Source: Verrucomicrobiota bacterium
Lineage (GTDB): Bacteria; Verrucomicrobiota; Verrucomicrobiia; Opitutales; Opitutaceae
DNA length: 43,187 nt
Direction: 5' to 3'
Assembly (NCBI GenBank): GCA_030605125.1
Contig: JAUWBD010000014.1
Coordinates: 1-43,187 of the forward strand
Part shown: positions 1 to 43,187 of the stretch, one piece after another
Position numbering within the stretch: position 1 is the stretch's first letter
How the letters are laid out: each line of letters opens with the position of its first letter
Notes under the pieces: model-generated
Databases searched by the model: none
Seen by the model: the letters and a program-made list of their open reading frames with translations, nothing else
Told to the model about the DNA's origin: nothing
Program-made: the position numbers and the translations under genes

Positions 1-245
1 AACACCACCGCCAGCGCCATCATGCTCGCGAGCAGCGCGCTCTCGCGCCACACCGCGACCAGCGTGGTGAGCAGCGCGATGTTGGAGAACCACAGGAAAT
101 TGATCGGCCCGTAGTGCCACCAATACACCGGCACGAGCAGGGCGACGAATGCCGTGTAGCACCACTTCAAGGCCGGCGGCAGGAGCCCACGCCGGTCTCC
201 CGCCGACTCCTCCGACCAACCGCGCGCGTGGTGGGCACCGATCAT
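1..245 (-). CDS. Membrane protein, 5' part (gene runs off the left edge)
   Basis: Reading the minus strand from an ATG at 245 gives about 81 open codons to the window edge. The first 25 residues are polar. Residues of about 27-42 form a hydrophobic segment (WCYTAFVALLVPVYWW), followed by HYGPINFLWFSN and further hydrophobic helices (IALLTTLVAVW, ALLASMMALAVV). This looks like an integral membrane protein with aromatic-rich helices. I do not recognise a named family with certainty. No clear Shine-Dalgarno sequence precedes the ATG, so the exact start is uncertain. It is divergent from the plus-strand cupin gene. Confidence 0.6.
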   Translation of the reverse strand, partial: MIGAHHARGWSEESAGDRRGLLPPALKWCYTAFVALLVPVYWWHYGPINFLWFSNIALLTTLVAVWRESALLASMMALAVV

Positions 246-434
246 GCCGCGACATTCGTGGCGCGGTCGCGGGCCCTCAAACGCCGCGGCACGAAACCGC
301 CGGCCGCCGGGGTGTCCCTCCGGGGCGCCGGCCGGCCCGGGGTTCGGGGCGGCACCAGTGCGCTTGGCCGGGCTCCCTCGGGAGCCCGAGGTTTGCGTCC
401 GCAGATCGGTTCACCGAAGCTGCGGAGCCGCATC

Positions 435-896
435 ATGAAACCCATCTCCGGCTACCATCTCGTTCGCCCCGAGGATCTGCATTGGCGCCCGTCGAATCTG
501 ATGCGCATCCCCAACGCGGATTACCTCGAGCGCACCGGGAGCGAGAACCTCGGGGCGCGACTCTGGCGGCTGCCACCGCGCAGCGCCAACACGCTGCACA
601 AGCATGTCCGCTCGGAGGAGTTCTACTTCGTGCTCGAAGGCACCGGCCGCATGCGCGTGGGAGAGACCACGCTCACCGTGCCTCGCCATGGGGGCGTGCT
701 GGTGGGGCCGGAGGAGCTGCGCCAGGTGTTCAACGACACCGAGGACGATGTGCTCTGGCTGATCGTGGGCGCGCCGGAGGAGCTGGAGTTTCTCCAAGGC
801 TCGAAATCATCCACGGACCTTTCACGATTTTACCCGGTCGATCCGAAAAGCCTTCCGAAAGAGCTGGAAGGCACGGTCTGGCCCCCCGCGCCGTAG
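435..896 (+). CDS. Cupin-domain protein
   Basis: A 153-residue single-domain cupin. Cupin motif 1 is clear: H55-K-H57, then E61/E62, then the FYFVLEGTGRMRVG strand pair (residues 63-76). Motif 2 (about 86-100, VGPEELRQVFN) has arginine at residue 96 where a metal-binding histidine is usual, so metal binding by the standard three-His/one-Glu set may be altered. A C-terminal tail of about 40 residues ends in WPPAP. The ATG at 435 was chosen because homology to cupins starts just after it; the frame upstream is open but arginine/proline rich and not protein-like. Cupins of this size are often sugar-binding or small-molecule-binding proteins. No substrate can be inferred here. Confidence 0.8.
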   Translation: MKPISGYHLVRPEDLHWRPSNLMRIPNADYLERTGSENLGARLWRLPPRSANTLHKHVRSEEFYFVLEGTGRMRVGETTLTVPRHGGVLVGPEELRQVFNDTEDDVLWLIVGAPEELEFLQGSKSSTDLSRFYPVDPKSLPKELEGTVWPPAP

Positions 897-1034
897 CAGC
901 CGAAAGCTGGTCCCGACTGGATGAGCCCGGACGCGCCGACCGCCGCCGGGCACCGGATCAGCTCCCGCGCCGAGTCCGCTCGGGATTTGCCTTCGGGATT
1001 TCCTCGCGTCGCCGAGTCTGCCATATCCATCGCG

Positions 1035-1715
1035 ATGACGCCCCTTCGCCTGCTCCCTTTTGCGCTCCTTGCCCTGATGCCCTTTGGCACGATGCTCTCC
1101 GCCCAGGCGCCGATCCACACCGTGAAAACGCGGCAGCCGCTGGTCGCGCTGACTTTCGACGACGGTCCCCATGCCAACAACACCCCGCGCCTGATCGAGC
1201 TCTTCGCGCGTGAGAAAATTCAGGTCACCTTTTTCGAGATCGGCAAACACGTGGCTCGGCACCCCGAGCTCGTCCGCGCCCTCGCCGAGGCCGGCCACGA
1301 GATCGGCAACCACAGCAAGACGCATCCGCGGCTCGGCGATATGACGCTCGAGGAGGTGCGGGCCGAGCTGATCGAGACGCAGGCCGCGATCCGCGAGGCC
1401 ACCGGTCACGAGCCGAAGATCTTCCGCGCCCCCTTCCTCAACCACGGCCCACAGGTCTGGACTGTGCTCGGCGAGCTCGGCTTGCCCTCGATCGGCACGC
1501 GCTTGTCCACCAACGACTGGGCGACCGACGTCACCGTGGAGCAGATCGTGGAGCGCTCCAGCCGCGCCGAGGCGGGCGACATCATCCTGCTGCACACCTG
1601 GCAAAACAAGACGGTGGAGGCTCTCCCGGAGATCATCCGCAACCTGCGCGCCAAGGGCCTGCGCTTCGTCACGGTTTCCGAGCTGCTCGAGAGCGCGAAA
1701 AACGGCGGCGACTAA
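1035..1715 (+). CDS. Secreted polysaccharide deacetylase (NodB homology, CE4)
   Basis: A 226-residue protein with an N-terminal signal peptide (MTPLRLLPFALLALMPFGTMLSAQA) and one NodB domain. The CE4 motifs are visible: TFDDGP (D42, D43) for catalytic base and metal, H93-S-K-T-H97 for metal binding, RAPF at 131-134, and the LLHT motif with the catalytic-acid histidine H187. All key residues are present, so the enzyme should be active in removing N- or O-acetyl groups from an envelope or exported polysaccharide such as chitin-like polymers, peptidoglycan or xylan. The actual substrate cannot be read from the sequence. The frame is open from 921, but the signal peptide fixes the start at 1035. 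The gene follows the cupin gene on the same strand with a 138-nt gap. Confidence 0.9.
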   Translation: MTPLRLLPFALLALMPFGTMLSAQAPIHTVKTRQPLVALTFDDGPHANNTPRLIELFAREKIQVTFFEIGKHVARHPELVRALAEAGHEIGNHSKTHPRLGDMTLEEVRAELIETQAAIREATGHEPKIFRAPFLNHGPQVWTVLGELGLPSIGTRLSTNDWATDVTVEQIVERSSRAEAGDIILLHTWQNKTVEALPEIIRNLRAKGLRFVTVSELLESAKNGGD

Positions 1716-1883
1716 GGCTTGGCCGGCATCATGCAGCGTCGTAGGCGCCTATAGGCGCGTGGGAACGTCGCGACGGCCGCAATGAATTTTGCGCCTTTTT
1801 GCGGCCATCACTTGATCGATCTTCGCGTCCGCACGCCTTTGCGCTTTTTGTGGAGCCGCGCCTCAGCTCCGCGCGCTCCGCCC

Positions 1884-3179
1884 GTGCTCCAAGCCCTGCT
1901 CATCGACTACAACGGCTTCTTCGCCTCCTGCGAACAGCAGGACCGGCCGGAGCTGCGCGGGCGCCCTGTCGCCGTCACCCCCGTCGCCACCGAGCACACC
2001 TCCTGCATCGCCGCCTCCTACGACGCCAAGCGCGCCGGCGTGAAGGTCGGCACGCCCGTGCCCGAGGCGCGTCGGCTTTGCCCGGGCATCGCCATCGTCG
2101 AGTCCCGGCCCGAACTCTACCTGCACTACCACCAAAGACTTCTCGAGGCCGTCGAGACTTGCCTGCCCGACCGCGAGGTGTGGTTGATCGACGAGGTGTG
2201 GTGTCCGATCCCGCCGGGCATGCGGACGCCCGAGGCCGCGCTCGATCTCGCCCGCCGGCTGAAGCTCGCCATCGCCCGCATCGCCGGCGAGCAGCTCACC
2301 TGCTCGATCGGCATCGCGCCCAACGCCTGGCTCGCGAAGATCGCCTCCGATCTCGAGAAACCCGACGGCCTGGTGGTCTTCGAGCAGCACGATCTCCCGC
2401 AGCGCCTCTACTCGCTCAGGCTCCGCGACCTGCCGGGCGTCGGCGAAAACATGGAGCGTCGTCTCGGCGCGGCCGGCATCGCCACCGTCGAGCGCCTTTG
2501 CGCCGCGCCCGTGCATGAGCTCCGCCGCATCTGGGGCGGGGTGGAGGGCGAGCGCATGTGGCGGCGCCTCCGCGGCGAGGAGGTGCCGCTACCGCCCCGC
2601 CAGACCTCCTCCATCGGCCACGCCCAAATCCTCACCCCCGACCTGCGCAATCCCGCCGGCGCGCGCGCCACGCTCCACCGGCTCCTGCAAAAGGCCGCGC
2701 TCCGCCTCCGCCACGGCCGCCACTTCGCCGGCGGCATGCACCTCGCGCTCAAATACTCCCGCCGCGCCCGATGGAGCACCGCCGTCACCTTCGCCGACAC
2801 GCAGGATACGCTCGAGCTCATCCGCGTGCTCAATCTCCTCTGGGAACGCCGCCCCGCCGGCCGCGAGGATCATTTCTCCGTCGGCGTCACGCTCTTCGGT
2901 CTTGTGGCGGCGAGCGACCACACCGACACCTTGCCCGGCCTGCTTGAGGAGCGGCCCGGCGACACCGCCCGCCGCGCCGCGCTCAACGCCACCCTCGACC
3001 ACATCAACCGCAAGCTCGGCAAGCACTCGGTCGTCTATGGCGGCGCGCTCGGAGCCCTCGCCTACGCCCCCATCCGCATCGCCTTCCAGCGCATCCCGGA
3101 TCTCGCCCTTGAGGAAGGCGAGCCCGACGGCGAACTCTTCCCCACCTCCGACGAACTCGCCGCCGCCCGCCGCCTTTGA
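1884..3179 (+). CDS. Divergent Y-family (DinB/UmuC-like) DNA polymerase
   Basis: A 431-residue protein from a GTG at 1884; an in-frame ATG at 1782 would add 34 unlikely residues. The palm motifs of Y-family translesion polymerases are present: D8 in LLIDYNGFFASCE and the catalytic pair D103-E104 in WLIDEVWCP. A helix-hairpin-helix-like segment (LPGVGENMERRLGAAGI, about 180-196) and a C-terminal little-finger-like region follow. Steric and template-contact positions differ from standard DinB: VWCP replaces the usual AYLD after the catalytic Asp-Glu. No imuA, dnaE2 or lexA gene is adjacent, so it is not part of a visible SOS mutasome cassette. Role inferred: DNA synthesis across lesions. Confidence 0.85.
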   Translation: MLQALLIDYNGFFASCEQQDRPELRGRPVAVTPVATEHTSCIAASYDAKRAGVKVGTPVPEARRLCPGIAIVESRPELYLHYHQRLLEAVETCLPDREVWLIDEVWCPIPPGMRTPEAALDLARRLKLAIARIAGEQLTCSIGIAPNAWLAKIASDLEKPDGLVVFEQHDLPQRLYSLRLRDLPGVGENMERRLGAAGIATVERLCAAPVHELRRIWGGVEGERMWRRLRGEEVPLPPRQTSSIGHAQILTPDLRNPAGARATLHRLLQKAALRLRHGRHFAGGMHLALKYSRRARWSTAVTFADTQDTLELIRVLNLLWERRPAGREDHFSVGVTLFGLVAASDHTDTLPGLLEERPGDTARRAALNATLDHINRKLGKHSVVYGGALGALAYAPIRIAFQRIPDLALEEGEPDGELFPTSDELAAARRL

Positions 3180-3199
3180 ACGCGGTCCAAGCCAGACCA

Positions 3200-3280
3200 A
3201 CCGCGGATCACGCGGATGGGCGCAGATAATGACTGGTGAGCATCCGGCTTCTTATCCGTGATATCTGTGCGATCTGTGGT
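3200..3280. repeat. Imperfect intergenic palindrome (ATCCGTG/ATCTGTG type)
   Basis: The left arm at about 3200-3229 and the right arm at about 3252-3280 are imperfect inverted copies with a 22-nt centre. The arms contain GCGGATCACGCGGAT and ATCTGTGCGATCTGTGG. It fills most of the gap between the polymerase gene and the DUF3592-like gene. The element resembles a dispersed palindromic repeat rather than a terminator, since there is no T-tract. Confidence 0.6.
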
Positions 3281-3321
3281 CCGATTCCGGTTCCCAAAGT
3301 CCAGTTCTTCACAGCCGTCGG

Positions 3322-3327
3322 TATAAT
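3322..3327 (+). promoter_or_regulatory. Possible -10 box
   Basis: A perfect TATAAT lies 45 nt upstream of the GTG at 3373, in an otherwise GC-rich window. No good -35 hexamer is found at 16-18 nt spacing, so this is only a candidate promoter for the DUF3592-like gene. Confidence 0.3.
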
Positions 3328-3372
3328 GCTTTTTTTGTGACTTTTTGCGGCCATTGCTCTGGTTGAAACGGG

Positions 3373-3840
3373 GTGCACCCCAAACCAGGACGACATGAGA
3401 TCGAGACGTTCTGCCGGCGTTACGACAACGACCGGCTCTACCTCGCCTATGCCTGGGGCCTGCGGGGGCTCGCCGTCGTTTGCCTGCTCTTGTTTTTGCT
3501 TTGGCCGCTCGGCTGGGCGCGGAGCCGGCATTGGGAAGCGGCCAGGACGGGTCATCAGATTAGAGTCGAGGAGGATATCCGCTTTGAGTTTTTCGGGTAT
3601 CGAGTGGGCGACGAAGCTTACGCGCTGCGCGACCACTACTTCGGGGGCAATCCGCCCGCGATCTTCGGGCGACCGGACGCGGCGCGGGCGCCGGTCGTGT
3701 TTTATGATCCGGCCGATCCGGCGGCGCATGTCGTGCACCGACACCCTTCGTGGATGACGCTGTTGTTGCCGGTGCTGGCCGCAGGCGCCTGGGCCGGCGC
3801 GCGCCGATTCCGCGCGGCTGTCTCGGAAGAGATGCCGTAG
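3373..3840 (+). CDS. DUF3592-like two-TM membrane protein
   Basis: A 155-residue protein starting at GTG. It has one transmembrane helix near residues 28-47 (LRGLAVVCLLLFLLWPLGW) and a second near 126-143 (MTLLLPVLAAGAWAGARRF). About 75 extracytoplasmic residues lie between them. This segment ends in VVFYDPADPAAHVV, which matches the (V)xYDPxxP signature of DUF3592-type proteins. The function of that family is unknown. The gene is convergent with the hybrid kinase gene downstream (72-nt gap, no obvious terminator). Confidence 0.65.
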   Translation: MHPKPGRHEIETFCRRYDNDRLYLAYAWGLRGLAVVCLLLFLLWPLGWARSRHWEAARTGHQIRVEEDIRFEFFGYRVGDEAYALRDHYFGGNPPAIFGRPDAARAPVVFYDPADPAAHVVHRHPSWMTLLLPVLAAGAWAGARRFRAAVSEEMP

Positions 3841-3912
3841 AACACTGCGATAAGTCGTGTCGCCGGTTGCGCTGCGTGGCTTGACGTGGCCCGGGAGTTT
3901 TTGGCTTCGCGG

Positions 3913-6131
<2,219 letters not shown>

Positions 6132-6135
<4 letters not shown>

Positions 6136-8171
6136 GGCAGGACGGGAGAGGGGCGACGGGGGAGGGTGAGGGTGAACGAGGCGCCTTTTCCGGGGCCGTC
6201 ACTGTGGCAGCGGAGGGAGCCGCCGAGTTCCCTCGCGACACGGGCGCCGCCATGCAGGCCGAAGCCGTGGCCTTCGGGGCGGGTGGTGAAGCCGTGGGCG
6301 AAGATCCGGGCGAGGTTTTCGGGCGTGATGCCGACGCCGTTGTCGGCGACGACGATCTCGACGGCCTGGTCGCGGGCCGAGGCGCGAATGGTAATGGTTT
6401 TTTCGATACGGCCGGATTCGGCGCAGGCGAGGCCGGCGTTGCGCACGAGATTCACGAGGATCTGGAGGACCTTGTTTTTCTCGAGCTCGGCGACGATGAG
6501 CCGGGGGAAGTCGCGGACCACGCGGATGCCGTGCGGGGCGAGCTCGGCGGCGTTCATGCGGAGGGCGTCCTCGATGAGATCGGCCACGACGACGGTTTCC
6601 ACGGAGCCGGAGACCTTGGCGTGGCTTTGCTGGGCGGCGACGATGTCGCGGATGTGGCCGACGTCCTTGCGGAGGTTTTCGAGCTCGGTGAGGACGGCGG
6701 CGTGTTCGTGGGCGAGGTCGCGGCCGAGGGTGGCGAGGTAGGCGGGGATGAGGCGGCCCCGGGGATCGGAGGAGAGGAAGGCGCCGAGGTCCTCGCGGTG
6801 GTCCTCGAGGAGGGTGGAAATTCTGGCGATGCGGGTGGCGCGGGAGCGGGCGACGATGTCCGCGACGAGGGAGGCGGAGACGTTCACGCTGTTGACCACG
6901 GTGCCGACGTCGTGGAGGACGCTGGTGGCGGCCTCGGCGATGCCGGCCTGGCGGGAGGTTTCGAGGAGTTGCTGATAGACGGCGACGAGCTCGGCCTCGG
7001 CGCGTTTGCGCTCGGTGATGTCCTGGATCTGGGAGATGAAGTAGTCGGGGCGGCCGTCGTCGCGACGAACGAGGGAGACGGAGAGGAGGGCGTGGACGAG
7101 GCGGCCCCGGGGGTGAAGGTAGCGCTTCTCGAGTTGGTAGGTCTCGATCTCGCCGGCGAGCATCCGGCGCACGTGGCCGAGGTCGGACTCGAGGTCGTCG
7201 GGGTGGGTGACGTCTTGGAAGGTGAGGGCGAGAAGTTCCTCCCGCTCGCGCCCGAGAATCTGGCAGGTGGCGTGGTTGACCTTGAGCCAGCGGCCTTCCG
7301 GGGAGACGAGGGCCATGCCGATGGGGGCGTGGTCGAAGGCGCCGTCGAAGCGCTCCTCGCTCTTGCGGAGCGCGGCTTCCATTTCTCGCCGCTCGGTGAT
7401 GTCGTGGACGAGGGCGACGAGGCCGGAGACTTCGCCGGTGGAGTCGGTGACGGGGATCCGGTCGGTGCGCACCCAGATCTCGCGGCCGCCGGCGTAGGCG
7501 AGTTTTTCAACGACGCCCAGTTTCGGGCGACGGGAGCGGATGACCTCCAGGTCGTCGGCGTAATGGGCGTCGGCCTGTTGGGGAAAGAGTTCGCGGGCGG
7601 ATTTGCCCTCGATCTGGTCCGGTCGGAGGCCGGTCATTTCGGTGACGCGCTGGTTGACGCGGATGAAGCAGTTGCGCGTGTCCTTGAACCAGATCATGGC
7701 GGGCACGAGGTCGAAGAGGGTGCGGAGCTCGGCGTGGCGCAGGCGGGCGGCCTCCTCGGTTTTTATGCGCGCGGTGATATCCTGCTTGAGGGCGACGAAG
7801 TGGGTGATGGAGCCGTCGGGATCGGCGACGGGGGTGATGATCATCTCCTCGTGGTAGCGGCGGCCGCTCTTGTGGAGGTTGATGACTTCGCCTTTCCAGA
7901 TTCTGCCGCGGGTGATGGTGAGCCACATCTCCGCGTAGAACGTGGGAGGGTGGGCGAAGGATTTTTGGATTCGGGGATTTTGGCCGATCAGCTCTTCGCG
8001 GGAGTAGCCGGTGAGCTCGGTGAGGGCGCGATTGGTCCAGACGATCAGGCCGCCGCGGTCCACGATCATGACGCCGTGGGCGGCGGTCTCGAGGGCGGCG
8101 GTGAAGAGGCGTTCCAGCCCGTGGCCGGGGCTGGGCTCCGCGCGGGCCTGATTGGTCGGGTGCGGGCTCAT
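6132..8171 (-). CDS. Triple-PAS sensor histidine kinase with non-canonical H box
   Basis: A 679-residue protein without transmembrane segments. Three PAS/PAC units are visible: about 20-138 (ending [16 protein letters not shown]), 146-266 (ending [11 protein letters not shown]) and 270-394 (ending [14 protein letters not shown]). The kinase core follows. The putative phospho-acceptor is H420 in [21 protein letters not shown] rather than a standard SHELRTP box. The ATPase has an N box ([11 protein letters not shown], 573-583), DNGVGI (610-615), a GHGFGLH lid (634-640) and a C-terminal [13 protein letters not shown]. The start ATG overlaps the preceding stop by 4 nt, and its stop overlaps the next start by 4 nt, so translation is probably coupled. 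From residue 400 on it closely resembles the neighbouring CHASE8 kinase, suggesting duplication of the kinase module. The ligand or cofactor of the PAS domains is unknown. Confidence 0.92.
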
Positions 8172-10171
8172 TGGTCGGGGAGATCGCGGGCAAAGGGGAG
8201 CGTGAGGGTGAAGGTGGCGCCTTTGCCGGGGCCGTCGCTGTGACAGCCGAGGGAGCCGCCGAGCTCCTTGGCGGCGATGGCGCCGCTGTGGAGGCCGAAG
8301 CCGTGGCCGTGGCGGCGGGTGGTGAAGCCGTGCGCGAAGATGCGGGTGAGGTTTTCGGGGGAGATGCCGACGCCGTTGTCGATGACGGAAACGGCGACGC
8401 CGGACTCGCCGGTGCGGATGCGGACGACGAGGACCTTGTCCACCCGGCCGGCCTCGTCGCAGGCGTATTTGGCGTTGCGGATGAGGTTCACGAGGATCTG
8501 CAGAACCTTGTTTTTCTCGACGGTGATGACGGGGCGCCCGTCGTATTCGCGGACGATGTCCACGTCGTGCCGGGCGAGGGAGCCGGCGTTCATGCGCAGG
8601 GCGTCCTCGACGAGGTCCGGCACGGAGACCGTCTCCACCACGCCGGAGGTCTTGGCGTAGTTCTGCTGCATGGCGACGATGTCCTTGATGTGGCTGATGT
8701 TTTTGTGGAGGTCTTCCAACTCCTTGAGAATCGTGGACTGCTCCTTGGCGAGGGCGTCGGCGAGGGTGCCGAGGTAGGAGGGAATCATCGAGCCCTTGGG
8801 GTCGGAGGAGAGGAAGGCGGCGAGATCGTGGCGGTGTTGGTGAAGGAGGTCGCGGAGTTTGCCGACGTTGGGGGCCTTGGAGCGGCGGACGAGGTCGGAG
8901 ACGAGGGTGGCGGAGACGTTGACGCTGTTGAGGACGTTGCCGACGTTGTGGAGCACGCCGGTGGCGACCTCGGCCATGCCGGCCTGGCGGGAGGTCTCGA
9001 GGAGTTCGCGATGGATCTGGCGGAGCTCGGCCTCGGCGCGCTTGGTCTCGGTGATGTCGCGGAGGAAGACGCTGAAGAGGACCGTGTCGCCGATGCGGAC
9101 GGGGGAGACGGCGACCTCGACGGGGAATTCGTGTCCGTCGTGGTGGAGGGCGGTGATCTCGACCCGGCGGTCGAGGTGGGTGGCGTCGCCGGATTCGAGG
9201 TAGCGGCGGATGCGATGGCGGTAGGCCTCGCGGTCGGAGGGGGCGACCAGGGTGTCGGCGAGATCGCGGAAGAGGGCGTCCTGCGCCGACCAACCGAAGG
9301 TGGCGCAGGCCTGGCGGTTCCAGGCGGTGATGCGACCGGAGCCGTCGGCCGCGACGATGGCGTCGAAGGCGGCGTCCACGATGAGGCGGATGCGCTCTTC
9401 GCTGGCGCTGAGTTCGCGGGTGCGTTCCTCGACGCGTTTCTCGAGGTCTTTGTGGGCGGCGTGGAGCTCGGCGTCGCGGGCCTGGATGCGGGCGAGCATC
9501 TCGTTGAAGCCGTCGATCAGGCTCCCGATCTCGTCGTTCGCCTCTTTTTGGGCGCGGAGGGAGTAGTCTTTTTCGAGGGCGACGCGGCCGGCGACGTCGG
9601 CCAGCCGGGTGAGCGGGCGCGAGATGACGCGTTGCAGGCGGCGGGAGAGGAACCAGGTGACGAGCATGGCGGCGCCCATCACGAGGCTGGCGATGGCGAT
9701 GTAGCGCCAGCGGCGCTCGTGGAGCTCCCGCAGATCGGATTCGATATAGATGGAGCCGACGATTTCGTCGCCGACGAGGATGGTGTGGAAGAGGCGGAGC
9801 GAGTCGGTGTTGAACTCGGCGCGGGCTTGGGCGGGTTCCGGCCAGGGGTGGACCATCTCGGTCTTGCGCCGGTAGGTGGCGAAGACGGCGCCGGAGGTGT
9901 CGAAGACGCAGGCGCGGACGATGTGGGGCTGCGCCTCGAGGCTTTTGAGCGTCTGGGCGGCGGATTCCTGGTCGTTGAAGGAGAGGGCGGAGGAGCTGTT
10001 GAAGCCGATGATCTGGGCGGTGATCTCGAGAGCGCGGGCCATGTCGCGGCGCAGGCCGACCTGCTCGAAGGTGATGAAGGCGGCGCACGCGACCAGCAGC
10101 GCCGCGCCGCTGGTGAGCTGGCTGATGGCGATCAGCTTTCGCTGGATGGGGAGTTCGCGGAAGAAGCGCAT
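8168..10171 (-). CDS. CHASE8-HAMP-PAS transmembrane histidine kinase
   Basis: A 667-residue protein. TM1 is near residues 12-33. A periplasmic domain of about 120 residues (34-152) has the pattern of CHASE8, including LEITAQIIGFNSSSALSFND, the domain that YfiN-type diguanylate cyclases use. TM2 is near 157-175, then HAMP (176-232), a coiled coil, a PAS domain (260-375, ending FLRDITETKRAEAE) and a kinase core. The putative phospho-acceptor is H408 in AEVATGVLHNVGNVLNSVNVS. The ATPase motifs are NLIRNAKYAC (562-571), DNGVGIS (598-604) and GHGFGLH (622-628). It lies 25 nt downstream of the YfiR-like gene. This suggests that YfiR in the periplasm controls this kinase, as YfiR controls YfiN in Pseudomonas. 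That link is inference. Confidence 0.92.
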   Translation of the reverse strand: MRFFRELPIQRKLIAISQLTSGAALLVACAAFITFEQVGLRRDMARALEITAQIIGFNSSSALSFNDQESAAQTLKSLEAQPHIVRACVFDTSGAVFATYRRKTEMVHPWPEPAQARAEFNTDSLRLFHTILVGDEIVGSIYIESDLRELHERRWRYIAIASLVMGAAMLVTWFLSRRLQRVISRPLTRLADVAGRVALEKDYSLRAQKEANDEIGSLIDGFNEMLARIQARDAELHAAHKDLEKRVEERTRELSASEERIRLIVDAAFDAIVAADGSGRITAWNRQACATFGWSAQDALFRDLADTLVAPSDREAYRHRIRRYLESGDATHLDRRVEITALHHDGHEFPVEVAVSPVRIGDTVLFSVFLRDITETKRAEAELRQIHRELLETSRQAGMAEVATGVLHNVGNVLNSVNVSATLVSDLVRRSKAPNVGKLRDLLHQHRHDLAAFLSSDPKGSMIPSYLGTLADALAKEQSTILKELEDLHKNISHIKDIVAMQQNYAKTSGVVETVSVPDLVEDALRMNAGSLARHDVDIVREYDGRPVITVEKNKVLQILVNLIRNAKYACDEAGRVDKVLVVRIRTGESGVAVSVIDNGVGISPENLTRIFAHGFTTRRHGHGFGLHSGAIAAKELGGSLGCHSDGPGKGATFTLTLPFARDLPDQ

Positions 10172-10196
10172 GCGCGGATGGGGCGAGGGAGCGCGG

Positions 10197-10796
10197 TCAG
10201 GGCTCTTTGCGAATGACGGTGGCGAGCTTGAGGAGCTGACCGCTGAGCCTCAGGCCGGCGCGCTCGCCCGCGCTTTGGTTGATCTCGAAACGAATCTTGT
10301 CGGCGACGAGGGTGAAGGTGATCACGCCGCCGCGACGGGAAAACTCGGTGGATTCGCCGACGGTGAGCAGGCCGGCGAGGTGGGGAATGGAAGGGGGCAG
10401 TCGTTTTTCCTCGCCCACGGGCACGAACAAGACGTGGGCGGCGGCCATCTCCTCGACGGAGGAGACGAGGATGACACGGACCTCGCGGCCTTTGGCGGAG
10501 CGCTCCTTGGCGAGGGAGGAGAGCTCCTGCTCGATCTGGTGTTTGCCGAGGACGGCGATCAGGAGGGGGCTGGCCTCATCCTCGAAGCGATGGGCCGGCC
10601 AGTCCACGTAGCGGGTGAAGTTGTAGATGAAGGCGGCCTTGATCTGGTATTCCTTCGAGACGGAAGTCTGGGCGCCGAGCGGCGACAGGAGGCCGAGGAG
10701 CGGCAACGCGAACGTCAGCGCGAGGAGCGCGAACGAGCGTGGCAGCCGGAGGGGGTGTGCGCGGGCCGAGGGAGGGAGGTGGGCGGCGGCGCTCAT
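10197..10796 (-). CDS. yfiR: YfiR-like periplasmic protein (DUF4154)
   Basis: A 199-residue protein with an N-terminal signal segment (LPRSFALLALTFALPLLGLLSPLGAQ). The mature part begins VSKEYQIKAAFIYNFTRYVDWP and carries the other YfiR-family marks: IAVLGKHQ, GREVRVILVSS, HVLFVPVGE, LLTVGES, GGVITFTLVADKIRFEIN and the ending LRLSGQLLKLATVI. YfiR in Pseudomonas aeruginosa is a periplasmic repressor of the CHASE8-containing cyclase YfiN. Here its downstream neighbour is a CHASE8 histidine kinase. The ATG at 10796 lies 1 nt after the TonB-receptor stop, which favours this start over the upstream in-frame one at 10832. Cysteines used for disulfides in P. aeruginosa YfiR are absent. Confidence 0.9.
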   Translation of the reverse strand: MSAAAHLPPSARAHPLRLPRSFALLALTFALPLLGLLSPLGAQTSVSKEYQIKAAFIYNFTRYVDWPAHRFEDEASPLLIAVLGKHQIEQELSSLAKERSAKGREVRVILVSSVEEMAAAHVLFVPVGEEKRLPPSIPHLAGLLTVGESTEFSRRGGVITFTLVADKIRFEINQSAGERAGLRLSGQLLKLATVIRKEP

Positions 10797-10797
10797 C

Positions 10798-12768
10798 TCA
10801 AAATCTCCAGGTGAGGCTGCCGTGGACGCCACGGGGGACCTCGGAAACGGGGGTCAGGTGGAACGGGGCCTGCTCGGGATGCTGATCCTGCAGGAGGTTG
10901 CGCCCGACGAGGGCGAATTCCAGGTGGTCGCCGTGGCGGTAGGCGAGGCGCAGGTCGGCCGTGAGGTAGGCAGGGACGTTGTGGAGGTTGTCCACGTAGC
11001 GGAGCTGGGCGTCGAGACCGAGGCGCCGGGTGAGATCGTGCGAGGAACGCAGCACCACCTGGTTTCGCGGGGAGGCGCGCTCGTAGGGGTTCGCGTCGGC
11101 GCCGGGCAGATCCACGAACAACAGCGAGTAGCTGGCGGAGATGCGCCAGGACGAGGCGGGCGAAACGGTGAGGGCGATCTCGCCGCCGCGGGTCTCGCCG
11201 GCGGCCTCGTGATTGGTGAAGGGCAACTCGGCCGTGCCGGGGGTGCCGGGGGCAAAGCCCGAGATGCCGCCGATGCCGACCAAGTTTTCGTAGCGGTTGT
11301 AGAACACCGCCAAGTCGAGGTGGACCTTGCTGGTGGGCTGGAAACGGTAGCCCAGCTCGGTCGCCCACAGCTCTTCGGATCGGACGTCGTCCGAACCGAC
11401 CAGGCGCGGGACGAAGATGCCGCCGCCGGGGCCGGGGAAGGGCGCGCCGGCGGCGATGGCAAAGGCGTCGGAGTATTCGAGCACGGAGGGCGTGCGGACG
11501 GCGCGCGAGGAGGCGGCCCAGATCGTCTGCCGGGCGGTGGGCTTGAAGGCGGCGCGCGCTCCGGGCTGGAACTCGAAACCGGTGTAGTTGTTGTGCTCCA
11601 CCTTCACGCCGCCGGTGAGGGTGAGGCGATCGGGGAGGAGGTGAAACTCGTCTTGGATGAAAAAGCTCCCGAGGTGGGATTCATGCCTCTCGTCGCGGAC
11701 GAGCACGGTGAAGTTGTTTTGGGCCAGGCGGGTCTCCGCGTGGCGGTAGCCGAGGCCCCAGGTGATGTCGTGCTGCTCGCCCAGGCCGAAGCTGTGCTGG
11801 GCGCTGAGGTCGAGGGTGTCGATGCGGGTGTTGGCGCGGCGAGACTCGTTGCGCCGGGCTTGATCGTAGTAGGCTTGGATCTCGATCCCGGAGCGCTCGG
11901 ACCAGTCCTTGGTCAGGCGGGCGAGGGTGTGGACGTTGTGCGCGTCGGTGGCGTCACGGGCGGTGCCGACGCTGGTGCCGCCTGCTTGCCAAACGAGTTT
12001 CGCGTCGTCGGCGGGATGGTGGTCGATGCGCACGGCGCCGTGCTCGCCCTGCCAGCTGTCGCCGGCCGGGCGGCCGTCGGGCAGCCGGAAGTCGTCGCGC
12101 GCGAAGGCCCCGGCGCGCACGCGGTAGTAGGTCTTGTCGTCGATGCGGCCGCCGTAGCGCACGTCGCCGCCGGCGCGTTCGACGTCGCCCGCGTAGGCCT
12201 GCACGTGCGCGCCTTGCGTGTCGCGCGCGTCGCGGGTGACGACGTTGATGACGCCGTTGACGGCGTTGGCCCCCCACACGGTGGAGCCGGGGCCGCGGAT
12301 CACTTCGACGCGGTCCACATCCTCGAGGACGAGTCGCAGCGAATCCCAATGCACGCCGGCGAAGAGCGGGGAGTAAACGGCGCGGCCGTCCACGAGCACG
12401 AGGAGTTTGTTGGCGAAGACGTTGTTGAAGCCGCGGGCGGAGACGGACCACTCGTTGGAGGAGACGGAGGCGACGTTCAGACCGGGCACGACGCGGAGCA
12501 CGTCGGCCAGGTGGGTGGCGCCGGAGCGGCGGATCTCGTCGTTGGAGAGGACGGTGATGGCCGCCGCGGTGTCGGAGAGCTTGCGTTCGCGTTTCGAGAC
12601 CGAGGTGACGGTCTCGTTCATCAACTCCTCCAGGCTGAGGTCGGCGTAGGGTGCGCGGGTCGGGTGGGCGAGGACCTCGTGATGCGCCGCGAGGGCGGCG
12701 CAGAGCGCGGCGATAAGCGACCGGCGGCGGAGAGTGGAGGGGCGCGGGAGCGTGGCGATGCGGGCCAT
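10798..12768 (-). CDS. TonB-dependent outer-membrane receptor, copy 1
   Basis: A 656-residue protein with a signal peptide (to about residue 34), a plug domain (about 40-170) and a 22-strand-type barrel ending in the outer-membrane signature SLTWRF. The plug starts with LSLEELMNETVTSVSKRERKLSDTAAA and contains VDRVEVIRGPGSTVWGANAVNGVINVVT, the classic FepA/CirA-type plug end. The plug opening with LSLEELMN-VTSVSK is typical of receptors encoded beside YfiR-like proteins and PAS kinases. Substrate unknown. It starts 11 nt after the stop of copy 2 and is followed 1 nt later by yfiR. It may act in uptake or as a signal-transducing receptor, but no extra N-terminal signalling domain is present. 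Confidence 0.93.
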   Translation of the reverse strand: MARIATLPRPSTLRRRSLIAALCAALAAHHEVLAHPTRAPYADLSLEELMNETVTSVSKRERKLSDTAAAITVLSNDEIRRSGATHLADVLRVVPGLNVASVSSNEWSVSARGFNNVFANKLLVLVDGRAVYSPLFAGVHWDSLRLVLEDVDRVEVIRGPGSTVWGANAVNGVINVVTRDARDTQGAHVQAYAGDVERAGGDVRYGGRIDDKTYYRVRAGAFARDDFRLPDGRPAGDSWQGEHGAVRIDHHPADDAKLVWQAGGTSVGTARDATDAHNVHTLARLTKDWSERSGIEIQAYYDQARRNESRRANTRIDTLDLSAQHSFGLGEQHDITWGLGYRHAETRLAQNNFTVLVRDERHESHLGSFFIQDEFHLLPDRLTLTGGVKVEHNNYTGFEFQPGARAAFKPTARQTIWAASSRAVRTPSVLEYSDAFAIAAGAPFPGPGGGIFVPRLVGSDDVRSEELWATELGYRFQPTSKVHLDLAVFYNRYENLVGIGGISGFAPGTPGTAELPFTNHEAAGETRGGEIALTVSPASSWRISASYSLLFVDLPGADANPYERASPRNQVVLRSSHDLTRRLGLDAQLRYVDNLHNVPAYLTADLRLAYRHGDHLEFALVGRNLLQDQHPEQAPFHLTPVSEVPRGVHGSLTWRF

Positions 12769-12779
12769 GGGGGGAAGCT

Positions 12780-14744
12780 TTAGAAATGCCAGGTGACCTT
12801 GGCGTGGACGCTGCGGGGGACCTCGTTGACGGTGCCCCCGAGGATGCCGGCGGCCTCGGGGTGAGAGGGCTCGAGCAGGTTTCTCCCGACGAGCGCGACC
12901 TCGAGGTTTTCAAGGGGCCGGTAGGCGAGGCGGAGGTCGGCGGTGAGGTAGGCGGGCGTCTGGTAAATTCGGTCCACGTAGCGCGCCTGGGCGTCGATCT
13001 GGAAGCGGCGGGTGACATCCCAGGCGGCGCCGAGGGTGGCCTGGTGACGCGGGGCCTTGAGCGGATCGGTGGAGACGAAGCCCGCGGGGACCTCGAGATC
13101 GACGAGGATCATGCCGAAGCCGGCGCGCAGATGCACGGACTCGGTGGCGGCGTAGTCGGCGAGGAGTTCGCCGCCGTAGGTTTGCGCGCGAGGGCCGTTG
13201 AGCACCGGAATCTCGGCGTAGCCGAAGGGCGCGCCGGGGACCCAGCGGGTGACGGGGCCGTAGGTGAGGAGGCCTTCGTAGTGATTGAAGAAGGTCGCGA
13301 GGTCGAACTTCAGGCGCGGGCTGGCCTGGATGCGGTAGCCGAGCTCGACCGTGTGCACGACCTCGGACTCGGGGTCTCCGTTGCCGGTGAGGATGGGCAC
13401 GAAGGCGCCGCCGGGCGTGAGGATCGGGGGGGCGACGACGTAGGCGAGGAGGTCCTGCGATTCCCATTGGCCGGGGGTGCGGACGGAGCGCGACACGGCG
13501 CTCCAGAGCGTCTGGTTCGGAGTGGGCTTGAACAGCGCGCGCAGGCTGGGCTGCACCTCCACGCCGGTGACGTCGTTGTGCTCGAACTTGGCGCCGCCGG
13601 TGATAAAGAGGCGATCGGGCACGAGGGCGTATTCGTGCTGGGCGAAGGCGCTGTAGAGGTGCTGTTCGAGGTGCCGGTTGCGCCCGATGGTCAAGGGGCC
13701 GGAGGGGAGCGCTTCGGTGATGATGTGGCGGTAGCCGAGGCCCCAGACGGTGATGTGGCGGTCGCCGATCAGGAGGGTGTGTTGAAACTCCACGTCGTAG
13801 GTGTCGATCGTGGAGATGGACCGGGGCGCGTCGTTTCGGTGCGTGCGGTCGTAGAAGACCTGGACCTCGACGGCGGAGTCCGGGGAAAGATCGTGGGAGA
13901 GACGCGCGATGGTGTTGACGTTGTAAACATCGGAGACGCCGGCCTCGAGGTCGGCGGCGGTGTAATCGGCCTGCCAGGTGAGATGGGTGGACTCGCCGCT
14001 GTAGTGGTCGAGTCGATACCCGGCGTGACGGCTATCCCAACTGTCGTCGTAGCTCGTGCCGGCGGTCGGGTGGCGGTCGCGGGACTGCCCGGTGGCGAAG
14101 ACGCGGTAGTAGGTGTTGTCGCCGAGCCTGCCGCCGTAGCGCGCGCCGCCGAAGGAATCGAGGTAGTCGCCGCCGCCGCCGTAAACGAGGCCGCCCTGCG
14201 TGTCCCGGGCCTCGCGCGAGGTGATGTTGATGACGCCGTTGACGGCGTTGGCCCCCCACAAGGTGGCGCCGGGGCCGCGGATGACCTCGATGCGGTCGAG
14301 GTCCTCGAGCATGGGTTGCTGGATGTCCCAATAGACGCCGGAGAAGAGCGGGGTGTAAACCGGCCGGCCGTCGATTAGGACGAGGAGCTTGTTGGCGTTG
14401 GTGACGTTGAAGCCGCGGGGCGAGACCGCCCACTGGCTGGCGTTGGCGGAGGAGACCTGCATGCCGGGCACCATGCGCAGCGTGTCGGCGACGTGGGTGG
14501 CGCCGGAGCGCTGGATGTCTTCGTGGGAAAGGACGTAGATGGCGGCGGCGGTGTCGGAGAGGCGTTGCGCGCGTTTCGAGGCGGAGGTGACGATCTCGTT
14601 CATCAACTCCTCGAGGGTGAAATCCGCATAGTGCCGGGCGGGCGTTTGCGCTTCGGCGACGGCGGCCCAGGTGACGCAGATCGTGACCAGCAGGGAGGTG
14701 CGGCGACGCACGGGCACGAAAGGCGAGGAAGGTGTGGATCGCAT
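12780..14744 (-). CDS. TonB-dependent outer-membrane receptor, copy 2
   Basis: A 654-residue paralogue of the next gene. It has a signal peptide to about residue 32 (ending AEAQ), a plug of about 40-175 (FTLEELMNEIVTSASKRAQRLSDTAAA, then LDRIEVIRGPGATLWGANAVNGVINIT) and a barrel ending in KVTWHF. The two receptors share long stretches in the plug and in the last barrel strands (YLTADLRLAYR, VGRNLL, EVPR-VH). Their barrel middles differ, so they probably bind different ligands. This is the first gene of the tight TonB-YfiR-kinase operon. A candidate attenuator hairpin lies 90-140 nt upstream. Confidence 0.93.
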   Translation of the reverse strand: MRSTPSSPFVPVRRRTSLLVTICVTWAAVAEAQTPARHYADFTLEELMNEIVTSASKRAQRLSDTAAAIYVLSHEDIQRSGATHVADTLRMVPGMQVSSANASQWAVSPRGFNVTNANKLLVLIDGRPVYTPLFSGVYWDIQQPMLEDLDRIEVIRGPGATLWGANAVNGVINITSREARDTQGGLVYGGGGDYLDSFGGARYGGRLGDNTYYRVFATGQSRDRHPTAGTSYDDSWDSRHAGYRLDHYSGESTHLTWQADYTAADLEAGVSDVYNVNTIARLSHDLSPDSAVEVQVFYDRTHRNDAPRSISTIDTYDVEFQHTLLIGDRHITVWGLGYRHIITEALPSGPLTIGRNRHLEQHLYSAFAQHEYALVPDRLFITGGAKFEHNDVTGVEVQPSLRALFKPTPNQTLWSAVSRSVRTPGQWESQDLLAYVVAPPILTPGGAFVPILTGNGDPESEVVHTVELGYRIQASPRLKFDLATFFNHYEGLLTYGPVTRWVPGAPFGYAEIPVLNGPRAQTYGGELLADYAATESVHLRAGFGMILVDLEVPAGFVSTDPLKAPRHQATLGAAWDVTRRFQIDAQARYVDRIYQTPAYLTADLRLAYRPLENLEVALVGRNLLEPSHPEAAGILGGTVNEVPRSVHAKVTWHF

Positions 14745-14832
14745 GGCGTGGCGTGGAGCGTTGGTGTGGGAGCCAGGCGGGCGGATGCGCGCCCGGGTTG
14801 GATTTGGGGGAAACTCAGGATGGTGGCGCCGT

Positions 14833-14885
14833 AAAAAAGGTGTTTAGGGAAAGGCCGACGCGGCTTTGGGGTAAACACCCCCAAA
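14833..14885 (-). terminator. Terminator with overlapping alternative hairpin (candidate attenuator)
   Basis: On the minus strand a hairpin with arms 14872-14879 and 14839-14846 (GGTGTTTA/TAAACACC) encloses an inner stem around 14850-14867. It is followed directly by six T residues (14838-14833), the layout of an intrinsic terminator. A second perfect 7-bp hairpin (TTTGGGG/CCCCAAA, 14865-14885) is transcribed just before it and shares bases with both the outer 5' arm and the inner stem, so the two cannot form together. It may simply end the upstream response-regulator transcript, or it may regulate read-through into the TonB operon that starts at 14744. Confidence 0.6.
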
Positions 14886-15075
14886 CATTCGGGCCTTTTG
14901 CCCATGCCCCGACGTGGTTCTCGGTGCGTGTAACTGCGGGCACCGGGCGCGGCGGTGCCGATCCGCGCATGGCGGAGAGGAGTTTTCCCGGGGTGCCGAG
15001 GGTGCGATCGCTGGGCGCGCCGCCGGAGAGTGGTCGCGGTCGTCGCAAGCGACGACGCTTACGGCGACGGGCGGG
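14886..15075. other. Non-coding gap upstream of the attenuator
   Basis: No gene is supported here. The only structure seen is an 8-bp perfect inverted repeat (GTCGTCGC/GCGACGAC) at 15039-15056, 20 nt downstream of the response-regulator stop. It lacks a T-tract, so it may be a transcript-end stabilising hairpin. Confidence 0.4.
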
Positions 15076-15450
15076 TCAGGGGGTGCCGGGGCCGGCGAAT
15101 TTCTCGATCTTGGGGAGCAGGCGGTCGAGCTCGATGGGCTTGGTGTCGTAGTCGTCGCAGCCGGCGGCGAGCGCCTGCTCGCGGTCGCCGGCCATGGCGT
15201 GGGCGGTGAGCGCGATCACCGGGATGTGGCGCGTGGTATCCGAAGCCTTGATACGGCGCGTGGCCTCCCAGCCGTCGATCACCGGCAGGCTCATGTCCAT
15301 GAGGATGAGCGCGGGCGCCTCGGTCTGCGCGAGGTCCACGCCCTGCTGGCCGTCCACCGCGATCACGATCTGGTAGCCGCGCCGCGTGAGGCGGCGGGAG
15401 AGCATGTCACGGTTCATCTCGTTGTCTTCGACGAGGAGGATTTTTGGCAT
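15076..15450 (-). CDS. Single-domain response regulator (CheY-like)
   Basis: A 124-residue receiver domain with no output domain. The acidic pocket (E8, D9), phospho-acceptor D52 in LILMDMSLPVIDG, T82 (IALTAHAM) and K104 (DTKPIE) are all present. Proteins of this type (DivK/CheY-like) act by protein contact or as phosphate shuttles. The ATG at 15450 gives the exact receiver start MPKILLVEDN; the longer frame from 15504 adds repeat-derived residues. It sits between the STAS protein and the TonB-kinase operon, so it is a plausible acceptor for the hybrid kinase or a link to the partner-switching block. That is inference. Confidence 0.93.
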   Translation of the reverse strand: MPKILLVEDNEMNRDMLSRRLTRRGYQIVIAVDGQQGVDLAQTEAPALILMDMSLPVIDGWEATRRIKASDTTRHIPVIALTAHAMAGDREQALAAGCDDYDTKPIELDRLLPKIEKFAGPGTP

Positions 15451-15471
15451 GGGGGAAAGCTGGGGACTTTG

Positions 15472-15587
15472 TTTTTTTACGCGAAGACGCGAAGATCGAA
15501 CCAAAGAGCGCGAAGAGGAAGAACGGAAACGAAAGCGCGGAATCCTTCGCGGCCTTGGTTTGGACCTTCGTGTCTTCGCGTTAAAAT
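15472..15587. repeat. Long imperfect palindrome (CGCGAAGACGCGAAG type)
   Basis: The left arm at about 15475-15519 and the right arm at about 15543-15586 are imperfect inverted copies of about 43 nt. ACGCGAAGACGCGAAG in the left arm matches CTTCGTGTCTTCGCGT in the right. It occupies the gap between the STAS gene and the response-regulator gene. It would form a long hairpin in the transcript. It looks like a member of a dispersed intergenic palindrome family. Confidence 0.7.
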
Positions 15588-15595
15588 TCGGGGCT

Positions 15596-15931
15596 TCAGC
15601 GCTCGGCGGCGAGGGCGGAGTCGAGGTCGGGGACGAGGTGGAGCACGGTGTGGAGGCCGGCGATCTCGAAAAAGTTGCGCAGGGCCGGCGTGAGGCCGGC
15701 GAGGAGGAGGCGACCGCCGTGTTTGCGTTGCTCCTTCTCGGCTTGGAGCAGCACGCGGAAGCCGGAGCTGGTCACGTAGTCGAGGGCGGAGCAGTCGAGA
15801 GCGACGGAGGCGGGGCCGGAGGAGAGGCGGGGTAGGAGCTCGGCGCGGAGCTCTTCGGAGCCGGCGTTGTCGAGCTTGCCGGCGAGGGTGAGGACGGTCC
15901 AGGAGCCGCGGGTGGAGGGCGTGATTTGCAT
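15596..15931 (-). CDS. STAS-domain anti-sigma-factor antagonist (SpoIIAA/RsbV-like)
   Basis: A 111-residue single STAS domain. LTLAGKLDNAGSEELRAEL (14-32) is the N-terminal half. ALDYVTSSGFRVLLQAEKE (49-67) carries the phosphorylation motif, with S56 at the position of the phospho-serine in SpoIIAA. Family role: when unphosphorylated it binds the anti-sigma kinase and frees the sigma factor. The likely kinase partner is the RsbW-like protein at 19468-19914. It lies 51 nt downstream of the Na/Pi-cotransporter gene. Confidence 0.9.
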   Translation of the reverse strand: MQITPSTRGSWTVLTLAGKLDNAGSEELRAELLPRLSSGPASVALDCSALDYVTSSGFRVLLQAEKEQRKHGGRLLLAGLTPALRNFFEIAGLHTVLHLVPDLDSALAAER

Positions 15932-15982
15932 GGTGAGGCTGGTTTGGAGCGGGCGGCGGGAGAAAGGCGAGCGCGGGCGGGG

Positions 15983-17605
15983 TTACGTTTGGGTGACGGC
16001 GGCGGGGTTGGCGAGGGCTTGTTGCGCGAGGGCGAATTGGCGGAGCAGCCAGACGGCGCGTTCGAAGAGGCCGGTGACGTAGAAGAGGTCGGACTTTTGC
16101 GCGTGGTCGAGGGCGGTCTCGGAGGCGAGGAGCTGGCGGCGGAGGCGCTCCATGAGGTCGCCGCGGTCGGCGGTGAGGCGGAGGAGGAGGGCGAGGTCGT
16201 CGGGATCGGAGGCACGCGTGGTGTCGAGGGCGGTGAGCAGGAGGGTGTCGAGGCTCTCGAGGAGCGAGTCGAGCAGGGGAGCCGAGGCGGAGCCGGGGCC
16301 GCGGAGGCGGGCGAGGGCGGCGGTGAAGTCGTGGATGGTGTCGGTGAGGGAGACGACGAGGGCGTGGCGTTGCTCGAGGGCGAGGAGGCGGGCGGAGGCC
16401 TGGGCGTCGGGCGACTGGCCGGCCAGTTCGCGGAGGTAGGCATGGATCTCGGCCGCGACCGTCTGGGCGGCGCGGTGGCGCACGGCGGGCGGGACGGCGG
16501 CGGCGGGCTGGCGCAGGGTGTCGAGCTGGGCGGGAAGCTGGGCGAGGAGCGCGACCTGTTCCTTGTCGGCGAGCTCGAGGGCGGAGTCGGGGTCGGCGAG
16601 GGCCTCGTTGGAGATGAAGCGCGGGCGGGAGAGGTCCTGCTCGTCGGTGGGCGGGGAGAGGCGGGCGAGCCAGGCGGCGGCGGGGCGCGAGCCGACGAGG
16701 GCGGCGAGGACCGCGGTGGATTGGAGAAAGAGAAAGGCGTAGGCGAGGCGGACCGGGGAGTCGGGCGAAGGGGCGAGCGCGGCGGAGAGCGAAAGCACAA
16801 GGGGCGCGCCGCTGTAGTGCTCCACGTAATACAGGGTGCAGAGCGCGAGGCCGGAGACGCCGTTGATGAGGGCTTGGTAGAGGGCGATCTGGCGGGGCAC
16901 GCCGCGGAGGTTGGAGGAGAGAAGGAAGATCGAGAGGCCGACGCCGGCGCCGGTGCCGAACATCATCATCGCGGCTTGGTCGAGGGAGAGCAGGCCGCCG
17001 TGGGCGAGGGCGATGGCGATGACGGCGATGGCGGAGGAGGACTGGACGAGGACGCGGAGGAGGGCGCCGGCGACGAAGGTGGCGAGCGCGGAGCCCTGGA
17101 TGAAGGCGGCGAGTTCGCGGAAGCCTTCGAAGGAGGGGAGCGGCGCGAAGGCCTCCTTCATGAGCTGGAGGCCGAGGAAGAGCAGGCCGACGTGGAAGAG
17201 GGCGGAGAGGGCGGGGCGGAGACGGGCGGGGCCGAGGTCGAAGGCGAGGGCGAGGCCGGCGACGCCGAGGAGGTAAAGGAAGGCGAGGTGCGCGTTGAGC
17301 GAGGCGAAGAAGACGAGCGGGACGGTGCCGAGGTTGGCCCAGGCGACGATGGGGAGCGCGTGGGCGACGGACATGAGGCCGCCGGAGACCAGGCTGGTGA
17401 GGATGAAGGCGACGGCGGTGGAGCTTTGGGTGACGGCCCCGAAGAGAAAACCGCCGGCGCCGGCGAGGAGGGGGCGGCGCGACCAGGCGGCGAGCTGACG
17501 GCGGAGGCGGCGGCTGGTGAGGCCCTGGAGGTGGGTGCGGATGCCCGAGACGCCGTGGAAAAAGAGGGCGAGGCCGGCGAGGAAGAGGGCGGCGAGCTCT
17601 GACAT
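15983..17605 (-). CDS. Na/Pi-cotransporter family protein with PhoU-like tail
   Basis: A 540-residue protein. The N-terminal half (1-320) has about 8-9 transmembrane helices and the two inverted QSS repeats of the family: TQSSTAVAF at Q60 and VQSSSAIAV at Q188. The C-terminal 200 residues (about 340-540) are cytosolic, helical and PhoU-like. Family role: sodium-coupled phosphate transport, with PhoU domains that may sense or gate. The position between STAS and receptor-like genes, not with pst or pho genes, suggests it feeds the signalling block. The start ATG at 17605 lies inside a perfect 16-bp palindrome. A second protein of the same architecture is at 36224-37861. Confidence 0.9.
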   Translation of the reverse strand: MSELAALFLAGLALFFHGVSGIRTHLQGLTSRRLRRQLAAWSRRPLLAGAGGFLFGAVTQSSTAVAFILTSLVSGGLMSVAHALPIVAWANLGTVPLVFFASLNAHLAFLYLLGVAGLALAFDLGPARLRPALSALFHVGLLFLGLQLMKEAFAPLPSFEGFRELAAFIQGSALATFVAGALLRVLVQSSSAIAVIAIALAHGGLLSLDQAAMMMFGTGAGVGLSIFLLSSNLRGVPRQIALYQALINGVSGLALCTLYYVEHYSGAPLVLSLSAALAPSPDSPVRLAYAFLFLQSTAVLAALVGSRPAAAWLARLSPPTDEQDLSRPRFISNEALADPDSALELADKEQVALLAQLPAQLDTLRQPAAAVPPAVRHRAAQTVAAEIHAYLRELAGQSPDAQASARLLALEQRHALVVSLTDTIHDFTAALARLRGPGSASAPLLDSLLESLDTLLLTALDTTRASDPDDLALLLRLTADRGDLMERLRRQLLASETALDHAQKSDLFYVTGLFERAVWLLRQFALAQQALANPAAVTQT

Positions 17606-17672
17606 GTCAGAGAATGACCTCTAGCCGACGCAGGCGGCTGGTCTGACATGTCCAATGACCAAGGACCATTGG
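17597..17672. promoter_or_regulatory. Palindrome cluster at the Na/Pi-cotransporter start
   Basis: A perfect 16-bp palindrome CTCTGACATGTCAGAG (17597-17612) covers the start codon at 17605-17603. An 11-bp copy of the same sequence, TCTGACATGTC, recurs 44 bp away (17642-17652). A further inverted repeat CCAATG/CATTGG follows at 17652-17672. Two copies of one dyad at a start codon fit an operator or an RNA element that masks translation initiation. They could also be a degenerate dispersed repeat. Confidence 0.45.
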
Positions 17673-17698
17673 CTTAAGCGGGCGGGACGCTGGTCGAA

Positions 17699-18343
17699 TC
17701 ACGGCGCGAGGCGGGTGGCGCGGAAGCAGAGCCAGAGGGAGGCGAAGACGGCGAAGGACGCGACGATCCAGGTGATGCGGCGCAGGACCTCGTAGCGGGC
17801 GGCGGCGCGGGCGAACGCGCTCTTCAGCTCCGCGGTGGTTGACGCTTCCATGGTGGCCGCCAAGGCGTCGAGTTTTTCGTCCAAGGCGCGGTCGATGCCG
17901 CGCACGGCGGCGTCGGTCGCGAGCGGATTGGCGGGGTCAAAGGAGGACAGGGCGACGCGGTAGGCTTCGCCCAGGCGGGTGTGCTCCTCGAGTGCCTCCG
18001 AGAATGGCGAAAGCTCCAGGGCGGACTCGCGCGACGCCAGGATCTCAAGGTCTCGACGGACTTCGGCCTCGTGGCGCTCGAAGCGGTCGCGATAGGTGGC
18101 GAGATCCTGCAGGTCGCGGCCGCGCAGCAGAACGTTTTTCCACTCCTGAACCTGGGTTTTGAAGGCGGCTCGGGCGCGGACGGTGAGCACAAGCGCGTCT
18201 TCGGCGGCGTCGAGGCGCGCGAGGTCCTCGGCGGTTTTTTGGTTGGTGTGGTGGAGGGCGAAGAGGCCCGTGGCGCCGAGGAGGAGGACGAGGAGGGAAA
18301 CGAAGGCCGCGACAGGGAGCAGGCTGGGGCGGGCGGGGCTCAT
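17699..18343 (-). CDS. Receptor-like four-helix-bundle membrane protein without output domain
   Basis: A 214-residue protein. TM1 is at about 10-30 and TM2 at about 190-207, with about 155 helical periplasmic residues between. FKTQVQEWKNVLLRGRDLQDLATYRDRF (61-88) matches the conserved turn of 4HB-type chemoreceptor sensor domains. The protein ends 7 residues after TM2, so it has no HAMP, MA or kinase domain. It is therefore a sensor domain that must signal through another membrane partner, or a truncated receptor. Neighbours are the GPP34 protein (46-nt gap) and the Na/Pi-cotransporter. Confidence 0.75.
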   Translation of the reverse strand: MSPARPSLLPVAAFVSLLVLLLGATGLFALHHTNQKTAEDLARLDAAEDALVLTVRARAAFKTQVQEWKNVLLRGRDLQDLATYRDRFERHEAEVRRDLEILASRESALELSPFSEALEEHTRLGEAYRVALSSFDPANPLATDAAVRGIDRALDEKLDALAATMEASTTAELKSAFARAAARYEVLRRITWIVASFAVFASLWLCFRATRLAP

Positions 18344-18354
18344 TTTCGGGCGGC

Positions 18355-18382
18355 GAGAACGAGTAAGAGAACGAGGACGATT
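18355..18382. repeat. 28-bp intercistronic repeat, copy A
   Basis: This matches 20886-20913 at 26 of 28 positions. It fills the gap between the GPP34 gene and the four-helix-bundle gene, 12 nt upstream of the latter's start. The unit itself is built from repeated GAGAACGA. Confidence 0.7.
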
Positions 18383-18389
18383 TCCCGGG

Positions 18390-19082
18390 CTACATGCCCA
18401 TCACCGGGGTGGCGGTGCGGAGGACGCGGGCGAGGGTGTCGATGGCGGCGGCGACCTCGCGGCCCACGAGATCCATGCGGGCGAGGGTGGCGATGCGCTC
18501 GCTGCGGGCGTGGTAGCGGGCGTCGTCGAAGATGCGGGCGAGGAGGTGGCTGGCGGTGAGCAGGCTGATGAGGATGGCGTCGCGCGGGTCGGGAAGATCC
18601 TCGCCGAGGATGAGGGCGGAGAGGCGGGTGCGCACCTCGACGCGCTCCTGGTTGTCCACGGTGGGGTAGCGGCGGACGCCGAAGACCCAGAGGAATTTTT
18701 TCTCCTGCTGGCTGAGGATGCCGCGGGCTACGAGCCGTTCGAGGGCGGCGCGTTCGAGGGTGCTGCGCTCGGAGGCGAAGACGCCGAGCCAGTGGGAAAC
18801 GGATTGGGGGGCGGGGGCGCTGGCGATCTGGCCGAGGGCGCGGTCGAGCAGGGGATCGCCGGTGGGGGCGCGGTCGAGGACGACGAGCTGCTGCGGGTCG
18901 GTGTCGATGCGGTTGGCGAGGGCGAGATCGGCGAGGAGGGCGCCGGCGAGGGCGTAGTCCAAACCCATTACAGGCATGGGACGGAGGGCGCCGGTGGTGT
19001 CGTCGAGGGCGAGGAGGAGGATCTCCTCGACGAAGGAGAGCGGGGAGTGGGGGTGGGCGGAGGGAGTGGCGGGCGTGGTCAT
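18390..19082 (-). CDS. GPP34 (Golgi phosphoprotein 3) domain protein
   Basis: A 230-residue protein. LSFVEEILLLALDDTTGALRP (15-35) followed by LDYALAGALLADLALANRID (41-60) is the N-terminal signature of the GPP34 family (PF05719). Helical segments and a VRTRLSALILGEDLPDPRDAILISLL block (150-175) complete the domain. Eukaryotic GOLPH3 binds phosphatidylinositol-4-phosphate; bacterial members are known but of unclear role. There is no signal peptide, so it is cytosolic or peripherally membrane bound. It starts 18 nt after a STAS gene and is followed by a membrane sensor gene, hinting at a membrane-associated role in the partner-switching block. Confidence 0.85.
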   Translation of the reverse strand: MTTPATPSAHPHSPLSFVEEILLLALDDTTGALRPMPVMGLDYALAGALLADLALANRIDTDPQQLVVLDRAPTGDPLLDRALGQIASAPAPQSVSHWLGVFASERSTLERAALERLVARGILSQQEKKFLWVFGVRRYPTVDNQERVEVRTRLSALILGEDLPDPRDAILISLLTASHLLARIFDDARYHARSERIATLARMDLVGREVAAAIDTLARVLRTATPVMGM

Positions 19083-19100
19083 CGGCGGCGGGGCTGGGGG

Positions 19101-19424
19101 TTACAGTGCGGAGGCGAGGTCGGCGCGGACGTCGAGGACGGTGAGGAAGCCGGAGAGCTCGAAGACCTCGCGGACGGAGGCGGGGAGGGCGACGAAGGTG
19201 GCGCGGCCGCCGGCGGTCTTGAACTTCTTGGCGGCGGAGAGGAAGACGCGCAGGCCGGCGGAGCTCACGTAGGCGAGGGCGGAGAGGTCGAGCACGAGGA
19301 CCTTGGCGCCGGAGGCGAGGGTGGCGTCGATGCGCTGTTCGAGGGCGGGGCTGGCGAGACCGTCGAGGCGGCCGGCGAGGGCGAGGACGGTGGCGGTGGG
19401 CTGTTTGGTTTCGGTGATTTCCAT
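19101..19424 (-). CDS. STAS-domain anti-sigma-factor antagonist (RsbV-like)
   Basis: A 107-residue single STAS domain: VLALAGRLDGLASPALEQRI (13-32), then VLVLDLSALAYVSSAGLRVFL (42-62). The phosphorylatable serine is at S55 (SSAGLRV). It lies 43 nt downstream of the RsbW-like kinase gene, the usual RsbV/RsbW pairing, so these two are the most likely direct partners. Confidence 0.93.
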   Translation of the reverse strand: MEITETKQPTATVLALAGRLDGLASPALEQRIDATLASGAKVLVLDLSALAYVSSAGLRVFLSAAKKFKTAGGRATFVALPASVREVFELSGFLTVLDVRADLASAL

Positions 19425-19467
19425 GGTATGAGCGGGAGAGGGGGAGGAGAGTGGCGGCGGCGTGCAA

Positions 19468-19914
19468 TCAGGAAGCGGCCGGCGTGCCGAGGATGCGTTC
19501 GAGGGTGAGGATGTTGTGCGGGCCGCGGCGTTCGTAGGCGGCGTGGGTCATGAGTTTTTTGACGAGGTGCACGCCGAGGCCACCGATGGGGCGGTCTTCT
19601 AGGGGCGCGGAGACATCGACTTCGGCGCGGGCGAGGGGATCGTAGGCGGGGGCGTCGTCGGTAAGGGTGAGGCGGATACGGCCTGGGGCGGGGGCGCTGA
19701 ACTCGACGGTGAAGGAGCGGGTGCCGGGGGGCTGGTCGCGGTGACCGTGGTGGATGATGTTGGTGATCGTCTCCTCGAGGGCGAGCTGGAGCGCCATGAG
19801 GTCGGCCATCGGCAGCTCGAGCGCCTCGGCCCAGGTCTCAAAGGCCGCCGCGGCGCGAGAGATCTCGGCAAGGTCGTTGACGAGGGTGAGCTGGAGCGGC
19901 GCGGGGGCGGACAT
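19468..19914 (-). CDS. RsbW-like serine kinase / anti-sigma factor
   Basis: A 148-residue GHKL ATPase of the HATPase_c_2 type. The N box is LALEETITNIIHHG (44-57), the G1-like box is LTDDAPAYDP (83-92) and the G2 region is PIGGLGVHLVKKLM (108-121). Family role: binds and inhibits a sigma factor and phosphorylates the STAS antagonist. No sigma factor gene occurs in the window, so the target may be elsewhere or may not be a sigma factor. It starts 118 nt after the ABC ATPase stop. That gap holds three phased direct repeats, suggesting its own promoter. Confidence 0.92.
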   Translation of the reverse strand: MSAPAPLQLTLVNDLAEISRAAAAFETWAEALELPMADLMALQLALEETITNIIHHGHRDQPPGTRSFTVEFSAPAPGRIRLTLTDDAPAYDPLARAEVDVSAPLEDRPIGGLGVHLVKKLMTHAAYERRGPHNILTLERILGTPAAS

Positions 19915-19942
19915 GGGGCGGAGGGCGGCGGGAGGAGTTAAC

Positions 19943-19971
19943 CACTAATGGACACTTATGGTCACTAATGG
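19943..19971 (-). promoter_or_regulatory. Three 10-bp direct repeats upstream of the RsbW-like gene
   Basis: On the plus strand CACTAATGG (19943), CACTTATGG (19953) and CACTAATGG (19963) recur with an exact 10-bp period, about one DNA turn. They end 29 nt upstream of the start codon at 19914. In a GC-rich window this AT-richer phased array could be an operator or promoter element. Confidence 0.45.
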
Positions 19972-20032
19972 AGCGGAGGCGGATGGCGAGTGGCGGATGG
20001 GTGACGATCGGGTGGCGAACGAGGACGATTGT

Positions 20033-20845
20033 TTAGACGTAGAGTTCCTGGAGGAGGGCGGCGGCGGGTTCGTCGAGCTGCTCGCGGCGGCGCACCTCGT
20101 CGAAGCGGTCGAGGAGGTCCTCGGCGCGGAGGCGTTTTTTCTCGGCGCCTTGGATGTCGTGGAGCACGCGGCCGCGGTGCATCATGATGATGCGGTCGCC
20201 GAGGCTCACGGCCTGCTGCATGGAGTGCGTGACCATGAGGGTGGTGAGTTTTTCGCGACGGATGATCTCGTCGCTGAGTGTGATGACCTGGTCGGCGCTC
20301 TTGGGGTCGAGGGCGGCGGTGTGCTCGTCGAGGAGGAGGAGGCTGGGGCGCAGCCAGGTGGCCATGAGGAGCGTGAGGGCTTGGCGCTGGCCGCCGGAGA
20401 GGGAGCCGATGGCGTTGTCGAGCCGGCCTTCGAGGCCCATGCGAAGGGTGGACACGCGGGCACGGAGGTCGTCCATGAGGTCGCGGGAGAGGGCCCAGGT
20501 GAGGCCGCGGGCGCGGCCGCGGCGGGCGGCCATGGCGAAGTTTTCCGCGATGCTCATGTTGGGCGCGGTGCCGCCGAGGGGGTTTTGGAAAACGCGGCCG
20601 ACGAGGCGGGCGCGCTTGTGCTCGGGCCAACGGGTGACGTCGTGCCCGGCGATCTCGATCTTGCCGTGGTCGGGCAGGAAGGTGCCGGCGACGGCGTTGA
20701 GGAGGGTGGATTTGCCCGACCCGTTCATGCCGAGCACGATCACGAACTGGCCGTCGGCGAGCGCGAGGTCCACGCCTTGGAGGGCGCGGACTTCGTTGAC
20801 GGTGCCGGGGTTGAAGGTTTGGCGGAGGCCGCGGATGGAGAGCAT
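20033..20845 (-). CDS. ABC transporter ATP-binding protein
   Basis: A 270-residue ATPase with all motifs intact: Walker A GMNGSGKST (39-47), Q-loop Q87, signature LSGGQ (149-153), Walker B LLLLDE (169-174) and switch H207 (MVTHSMQ). It pairs with the BPD_transp_2-type permease upstream (70-nt gap) and the four-domain binding protein. This matches the ABC_sub_bind importer type (TrpX-like and related), so amino-acid-like or other small organic substrates are possible; none is proven. Confidence 0.93.
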   Translation of the reverse strand: MLSIRGLRQTFNPGTVNEVRALQGVDLALADGQFVIVLGMNGSGKSTLLNAVAGTFLPDHGKIEIAGHDVTRWPEHKRARLVGRVFQNPLGGTAPNMSIAENFAMAARRGRARGLTWALSRDLMDDLRARVSTLRMGLEGRLDNAIGSLSGGQRQALTLLMATWLRPSLLLLDEHTAALDPKSADQVITLSDEIIRREKLTTLMVTHSMQQAVSLGDRIIMMHRGRVLHDIQGAEKKRLRAEDLLDRFDEVRRREQLDEPAAALLQELYV

Positions 20846-20885
20846 GGGAGGTGGGCTCGGCGGGGGAGAACGGGCGGAGGAGAAA

Positions 20886-20913
20886 GAGAACGATTAAGAG
20901 AACGAGAACGATT
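20886..20913. repeat. 28-bp intercistronic repeat, copy B
   Basis: This matches 18355-18382 at 26 of 28 positions. It lies between the permease stop (20916) and the ATPase start (20845). A weaker, degenerate GAGAAGGA-type stretch is present in the next gap at about 21846-21871. Confidence 0.7.
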
Positions 20914-20915
20914 GG

Positions 20916-21842
20916 TCAGGCGGCGCTTGGGACGCGGCGGAGTTTCTTGGCGAAGCCCGGCAGGACGAGGGCGGCGAAGACGAAGACGGCGGTGACGAGC
21001 TTGAGGTCGTTGGGATCGAGGCCCCAGCGGAGCGCGATGGCGACGAGGAGGCGGAAGAGCACGGAGCCCATGACGGCGCCGATGATGGTGACGCCGAGGC
21101 TGCGCGAGCCGGTGAGGGCCTCGCCGATGATGACGCTGGCCAGGCCCCAGACGATCATGCCGATGCCCATCTGCGCGTCGGCGAAGCCTTGATACTGGGC
21201 GAGGAGCGCGCCGGAGAGGGCGACGAGGCCGTTGGAGAGGGCGAGGCCGAGGATGAGGTGCGTCTCGACGTTGGCGCCGAGGGCGCGGATCATCTGGGCG
21301 TTGTCGCCGGTGGCGCGCATGGCGGTGCCGAGGTGGGTGCGGAAAAAGAGAAAGAGCACGACGCCGACGGCGGTGGCGGCGAGGAGGGAGAGGAGCAGGA
21401 GCGTGAGATCGCCGGAGGCGACGCGCCAGCCGGCGAGGTCGATATACTCGGCGCGGAAGAGTTTTTGCCCGAGCTGCTCGCCCCAGGTGGCGAAGCTGGT
21501 GTGCTGCATGAGGGGCACGTTGGAGCGGCCCATGACGTTCAGGTTGACCGAGTAGAGGGCGGTCATGACCAGGATGCCGGCGAGGAGGGCGTTGATCTTG
21601 AACTTGGTGTGGAGGATGCCGGTGAGCGCGCCGGCGGCGGCGCCGGCGACGGCACCGGCGGCGGTGGCGACCACGGGGTTGTGGCCCTTGACGAGGAGCA
21701 CGGCGGCGACGGCCGCGCCGAGGGTGATGGAGCCGTCGGTCGTGATGTCGGGCATCGAAAAGATGCGGAAGGAAATCAGCACACCCATCGCGAGGAGCGC
21801 GAGGATGAGGCCGATGGTGAAGGCGCCGAGTAACAGGGTCAT
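20916..21842 (-). CDS. ABC transporter permease (BPD_transp_2 type)
   Basis: A 308-residue protein of about 8-9 transmembrane helices. MPDITTDGSITLGAAVAA (29-46) and the cytosolic loop HLGTAMRATGDNAQMIRALGANV (180-202) are marks of the branched-chain-amino-acid/TrpY-like permease class. A single permease gene implies a homodimer. It is the partner of the ATPase downstream and the tetra-domain binding protein upstream. The STAS-fusion gene lies between them with 30-nt spacing. Confidence 0.92.
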   Translation of the reverse strand: MTLLLGAFTIGLILALLAMGVLISFRIFSMPDITTDGSITLGAAVAAVLLVKGHNPVVATAAGAVAGAAAGALTGILHTKFKINALLAGILVMTALYSVNLNVMGRSNVPLMQHTSFATWGEQLGQKLFRAEYIDLAGWRVASGDLTLLLLSLLAATAVGVVLFLFFRTHLGTAMRATGDNAQMIRALGANVETHLILGLALSNGLVALSGALLAQYQGFADAQMGIGMIVWGLASVIIGEALTGSRSLGVTIIGAVMGSVLFRLLVAIALRWGLDPNDLKLVTAVFVFAALVLPGFAKKLRRVPSAA

Positions 21843-21872
21843 CGGGGAGAAGGAAAAAGATTATGAGAAGGA

Positions 21873-23108
21873 TCAGGCGGAGATGGGGGCGAACCAGAGC
21901 GCGCCGCGGGCGAACTCGCTCTCGCCGGCGCCGGTGATCTCGCGCTGGTCGGCGAGGAGGTGGAGCAGGGCTTGTGGGGCGGAATTCTCAAACAGCTCGG
22001 CGATGGTGGCGGGCAGTTCGAGGCGTCCTTTGCGGATCGGGCGGTAGGGGAAGGCGGCGGCGTGGAAGTGGCCGCGCAGCGGGACGTCCTTGGCGAGCGG
22101 GCGCAGCCAAGGGGAGAGCTTGTGGCCGGGGCGGGCGACGACGCCGACGACGAGCGAGGTGCCGTCGCGGTGGGCGCGCTCGGCGGTGAAGGAGAGCCAG
22201 TCGCGGATCTGCGGGAAGGCGAAACGGTCGGAGGGCGCGGCCTCGAGGGGGCGGCGAAGCGTGGCGCCGACGAGGCCGGCGTTTTCGGCGTAGAGGACGA
22301 GCGCGGCGGCCTCGGCGCCGGAGAGCTCGAGGGCGGTGGCGGCGAGCTCGGAGAGCGGCACCGCGGGGGCGTCGTCGGCGGCGGAGAAGCGGGCGAGGCG
22401 CGAGAACTGCCCCTCGCCGCGCAGGCCGAGGGGGAGGTGGCCCTGCGGGACAAAGCCGGCCTGGCAGAGGGCGAAGTCGGGGCGCGCGGAGCCGTCGGTC
22501 GGTTGGAAAACGGCCGCGCCGGAGATGGCGAGAAATTCGCCGAGGCGGGCGGAGGCCTCGCGGGGATCGGGCCCGAGCGCGCCGAGGCCGAGCGCGAAGA
22601 CGGCGGGGCCGAAGGCGAGGGGTTTTTGTAACGGAGGTATGGATACGGCGGTGGCGGGGCCGGCGGGGTCGCCGAGGGCGGCGAGCGTGAGAGGCGCGGC
22701 GGAGGCGGAGAGCGTGTGGAGCTCGTAGGTGGCGCGGGCGGAGCGGTGTTGCGCGGGCGCGGCGGAGGGGGCGGAGGGGGCGGAGGCCGGCTGAAAGGCG
22801 GTGCTCCCAAGGTCGGCCAGAAGCATGGAGAGGCCGGCGAGCTCGAGGACGGAGCGGGCCTCGGCGGAGACGGGGCCGAGGGAGAACTCGCCCTTGATCG
22901 CGCGGAGCTGCTTGTAGGCGGCGAGGAGCACGCGCAGGCCGGCGGAGCTGATGTAGGGCACGGCGGCGAGGTCGAGGCGGAGGCGGTGCTCGCCGGCGCG
23001 GATGGTCGCAGAGATGGCGTCCTGGACGGGTTGGCACCAGTTGGCGTCGAGGCGGCCGGCGAGGCGGAGCGTGACGAGATCGGCGGCGCGGGCGGTGGTG
23101 ATTTCCAT
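21873..23108 (-). CDS. STAS domain fused to a large C-terminal domain of unknown function
   Basis: A 411-residue protein. Residues 1-100 are a STAS domain (LRLAGRLDANWCQPVQDAI, then LDLAAVPYISSAGLRVLLA with serines S54/S55). A low-complexity A/P/S linker (107-122) follows, then a domain of about 280 residues that I do not recognise. The latter contains FAFPQIRDWLSFTAERAHRDGTSLVVGVVARPG and LPATIAELFENSAPQALLHLL. No signal peptide is present. It is encoded between the binding protein (54-nt gap) and the permease (30-nt gap), so it should be co-transcribed with the importer. It may couple importer state to the RsbW-like kinase downstream; this is inference. Confidence 0.85.
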   Translation of the reverse strand: MEITTARAADLVTLRLAGRLDANWCQPVQDAISATIRAGEHRLRLDLAAVPYISSAGLRVLLAAYKQLRAIKGEFSLGPVSAEARSVLELAGLSMLLADLGSTAFQPASAPSAPSAAPAQHRSARATYELHTLSASAAPLTLAALGDPAGPATAVSIPPLQKPLAFGPAVFALGLGALGPDPREASARLGEFLAISGAAVFQPTDGSARPDFALCQAGFVPQGHLPLGLRGEGQFSRLARFSAADDAPAVPLSELAATALELSGAEAAALVLYAENAGLVGATLRRPLEAAPSDRFAFPQIRDWLSFTAERAHRDGTSLVVGVVARPGHKLSPWLRPLAKDVPLRGHFHAAAFPYRPIRKGRLELPATIAELFENSAPQALLHLLADQREITGAGESEFARGALWFAPISA

Positions 23109-23162
23109 TGGAGAGCGGAGGGGGCGGACGGATCGGGCGGGTGGTGCGGATCGGTTTGCGGA

Positions 23163-26100
23163 CTACTCGGCGACCTTGGCTTCGGCGAGGAGGGCGGGGG
23201 GCAGCTCCATGCCGACGGCGCGGGCGTGGGCGGGGGAGACGGTGAGCTTTACGGTGGGCGGAAGCAGGAAGGGAATGTCGGCGGGCGAGGCGCCGGCGAG
23301 CACCCGCTCGATCATGCGCACGGTCTGCTCGCCCACCGCGTGGTAGTCGCGGCCGATGGCGATGGGCGCGCCAAGGGGCACGGTGGAGCTGTTGAGGCTG
23401 AAGAGGGGCTTGCGGGCGCGACGGGCGGCCTGGGTGATGCTGGTGAAGCCGGCGGTGGTGAGGTTGTCCGAAACCTGCACGATGGCGTCGATGCGGCGGC
23501 CGGCGAGGGAGGCGGCGGCGTCGGGGAGTTCGGTGGCGGTGTTGACGGCGACGGTCTCGAGGTGGATGCCGCGGGCGCGGCAGGCGGCGGAGAGGGCGTC
23601 CTTCACGTCCACGGAGTTGGTTTCGGCCGGGCAGAAGAGCGTGCCGATGCGGCGGATCTGCGGGTAGTGGCGGGCGAGGAGGTCCAGCATCTCGTCCACG
23701 GGCGCGAGCACGGAGACGCCGGTGACGTGGGGCAGGTGGTCGGTGAAGCTTTTCCCGGCGCCGGCGGCGATGGGATTGGCCACCATGGTGAAGACGATGG
23801 GGCGGTCCTTGACCCGGCGGATCGCGGCTTGGAGCGAGGGCGTGGAGATGGGCACGAAGATATCGGTGCGGTCGGTGAGCGCGGCGTCGTAGATCGCGCC
23901 GAGCGTGGCGATGTCGCCCTGGGCGGAGCGGAGGCTGAGGACGTAGTCGCGCCCGGCGACGAGCGGGCTGCGGGCCCAGCCGGCCTTCATGCCTTCGAGC
24001 GTCTCGTCGGCTGGGGCGTTTTCGTTGTAGAGGATGAGCGCGATGCGTTTCGGCGCGGCGGGTGGGGCGGAGAAGATTCGCGAGGGTGCGGGGGTGGAGG
24101 CAGGTGCCGGTTGGGCGGCGGCGCTGCCAGGCTCGGCGGTGAGTTCGGCGATCAGGGCGGGGGGAAAATTCAGTCCAAGCGCGGCGGCGGCCTTGGGATT
24201 GAACGCGACCTGCCGGATCGACACGTCCTCCATCGGGATGCCGGCGGGCGACTCGCCGGCGAAGACGCGCAGGAGTTTGCGAGCGGCGGCGCGGCCGGAG
24301 GGGCCGTAGCCGGGGCCCACGGCGAAGACCGCGCCGACGTCGAGGTAGGCGGGGTCGGCGAGCACCAGCGGGATGCGGGCCTTGGTGAGCGTGCCGGCGA
24401 TGGCGTCGATGGCTTGGAGCGCGGTGTTGTCGTCGGCGATATAGACGAGCTCGACGCGGCGGGTGACGAGGGCTTGCACGGCTTGGACGGCCTCGCCGGG
24501 GGTGGCAATGGTGAGTTCGGTTAACTGGAGGCCCGCTTCGCCGGCGGCGGCGCGAAGCTTGCGAATGGTGGAGACGGAGTTGGCCTCGCCGGCGTTGTAG
24601 AGCACGCCGACGCGGCGGGCCGCGGGGAAGGCGCGGCGAATAACATCCACTCCGGCCGCGACCGGGATGCTGGTGCCCACGCCGGTGATGCGCGGATCGT
24701 GGTCGGTCCAGGACCGGCCGATGCCAGCGGCGATGGGATCGGTGCAGTAGGTGAAGACGATGGGCTTGGTGCGGACGACTCCGAGCGAGGCCTGGATGAC
24801 GGGCGTGCTGAAGGGCACGATGACGTCCACGTCCGAGTGGGCGAAGTTTTGCAGCATCGGCACGATGTTGACCGTCTCGCCGGAGGCGTGGGCGCGGAGG
24901 ACGGTGAGGTTGCGCCCCTCGACGTAGCCGGCGAGGCGGAGCTCATCGAGCAGGCCGTCGGCGCAGTCCTGCCAGCTGGGCTCGGGCGTGTAGTAGGCGA
25001 AGGCGATTTTCTTTGGCGGGAGCGGGGGCGGGGTGGCGGCGGCGGGCTCGGGGGCGGTGAGCTCGGCGATCAACGCGGGGTCGAGTTGGAGGCCGAGGGC
25101 GGCGGCCGCCTTGGGGTTGAACGTCACCACGCGCACCGAGACATCCTCCATCGGGATGCTGGCGGGCGACTCGCCGGCGAAGACGCGCAGGAGCATGCGG
25201 GCGGCGGCGCGGCCCGGAGGTCCGTAGCCGGGGCCGACGGCGAAGAGCGCGCCCGAGTCGATGTAGGCCGGGTCGGCGATGATGAGCGGCACGCGCGCGC
25301 GGGTGAGCGTGCCGGCGATGGCGCTCATCGATTGCAGCGCGGTGTTGTCGCCGGCGATGTAAACCGCCTCCACGCGGCGGGTGACGAGCGCCTGGGCGGC
25401 CTGGATGGCCTCGCCCGGGGTGGCGAGGGTGATCTCGTGCAGCTGGATGCCGGCTTCGGCGGCGATGGGGCGAAGTTTTTGGATGGTGGAAACGGAGTTG
25501 GCCTCCGCGGCGTTGTAGAGCACGCCGAGACGGCGCAGCGAGGGGAAGGCGCGGCGGATTACGTCCACGCCCGCGGCGACGGGGATGCTGGTGCCGACTC
25601 CGGTGATGCGCGGGTCGTGGTCGGTCCAAGAGCGTCCCACGCCGGCGGCGATGGGGTCGGTGCAATAGGTGAACACCATCGGCTTGGTGCGGACGGTGGC
25701 GAGGGCGCCCTGAATGACGGGCGTGGTGAAGGGCACGATCACATCGACGTCCGAGTGGGCGAGGTTTTGCAGCTTCGGGGCGATGTTGACGATCTCGCCG
25801 GAGGCGTGCGTGCGGACGATTGTGAGGTTTTGCCCCTCGACGTAGCCGGAGAGCCGCAGCTCGTCGATGAAGGCGTCGGCGCACTCCTGCCAGCCGGGTT
25901 CGGGCGTGTAGTAGGCGAGGCCGATCTTCTTGGGTGGGAGTGGGGCGGAGGGACGGGGCGGGGGGGGCGGGGCGGATGATGCCGAGGAGGCGGGTTGAGC
26001 GGCGGCGCTTCCGGGGGCGTGGCGCTCGACGCCGTTTTCGTCGATGACGAGCGCGGCCGACTCGAGCAGGTCGGGCGGGATGGACCAGCCGGGGCGCAGG

Positions 26101-27092
26101 CCGGCGAGGGCGCGGAGATTGAAGACGAGCGTTTCGGGCACGACGTTTTCGACGGGGATGTCGGCGGGCGTCTTGGTGCCGGAGAGGACCTCGCCGGCGA
26201 GCAGGCCGACGAGGCGGCCGACCTCGGTGTAGTTGGCGCCGACGTCGAAGAGGCCGCCCTTTTTGGCGTTGGGCGGGATGACGGTGAAGACCGGCACGCG
26301 GCCTTTGCGGCCGGCGGCGATCACGGTGTCCACGGCGCTGAGCACGGTGGTGTCGCCGCAGACCCAGAGGGCTTCGGCGCCGCGGGCCACGAGGGCGTTG
26401 GCGGCTTCGGACACGCCGGCGGAGTTCTCCACCGTGGTTTCGAGGAGGTTGATGCCGAGGCGGCGGGCGGTCTCGCGAGCGAGGGCCATCTGCGCCTCGG
26501 CGTTGGACTCGGCGGCGTTGTAGAGCGTGCCGACGGCCTTGAGGTTCGGGTTGAGGCGCTTCGCGATCTCGAACGAGCGGGCCACCGGCTGGAGCGTGCC
26601 GTAGCCCGCGAGGTGGGGCGGGTGGTCCATCGGATCGGTGTCGCTGATGCCGACCCCGGCGGCGGAGGGCAGGGTGACGCCGGCAAACAGATGCGGCGTG
26701 CGGCCGGCGCGGTTGGCGCTGGCGACGGCTTGGAGCGAGGGCGTGCTGATGGTGAGCAGCAGGTTGTAGCCGCCCGAGGCCATGCGTTGCGCGATGGTCT
26801 GGGCGACGGGCATGTCTCCCTCGGCGTTGAAAAATGCCAGGTCAAAGTCGCGGCCGTGTTGCCAGCCGCGCTCGGCCATGCCCGCCAGCATGCCGTGGCG
26901 GAGATCGTCGAGCACCATTTGCGAGGCGTGCTGGAGGATGGCGACGCGCGGGCGCGGTGCGGACGGTGCGGTGACTTCGCGGGCGGCGGCGGCGGGTTTG
27001 GCGCGCGAGCCCAGATCCGAGTAAAGCAGGATGGCGGAGGCCGCGAGGATCAGGAAAAGGCCGAGGGCAAGACGGCGAAAAAAGACCAACAT
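23163..27092 (-). CDS. Membrane-anchored periplasmic binding protein with four tandem ABC_sub_bind domains
   Basis: A 1309-residue protein from the ATG at 27092; a GTG at 27143 would add 17 residues. One N-terminal hydrophobic segment (about 4-25) anchors it. Four complete ABC_sub_bind (PF04392-like) domains follow: residues about 49-348, 388-683, 694-986 and 1014-1309. Each has the PRIxGVGTSIPV or comparable hinge region, VGxLYNAxEANS and a terminal P-E-x-V block. Proline-rich linkers separate 1/2 (373-387), 2/3 and 3/4. Domains 2 and 3 are nearly identical. Normal family members have one domain of about 320 residues. It probably delivers ligand to the permease/ATPase encoded downstream, or acts as a multivalent sensor. 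Confidence 0.92.
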   Translation of the reverse strand: MLVFFRRLALGLFLILAASAILLYSDLGSRAKPAAAAREVTAPSAPRPRVAILQHASQMVLDDLRHGMLAGMAERGWQHGRDFDLAFFNAEGDMPVAQTIAQRMASGGYNLLLTISTPSLQAVASANRAGRTPHLFAGVTLPSAAGVGISDTDPMDHPPHLAGYGTLQPVARSFEIAKRLNPNLKAVGTLYNAAESNAEAQMALARETARRLGINLLETTVENSAGVSEAANALVARGAEALWVCGDTTVLSAVDTVIAAGRKGRVPVFTVIPPNAKKGGLFDVGANYTEVGRLVGLLAGEVLSGTKTPADIPVENVVPETLVFNLRALAGLRPGWSIPPDLLESAALVIDENGVERHAPGSAAAQPASSASSAPPPPPRPSAPLPPKKIGLAYYTPEPGWQECADAFIDELRLSGYVEGQNLTIVRTHASGEIVNIAPKLQNLAHSDVDVIVPFTTPVIQGALATVRTKPMVFTYCTDPIAAGVGRSWTDHDPRITGVGTSIPVAAGVDVIRRAFPSLRRLGVLYNAAEANSVSTIQKLRPIAAEAGIQLHEITLATPGEAIQAAQALVTRRVEAVYIAGDNTALQSMSAIAGTLTRARVPLIIADPAYIDSGALFAVGPGYGPPGRAAARMLLRVFAGESPASIPMEDVSVRVVTFNPKAAAALGLQLDPALIAELTAPEPAAATPPPLPPKKIAFAYYTPEPSWQDCADGLLDELRLAGYVEGRNLTVLRAHASGETVNIVPMLQNFAHSDVDVIVPFSTPVIQASLGVVRTKPIVFTYCTDPIAAGIGRSWTDHDPRITGVGTSIPVAAGVDVIRRAFPAARRVGVLYNAGEANSVSTIRKLRAAAGEAGLQLTELTIATPGEAVQAVQALVTRRVELVYIADDNTALQAIDAIAGTLTKARIPLVLADPAYLDVGAVFAVGPGYGPSGRAAARKLLRVFAGESPAGIPMEDVSIRQVAFNPKAAAALGLNFPPALIAELTAEPGSAAAQPAPASTPAPSRIFSAPPAAPKRIALILYNENAPADETLEGMKAGWARSPLVAGRDYVLSLRSAQGDIATLGAIYDAALTDRTDIFVPISTPSLQAAIRRVKDRPIVFTMVANPIAAGAGKSFTDHLPHVTGVSVLAPVDEMLDLLARHYPQIRRIGTLFCPAETNSVDVKDALSAACRARGIHLETVAVNTATELPDAAASLAGRRIDAIVQVSDNLTTAGFTSITQAARRARKPLFSLNSSTVPLGAPIAIGRDYHAVGEQTVRMIERVLAGASPADIPFLLPPTVKLTVSPAHARAVGMELPPALLAEAKVAE
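24135..25931 (-). repeat. Two near-identical 0.9-kb direct repeats inside the binding-protein gene
   Basis: Segments of about 25044-25931 and 24135-25013 encode domains 2 and 3 with a period of 306 codons (918 nt). Long blocks of protein are the same (for example HSDVDVIVPF, FTYCTDPIAAG, SWTDHDPRITGVGTSIPVAA). This indicates a recent internal duplication. Confidence 0.85.
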
Positions 27093-27448
27093 ATGCGCAG
27101 GAGCACGGAGTGCCGGCGGCGCGTCTTCAACGTCTTTTGACACGTGGAGGCGATTGGCGTCGCCGCGGGCGGATGGGGGCGCTGGGTAATTCTGGGCGAA
27201 AAGCCATGCCTTCGTGGGGGCCTCCTCTGCTTTGGGTCAGGGCGCAATCGGAGCCTTCAAGGACACCACGGCCGCGAATACCGGCTTTACCGCTCTCTCC
27301 ATCCCATTTGCCAAGGGCAGGCCTGCCGTCTCGCCCTCGGGCGAGGCGGTTTTTTGCGTGCGTCTTTAGACTTTGGCGTAGTTATTTCACCGATACGTCA
27401 CGCCCGCGGTTTGCCTGGGCTGATCCGGGAGGTGCCATCGGAGGCGCC
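27093..27448. other. Divergent non-coding region between binding-protein and prepilin genes
   Basis: The region separates a minus-strand gene from a plus-strand gene and should hold both promoters. A TTGACA hexamer is at 27137-27142 (plus) without a convincing -10. I found no match to riboswitch classes I know. The only strong structure is the orphan plus-strand terminator at 27326-27355. Confidence 0.4.
27326..27355 (+). terminator. Intrinsic terminator with no gene in front of it
   Basis: An 11-bp stem (27326-27336 with 27339-27349, one T-G wobble, the innermost pair opening to a CTCG loop) is followed by TTTTTT (27350-27355). The nearest upstream gene is on the other strand. It therefore ends either a small RNA or a leader transcript of the prepilin-like gene that starts 94 nt downstream. 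Confidence 0.65.
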
Positions 27449-28285
27449 ATGTGCCACCACACGACGTTTTTTTGCTTCGCCCCTGGTTCCGCCCCGCGCC
27501 GCCTGTCCGGCTTTACTCTCATCGAGCTGCTCACCGTCATCGCGATCATCGGCATCCTCGCCGCGCTCCTCATTCCGGTGGCCGGCCAGGTGCGGCAGAC
27601 CGCGCGTTATTCGCTGACAATCGCGAACCTCCGCACCTGGACCACCGCGACCGTGGCGTATGCCCATGAGAACCGGGGATTCGTGCCGCACCAGGGCAAT
27701 GTGCTGGGCAACCCCGCCACTCCGGCCAACGGCGGCCTCATCCAAGGCATCCCGGCTTGGTATAACGCGCTCCCGCGATACGTCGGCAACGGGGTGGCTG
27801 CGCTCGCGGACGTCCCGCTGAACGCGTTGCCCAAGGTCGGCGATCGTTCTCCTTGGGTGTGTCCCCAATTTCAGGACGGCGCTTCAGGCCAGCCTTGGCT
27901 TTCCTACGCGCCGAGCGCCTACCTGAGCAACACGCCTTCCGCCGCGAATCCCTACATCACGAATTTGAACCGGCTCCCGGCGCACGTGGGTTCGGATCTG
28001 AGCCGTCTCGTGTTGTTTGGAGAGACGACCAACGGCGCGGTCGGCACTTCGGGCAACGGGTTCCCCACCTGCACGCCCAACACGAGCAACGACAGCGATG
28101 GGCTGTGGCGTTTCAACCGGTGGGGCGGGGAGCGAGGCAAGGCCGGCGTAGGCATGGCCGACGGGAGCGTGCGGACGTTCAAGTCCGCCGAGCTGCGCGC
28201 CATGGGCGGCGGTGGCGGCGCCGTGGCGACCAACAAGCTCAAGGGCGACAATCCGTCGGGCATCATCTGGCAGACGCGTCCGTGA
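27449..28285 (+). CDS. Prepilin-like secreted/pseudopilin protein (PVC H-X9-DG type)
   Basis: A 278-residue protein. RRLSGFTLIELLTVIAIIGILAALLIPV (18-45) is a type IV prepilin leader with the G-F cleavage site and the E5 residue, followed by a hydrophobic helix. The remainder, with WVCPQFQD and the C-terminal GVGMADGSVRTF block, fits the large class of Verrucomicrobiota/Planctomycetota prepilin-like proteins with a processing-associated C-terminal DG motif. Such paralogues are numerous in those phyla, and their role is poorly known. The frame is open far upstream, but the leader places the start at 27449. Processing would need a prepilin peptidase from elsewhere; a PilC homologue is encoded at 41922-43115. 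Confidence 0.88.
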   Translation: MCHHTTFFCFAPGSAPRRLSGFTLIELLTVIAIIGILAALLIPVAGQVRQTARYSLTIANLRTWTTATVAYAHENRGFVPHQGNVLGNPATPANGGLIQGIPAWYNALPRYVGNGVAALADVPLNALPKVGDRSPWVCPQFQDGASGQPWLSYAPSAYLSNTPSAANPYITNLNRLPAHVGSDLSRLVLFGETTNGAVGTSGNGFPTCTPNTSNDSDGLWRFNRWGGERGKAGVGMADGSVRTFKSAELRAMGGGGGAVATNKLKGDNPSGIIWQTRP

Positions 28286-28322
28286 TCCGCGCCGTGCAAG
28301 GGATGGTCGCGCCGCGGGGCGC

Positions 28323-28562
28323 TCAGGTGTCGTGCGTGGCGGCGCGGCGACGACGCGCTTCGGAAGGCCGCTCCGCGGGGATGCGGGCGCGGGTGGCGCC
28401 GGGCGTGGAGAGGCTCAGAAAGGCGAAGGCGAGCGCGGCGAGCACGCAGGCCCAGAGCTGTTCGCCCAAGGGGTAGAGGCAGAACGCCGCCACGAGCAGG
28501 AGCAGGGCGGCCGCGCCGGAAAAGGTGAGAGACGGCTCGGAGTTGTCGCGGAGATTCTTCAT
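28323..28562 (-). CDS. Small two-helix membrane protein
   Basis: A 79-residue protein. It has a short polar N-terminus, two hydrophobic segments (about 15-29, GAAALLLLVAAFCLY, and 34-50, LWACVLAALAFAFLSLS) and an Arg-rich C-terminus. A strong Shine-Dalgarno GGAGG lies about 9 nt before the ATG at 28562, which fixes the start and supports real translation. It lies 94 nt after the threonylcarbamoyl-AMP synthase stop on the same strand. The family is not recognised. Confidence 0.6.
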   Translation of the reverse strand: MKNLRDNSEPSLTFSGAAALLLLVAAFCLYPLGEQLWACVLAALAFAFLSLSTPGATRARIPAERPSEARRRRAATHDT

Positions 28563-28656
28563 GGTGATTTCCTCCATGCGACGCCGGTGAGGCTCCCGCT
28601 GTTCCTGCTGCGGTGGTCGGTGAATTGGCGCAGGGGATTTTCCGTGGGGCGGGGAA

Positions 28657-29688
28657 TCAGCTTCGAGCGGCGGCGCGGGTGAGGCGATCACGGATGGCGG
28701 GGGCGAGGCCCTCGGCGCCGGCGGGTAGTTCGGCGTGAAGGCGTCGCCAGCCGGCGGCGTCGAGCGCGCGGAGCGCGGAGAAGAGGCGGCGCGCGATCTC
28801 GCGCAGGTCGCCGTCCGCGCTCAGGGCGTGGAGGCGAGGGTCGGTGACCCCGTCGTGCGAGGCGGCGGGGCGACGCAGGAGGAGGGCGGCCTCGTCGGGC
28901 GCGAGGCGGGCGAGGGCGGCGGCGTCGAGGCGCGGATGCAGGACGAGCGGGGTGCGCGGGCTGTAATGGCGGGCGAGCATGCCGGGCGCGGGCGCGGCGA
29001 CATGGGCGGCGAGGCGGGCGGGGCGGGGGCGGGCGACGGGGAGACCGAGCACGCGCTCGATTTCCTCGACGGCGAGACCGCCGGGGCGGAGCAGGCGCGG
29101 GGATCGGGGGCGGGTGAGGTCGATGATGGTGGATTCGACGCCCACGGAGCACTCGCCGCCATCGAGGACGGCACGGAGGGAGGTGCCGGCCAGGCCATCG
29201 CGCACGTGGGCGGCGGTGGTGGGGCTCACGTAGCCGAAGGGGTTGGCGCTGGGGGCGGCGAGGGGGCGGCCGCTGGCGCGGATGAGCCGGCGAAAGAGCG
29301 GATGGGCGGGCACGCGCACGGCGACGGTGGGCTTGCCGGCGGTGACGATGTCGGGGACCTCGGCGCGTTTGGGCAGCACAAGGGTGAGCGGCCCGGGCCA
29401 GAAGGCGGAAGCGAGGGCGAGCGCGGCGTCGTTGACGAGGGCGACCCGGGCGATGTCGCGGGCCGCGGCGAGGTGGACGATGAGGGGGTCGGTGGTGGGC
29501 CGGCCTTTGGCCTCGAAGATGCGGGCGCAGGCGTCGGCGGAGAGGGCGTCGGCGGCGAGGCCGTAAACAGTCTCGGAGGGCACGCCGACGATCTCGCCAC
29601 GGCGCAGGGCGGCGGCGAGGCGTGTGAGGTTGGCCGGGGTGGGGCGCAGGAGGCGCGGCCGGGAGGCGGATGGGCGGGAAGCGGGCAT
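28657..29688 (-). CDS. tsaC: Threonylcarbamoyl-AMP synthase (Sua5/YwlC long form)
   Basis: A 343-residue protein. The YrdC domain (about 15-205) contains PSETVYGLAADA (37-48), KGRPTTDPLIVH (61-72), the SAN triad (147-149) and GVESTIIDL. A C-terminal Sua5 domain (about 230-343) starts at APGMLARHYSPRTPL. It makes threonylcarbamoyl-AMP from threonine, bicarbonate and ATP for the t6A modification of ANN-decoding tRNAs. The start codon at 29688 directly follows the T-tract of the rpsR terminator, so there is no room for a Shine-Dalgarno site. Expression may depend on read-through, on a leaderless start, or on a start a few codons later. Confidence 0.93.
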   Translation of the reverse strand: MPASRPSASRPRLLRPTPANLTRLAAALRRGEIVGVPSETVYGLAADALSADACARIFEAKGRPTTDPLIVHLAAARDIARVALVNDAALALASAFWPGPLTLVLPKRAEVPDIVTAGKPTVAVRVPAHPLFRRLIRASGRPLAAPSANPFGYVSPTTAAHVRDGLAGTSLRAVLDGGECSVGVESTIIDLTRPRSPRLLRPGGLAVEEIERVLGLPVARPRPARLAAHVAAPAPGMLARHYSPRTPLVLHPRLDAAALARLAPDEAALLLRRPAASHDGVTDPRLHALSADGDLREIARRLFSALRALDAAGWRRLHAELPAGAEGLAPAIRDRLTRAAARS

Positions 29689-29689
29689 G

Positions 29690-29722
29690 AAAAAACCGGG
29701 GAGGCGAAAACGCGGCCCCGGT
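29690..29722 (-). terminator. Intrinsic terminator after rpsR
   Basis: The minus strand has ACCGGGG (29722-29716), a 14-nt loop region and CCCCGGT (29701-29695), followed by TTTTTT (29695-29690). It lies 28 nt past the rpsR stop and 2 nt before the tsaC start codon. Confidence 0.85.
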
Positions 29723-29750
29723 CTTGGGAAACGTTGGCGAGGCCGGCTGC

Positions 29751-29948
29751 TTACTTGGCGAGCAGCATGGCGCGGCTGCGCTTGATGGTCTTGGTGACGC
29801 GGCGCTGCTGCTTGGCGGAGAGGTGGGTGTATTTGCGCGGCAGAATCTTGCCGGTATCGGTCACGTAGCGGACCATCAGCTCGGGCTGGGTGAAGGGGAA
29901 AGCCTCGGGCGTGAGGGACTGGGTGGCGGTGGTTTCGGTGGCGCTCAT
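29751..29948 (-). CDS. rpsR: Ribosomal protein S18
   Basis: A 65-residue protein. TGKILPRKYTHLSAKQQRRVTKTIKRSRAMLLAK (32-65) is the S18 core that binds S6 and 16S rRNA in the platform of the small subunit. The N-terminal zinc-type cysteines found in some S18 proteins are absent. Most bacteria carry rpsR in an rpsF-ssb-rpsR-rplI operon; here it stands alone, followed by its own terminator. A TTGACA at 29995-29990 could be a -35 element, but no good -10 is seen. Confidence 0.95.
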   Translation of the reverse strand: MSATETTATQSLTPEAFPFTQPELMVRYVTDTGKILPRKYTHLSAKQQRRVTKTIKRSRAMLLAK

Positions 29949-30023
29949 TTTTGAAAAAGAGGGAAAGGGAAGCGGCGGAGGCCGGGTGGTGTCAATGGCG
30001 ATTCGGAGGGCGAAGAGGGCGGG

Positions 30024-30055
30024 GGAAAAGAAAAGCCCCCGCAGGGCGGGGGCTT
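30024..30055 (-). terminator. Intrinsic terminator after the tyrosine autokinase gene
   Basis: A perfect 9-bp stem AGCCCCCGC/GCGGGGGCT (30054-30046 with 30042-30034) and a 3-nt loop are followed on the minus strand by TTTTCTTTTCC. It starts 15 nt after the kinase stop at 30069. Confidence 0.85.
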
Positions 30056-30068
30056 GAAGCGGGCTTTT

Positions 30069-32312
30069 TTAGACCGAGGCTTTGGCGGGCTCCTTTTCGT
30101 CGCGCGTGCCGGGCTCGTCGTCGGAGGACGAGGCGACGACGTAGTAGTCCTTGTAAGACTTGTCGTAGTATTGGGCGTAGTAGTAGCCGGAGACGGCGAG
30201 GTTGAGACCGTTGAGGACCGCGCCGAAGCAGGTGACGTTGGAGTCGAGGAGGCGGCGGGCGGCGGCTTGGGCGGCTTTGCGGCGGACCTTGTTGAAGAAG
30301 ATCGTGAAGATCGAGCCATCCACGAGCGGGAGGACGACAAGAGCGTCGGACACGGCGGCAAGCGGCGGCGTATCGATGAAGATGCGGTCGTAGCGCTTGC
30401 GGAGATCCGAGATCATGATCTCGAAGCTCTTGTTGTTGAGAATCTGGGTCGGGTTTTTGGCGCGACCGCCGGTGGGGATGATGTCGAGGTTGGGTTGAAC
30501 CTCACGGAGCGTGACTTCATCAAGCGTGGCGGCGCCAGAGCAGACATCGATCACGCCCTTGAGGTTTTCCCTACGGAAGGATTTGTGGATGTTGGGCTTG
30601 CGGAGGTCGCAATCCACCACGCAGACTCGGTCGCCGTGGGCGGCATAGACGAGGGCGAGGTTGGTCGTGGTGAAGGATTTACCTTCGCCGGGGATGGTGG
30701 AGGTGGTGAGGATGACCTTGGCGTCCTTTGCGTCGTCGCGGAGACGCAGGCTTGAGTGGAGCGTGAGGAAGGCCTCGGCGACTTGGCGATCGGCGTTGTT
30801 GATAACGATTTGCGCCTTGTCGGGCTGCTCCATCTTTTTGATCTGCGGGATGATGCCAAGAAGAGGGAGGCCCACGACGGACTCGATGTCGAAGGAGCTC
30901 TTCACGCGGTCGTCGATGAAGGCGACGAAGAAGGCGAAGGCGAGGCCGAGGCCGAGGCCGCCGACGACGCCGACGCCGATGTTCAGGGGGATATTGGGCG
31001 CGACGTAGCGATTCGGCGCGGAGGGCACGGCGGTGTCCACTTTGCGGACGTTTTGCAGCTCCATCGTCGCGATCATGTTGGTCTCGCGCATGCGGGCGAC
31101 AATCTCGGCAAGGATCTGCTCGTTGATCTTAAAGTCGCGCTCCTGGGCTTGGTATTGGACGGCGAGGCGGTCGAGTTCCAAGGTGTCGTCTTCGGCGCGC
31201 TTGAGGGCGGCGCGAGCCTCGATGTCGTTGCGTTTGGAGCTTTCGAACTCGGCCTCGATCGAGGCGGCGGAGGAGGCGAGGGCGCGGGTGAGTTCCCGTT
31301 CGGCTTGGGCGAGGGCGTTGGAGGCCTCGATCATGCGGGGATGGCGGTCCCGGTAGCGCTCGCGGAGCTGGGCGATGGCGATTTTGTGGGAGGCGACCTG
31401 CTGGGTGAGCTGGTTGATGATCGGGGTCTGCGCGATGAAGGGCAGTTCGGCGAGGTCGCCGCCAGAGGCGACGCGTTCTTGGACTTGCTTGTGCCGAATC
31501 TCGGACTCTTGGAGGCGAGCGCCAGTCTGGGTGACGTAGAGGCTCAGTTGCTTGAGTTTCTCGGTGACGATGTCGCGGCGCTGGTCGAGGGAGACCATGT
31601 CGTTTTTGCGGCGGTATTCGGCAAGGGCTGAGGCCTGCTCGTCCACGCGCTTGCGCTGCTGTTCGACGCGGATTTGGAGGTCCTCGACGCCGCGAATGGT
31701 GTCGTCGATGCGGACGCGGGAGTTCCACTGGATGAGCTCATCGACAAACATGTTGGCGATGCGCGCGGCGATGATGGGGTCGGGGTGGCGGTAGGAGACG
31801 GCCACGACGAGGCTGAGCCGGAGAGGGGTGATGCGGCGGTTGGCGCCAAGCACCTCGCGGGGGGTAAGCGGATCGCCCCAGCGGCCCTTCTCGTAGGGCG
31901 CCATGAACTGGCGAAGATCCTCGCCGGTGATGCGTTGGTTGACGCGCTCGATGATGAGCGCGCTCTCCATGACGCGAACCAGGGTGTTGAGGTCTTCGGT
32001 GGAGCGGATCGTGGTGTCCACGACCGCTTCCGTCTGCATCACGCGCGGGTCTTGGCGGAGGACCTGAACGCTGGCGGAGGACTCGTAGATTTTCGTCTGG
32101 CTGAAGGTGTAAACAAGAGCCGAGGAGAAGACGACGAGGAAGACGACGACGACATACCAGATGCGCTCGCGAAGGATGAGAAGGTAATCGTTCAGACTGC
32201 GCTGGGCGGAGCTTTCCCCGTAGCCGGAGCCAGGATATCCATAGCCGTAGCCAGAGTTTGCGTAATCGGCCGGGGCGGCGGCGCCGGGCACGTGCTTGTG
32301 ATGCGAATCCAT
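30069..32312 (-). CDS. Exopolysaccharide tyrosine autokinase (Wzc-type BY-kinase)
   Basis: A 747-residue protein. It has a Tyr/Gly-rich N-terminus (17-31), a Wzz domain with TM1 (about 51-70), long periplasmic coiled coils (205-410), TM2 (about 443-465) and a cytosolic BY-kinase. Walker A is STIPGEGKS (538-546), Walker A' is VCVVDCDLRKP (563-573) and Walker B is IFIDTPP (644-650). The tail has eight tyrosines (710, 711, 712, 715, 716, 720, 723, 724) for autophosphorylation. It controls chain length and export of a Wzx/Wzy- or synthase-made polysaccharide together with the Wza-like exporter encoded just upstream (23-nt gap). No Wzb-type phosphatase gene is in the window. Confidence 0.95.
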   Translation of the reverse strand: MDSHHKHVPGAAAPADYANSGYGYGYPGSGYGESSAQRSLNDYLLILRERIWYVVVVFLVVFSSALVYTFSQTKIYESSASVQVLRQDPRVMQTEAVVDTTIRSTEDLNTLVRVMESALIIERVNQRITGEDLRQFMAPYEKGRWGDPLTPREVLGANRRITPLRLSLVVAVSYRHPDPIIAARIANMFVDELIQWNSRVRIDDTIRGVEDLQIRVEQQRKRVDEQASALAEYRRKNDMVSLDQRRDIVTEKLKQLSLYVTQTGARLQESEIRHKQVQERVASGGDLAELPFIAQTPIINQLTQQVASHKIAIAQLRERYRDRHPRMIEASNALAQAERELTRALASSAASIEAEFESSKRNDIEARAALKRAEDDTLELDRLAVQYQAQERDFKINEQILAEIVARMRETNMIATMELQNVRKVDTAVPSAPNRYVAPNIPLNIGVGVVGGLGLGLAFAFFVAFIDDRVKSSFDIESVVGLPLLGIIPQIKKMEQPDKAQIVINNADRQVAEAFLTLHSSLRLRDDAKDAKVILTTSTIPGEGKSFTTTNLALVYAAHGDRVCVVDCDLRKPNIHKSFRRENLKGVIDVCSGAATLDEVTLREVQPNLDIIPTGGRAKNPTQILNNKSFEIMISDLRKRYDRIFIDTPPLAAVSDALVVLPLVDGSIFTIFFNKVRRKAAQAAARRLLDSNVTCFGAVLNGLNLAVSGYYYAQYYDKSYKDYYVVASSSDDEPGTRDEKEPAKASV

Positions 32313-32335
32313 TGAAATAAGAGGCGGGGCGAAAA

Positions 32336-32956
32336 TCAGAAGAATTTCTCGGGGACGAAGATCACATCGTCAACTTGGAGGGTCCAAGAATTGGAGGAAC
32401 GAGAGTCAAGGAGACGGTCGGCGTTGACTGTGAAGGTGGAGGTGACGCCACGGTCGTCAGTGCGGGTGATGGAGACCTTGGAGCGGTCGGCGAGGCGGTT
32501 GAAGCCGCCGGCGCGCGCAATGGCTTCGAGGAGGGTGAGGCCGCGTTCGGGGGGGAAGGGCACGGCTTGGGGCGCGTTGACCATGCCGATGACGTTGACG
32601 GCACGCTCGGCGTAGCGGAGGACGATAACGGTGACCTGCGGGTTGACGAGGTAGTCGCGGTCGTAGAGCTGGCGGATAAGTTCCTCGGCTTGGCGGACGG
32701 TGCGATTACGGAGATCGACGGTGCCGATGAGGGGCAGCGAGATCGCATACTCTTTCGAGACGGACACCTCTCGGGTGAGGTCTTCTTCTTGGAAGACCTT
32801 GATCTGCAGGATATCCGACGGGCGAAGCATGTAGTCCACGGTGCCGGCGGCCGGGGCGGTGGCTACGGTGGACACGGCTTCGGCGGTGGTCTGGGCGCCA
32901 AGCGGGAGGACCAAGGAAATTGCCAGAAGGAGAGCGCGGAGACGAGAGCCGAACAT
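32336..32956 (-). CDS. Polysaccharide export protein (Wza-like, Poly_export-SLBB)
   Basis: A 206-residue protein from the ATG at 32956. An in-frame ATG at 32983 is an alternative. The signal peptide is MFGSRLRALLLAISLVLPLGAQ; no lipobox cysteine is present, unlike E. coli Wza. A Poly_export domain (about 41-115, YMLRPSDILQIKVFQEEDLTREVSVSKE) is followed by one SLBB domain (about 118-170, VIGMVNAPQAVPFPPERGLTLLEAIARAGGF). It is shorter than Wza (about 380 residues) and lacks the C-terminal outer-membrane helix. The preceding beta-barrel protein might supply the outer-membrane pore; that is inference. Confidence 0.9.
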   Translation of the reverse strand: MFGSRLRALLLAISLVLPLGAQTTAEAVSTVATAPAAGTVDYMLRPSDILQIKVFQEEDLTREVSVSKEYAISLPLIGTVDLRNRTVRQAEELIRQLYDRDYLVNPQVTVIVLRYAERAVNVIGMVNAPQAVPFPPERGLTLLEAIARAGGFNRLADRSKVSITRTDDRGVTSTFTVNADRLLDSRSSNSWTLQVDDVIFVPEKFF

Positions 32957-32990
32957 GAGAGGGGAGAGGAAGGGGATGTGCATAGAGAAC

Positions 32991-33024
32991 AAAAACGGGA
33001 GAAGACCGAAATCTTCTCCCGTTT
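32991..33024 (-). terminator. Intrinsic terminator between the beta-barrel gene and the exporter gene
   Basis: A perfect 12-bp stem (33024-33013 with 33004-32993, AAACGGGAGAAG/CTTCTCCCGTTT) and an 8-nt loop run straight into TTTTTGTT on the minus strand. It lies about 38 nt past the beta-barrel stop and 8-35 nt before the exporter start. Confidence 0.85.
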
Positions 33025-33061
33025 GTTCCTTAATGGAAAGCCTGACTGTCAGGGCTCGCGC

Positions 33062-34195
33062 TTAGTAGCGGAGGTTGGCCGCGATACGGAAGACGTTGGC
33101 GGTAAACTCGGCGGCGGCGAGGTCGGAGCTGTTGTCGTTGATGGTGTAGCCGGCGTCGAAGCTCAGATACTCATTATAAGCGTAACCCACGCCCACGCCG
33201 GCGACAATGTAGTTGTCAGTGCGGTTAGAAGCGGCGGCGAGGTAATCGTAGCGGGAGTAGCCGAGGGTCGCACTGAGGCTCCACGCGGCGGTGAGGCTGG
33301 TGTTGACACCGAGCGCGATGGAGGAGGTTTCGATGCCGGCGGCGTCGGCGCCGGTCTCAAAGTCGTTGCTCAGGTCGAGGCTGAGCGTGGTTTTCGGGGA
33401 GTAGGCGTAGGCGAGGCCGGCTTTGACGCCGATGGTGCTGTCGTCGCCGCGGGCGGAATTCTCGTGGTCGCGGAGGGTGTAGCCGACACTGAAGCTGCCG
33501 GAGAGTTTCGGGGTGAATTCGCCGCGGGCACCGACGTTGAAGTAGTAGTCTTCGGAGTCCGCGTTGGAGGCCGAAACGATGTTCTTGCGATACTGGACGC
33601 CGGCGCTCAGGTCCACCTTCTCGGTGATGGCGAAGTAGTAGTTGGCCGGGACGGTGTAATTCTTCTGATTGGCGAAGGTGCCGCTCTTATACTGGGTGCG
33701 GGTGTAGCGGCCGCCGAGGCCGACCTTGGACTTCTCGGTGATGGAGTATTCGCCGTTCAAACCCGCGGCATACACGTCGCGGCGGACCAAAGCGGCGGCG
33801 AGACGGGCGTCGCGGGAGTTCTGGTTGAGCTCGCGGAAGGAGGCGTTGGCGCGGAGATCGAGACGGGCGCTATCGTAGCTGGAGTCGAAGAGCAGGTTGG
33901 TGAGGTTGCTGTTCAGCTCGTTATGGTCCGAGTAGGCGGTGAGGCGCTCGAAGGCGGTGAAGGAGCCCTTGGTGAGGGAGTTCTTGCCGAAGAGCAGCTC
34001 CACGCCGGGGGAGAGCTCGAAAATCTCGTCGGAGAGCTCGTTGTTGGGGGCGAAGGTGATGTTGTCTTCGTAGCGGACTTCGGCGCGAGCGGTGAGGAAC
34101 AGCTCGGCGTTGTCACCGATCGCCAAGAAAGGCGCGGCGAACGCGGGGGTAACCGAAAGGGAAGAGAGCAGGGCCAGACGACGCTTGGTGATCAT
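33062..34195 (-). CDS. Outer-membrane beta-barrel protein of the exopolysaccharide locus
   Basis: A 377-residue protein. The signal peptide MITKRRLALLSSLSVTPAFAA is followed by about 16 amphipathic beta segments with alternating aromatic residues (for example ELFLTARAEVRYEDNITF, KVGLGGRYTRTQY, SGSFSVGYTLRD). It ends in FRIAANLRY, a C-terminal aromatic outer-membrane signature. It matches the beta-barrel proteins often linked to Wza/Wzc genes in EPS loci. An upstream ATG at 34216 is possible, but 34195 gives the better signal peptide. Transcription is divergent from the TPR gene. Confidence 0.82.
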   Translation of the reverse strand: MITKRRLALLSSLSVTPAFAAPFLAIGDNAELFLTARAEVRYEDNITFAPNNELSDEIFELSPGVELLFGKNSLTKGSFTAFERLTAYSDHNELNSNLTNLLFDSSYDSARLDLRANASFRELNQNSRDARLAAALVRRDVYAAGLNGEYSITEKSKVGLGGRYTRTQYKSGTFANQKNYTVPANYYFAITEKVDLSAGVQYRKNIVSASNADSEDYYFNVGARGEFTPKLSGSFSVGYTLRDHENSARGDDSTIGVKAGLAYAYSPKTTLSLDLSNDFETGADAAGIETSSIALGVNTSLTAAWSLSATLGYSRYDYLAAASNRTDNYIVAGVGVGYAYNEYLSFDAGYTINDNSSDLAAAEFTANVFRIAANLRY

Positions 34196-34459
34196 AGGGT
34201 GGAAGCTTGGATGCATGTAGTGGTCGGGATGAAAATTGGTGGCAAGCTATCTTTAGGGTCGATAACGGAGGATTTACGATTCGGCGCCTAAGGGAAGGAC
34301 CCCGGAGCCAGACAGTAGCCTGAATACCTGTCAAACGCATCCTAGATGCGATTTTCCGTAACTGGTGCCGGGGCTTTCCCGGTGAGCGGGCGGGCGAGAG
34401 GACGGCGATGAATGGGAGATTGCAACCATCGCCCCGAAAATTGGACTAACGGCAACCCG
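34196..34459. other. Divergent promoter region of the exopolysaccharide locus
   Basis: This 264-nt gap separates the beta-barrel gene (minus) from the TPR gene (plus). A 15-bp inverted repeat CGCATCCTAGATGCG (34336-34350) lies in its middle. On the minus strand a TTGACA hexamer is adjacent (34334-34329) without a good -10. The dyad is a candidate operator for both directions. Confidence 0.4.
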
Positions 34460-36169
34460 ATGCCTGATTCCCAATCTACCCCGGCCACGTCCCGTTCGGC
34501 GACGGCGGCAAAAATCACCGCGGACAACACCCGTCCCGCTCCTCCGCCGGCGGGGTGGAAACGCCTGCTTCCTTTTCGCGTGCAACGCACCGGGACGGGC
34601 ATGCGGGTGCGGATCGCGTGGCGGCAGGCTCTTCTCACCCTGATGGTGCTGCTATTGCTCGGATGGCTCGGGGCGGCAGGCGCGGCGTATCTGTTCGTCA
34701 AATACAGGCGTGATTTCCCCGCGGTGCAGTTCTCGCACATGCTCTTCTACCCGGCGAGGCAGGAGCAGTATCGCGCGGCGCGCGGCGACTTCTTGATCGA
34801 CCGGGCGAAGGAGCAGCTCAAGGAGCAGCAGTATCGGGAAGCCTTCTATAATCTTCGTGTCGGCTCCTCCTTTTCCCCGGGCAACCGCGACGGCCGCATG
34901 TTGCTGGCCCAGTTTTATGTGGTCTGGCAGCGCCCCGATCTCGCGCACAAGCTGCTGGTCGAAGGCCTCGACGCCAACCGCGCCGACCGCGAGTATCTCC
35001 AGACGCTGTTTAGCTTCCTGCTGCAGCGCCAAGCCGATCATGAGGTGATCGCCCTCACCGCCGACCTACTGGGCACGGCCAATCCGGGCGCGGCGATCGA
35101 TGATCGCACCCGTCTGATCGCGATGGCCCGCGCCACCGCGCAGTTTTTCCGTGGCAACTACGACGCCGCCGAGGACACCCTTCGCGTCTATCGCCTGATG
35201 GAGTCGCCGGACGGCCAGATCCTCGCCCTGCGCATCGAGTGGGAACGCGGCGAGCGCGATACCGCCCTGGCCCGCTTGCAGGCGCTCACCGAGCAGATCC
35301 CGGAGAACGAACAGGTTTACGCCCAATACGCCGCCTATCTCCGCGAGACCGGCCGCGACGACGAGCTGCGTCGCCTCTGCGTGCTGCGACAGCTCTCCTA
35401 TCCGGACCGGCCGCGCCCGCGCATCGATCTGCTCTACCTCTACGACAAGGCCGGCGACGAGGCGGCGGTGCAGACCGGCATCTCCGAACTCTTCCGGGAC
35501 TTCCCCAACAACAGCGAGGTGCTCCTCGCGCTCGCCGATTTCGCGGCCAACTCCGGCCGGCCGGCGCTCGCGCGCCAGATCTACGAGTATTGCAAGGAGC
35601 ATAACCTGCCTTGGGAAGGCCCGGCGCTGATGACGGTCGAGGCCTATGTAGTGGCAAAGCAATACAACGAGGCCCTCGAGGCCTGCCGGCAGATGATCAA
35701 GGACAATCCGGAGTGGGGCAAACGCTTCTACTCCGTGTTCAACGGCCTCCAGGCGATCGCCAACTACGGGCTCAAGGACATCGAGGCGGCCCAGCTTTTC
35801 CTGAACAACTTCCTCAATCAGGCCGGAGTGCGCGCCGATAACTTGGTGGCCGTATCCAACCGCCTGATGACCGTCGGCGCGAAGGATCAGGCCCGGCAGG
35901 TGCTTGCCCAAGCGGTCCGCACGGATCCGCTCAACCAGACCGCGCTCGTCGGCCTCATCCGGCTGGATATCGAGCTCGGCAACACCGACACTCTGCCGGC
36001 GAGTCTGCGCACGCTCCTCACGATGCGCAAACCGCCCCGGGAACTGCTCGAGACGGCCTACAATCGGCTGGCGAGCGACCGTTACCTGTTTGCCCCGGGG
36101 CGCGCCGCCCTGCTCGAGGAGCTGCGCGTCACGATCACCAGTCGTCCCACGCTCGGCGTCTCGAGCTGA
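34460..36169 (+). CDS. Membrane-anchored TPR protein
   Basis: A 569-residue protein from the ATG at 34460; an ATG at 34412 would add 16 residues and has a GAGAGG about 10 nt before it. After a basic/proline-rich cytosolic N-terminus there is one transmembrane segment (about 55-79, ALLTLMVLLLLGWLGAAGAAYLFV). About 490 helical residues follow with many TPR-like units (for example AFYNLRVGSSFSPGNRDGRMLLAQFY and EVYAQYAAYLRETGRDDELRRL-type repeats). It probably organises or regulates the polysaccharide export machinery encoded divergently. The exact role is unknown. Confidence 0.8.
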   Translation: MPDSQSTPATSRSATAAKITADNTRPAPPPAGWKRLLPFRVQRTGTGMRVRIAWRQALLTLMVLLLLGWLGAAGAAYLFVKYRRDFPAVQFSHMLFYPARQEQYRAARGDFLIDRAKEQLKEQQYREAFYNLRVGSSFSPGNRDGRMLLAQFYVVWQRPDLAHKLLVEGLDANRADREYLQTLFSFLLQRQADHEVIALTADLLGTANPGAAIDDRTRLIAMARATAQFFRGNYDAAEDTLRVYRLMESPDGQILALRIEWERGERDTALARLQALTEQIPENEQVYAQYAAYLRETGRDDELRRLCVLRQLSYPDRPRPRIDLLYLYDKAGDEAAVQTGISELFRDFPNNSEVLLALADFAANSGRPALARQIYEYCKEHNLPWEGPALMTVEAYVVAKQYNEALEACRQMIKDNPEWGKRFYSVFNGLQAIANYGLKDIEAAQLFLNNFLNQAGVRADNLVAVSNRLMTVGAKDQARQVLAQAVRTDPLNQTALVGLIRLDIELGNTDTLPASLRTLLTMRKPPRELLETAYNRLASDRYLFAPGRAALLEELRVTITSRPTLGVSS

Positions 36170-36193
36170 TTTGAAAACGCCGGGCGTCTCCAT

Positions 36194-36221
36194 GGGATCG
36201 GCGGGGCGGCCCCGCCGTCCC
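36194..36221. terminator. Hairpin between convergent genes
   Basis: A GGCGGGGC/GCCCCGCC stem (36200-36207, 36209-36216) is extended by GGGA/TCCC. It fills the 54-nt gap between the convergent TPR and Na/Pi-cotransporter genes. There is no T-tract on either strand, so a bidirectional terminator role is only likely from its position. Confidence 0.5.
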
Positions 36222-36223
36222 GT

Positions 36224-37861
36224 CTAGGGGAAGTGGTCGGGGTGCGCGATGCCGACCATGCGCGCCGGCTCCGGCCGGCCCTCGCCCGCGAGGTAGTTGC
36301 ATAGGCGCCAGGCGTGGTAGCCGAGGCGATCCAGCCAGCGCATCGCATCGAGCGCGTCGAGCGCCGGCGCGGGGCCCGAGGCGCCGTCGGCGGTTTCTTG
36401 GAGAAGCTGCCGCCGCCCATCGCGCCGCTCTTGGGAGAGCGCGAGGGATCGCTGCTCCACCTCCGCCAGCCAGCCCTCGGGCGCTTCGCCCCGCAGCCCT
36501 TGCGCGGCGAGCATGAGCAGGTGGCGACTGGCCTCGGCCTGGCGACGAATCAGGGCGTGATCCATGGTCGCGCGCCAGGACTGCGGCGGCTCCACCCGGG
36601 GCAATAATCGCGTGAGGTGGTCGAGCGCGTGCAGCAGGCTCACCCGGCCCCGCGACATGGGCTGGTCCTCGCGCAGGGGCGGCACCTGCGCGACAAAATT
36701 TTGGATGTCGCGCACGCCCTGCTCCAAGGCGCCGGCGTCGGTGGCGGGGCTGGCCGCCGGCGCGGCCCCGGAGGGCGGGTGAAGTTGCGCGGCGACGGCA
36801 TCGAGCGCGGCGGCCGAGGCTTCGCGCACCGCGCGCAGGCTGGCTTCGACGGCGACGCTCGGCACGGACAGGAGGCTCGGGTCGAGGTGGCGCGTGAGCG
36901 CCGGGCCGCGGTCGGGCAGCAGGCGCTCGATCGCGCGCGAGAAGCGGTGCACGAAGGGCAGGAAGAGCAACACGCCCAGCGCGATGAAGGCGGTGTGGAA
37001 GGCGGCGAGGCTGGTGGCGCCGGGCTCAAGACCGAGGTGGAGCTGCGCCCAGCCGATGCCGCGCAAGAACAGGGGCAGCAACGCGAGCGCGATCAGCCCA
37101 GTGGCGAGGTTGAAGCCGATATGGGCGAGGGCGGTGCGCTTGGCGGGCACGCTGCCGCCGATCGCCGCGAGCGCGCCGGTGATGGTGGTGCCGATGGCGG
37201 CGCCGATGACGAGCGAGGAAGCCTGGGCGAAGGTGATCGATTCGGTGTGGAGCGCGGTGAGCGTGGTGGCCACGGCGGCGCTGGACGACTGCATCACCAC
37301 GGTCATGAACGCGCCGATGAGCGTCATCAGCAGATGGCTCGCCGCGCCTTCGCTGGGCAGCGCCCCGAGATCCACCCGGCCTTGCAGGCCCTGCATGCCG
37401 GATTGGAGCGTGTCGATGCCGAGAAAAATGAGCCCGAAACCGCCCAAGGCGGGGCCGAGTGCCTGCCAGCGACCGCGACCGAGGAGGCGGATAAACGCGC
37501 CGATGCCGACGAGCGGCAGCGCGTAGAGGCCGATGCTGATCTTCAGGCCGAGGATCGAGACGATCCAGCCGGTGCCGGTGGTGCCGAGGCTTGCGCCGAG
37601 CACGACGCCCACGGCTTGGGGGAAAGCGAGCAGGCCGGCGCTGACAAAGCCGATCACGGCCACGGTGGTGGCGCTGGAGGACTGCACGAGCACGGTGACG
37701 AGCGCGCCGGAGCCGAAGGCCTTCAGCGGCGTGCCGGTGAAGCGCACGAGCGCCTGGCGGAGGGCCTCGCCGGCGAAGGCCTTGAGGCCGTCGGTGAGCA
37801 GCACCATGCCGAGGAGGAAAAGGCCGATGCCGCCGATGAGTTGGAAGAGCGTGTCGGTCAT
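36224..37861 (-). CDS. Na/Pi-cotransporter family protein with PhoU-like tail, second locus
   Basis: A 545-residue protein with the classic start LFQLIGGIGLFLLGMVLLTDGLK. The two QSS repeats are VQSSSATTVAVI at Q60 and MQSSSAAVATTL at Q191, within about 9 helices to residue 310. A cytosolic helical PhoU-like domain (about 335-545) follows. Family role: sodium-driven phosphate import or export, with the PhoU part probably regulatory. It is closer to the canonical NptA/YjbB type than the protein at 15983-17605, which lies in the signalling block. No pho regulon genes are nearby. Confidence 0.92.
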   Translation of the reverse strand: MTDTLFQLIGGIGLFLLGMVLLTDGLKAFAGEALRQALVRFTGTPLKAFGSGALVTVLVQSSSATTVAVIGFVSAGLLAFPQAVGVVLGASLGTTGTGWIVSILGLKISIGLYALPLVGIGAFIRLLGRGRWQALGPALGGFGLIFLGIDTLQSGMQGLQGRVDLGALPSEGAASHLLMTLIGAFMTVVMQSSSAAVATTLTALHTESITFAQASSLVIGAAIGTTITGALAAIGGSVPAKRTALAHIGFNLATGLIALALLPLFLRGIGWAQLHLGLEPGATSLAAFHTAFIALGVLLFLPFVHRFSRAIERLLPDRGPALTRHLDPSLLSVPSVAVEASLRAVREASAAALDAVAAQLHPPSGAAPAASPATDAGALEQGVRDIQNFVAQVPPLREDQPMSRGRVSLLHALDHLTRLLPRVEPPQSWRATMDHALIRRQAEASRHLLMLAAQGLRGEAPEGWLAEVEQRSLALSQERRDGRRQLLQETADGASGPAPALDALDAMRWLDRLGYHAWRLCNYLAGEGRPEPARMVGIAHPDHFP

Positions 37862-37943
37862 GGGGGTTTAACGCGTGGAAAAGGGCACGCAAAGCGCCGT
37901 GGCGTCGAACGAAAGCGCGGGCGCGTCGCGGGTCCCGGCCGCT

Positions 37944-38255
37944 TCACCCGCCCAGCAGCTCCGCCGCGATCGCGTCGCGCTCGGCGGCGAGGGCGGTCCC
38001 CTCCGGCGGCAGGTTCCGGCGGGCTCGTGCATACCAGTAGCCGGCGTTGCCCTCGTCGCCCTCCACGCGGTGCAAGTAGGCGTGCACCCAGCAACCCGCC
38101 CGCGCCTCGGCTCCCGCGCCGTGGTCGCCCGCATGCTGCGCCAGCGTGTGCGCCCGGGCCCAGTCGCCGCGCGCTTCGCACCAGAGCGCGAGCAGGGCCT
38201 CGCCGTGCTTCGCCGCCGCCGATTCGTCCAACTTGAAAAATTCTCCGGGGCTCAT
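37944..38255 (-). CDS. Small conserved helical protein of unknown function
   Basis: A 103-residue protein. A GGAGG ribosome-binding site lies 4 nt upstream of the ATG at 38255 and decides this start. The sequence is helical and TPR-like: DWARAHTLAQHAG (31-43), then WVHAYLHRVEGDEGNAGYWYARARR (56-80). The HAYLHR-EGD-N-YWY pattern looks strongly conserved and recalls a family of about 100-residue proteins seen in many bacteria, but I know no function for it. There is no signal peptide. It precedes the Na/Pi-cotransporter gene by 82 nt. Confidence 0.75.
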   Translation of the reverse strand: MSPGEFFKLDESAAAKHGEALLALWCEARGDWARAHTLAQHAGDHGAGAEARAGCWVHAYLHRVEGDEGNAGYWYARARRNLPPEGTALAAERDAIAAELLGG

Positions 38256-38359
38256 GCCCTCCACTCACCATCACGGCACCGCGGTCCTCCAGCTTTTTTG
38301 CGCGTAGGCCTTTGCCTTTATCCGTGCCGATCCGTGAATTCCATGGTCAATCATCCCGC

Positions 38360-39283
38360 ATGACCGCCGCCGCGAATCTCGACCGCCTGCTTCTTCGCCT
38401 CGCCTGGGAGGACCTCGACCGCGCGCATCTGCGTCGTTTGGTCGAGCTCGCCCGCGACGAGGATCTCGCCGGTCTCGGACTCCTCAAAAAACCCGCACGC
38501 ACCGGAGACCGGTCCACCGCCGCGCTCGTCACCACGCCCCGCCTTGGCCGCGCCCACCTCGTGGCCCGCACCGAACTCGTGGTCTGCGGCCTGCCCCTGA
38601 TCTCGCTGATCCTTTCCGCCTACGGCACGCGCGCCGCGGTGCAGCCTCGCCTGCGTGACGGTCGCCGCGCCGCCCCCGGCGAGGTGCTCGCCACCTTGGA
38701 GGGCGATCCGCGCGTGCTCCTCGCCGCCGAGCGCGTCGTGCTCAATTTCCTCCAGCGCCTTTCCGGCGTCGCCACCACCACCGCGGCCCACGTCGCCGCC
38801 CTCGGCCCCGGTCGCACCCGGCTGCTCGACACGCGCAAGACCACCCCCGGCTATCGCATGCTGGAAAAATACGCCGTGGCCTGCGGCGGCGCCTGGAACC
38901 ACCGCCTCGGCCTCTTCGACCGCGTGATGTTGAAGGACAACCACCTCGCGCTCCTCGGCTCGTCCGACGATCTCGCCGCCGCCGTCGCCCGCGCCAAAAA
39001 GGCCGCGCCCGATCTGCCCGTCGAGGTCGAGATCGACGATCTGGCGCAGCTGCCGCCCGTGCTCGCGGCCGGCGCCGACGTCATCCTGCTCGACAACTTT
39101 ACTCCCGCGAAAATCAAAAAGGCCCTCACGCTCATCCGCGGACGCGCCTTTACCGAGGCCAGCGGCGGCATCACGATCAAGACGCTTCCCCGCTACGCCG
39201 GCCTCGGCCTCGACTTCGTCTCCACCGGCGCCCTCGTCCACCGTTCCCTTTGGGCCGACATCGGCCTCGACTGGCAATCCTAG
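38360..39283 (+). CDS. nadC: Nicotinate-nucleotide pyrophosphorylase (quinolinate phosphoribosyltransferase)
   Basis: A 307-residue enzyme of the normal family length. It converts quinolinate and PRPP to nicotinate mononucleotide and CO2 in de novo NAD synthesis. Motifs: AERVVLNFLQRLSG (123-136), LLDTRKTTPGYRMLEKYAVACGGAWNHR (155-182) with the substrate-binding Arg, Lys and His, MLKDNH (190-195), VEVEIDD (221-227) and VILLDNF (241-247). The ATG at 38360 was chosen; the frame upstream derives from a repeat-like ATCCGTG stretch. birA follows 18 nt later. nadA and nadB are not in the window. Confidence 0.96.
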   Translation: MTAAANLDRLLLRLAWEDLDRAHLRRLVELARDEDLAGLGLLKKPARTGDRSTAALVTTPRLGRAHLVARTELVVCGLPLISLILSAYGTRAAVQPRLRDGRRAAPGEVLATLEGDPRVLLAAERVVLNFLQRLSGVATTTAAHVAALGPGRTRLLDTRKTTPGYRMLEKYAVACGGAWNHRLGLFDRVMLKDNHLALLGSSDDLAAAVARAKKAAPDLPVEVEIDDLAQLPPVLAAGADVILLDNFTPAKIKKALTLIRGRAFTEASGGITIKTLPRYAGLGLDFVSTGALVHRSLWADIGLDWQS

Positions 39284-39300
39284 GCAAGCTCCCGTCGCCC

Positions 39301-40302
39301 GTGCCCGCCCATCCTTCCGAACAACTCATCCTCCAGGCCCTGCTCGAGGCGGGCGAGGACGGCCATGTCTCCGGCGAGGCGCTCGCCCGCGCGCTCGGCG
39401 TGAGCCGCGTGGCGGTGTGGCAGCACCTTGAGAAGCTCCGTGAGCAGGGGCTTGAGATCGCGAGCCAGCATGCGCGCGGCTACCGCCTCGCCTCGCGTCC
39501 CGATTTTTTGCACCCCGCGCTCATCGACGCCTGGCGCCGGGCCGACGCCGCCGCGCCGCGTATCCATTTTTTCCCGACAGTCGGAAGCACCAACGACGAG
39601 GCGGCCCGCCTGCTCGCGGCGGGCGAGAGCGCGCCCTTCGTCGTCCTCGCGCGCCGCCAGGAAAAGGGGCGTGGCCGCCTGGGGCGCGCCTGGCACAGCG
39701 CGGTGGATGGCAACCTCTACCTCAGCTTCGCCTTCCGCCCTCAGGTGGAGCCGGCGCGCATGCAGACCTTCACGCTCTGGATGGGCGTCAACGTCTGCGC
39801 GCTCGTGGCGTCTTTTTGCCGTGTCGTGCCCGGGATCAAGTGGCCGAACGACCTGCTCTTCGACGCTCGCAAGGCCGGCGGCATGCTCACCGAGGCCCGG
39901 CTCGATGCCGACCGCATCCACGACCTCGTCTTCGGCCTCGGCCTCAACCTGCGTCCGCCGGCCGGCGGCTGGCCCGACGAGCTCGCCGTGCGCGCCACCG
40001 CCCTCTCCGAGCACACCGCGCTGCCGCTCGACCCCAACCGCTTCGCGGCCGCGCTGATCGGGCGTGTGGTCGATGCCTATGACCGCTTTCTCGACGGCTC
40101 CTACCGTGCATCGTTCGCCGATCTCTGGCATCGTTTCGACCTGTTGCGAAACCGTCCGGTGTCGTTGCACCAGGGAGAGCGCGAGTTGAAAGGCACGGCT
40201 ATCGGCATTGATGACGAGGGGAGTCTGTTGCTGCGTTTCCCGAACGGGCACACCGACCGGTTTCGTGCGGGCGAAGTGACCTTTTCGCGGCCACCCGCGT
40301 AG
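39301..40302 (+). CDS. birA: Bifunctional biotin-[acetyl-CoA-carboxylase] ligase / biotin repressor
   Basis: A 333-residue protein starting at GTG 39301. The N-terminal winged helix (1-65) contains LGVSRVAVWQHLEKLREQGLEI. The ligase domain has VGSTNDEA (94-101), the biotinyl-AMP loop KGRGRLGRAWHS (122-133), GIKWPNDLLF (178-187) and KAGGML (191-196). The SH3-like C-terminal domain carries GIDDEGSLLLRF. It attaches biotin to carboxyl-carrier protein. The winged helix suggests DNA-binding repression of biotin genes, as in E. coli. It is probably co-transcribed with nadC. Confidence 0.95.
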   Translation: MPAHPSEQLILQALLEAGEDGHVSGEALARALGVSRVAVWQHLEKLREQGLEIASQHARGYRLASRPDFLHPALIDAWRRADAAAPRIHFFPTVGSTNDEAARLLAAGESAPFVVLARRQEKGRGRLGRAWHSAVDGNLYLSFAFRPQVEPARMQTFTLWMGVNVCALVASFCRVVPGIKWPNDLLFDARKAGGMLTEARLDADRIHDLVFGLGLNLRPPAGGWPDELAVRATALSEHTALPLDPNRFAAALIGRVVDAYDRFLDGSYRASFADLWHRFDLLRNRPVSLHQGERELKGTAIGIDDEGSLLLRFPNGHTDRFRAGEVTFSRPPA

Positions 40303-40358
40303 GCGGATCAGCGCTCCGGGGGCGCCTGCACTTCACGAGCGGCGCCTTGTGCGGCGAA

Positions 40359-40443
40359 TGGTGCCCGGGAACGGACTCGAACCGTTATGCTGTTAGGCAC
40401 AGGCTTCTGAGACCTGCGTGTCTACCAATTCCACCACCCGGGC
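40359..40443 (-). tRNA. tRNA-Leu (anticodon CAG)
   Basis: An 85-nt minus-strand tRNA. The 7-bp acceptor stem is GCCCGGG/CCCGGGC. The D-arm contains GGAATTGGTAGACAC. The anticodon loop CTCAGAA gives CAG. A long variable arm (TGCCTAACAGCA), as in class II tRNAs, and the T-arm AACGGTTCGAGTCCGTT follow. CCA is encoded. It decodes CUG, the leucine codon favoured in GC-rich genomes. Confidence 0.96.
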
Positions 40444-40557
40444 GGGAAGGGGATCGAAAAGGCATGCACCCCGCGCCTCGCATGCAAGCCCGGATTTTTG
40501 CGGGGTTTTTCCCGGCGAGCAAGGGCTCCCTCTTGCCTAGAATGCGTGCGGAGGGCC

Positions 40558-41823
40558 TCAGCCCACGCGCGCCACTTCGATGCCGAGGACGCGGGCGGCC
40601 TGCTCCTTATTACCACGGCAGGCATGGAGGACCTGCTCGATATAGTGTTTTTCTTGGAGCGCGAGGTAGTCGGCGAGTTTGGGCCAGCCCCCGAGGTCCT
40701 TGATGCGCAGGGGCAATTGGTCCACGCCGACGACGCGTGTCTCGGTGGAGGCCGCGATCTTGCCGATCACTTGGGCGAGGTCGGTGATGTTGCCCGGCCA
40801 AGGGTAGGATTTCAGCGCGGACAGCGCGTCGGGGCTGAATTCAATCAGCTTCGAGTCGAAGTTGGGATTGCTGGCGCGCGCGATGAAATGTTTGACGAGC
40901 GCAGGGATGTCTTCCGGGCGTTCGCGCAGGGCGGGCAGGACGACGGGGAGCGAAGCCACCCGGTAAAACAGTTCGTCGTCGAATTTGCCTTCTTCCGTGA
41001 GGCGTTCGAGGTCCTCGCCGCTCGTGCAGATGAGGCGGAAGGATTGGGCGTGGGTGCGCAGCACGCCAACGAGTTCGCGTTGGAGCGGTTGGGCGAGTTT
41101 CTCGATATTCAGGAGCAGGAGCGTGCCGCCCCGGGCTTGGGACAGCCACTCACCGCCCGAGCCGTTTTCGCCGAGCAGGCCGTTGCGGAAGTTTGCTTCG
41201 GAGCTCTGGCCGCAGTCGATGCGCACGAAGGGCGCGTCGGCGGGGGCGCTGCCGGCGTGGAGGATCTCGGCGATCGTGGATTTGCCGGTGCCGGACTCGC
41301 CTTGGAGGAGCACGGGGGTGCGGACCGCGGCGAGTTTTTTGATTTGCTGGATGAGTTTTTTGTGGGCGGCGCCGGTTCCGGCGAGGGCCGACTCGATGTC
41401 ACGGACGCCTGCGACCGCCCCGGCCGCGGCGGCGGCCTCCGCTGGGCGCTCCACGCTGAAGCGGCGGTATTCGAGGGCGCGCTTGAGGGTGGCGATCAAG
41501 TCGTCCACCCGGAACGGCTTTTGCAGGTAGTCGAAGGCGCCGAACTTGAGCGCCTGCACCGCGCTTTCGGTCGAGGCGTAGGCGGTCATGATGATGACCA
41601 CGGCGGTCGGATCGTAGGCCTTGAGCTGGCGGAGCAGCGTGATGCCGTCCATCGGCTTCATGTCGATGTCGGCCAGCACCAGGTCGTATTTTTCCGTTTT
41701 ATAGCGCGCCAACGCCTTTTCTCCATCGGTCGCGAAGGCGGTGCTGTAGCCGGTGGGCTGGATGACCGCTTCGAGCATCTCGTGGATGGAGAGGAGATCG
41801 TCAACAATGAGGACGGACGGCAT
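40558..41823 (-). CDS. Degenerate NtrC-type response regulator (REC-AAA+-truncated HTH)
   Basis: A 421-residue protein. The receiver (1-118) is intact with D52 and K102. The AAA+ domain has Walker A GESGTGKS (175-182), but the GAFTGA loop that contacts sigma-54 is missing. LLGENGSGGEWLS stands where the GHEKGAFTGA block should be. Walker B reads GGTLLLLNIEKL (232-243) instead of GGTLFLDEI, losing the catalytic Asp. The PWPGN motif lacks the following arginine. The C-terminus ends at GNKEQAARVLGIEVARVG, before the HTH recognition helix. It cannot be a standard sigma-54 activator. It sits 98 nt downstream of pilC, where pilR-like genes are common, so a non-transcriptional pilus-related role is possible. 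Confidence 0.9.
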   Translation of the reverse strand: MPSVLIVDDLLSIHEMLEAVIQPTGYSTAFATDGEKALARYKTEKYDLVLADIDMKPMDGITLLRQLKAYDPTAVVIIMTAYASTESAVQALKFGAFDYLQKPFRVDDLIATLKRALEYRRFSVERPAEAAAAAGAVAGVRDIESALAGTGAAHKKLIQQIKKLAAVRTPVLLQGESGTGKSTIAEILHAGSAPADAPFVRIDCGQSSEANFRNGLLGENGSGGEWLSQARGGTLLLLNIEKLAQPLQRELVGVLRTHAQSFRLICTSGEDLERLTEEGKFDDELFYRVASLPVVLPALRERPEDIPALVKHFIARASNPNFDSKLIEFSPDALSALKSYPWPGNITDLAQVIGKIAASTETRVVGVDQLPLRIKDLGGWPKLADYLALQEKHYIEQVLHACRGNKEQAARVLGIEVARVG

Positions 41824-41921
41824 GGGGCGCGAAGAGTTGTAAGGGAGTGGTGGCGGGGGCGAGGCGCAAGCTCACGGCTTTCACCGGACCGGCGCAAGTC
41901 GCGACCATAGCGGAAATACCC

Positions 41922-43115
41922 CTACTGCAGGCCACCGGCGACGGCACCAAGCTGGAAGATCGGCAGGAACATCGCCATGACGATGCCACCGACGACGACG
42001 CCGAGGAAGACGATGAGCATCGGCTCGATCAGCGAAGTGAGCGAGGCGACCGTGGCTTCCGATTCGGTGTCGTAGAAGTCGGCGATCTTGTTCATCATGC
42101 CGTCCACGTTGCCGGTCGATTCACCGGCTTTGACCATGTGCTTCATCATCGGCGGGAAGAAAGAATTGGAGGCGAGAACTTCGGAGACTTGGCCGCCTTG
42201 GCTGACGTGTTTGGCGATCTCGGCGCAGGCATCCTCGACTTGGACCTTGTTCGAGGCGGCCGCGACGATTTCGAGCGTGCGAAGAATCGGCACGCCCGAG
42301 CGGATGAGGGTCGCGTAGGTGCGGCAAAAGCGGGAGAGGGCGATCTTGTGGATCAGATTGCCAAAGATGGGCGCCTTGACGAGGGACTCGTCCTTGATGC
42401 GGCGCCCCTTGGGCGTGGCGATGAACTTGTTTAGGAGCCACCACACGCCGCCCGCGCCGAGGAGAAGCCAGTGAAAGTTGCCTTTAAGAAAGTCGCTCAG
42501 GTCGATGAGCATCTGCGTGGGTGCGGGCAAGTTGGCGCCGAAGTCCGCGAACATGGCGGCGAAGACGGGAATGACGAAAATGAGGAGCACGTTGACCAGC
42601 GCCACCGCCAAGCCGATGACCGCGATGGGGTAGGTCATGGCGGACTTCACTTTCTTTTGGAGCTTCACGCTCGACTCGAAGTAAGCGGCGACTTTGGAGA
42701 GGATTTCCGCGAGTGCGCCGGAGGCCTCGCCGGCTTCCACCATGGAGATGAAGAGGGAGTTGAAAGCCTTAGGGTAAAGTTTGACCGCGGTGGAGAAGGC
42801 GGCGCCCTGCGAGATCTCGATGCGGACATCGCGAATGATCACGCGAAACACGGGATCCTCGGTCTGATCCTGCAAGGCCTCGAGACACTGCACGAGGGGG
42901 AGACCGGCGTTGAGCAGCGAGGCGAGTTGCTGGGTGAAAATGGCCAGCTCCCCCAGCGGCAGCTTATAGGTTTTGGCCTTTTTTTCGTAGGCTTTCTGCT
43001 TCGCGAGAGCTTGGGACGCGTGGATGCCTGACTTTTTGGCGCTCGTAGCGCTGGAGCTTGCGGAGCGGAGGGAAGACGGGGTGGTGGGGGCGCTACGCGT
43101 CGAAATAAAAGCCAT
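41922..43115 (-). CDS. pilC: Type IV pilus/type II secretion inner-membrane platform protein (PilC/GspF)
   Basis: A 397-residue protein from the ATG at 43115. A low-complexity Ser/Thr/Ala N-terminus (1-30) is followed by two T2SSF domains (about 55-185 and 258-388). Conserved marks are FTQQLASLLNAGLPLVQCLEAL, VEAGEASGALAEIL, RFCRTYATLIRSGVPILRTLEIV and VKAGESTGNVDGMM. Three transmembrane segments are seen near 165-190, 214-230 and 365-388. It is the membrane platform on which PilB/GspE acts. The ATPase gene should lie just beyond the right window edge; the remaining 72 nt hold no gene. Confidence 0.93.
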   Translation of the reverse strand: MAFISTRSAPTTPSSLRSASSSATSAKKSGIHASQALAKQKAYEKKAKTYKLPLGELAIFTQQLASLLNAGLPLVQCLEALQDQTEDPVFRVIIRDVRIEISQGAAFSTAVKLYPKAFNSLFISMVEAGEASGALAEILSKVAAYFESSVKLQKKVKSAMTYPIAVIGLAVALVNVLLIFVIPVFAAMFADFGANLPAPTQMLIDLSDFLKGNFHWLLLGAGGVWWLLNKFIATPKGRRIKDESLVKAPIFGNLIHKIALSRFCRTYATLIRSGVPILRTLEIVAAASNKVQVEDACAEIAKHVSQGGQVSEVLASNSFFPPMMKHMVKAGESTGNVDGMMNKIADFYDTESEATVASLTSLIEPMLIVFLGVVVGGIVMAMFLPIFQLGAVAGGLQ

Positions 43116-43187
43116 GGACAGATGGTGGCGGGAGGCGCCATCGGGTCGCAATCCGTTTCCGAGACCCGGATCCGCCTTTGACGCCGC

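Follow-up and report, generated by a model that had tools for sequence, protein, structure and literature searches.

A gene in a verrucomicrobial genome encodes four ABC substrate-binding domains in series behind a membrane anchor, and lies beside the permease and ATPase genes of an ABC importer and genes of the partner-switch type. The explanation that we favour as a whole, at a probability of roughly 0.6, is that this protein forms a membrane-anchored periplasmic array of substrate-binding domains (SBDs) for the adjacent importer, with a STAS partner-switch link. Its parts carry different weights: the array very probably feeds the adjacent importer, and the domain classes probably differ in ligand; that a STAS protein regulates the importer is about an even bet, and that the state of the importer is signalled through RsbW/STAS falls slightly short of even. 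Our literature searches found no description of this arrangement of array, importer and STAS protein.

A binding protein of four domains in three classes

The window, the whole stretch of DNA analysed, comprises 43,187 nt of contig JAUWBD010000014.1 in a Verrucomicrobiota bacterium assembly (GCA_030605125.1; 4.88 Mb, 271 contigs). The SBD gene is open without an internal stop for 1,309 residues from an ATG at 27092, or for 1,326 residues from a GTG at 27143 (minus strand; Table 1). The ATG is the preferred start because many homologues begin near the residue that matches it. An earlier note on this DNA had described four tandem ABC_sub_bind domains with a membrane anchor and proline-rich linkers, and this description holds. 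PF04392 matches four separate stretches at 162.6, 156.2, 151.8 and 134.1 bits, scores that exclude chance for the four-domain call; the note's own reservation, that fewer than four domains might match the family, is answered by four full matches above the curated cut-off of 25.9. All PF04392 matches of the assembly lie in this gene. The single hydrophobic segment ahead of D1 has conserved flanks (RRLxLGLxLI...LLxSDLxSR), a loose form of which occurs in 69 of 71 SBD proteins of STAS-linked loci, counting the window; no lipobox was found at the N-terminus of the protein.

Table 1. Features of the SBD gene and its neighbours, with the evidence for each
Feature	Position	Strand	Basis
Tandem substrate-binding protein, A-B-B'-C	23163..27092	-	open frame; four PF04392 stretches
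N-terminal membrane anchor, residues 18-47 of the 1,326-residue frame	27003..27092	-	hydrophobic segment
Domain D1, class A	26037..26954	-	PF04392 match, domain tree
Linker D1-D2, Pro/Ala/Ser-rich, about 34 aa	25935..26036	-	between domain limits
Domain D2, class B	25041..25934	-	PF04392 match, domain tree
Linker D2-D3, short, Pro-rich, about 8 aa	25017..25040	-	between domain limits
Domain D3, class B duplicate (B')	24126..25016	-	PF04392 match, domain tree; 79% aa identity with D2
Linker D3-D4, Pro/Ala-rich, about 24 aa	24054..24125	-	between domain limits
Domain D4, class C	23166..24053	-	PF04392 match, domain tree
Accessory protein, 411 aa	21873..23108	-	Pfam STAS; predicted models and fold searches
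ABC permease, BPD_transp_2	20916..21842	-	PF02653, 4.8e-29
ABC ATPase, 270 aa; Walker A, LSGGQ, Walker B Glu, H-loop	20033..20845	-	PF00005, 3.1e-26
RsbW-like kinase, HATPase_c_2, 148 aa	19468..19914	-	PF13581, 4.5e-23; best match in the genome
Stand-alone STAS protein, 107 aa	19101..19424	-	PF01740, 1.7e-18
GPP34-family protein	18390..19082	-	PF05719, 1.1e-51
214-aa protein, hydrophobic ends (by eye), no Pfam match	17699..18343	-	sequence
Na/Pi cotransporter-like protein, role uncertain	15983..17605	-	PF02690
Second stand-alone STAS protein, 111 aa	15596..15931	-	PF13466/PF01740
Single-domain response regulator	15076..15504	-	PF00072

The name TrpX (NF041285) was rejected for this protein: the score of 585.5 for the full chain is the sum of four stretches, and the single domains (169, 148, 148.4 and 134 bits) fall far below the cut-off of 390. 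Large plus-strand frames over the gene were taken, from their overlap alone, as out-of-frame shadows in GC-rich DNA.

The earlier note had read the domains as repeats of one family. The family assignment stands, but a domain tree separates them into three ancient positional classes, A, B and C, plus one recent duplicate, rather than copies of one unit. Support is 100/100 for C (including two single-domain binders), 99/100 for B and 100/99 for the core of A, on a tree that omitted the weak or partial L070, L096, L097 and L098. In a further set of 185 labelled domains, which also carries 34 unlabelled ones, only 3 changes of label are needed, where 2 is the minimum and shuffling gives a mean of 86; this set and the pocket-column set left out domains spanning at most 230 model positions and 28 loci, namely those four, the STAS-less L059, L067, L094 and L095, near-copies and cut contigs. 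Among lone or importer-only single-domain proteins, L094 and L095 fall within C, and L059 and L067 beside A; the middle domain of L065 was placed outside B. No SBD frame in the window or in 120 related loci (L059 to L178) has a class order other than A, B, C. The A, B and C domains of the window are 30-34% identical in pairs. Judged from these sequences, the duplication of B is recent in the lineage of the window, and a genome of the same genus carries the A-B-C architecture.

Related loci were found through the STAS protein, and the counts for named loci below refer to the best 80 of 116 relatives, which carry the labels of several phyla, some MAG names being doubtful; 20 of their SBD proteins duplicate ones in our genome-derived set. 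Their 70 complete SBD genes, two each from L117, L169 and L176, encode one to five domains, arranged as A-B-C (24), A-B (13), A-C (12), A (11) or C (4), with one instance each of A-A-B-B-C, B-C, partial A-B-C, B, A-C-C and C-C. One cultured relative that carries an A-B-C operon is Cerasicoccus maritimus (L113). Class A is present in 63, counting one partial A. Sixteen genes encode a single domain, and the array is therefore not essential. Four-domain proteins from four other genomes are A-B-C-C, with small score margins for two of the four domain classes in L195 and a frame running to the contig end in L193. Duplications of the B-B, A-A and C-C kind recur among these proteins. The linked SBD-STAS set comprises 72 SBD genes from 72 loci, including the window. 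Six named loci of the best 80 of 116 show no SBD gene, at least two of them (L121 and L175) with several kilobases of upstream sequence, and no importer genes lie beside the two tandem SBD genes of genome G323 (L080 and L081) in the stretch examined.

Comparison of the four pockets, a proposal of the note, was made by residue columns and gave each class a signature of its own. The T, E, N and D pocket columns are constant or nearly so throughout all classes and in three relatives of solved structure whose ligands are Phe, Tyr and Trp. The Ala246 column, a selectivity position according to PMC6816091, holds Ile, Met or Leu in 49 of 74 class A domains, Asp in 42 of 52 class B domains and Asn, Ala or Gln in 38 of 59 class C domains. 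In 70 of the 74 class A domains, the Asp-Asn motif is also without its Asn. D2 and D3 have identical residues at every listed pocket column. As to the note's suggestions of several ligands or a raised local concentration, three ancient distinct classes with one recent duplicate favour several ligands over mere avidity.

An importer operon with a STAS protein and signalling genes

On the same strand, the SBD gene is followed by genes for a STAS protein, a BPD_transp_2 permease and an ABC ATPase, with gaps of 54, 30 and 70 nt. Substrate delivery to the importer is therefore the first role to assume; the earlier note was right about a tethered four-domain binder but overlooked the adjacent permease and ATPase. 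SBDs, permease and a motif-intact ATPase are thus encoded together, as expected of an ABC importer with its own SBD gene. The permease has PF02653 as its sole Pfam match at E ≤0.001 and is not of the MlaE type. It is the obvious partner of the array because the remaining PF02653 matches in the genome are one fused pair on a different contig. The motifs of the ATPase recur in 89-93 of 93 relatives, a set in which 20 contigs are counted twice.

The signalling genes that the note had placed downstream are present: after the ATPase come RsbW-like, STAS, GPP34, STAS and response-regulator genes. The operon holds three of the six PF01740 (STAS) matches of the genome and its only strong, short-frame (stand-alone) PF13581 match, the RsbW-like gene. 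The cluster thereby encodes, by sequence, STAS proteins with an acceptor-type Ser and a HATPase_c_2 kinase, as do Rsb and SpoIIA clusters; no SpoIIE-type (PP2C) phosphatase gene was found in the window, and the PF07228 matches of the genome (three strong, one weak) are all on other contigs. Among the 80 named loci, 36 have RsbW-like genes, 27 have SpoIIE-type genes and 23 have both, and 8 have a GPP34 gene. In the 45 of these loci that reach at least 15 kb, RsbW-like genes occur in 29, further STAS genes in 27 and SpoIIE-type genes in 21, with RsbW-like and SpoIIE-type genes together in 19 and all three types in 16. All three types are absent from the stretch examined in 36 of the 80 loci and 12 of the 45 long ones, and the link to signalling is therefore not universal. 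The six frames of relatives that were checked against Pfam all proved to contain PF07228. In L062, positions 13931-15400 encode a HisKA-receiver-SpoIIE protein, and in L121 the STAS-permease-ATPase genes stand directly behind a receiver-PAS-SpoIIE gene, with 10 kb upstream free of an SBD gene.

The accessory protein, encoded between the SBD and permease genes, combines a STAS domain (about residues 1-105) with an acetolactate-decarboxylase-like domain (about 117-411). Ser54-Ser55 is invariant in 24 of 24 STAS proteins, and Ser55 aligns with the first Ser after Asp of SpoIIAA. The motif is absent from the first 160 residues in 5 of 82 related ORFs; four of these resemble wrong-start or partial frames by their starts or lengths, and the remaining one, on the minus strand of L104, encodes an additional STAS protein whose decarboxylase-like part matches more weakly. 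The predicted model of the second domain has the overall fold of acetolactate decarboxylase (6j92_A: Z 17.3, rmsd 3.0, 199 aligned), and its link to these enzymes is a matter of predicted fold only. Alignment with PF03306 by hhalign was not significant (probability 1.8), none of 24 members matched the Pfam acetolactate-decarboxylase model, and beyond STAS their C-terminal parts gave only weak matches (E ≥0.073), each in 1 of 24. The spacing HxHx(10)H of the three metal-binding His is found in 9 of 9 PF03306 relatives versus 0 of 24 of these domains. HxH is retained in all 24, and a third metal ligand may come from elsewhere, for example the invariant H383.

Scans of 14700-27500 for promoters returned none and of 27093-27500 for inverted repeats of at least 12 nt none, while the terminator scan listed a hairpin within 27093-27500. 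An ORF at 18340-19467 was rejected as a gene: it has no family match and overlaps same-strand frames with coding-type GC pattern and Pfam matches. Five of six proteins had no PADLOC match; the ATPase matched 26 models, of which 25, among the matches listed, are ATPase-bearing by name or by the matched part.

Proposed function, alternative readings and known systems

In the explanation that we favour, the anchored array of periplasmic domains would serve one adjacent ABC importer. Each class would capture a different ligand, probably an amino acid or a comparable small molecule, and the domains on their tether would dock in turn on one shared permease, passing several substrates through one importer at high local concentration; additional copies of a class would raise the capacity for one substrate. 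More speculatively, the STAS protein might attach to the importer on its cytoplasmic side, in the manner of MlaB on MlaF, and its decarboxylase-like domain might bind an imported product. The RsbW-like kinase could add a phosphate to Ser55 and a SpoIIE-type phosphatase could remove it; the gene for such a phosphatase lies close by in some relatives, and away from the cluster in the source genome. Uptake and partner-switch genes could in this way inform each other. A stronger version, which we put forward only tentatively, is a signal-coupled importer whose growable three-class array reads several nutrients and whose STAS-decarboxylase-like protein converts occupancy into RsbW/STAS/SpoIIE-type output. 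If so, a single complex would be both a multi-substrate importer and a multi-input receptor in several phyla. In this family the anchored chain is encoded apart from the permease and holds from one to five domains, with classes gained or lost between lineages. Such variation amounts to a natural experiment on the number of binding domains that an importer can exploit and the reasons for it. Should the STAS link hold, it would also reveal how, in Verrucomicrobiota and other phyla, nutrient uptake feeds into partner switching.

A role for the array as a multivalent sensor, which the earlier note also raised, is possible on present sequence evidence. That sensing comes first, with array and ABC complex chiefly reporting ligand to the RsbW/STAS/SpoIIE-type genes and transport secondary, would suit the STAS and stand-alone kinase matches gathered in the operon, the co-occurrence of RsbW-like and SpoIIE-type genes and the SBD-less arrangement of L121; we doubt it in view of the catalytic ATPase motifs retained in nearly all relatives and the many loci without the three signalling gene types. 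Pure avidity or dosage, in which all four domains share one ligand and copies increase capture capacity, could explain the likeness of D2 and D3, with their same pocket residues, and the recurrent duplications. It is nonetheless unlikely, given the low identity of A, B and C and pocket residues conserved differently in each class, and dosage by itself would not keep three fixed classes in fixed order.

Class A might instead be a structural or docking domain that has lost ligand binding and leaves it to B and C. Its membrane-proximal place, its presence in most complete genes and the missing Asn would accord with this, whereas it retains the Thr, Glu, Asn and Asp pocket columns and stands alone in 11 genes, where it therefore probably suffices; on balance the idea is improbable. 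The note had also allowed for an assembly artefact. In a genome of 271 contigs with an A-B-C relative of the same genus, a chimera of two strains' A-B-C genes might create a false fourth domain. An artefact is unlikely because D2 and D3 are 82% identical in nucleotides (dN 0.13, dS 0.47), thus differing at 18% of sites, the longest exact repeat within the gene is 33 nt, and tandem relatives occur in many independent assemblies. The chimera in particular is very improbable, as joining a B end to a B start requires a real read, the linkers are in frame, and A-B-C-C proteins are known from four other genomes.

The array-importer reading that we prefer has partial precedents. GlnPQ, as described in PMC8025302, has two SBDs that differ in specificity, arranged one after the other and fused to the transmembrane domain; the likeness lies in serial SBDs on one chain with flexible linkers, serving one ABC importer. 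The window differs in that its SBD gene is separate from the permease gene, and its family in having PF04392 domains of three classes, numbering one to five, together with a one-helix anchor and a gene for a STAS partner. MlaFEDB includes a STAS subunit, MlaB, in an ABC transporter (PMC5016091), and there too a cytoplasmic STAS protein is encoded with permease and ATPase; our STAS model matches the STAS chain of solved MlaFEBD (7cha_K: Z 11.8, rmsd 2.3, 94 aligned). The window, by contrast, has a PF02653 permease, PF04392 SBDs for MlaD and a STAS protein with an extra large domain. SpoIIAA/SpoIIAB and RsbV/RsbW share with it acceptor-type-Ser STAS proteins and a HATPase_c_2 kinase in one cluster, and with its relatives the SpoIIE-type phosphatases counted above; they differ from the window in its STAS-decarboxylase-like fusion, the position of that gene between SBD and permease genes, and a cluster without a phosphatase gene. 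TrpX, CD0873 and VC_1101 (3lft, 6hni and 3lkv) are single-domain chains of 295-319 residues, and their Ala246-column residues are not those of most domains here; they share PF04392 and the conserved pocket framework, and the whole SBD protein matches them at E values of 2e-39 to 3e-33.

The binding protein and its domain classes

The minus-strand frame of the substrate-binding-domain (SBD) gene ends at 23163 and runs for 1326 codons without a stop from a GTG at 27143. An ATG at 27092, giving 1309 aa, lies near the residue at which many homologues start, so the span 23163-27092 proposed in the earlier note is probably the real gene. That note's view of four substrate-binding domains in one polypeptide is borne out by four PF04392 matches of 134-163 bits each (cut-off 25.9); a profile search found no other PF04392 match in the 4.88-Mb assembly. 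Solved relatives are 3lkv (VC_1101), 6hni (CD0873) and 3lft (TrpX). The proposed membrane anchor ahead of the domains also stands: a hydrophobic N-terminal segment with the conserved flank RRLxLGL...LLxSDLxSR (a loose pattern) occurs in 69 of 71 SBD proteins of loci linked to the STAS protein described below, the window's included, the two misses being a gene cut by a contig end and one with a lipobox. Two importer-only proteins (L059, L067) have lipobox-like leaders and two lone binders (L094, L095) signal-peptide-like ones, all judged by eye; this suggests that the segment is a lasting anchor and not a leader that is cut off.

The four domains, D1 to D4 from the N terminus, are three classes and not four copies of one unit. 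Identity among D1 (class A), D2/D3 (B and its duplicate B') and D4 (C) is 30-34%; D2 and D3 are 79% identical and share 82% of their nucleotides (dN 0.13, dS 0.47), a divergence as under purifying selection. Clades follow position in a maximum-likelihood tree of 80 domains (support: C 100/100, B 99/100, A core 100/99). The architecture is A-B-B'-C in the window and A-B-C in a genome of the same genus (G191), whose B domain groups with the B/B' pair at 100/100. In a larger tree, the 185 labelled domains require three label changes (minimum 2, shuffled mean 86), a measure of coherence rather than independent discovery, as the labels derive from class profiles. Some single-domain binders have no STAS gene next to them; the 80-domain tree places these in C (L094/L095) or beside A (L059/L067), and the classes may thus descend from separate single binders.

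The operon and its signalling genes

Six same-strand genes follow the SBD gene, encoding the 411-aa STAS protein, a BPD_transp_2 permease, an ABC ATPase, an RsbW-like HATPase_c_2 protein, a small STAS protein and GPP34, with successive gaps of 54, 30, 70, 118, 43 and 18 nt. Beyond them on that strand lie genes for a 214-aa membrane-type protein, an Na/Pi transporter-like protein, another STAS protein and a response regulator. The downstream signalling genes invoked earlier are present (RsbW-like, STAS, response regulator), but the importer permease and ATPase had been overlooked. Three of the genome's six PF01740 matches lie within the operon run. The genome gives ten PF13581 matches: the operon's reaches 81.9 bits in a frame of 158 aa, and the other nine lie in longer frames with scores below 34 bits. 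Apart from the operon's permease, PF02653 matches only a fused pair on another contig. Three strong SpoIIE matches and one strong stand-alone RsbW-like gene occur in the 4.88 Mb as a whole; this single genome gives a scale for the locus counts below and is not a matched control. The window contains no SpoIIE-type gene.

Scanning the STAS-protein alignment against one genome per species (84,980 species) gave 116 relatives, the best 80 of which define the named loci. Within the stretch examined, an RsbW-like gene occurs in 36/80, a further STAS gene in 35/80 and a SpoIIE-type gene in 27/80; 20/80 have all three and 36/80 none. For the 45 loci of at least 15 kb, the counts are 29, 27, 21, 16 and 12, respectively. 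All six SpoIIE-type frames checked by Pfam, two of which (L062 and L122) are one gene, match PF07228, fused with receiver, HisKA, cyclic-nucleotide or Cache domains. At L121, a receiver-PAS-SpoIIE gene stops 125 nt ahead of the STAS gene, and no SBD gene lies across 10 kb upstream. A GPP34 gene is co-located in 8 of these best 80 loci, and in several it has a small STAS gene on one side and a response-regulator gene on the other. The window genes at 3913-14744 possibly share the operon's regulon.

Features of the window and of related loci
Locus	Coordinates	Strand	Feature
Window	23163-27092	-	SBD gene
Window	21873-23108	-	STAS protein with decarboxylase-like domain
Window	20916-21842	-	Permease
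Window	20033-20845	-	ATPase
Window	19468-19914	-	RsbW-like
Window	19101-19424	-	Small STAS
Window	18390-19082	-	GPP34 (Golgi phosphoprotein 3 family), in operon's signalling part
Window	15983-17605		Na/Pi cotransporter-like
Window	36224-37861		Na/Pi cotransporter-like
Window	3913-14744	-	Past response regulator: two TonB receptors, DUF4154 (YfiR-like), multi-PAS kinase; also hybrid kinase with three receiver stretches
Window	27325-27350		Terminator-like hairpin between SBD and prepilin-like genes
Window	27398-28285	+	Prepilin-like gene adjoining SBD gene; N-terminal cleavage/methylation motif
L121	5020-12982		CheC-like, PAS-GAF kinase and receiver-PAS-SpoIIE genes, then directly STAS-decarboxylase-like, permease, ATPase
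L062	13931-15400		HisKA-receiver-SpoIIE (phosphatase with kinase-like and receiver parts), at operon end or before operon in close relatives
L149	5093-6559		HisKA-receiver-SpoIIE, as L062
L122	14836-16305		Same contig as L062 HisKA-receiver-SpoIIE
L104	4643-6295	other than main operon	Second STAS protein near main operon; weaker decarboxylase-like match (81.9 bits)
L198	4770-7958		Array without class B; separate class B binder adjoins, divergently transcribed, lipobox-like leader
L117	6096-9965		Acidobacteria-labelled: A-B-C gene, separate anchored class C gene, STAS gene; four domains over two chains

In the model of the full STAS protein (mean pLDDT 87.6), the N-terminal part is a STAS domain resembling SpoIIAA/RsbV, and a second domain forms the C-terminal part. 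Ser54-Ser55 is invariant in 24/24 STAS proteins; in an alignment with SpoIIAA, Ser55 falls on that protein's first Ser after Asp, the phosphorylated Ser58. Folded alone (pLDDT 89.9), the C-terminal domain resembles acetolactate decarboxylases (Z 17.3, rmsd 3.0, 199 aligned). It also matches human PTD012 (Z 14.0, rmsd 4.3, 228 aligned), a decarboxylase whose zinc site is formed by three His according to PMC12435205. HxH is kept in 24/24 domains. We rejected acetolactate decarboxylase as its identity: the third His of HxHx(10)H is found in 0/24 domains versus 9/9 PF03306 relatives, and profile comparison with that family was not significant. We read it as a putative decarboxylase-like ligand-binding domain.

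Ligand pockets and a probable importer

Solved relatives bind Phe, Tyr and Trp, and PMC6816091 places selectivity, and a pocket-lining role, at two columns, VC_1101 Ala246 and Tyr262; conservation suggests that the remaining compared columns also line the pocket. The comparison took in 74 A, 52 B and 59 C domains. All of them have the TP-loop Thr, and the ExN Glu, ExN Asn and DN Asp are kept in 74, 69 and 74 A, 52, 51 and 52 B, and 56, 59 and 55 C domains. The Ala246 column differs by class (A: Ile 23, Met 15, Leu 11; B: Asp 42; C: Asn 21, Ala 9, Gln 8), and the DN-motif Asn is missing in 70/74 A domains and kept in 52/52 B and 58/59 C. This combination agrees with a binding frame of amino-acid type in which each class would have ligands of its own.

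By its motifs the ATPase is catalytically intact (among 93 relatives, some contigs counted twice: Walker A 91, LSGGQ 93, Walker B 92, H-loop 89), which makes an importer the simplest reading of the operon. A single permease would be served by the whole anchored A-B-B'-C array, much as two fused SBDs of different specificity serve the GlnPQ importer (PMC8025302). As B' has the same residues as B at the listed pocket columns, it would add capacity for one ligand. MlaB, a STAS protein, is a required ABC-transporter subunit that affects the transporter's ATPase (PMC5016091); by analogy, the 411-aa STAS protein may be an importer subunit affecting the ATPase, with the RsbW-like kinase modifying it and a SpoIIE-type phosphatase resetting it.

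Distribution and variant architectures

PF04392 matches occur in 19/200 genomes in a family search, 44/384 in a class search and 54/387 in a phylum search. By record title, some of them doubtful for metagenome-assembled genomes, the best 80 loci comprise 55 Verrucomicrobiota, 9 Planctomycetota, 6 Acidobacteriota, 4 Pseudomonadota, 3 Bacteroidota, 1 Lentisphaerota and 2 without a phylum. In the literature covered, which included few subscription papers, we found no description of SBD chains with at least three domains or of this operon.

An SBD gene lies within the stretch examined in 74 of these best 80 of 116 relatives. If contig-cut genes and the window's own are included, the STAS gene has an SBD gene immediately upstream and in the same orientation in 72 loci (72 SBD genes). 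The 70 complete SBD genes have the architectures A-B-C (24), A-B (13), A-C (12), A (11) and C (4); A-A-B-B-C, B-C, partial A-B-C, B, A-C-C and C-C occur once each. No SBD frame departs from A, B, C order in the 120 loci L059-L178 and the window. Four genomes of the phylum encode A-B-C-C proteins, one running to a contig end and one with two weakly assigned domains; set against A-B-B'-C in the window, they make it probable that four-domain proteins evolved on separate occasions.

Several loci do not fit the general layout. Upstream sequence at L121 and L175 lacks an SBD gene, and L173, L176 and L178 carry one downstream of the ATPase. Genome G323 (L080, L081) encodes one A-C-C and one A-B tandem SBD protein; the N terminus is anchor-like, and no importer genes lie nearby in the stretch examined. 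At L198, array domains can split over two genes.
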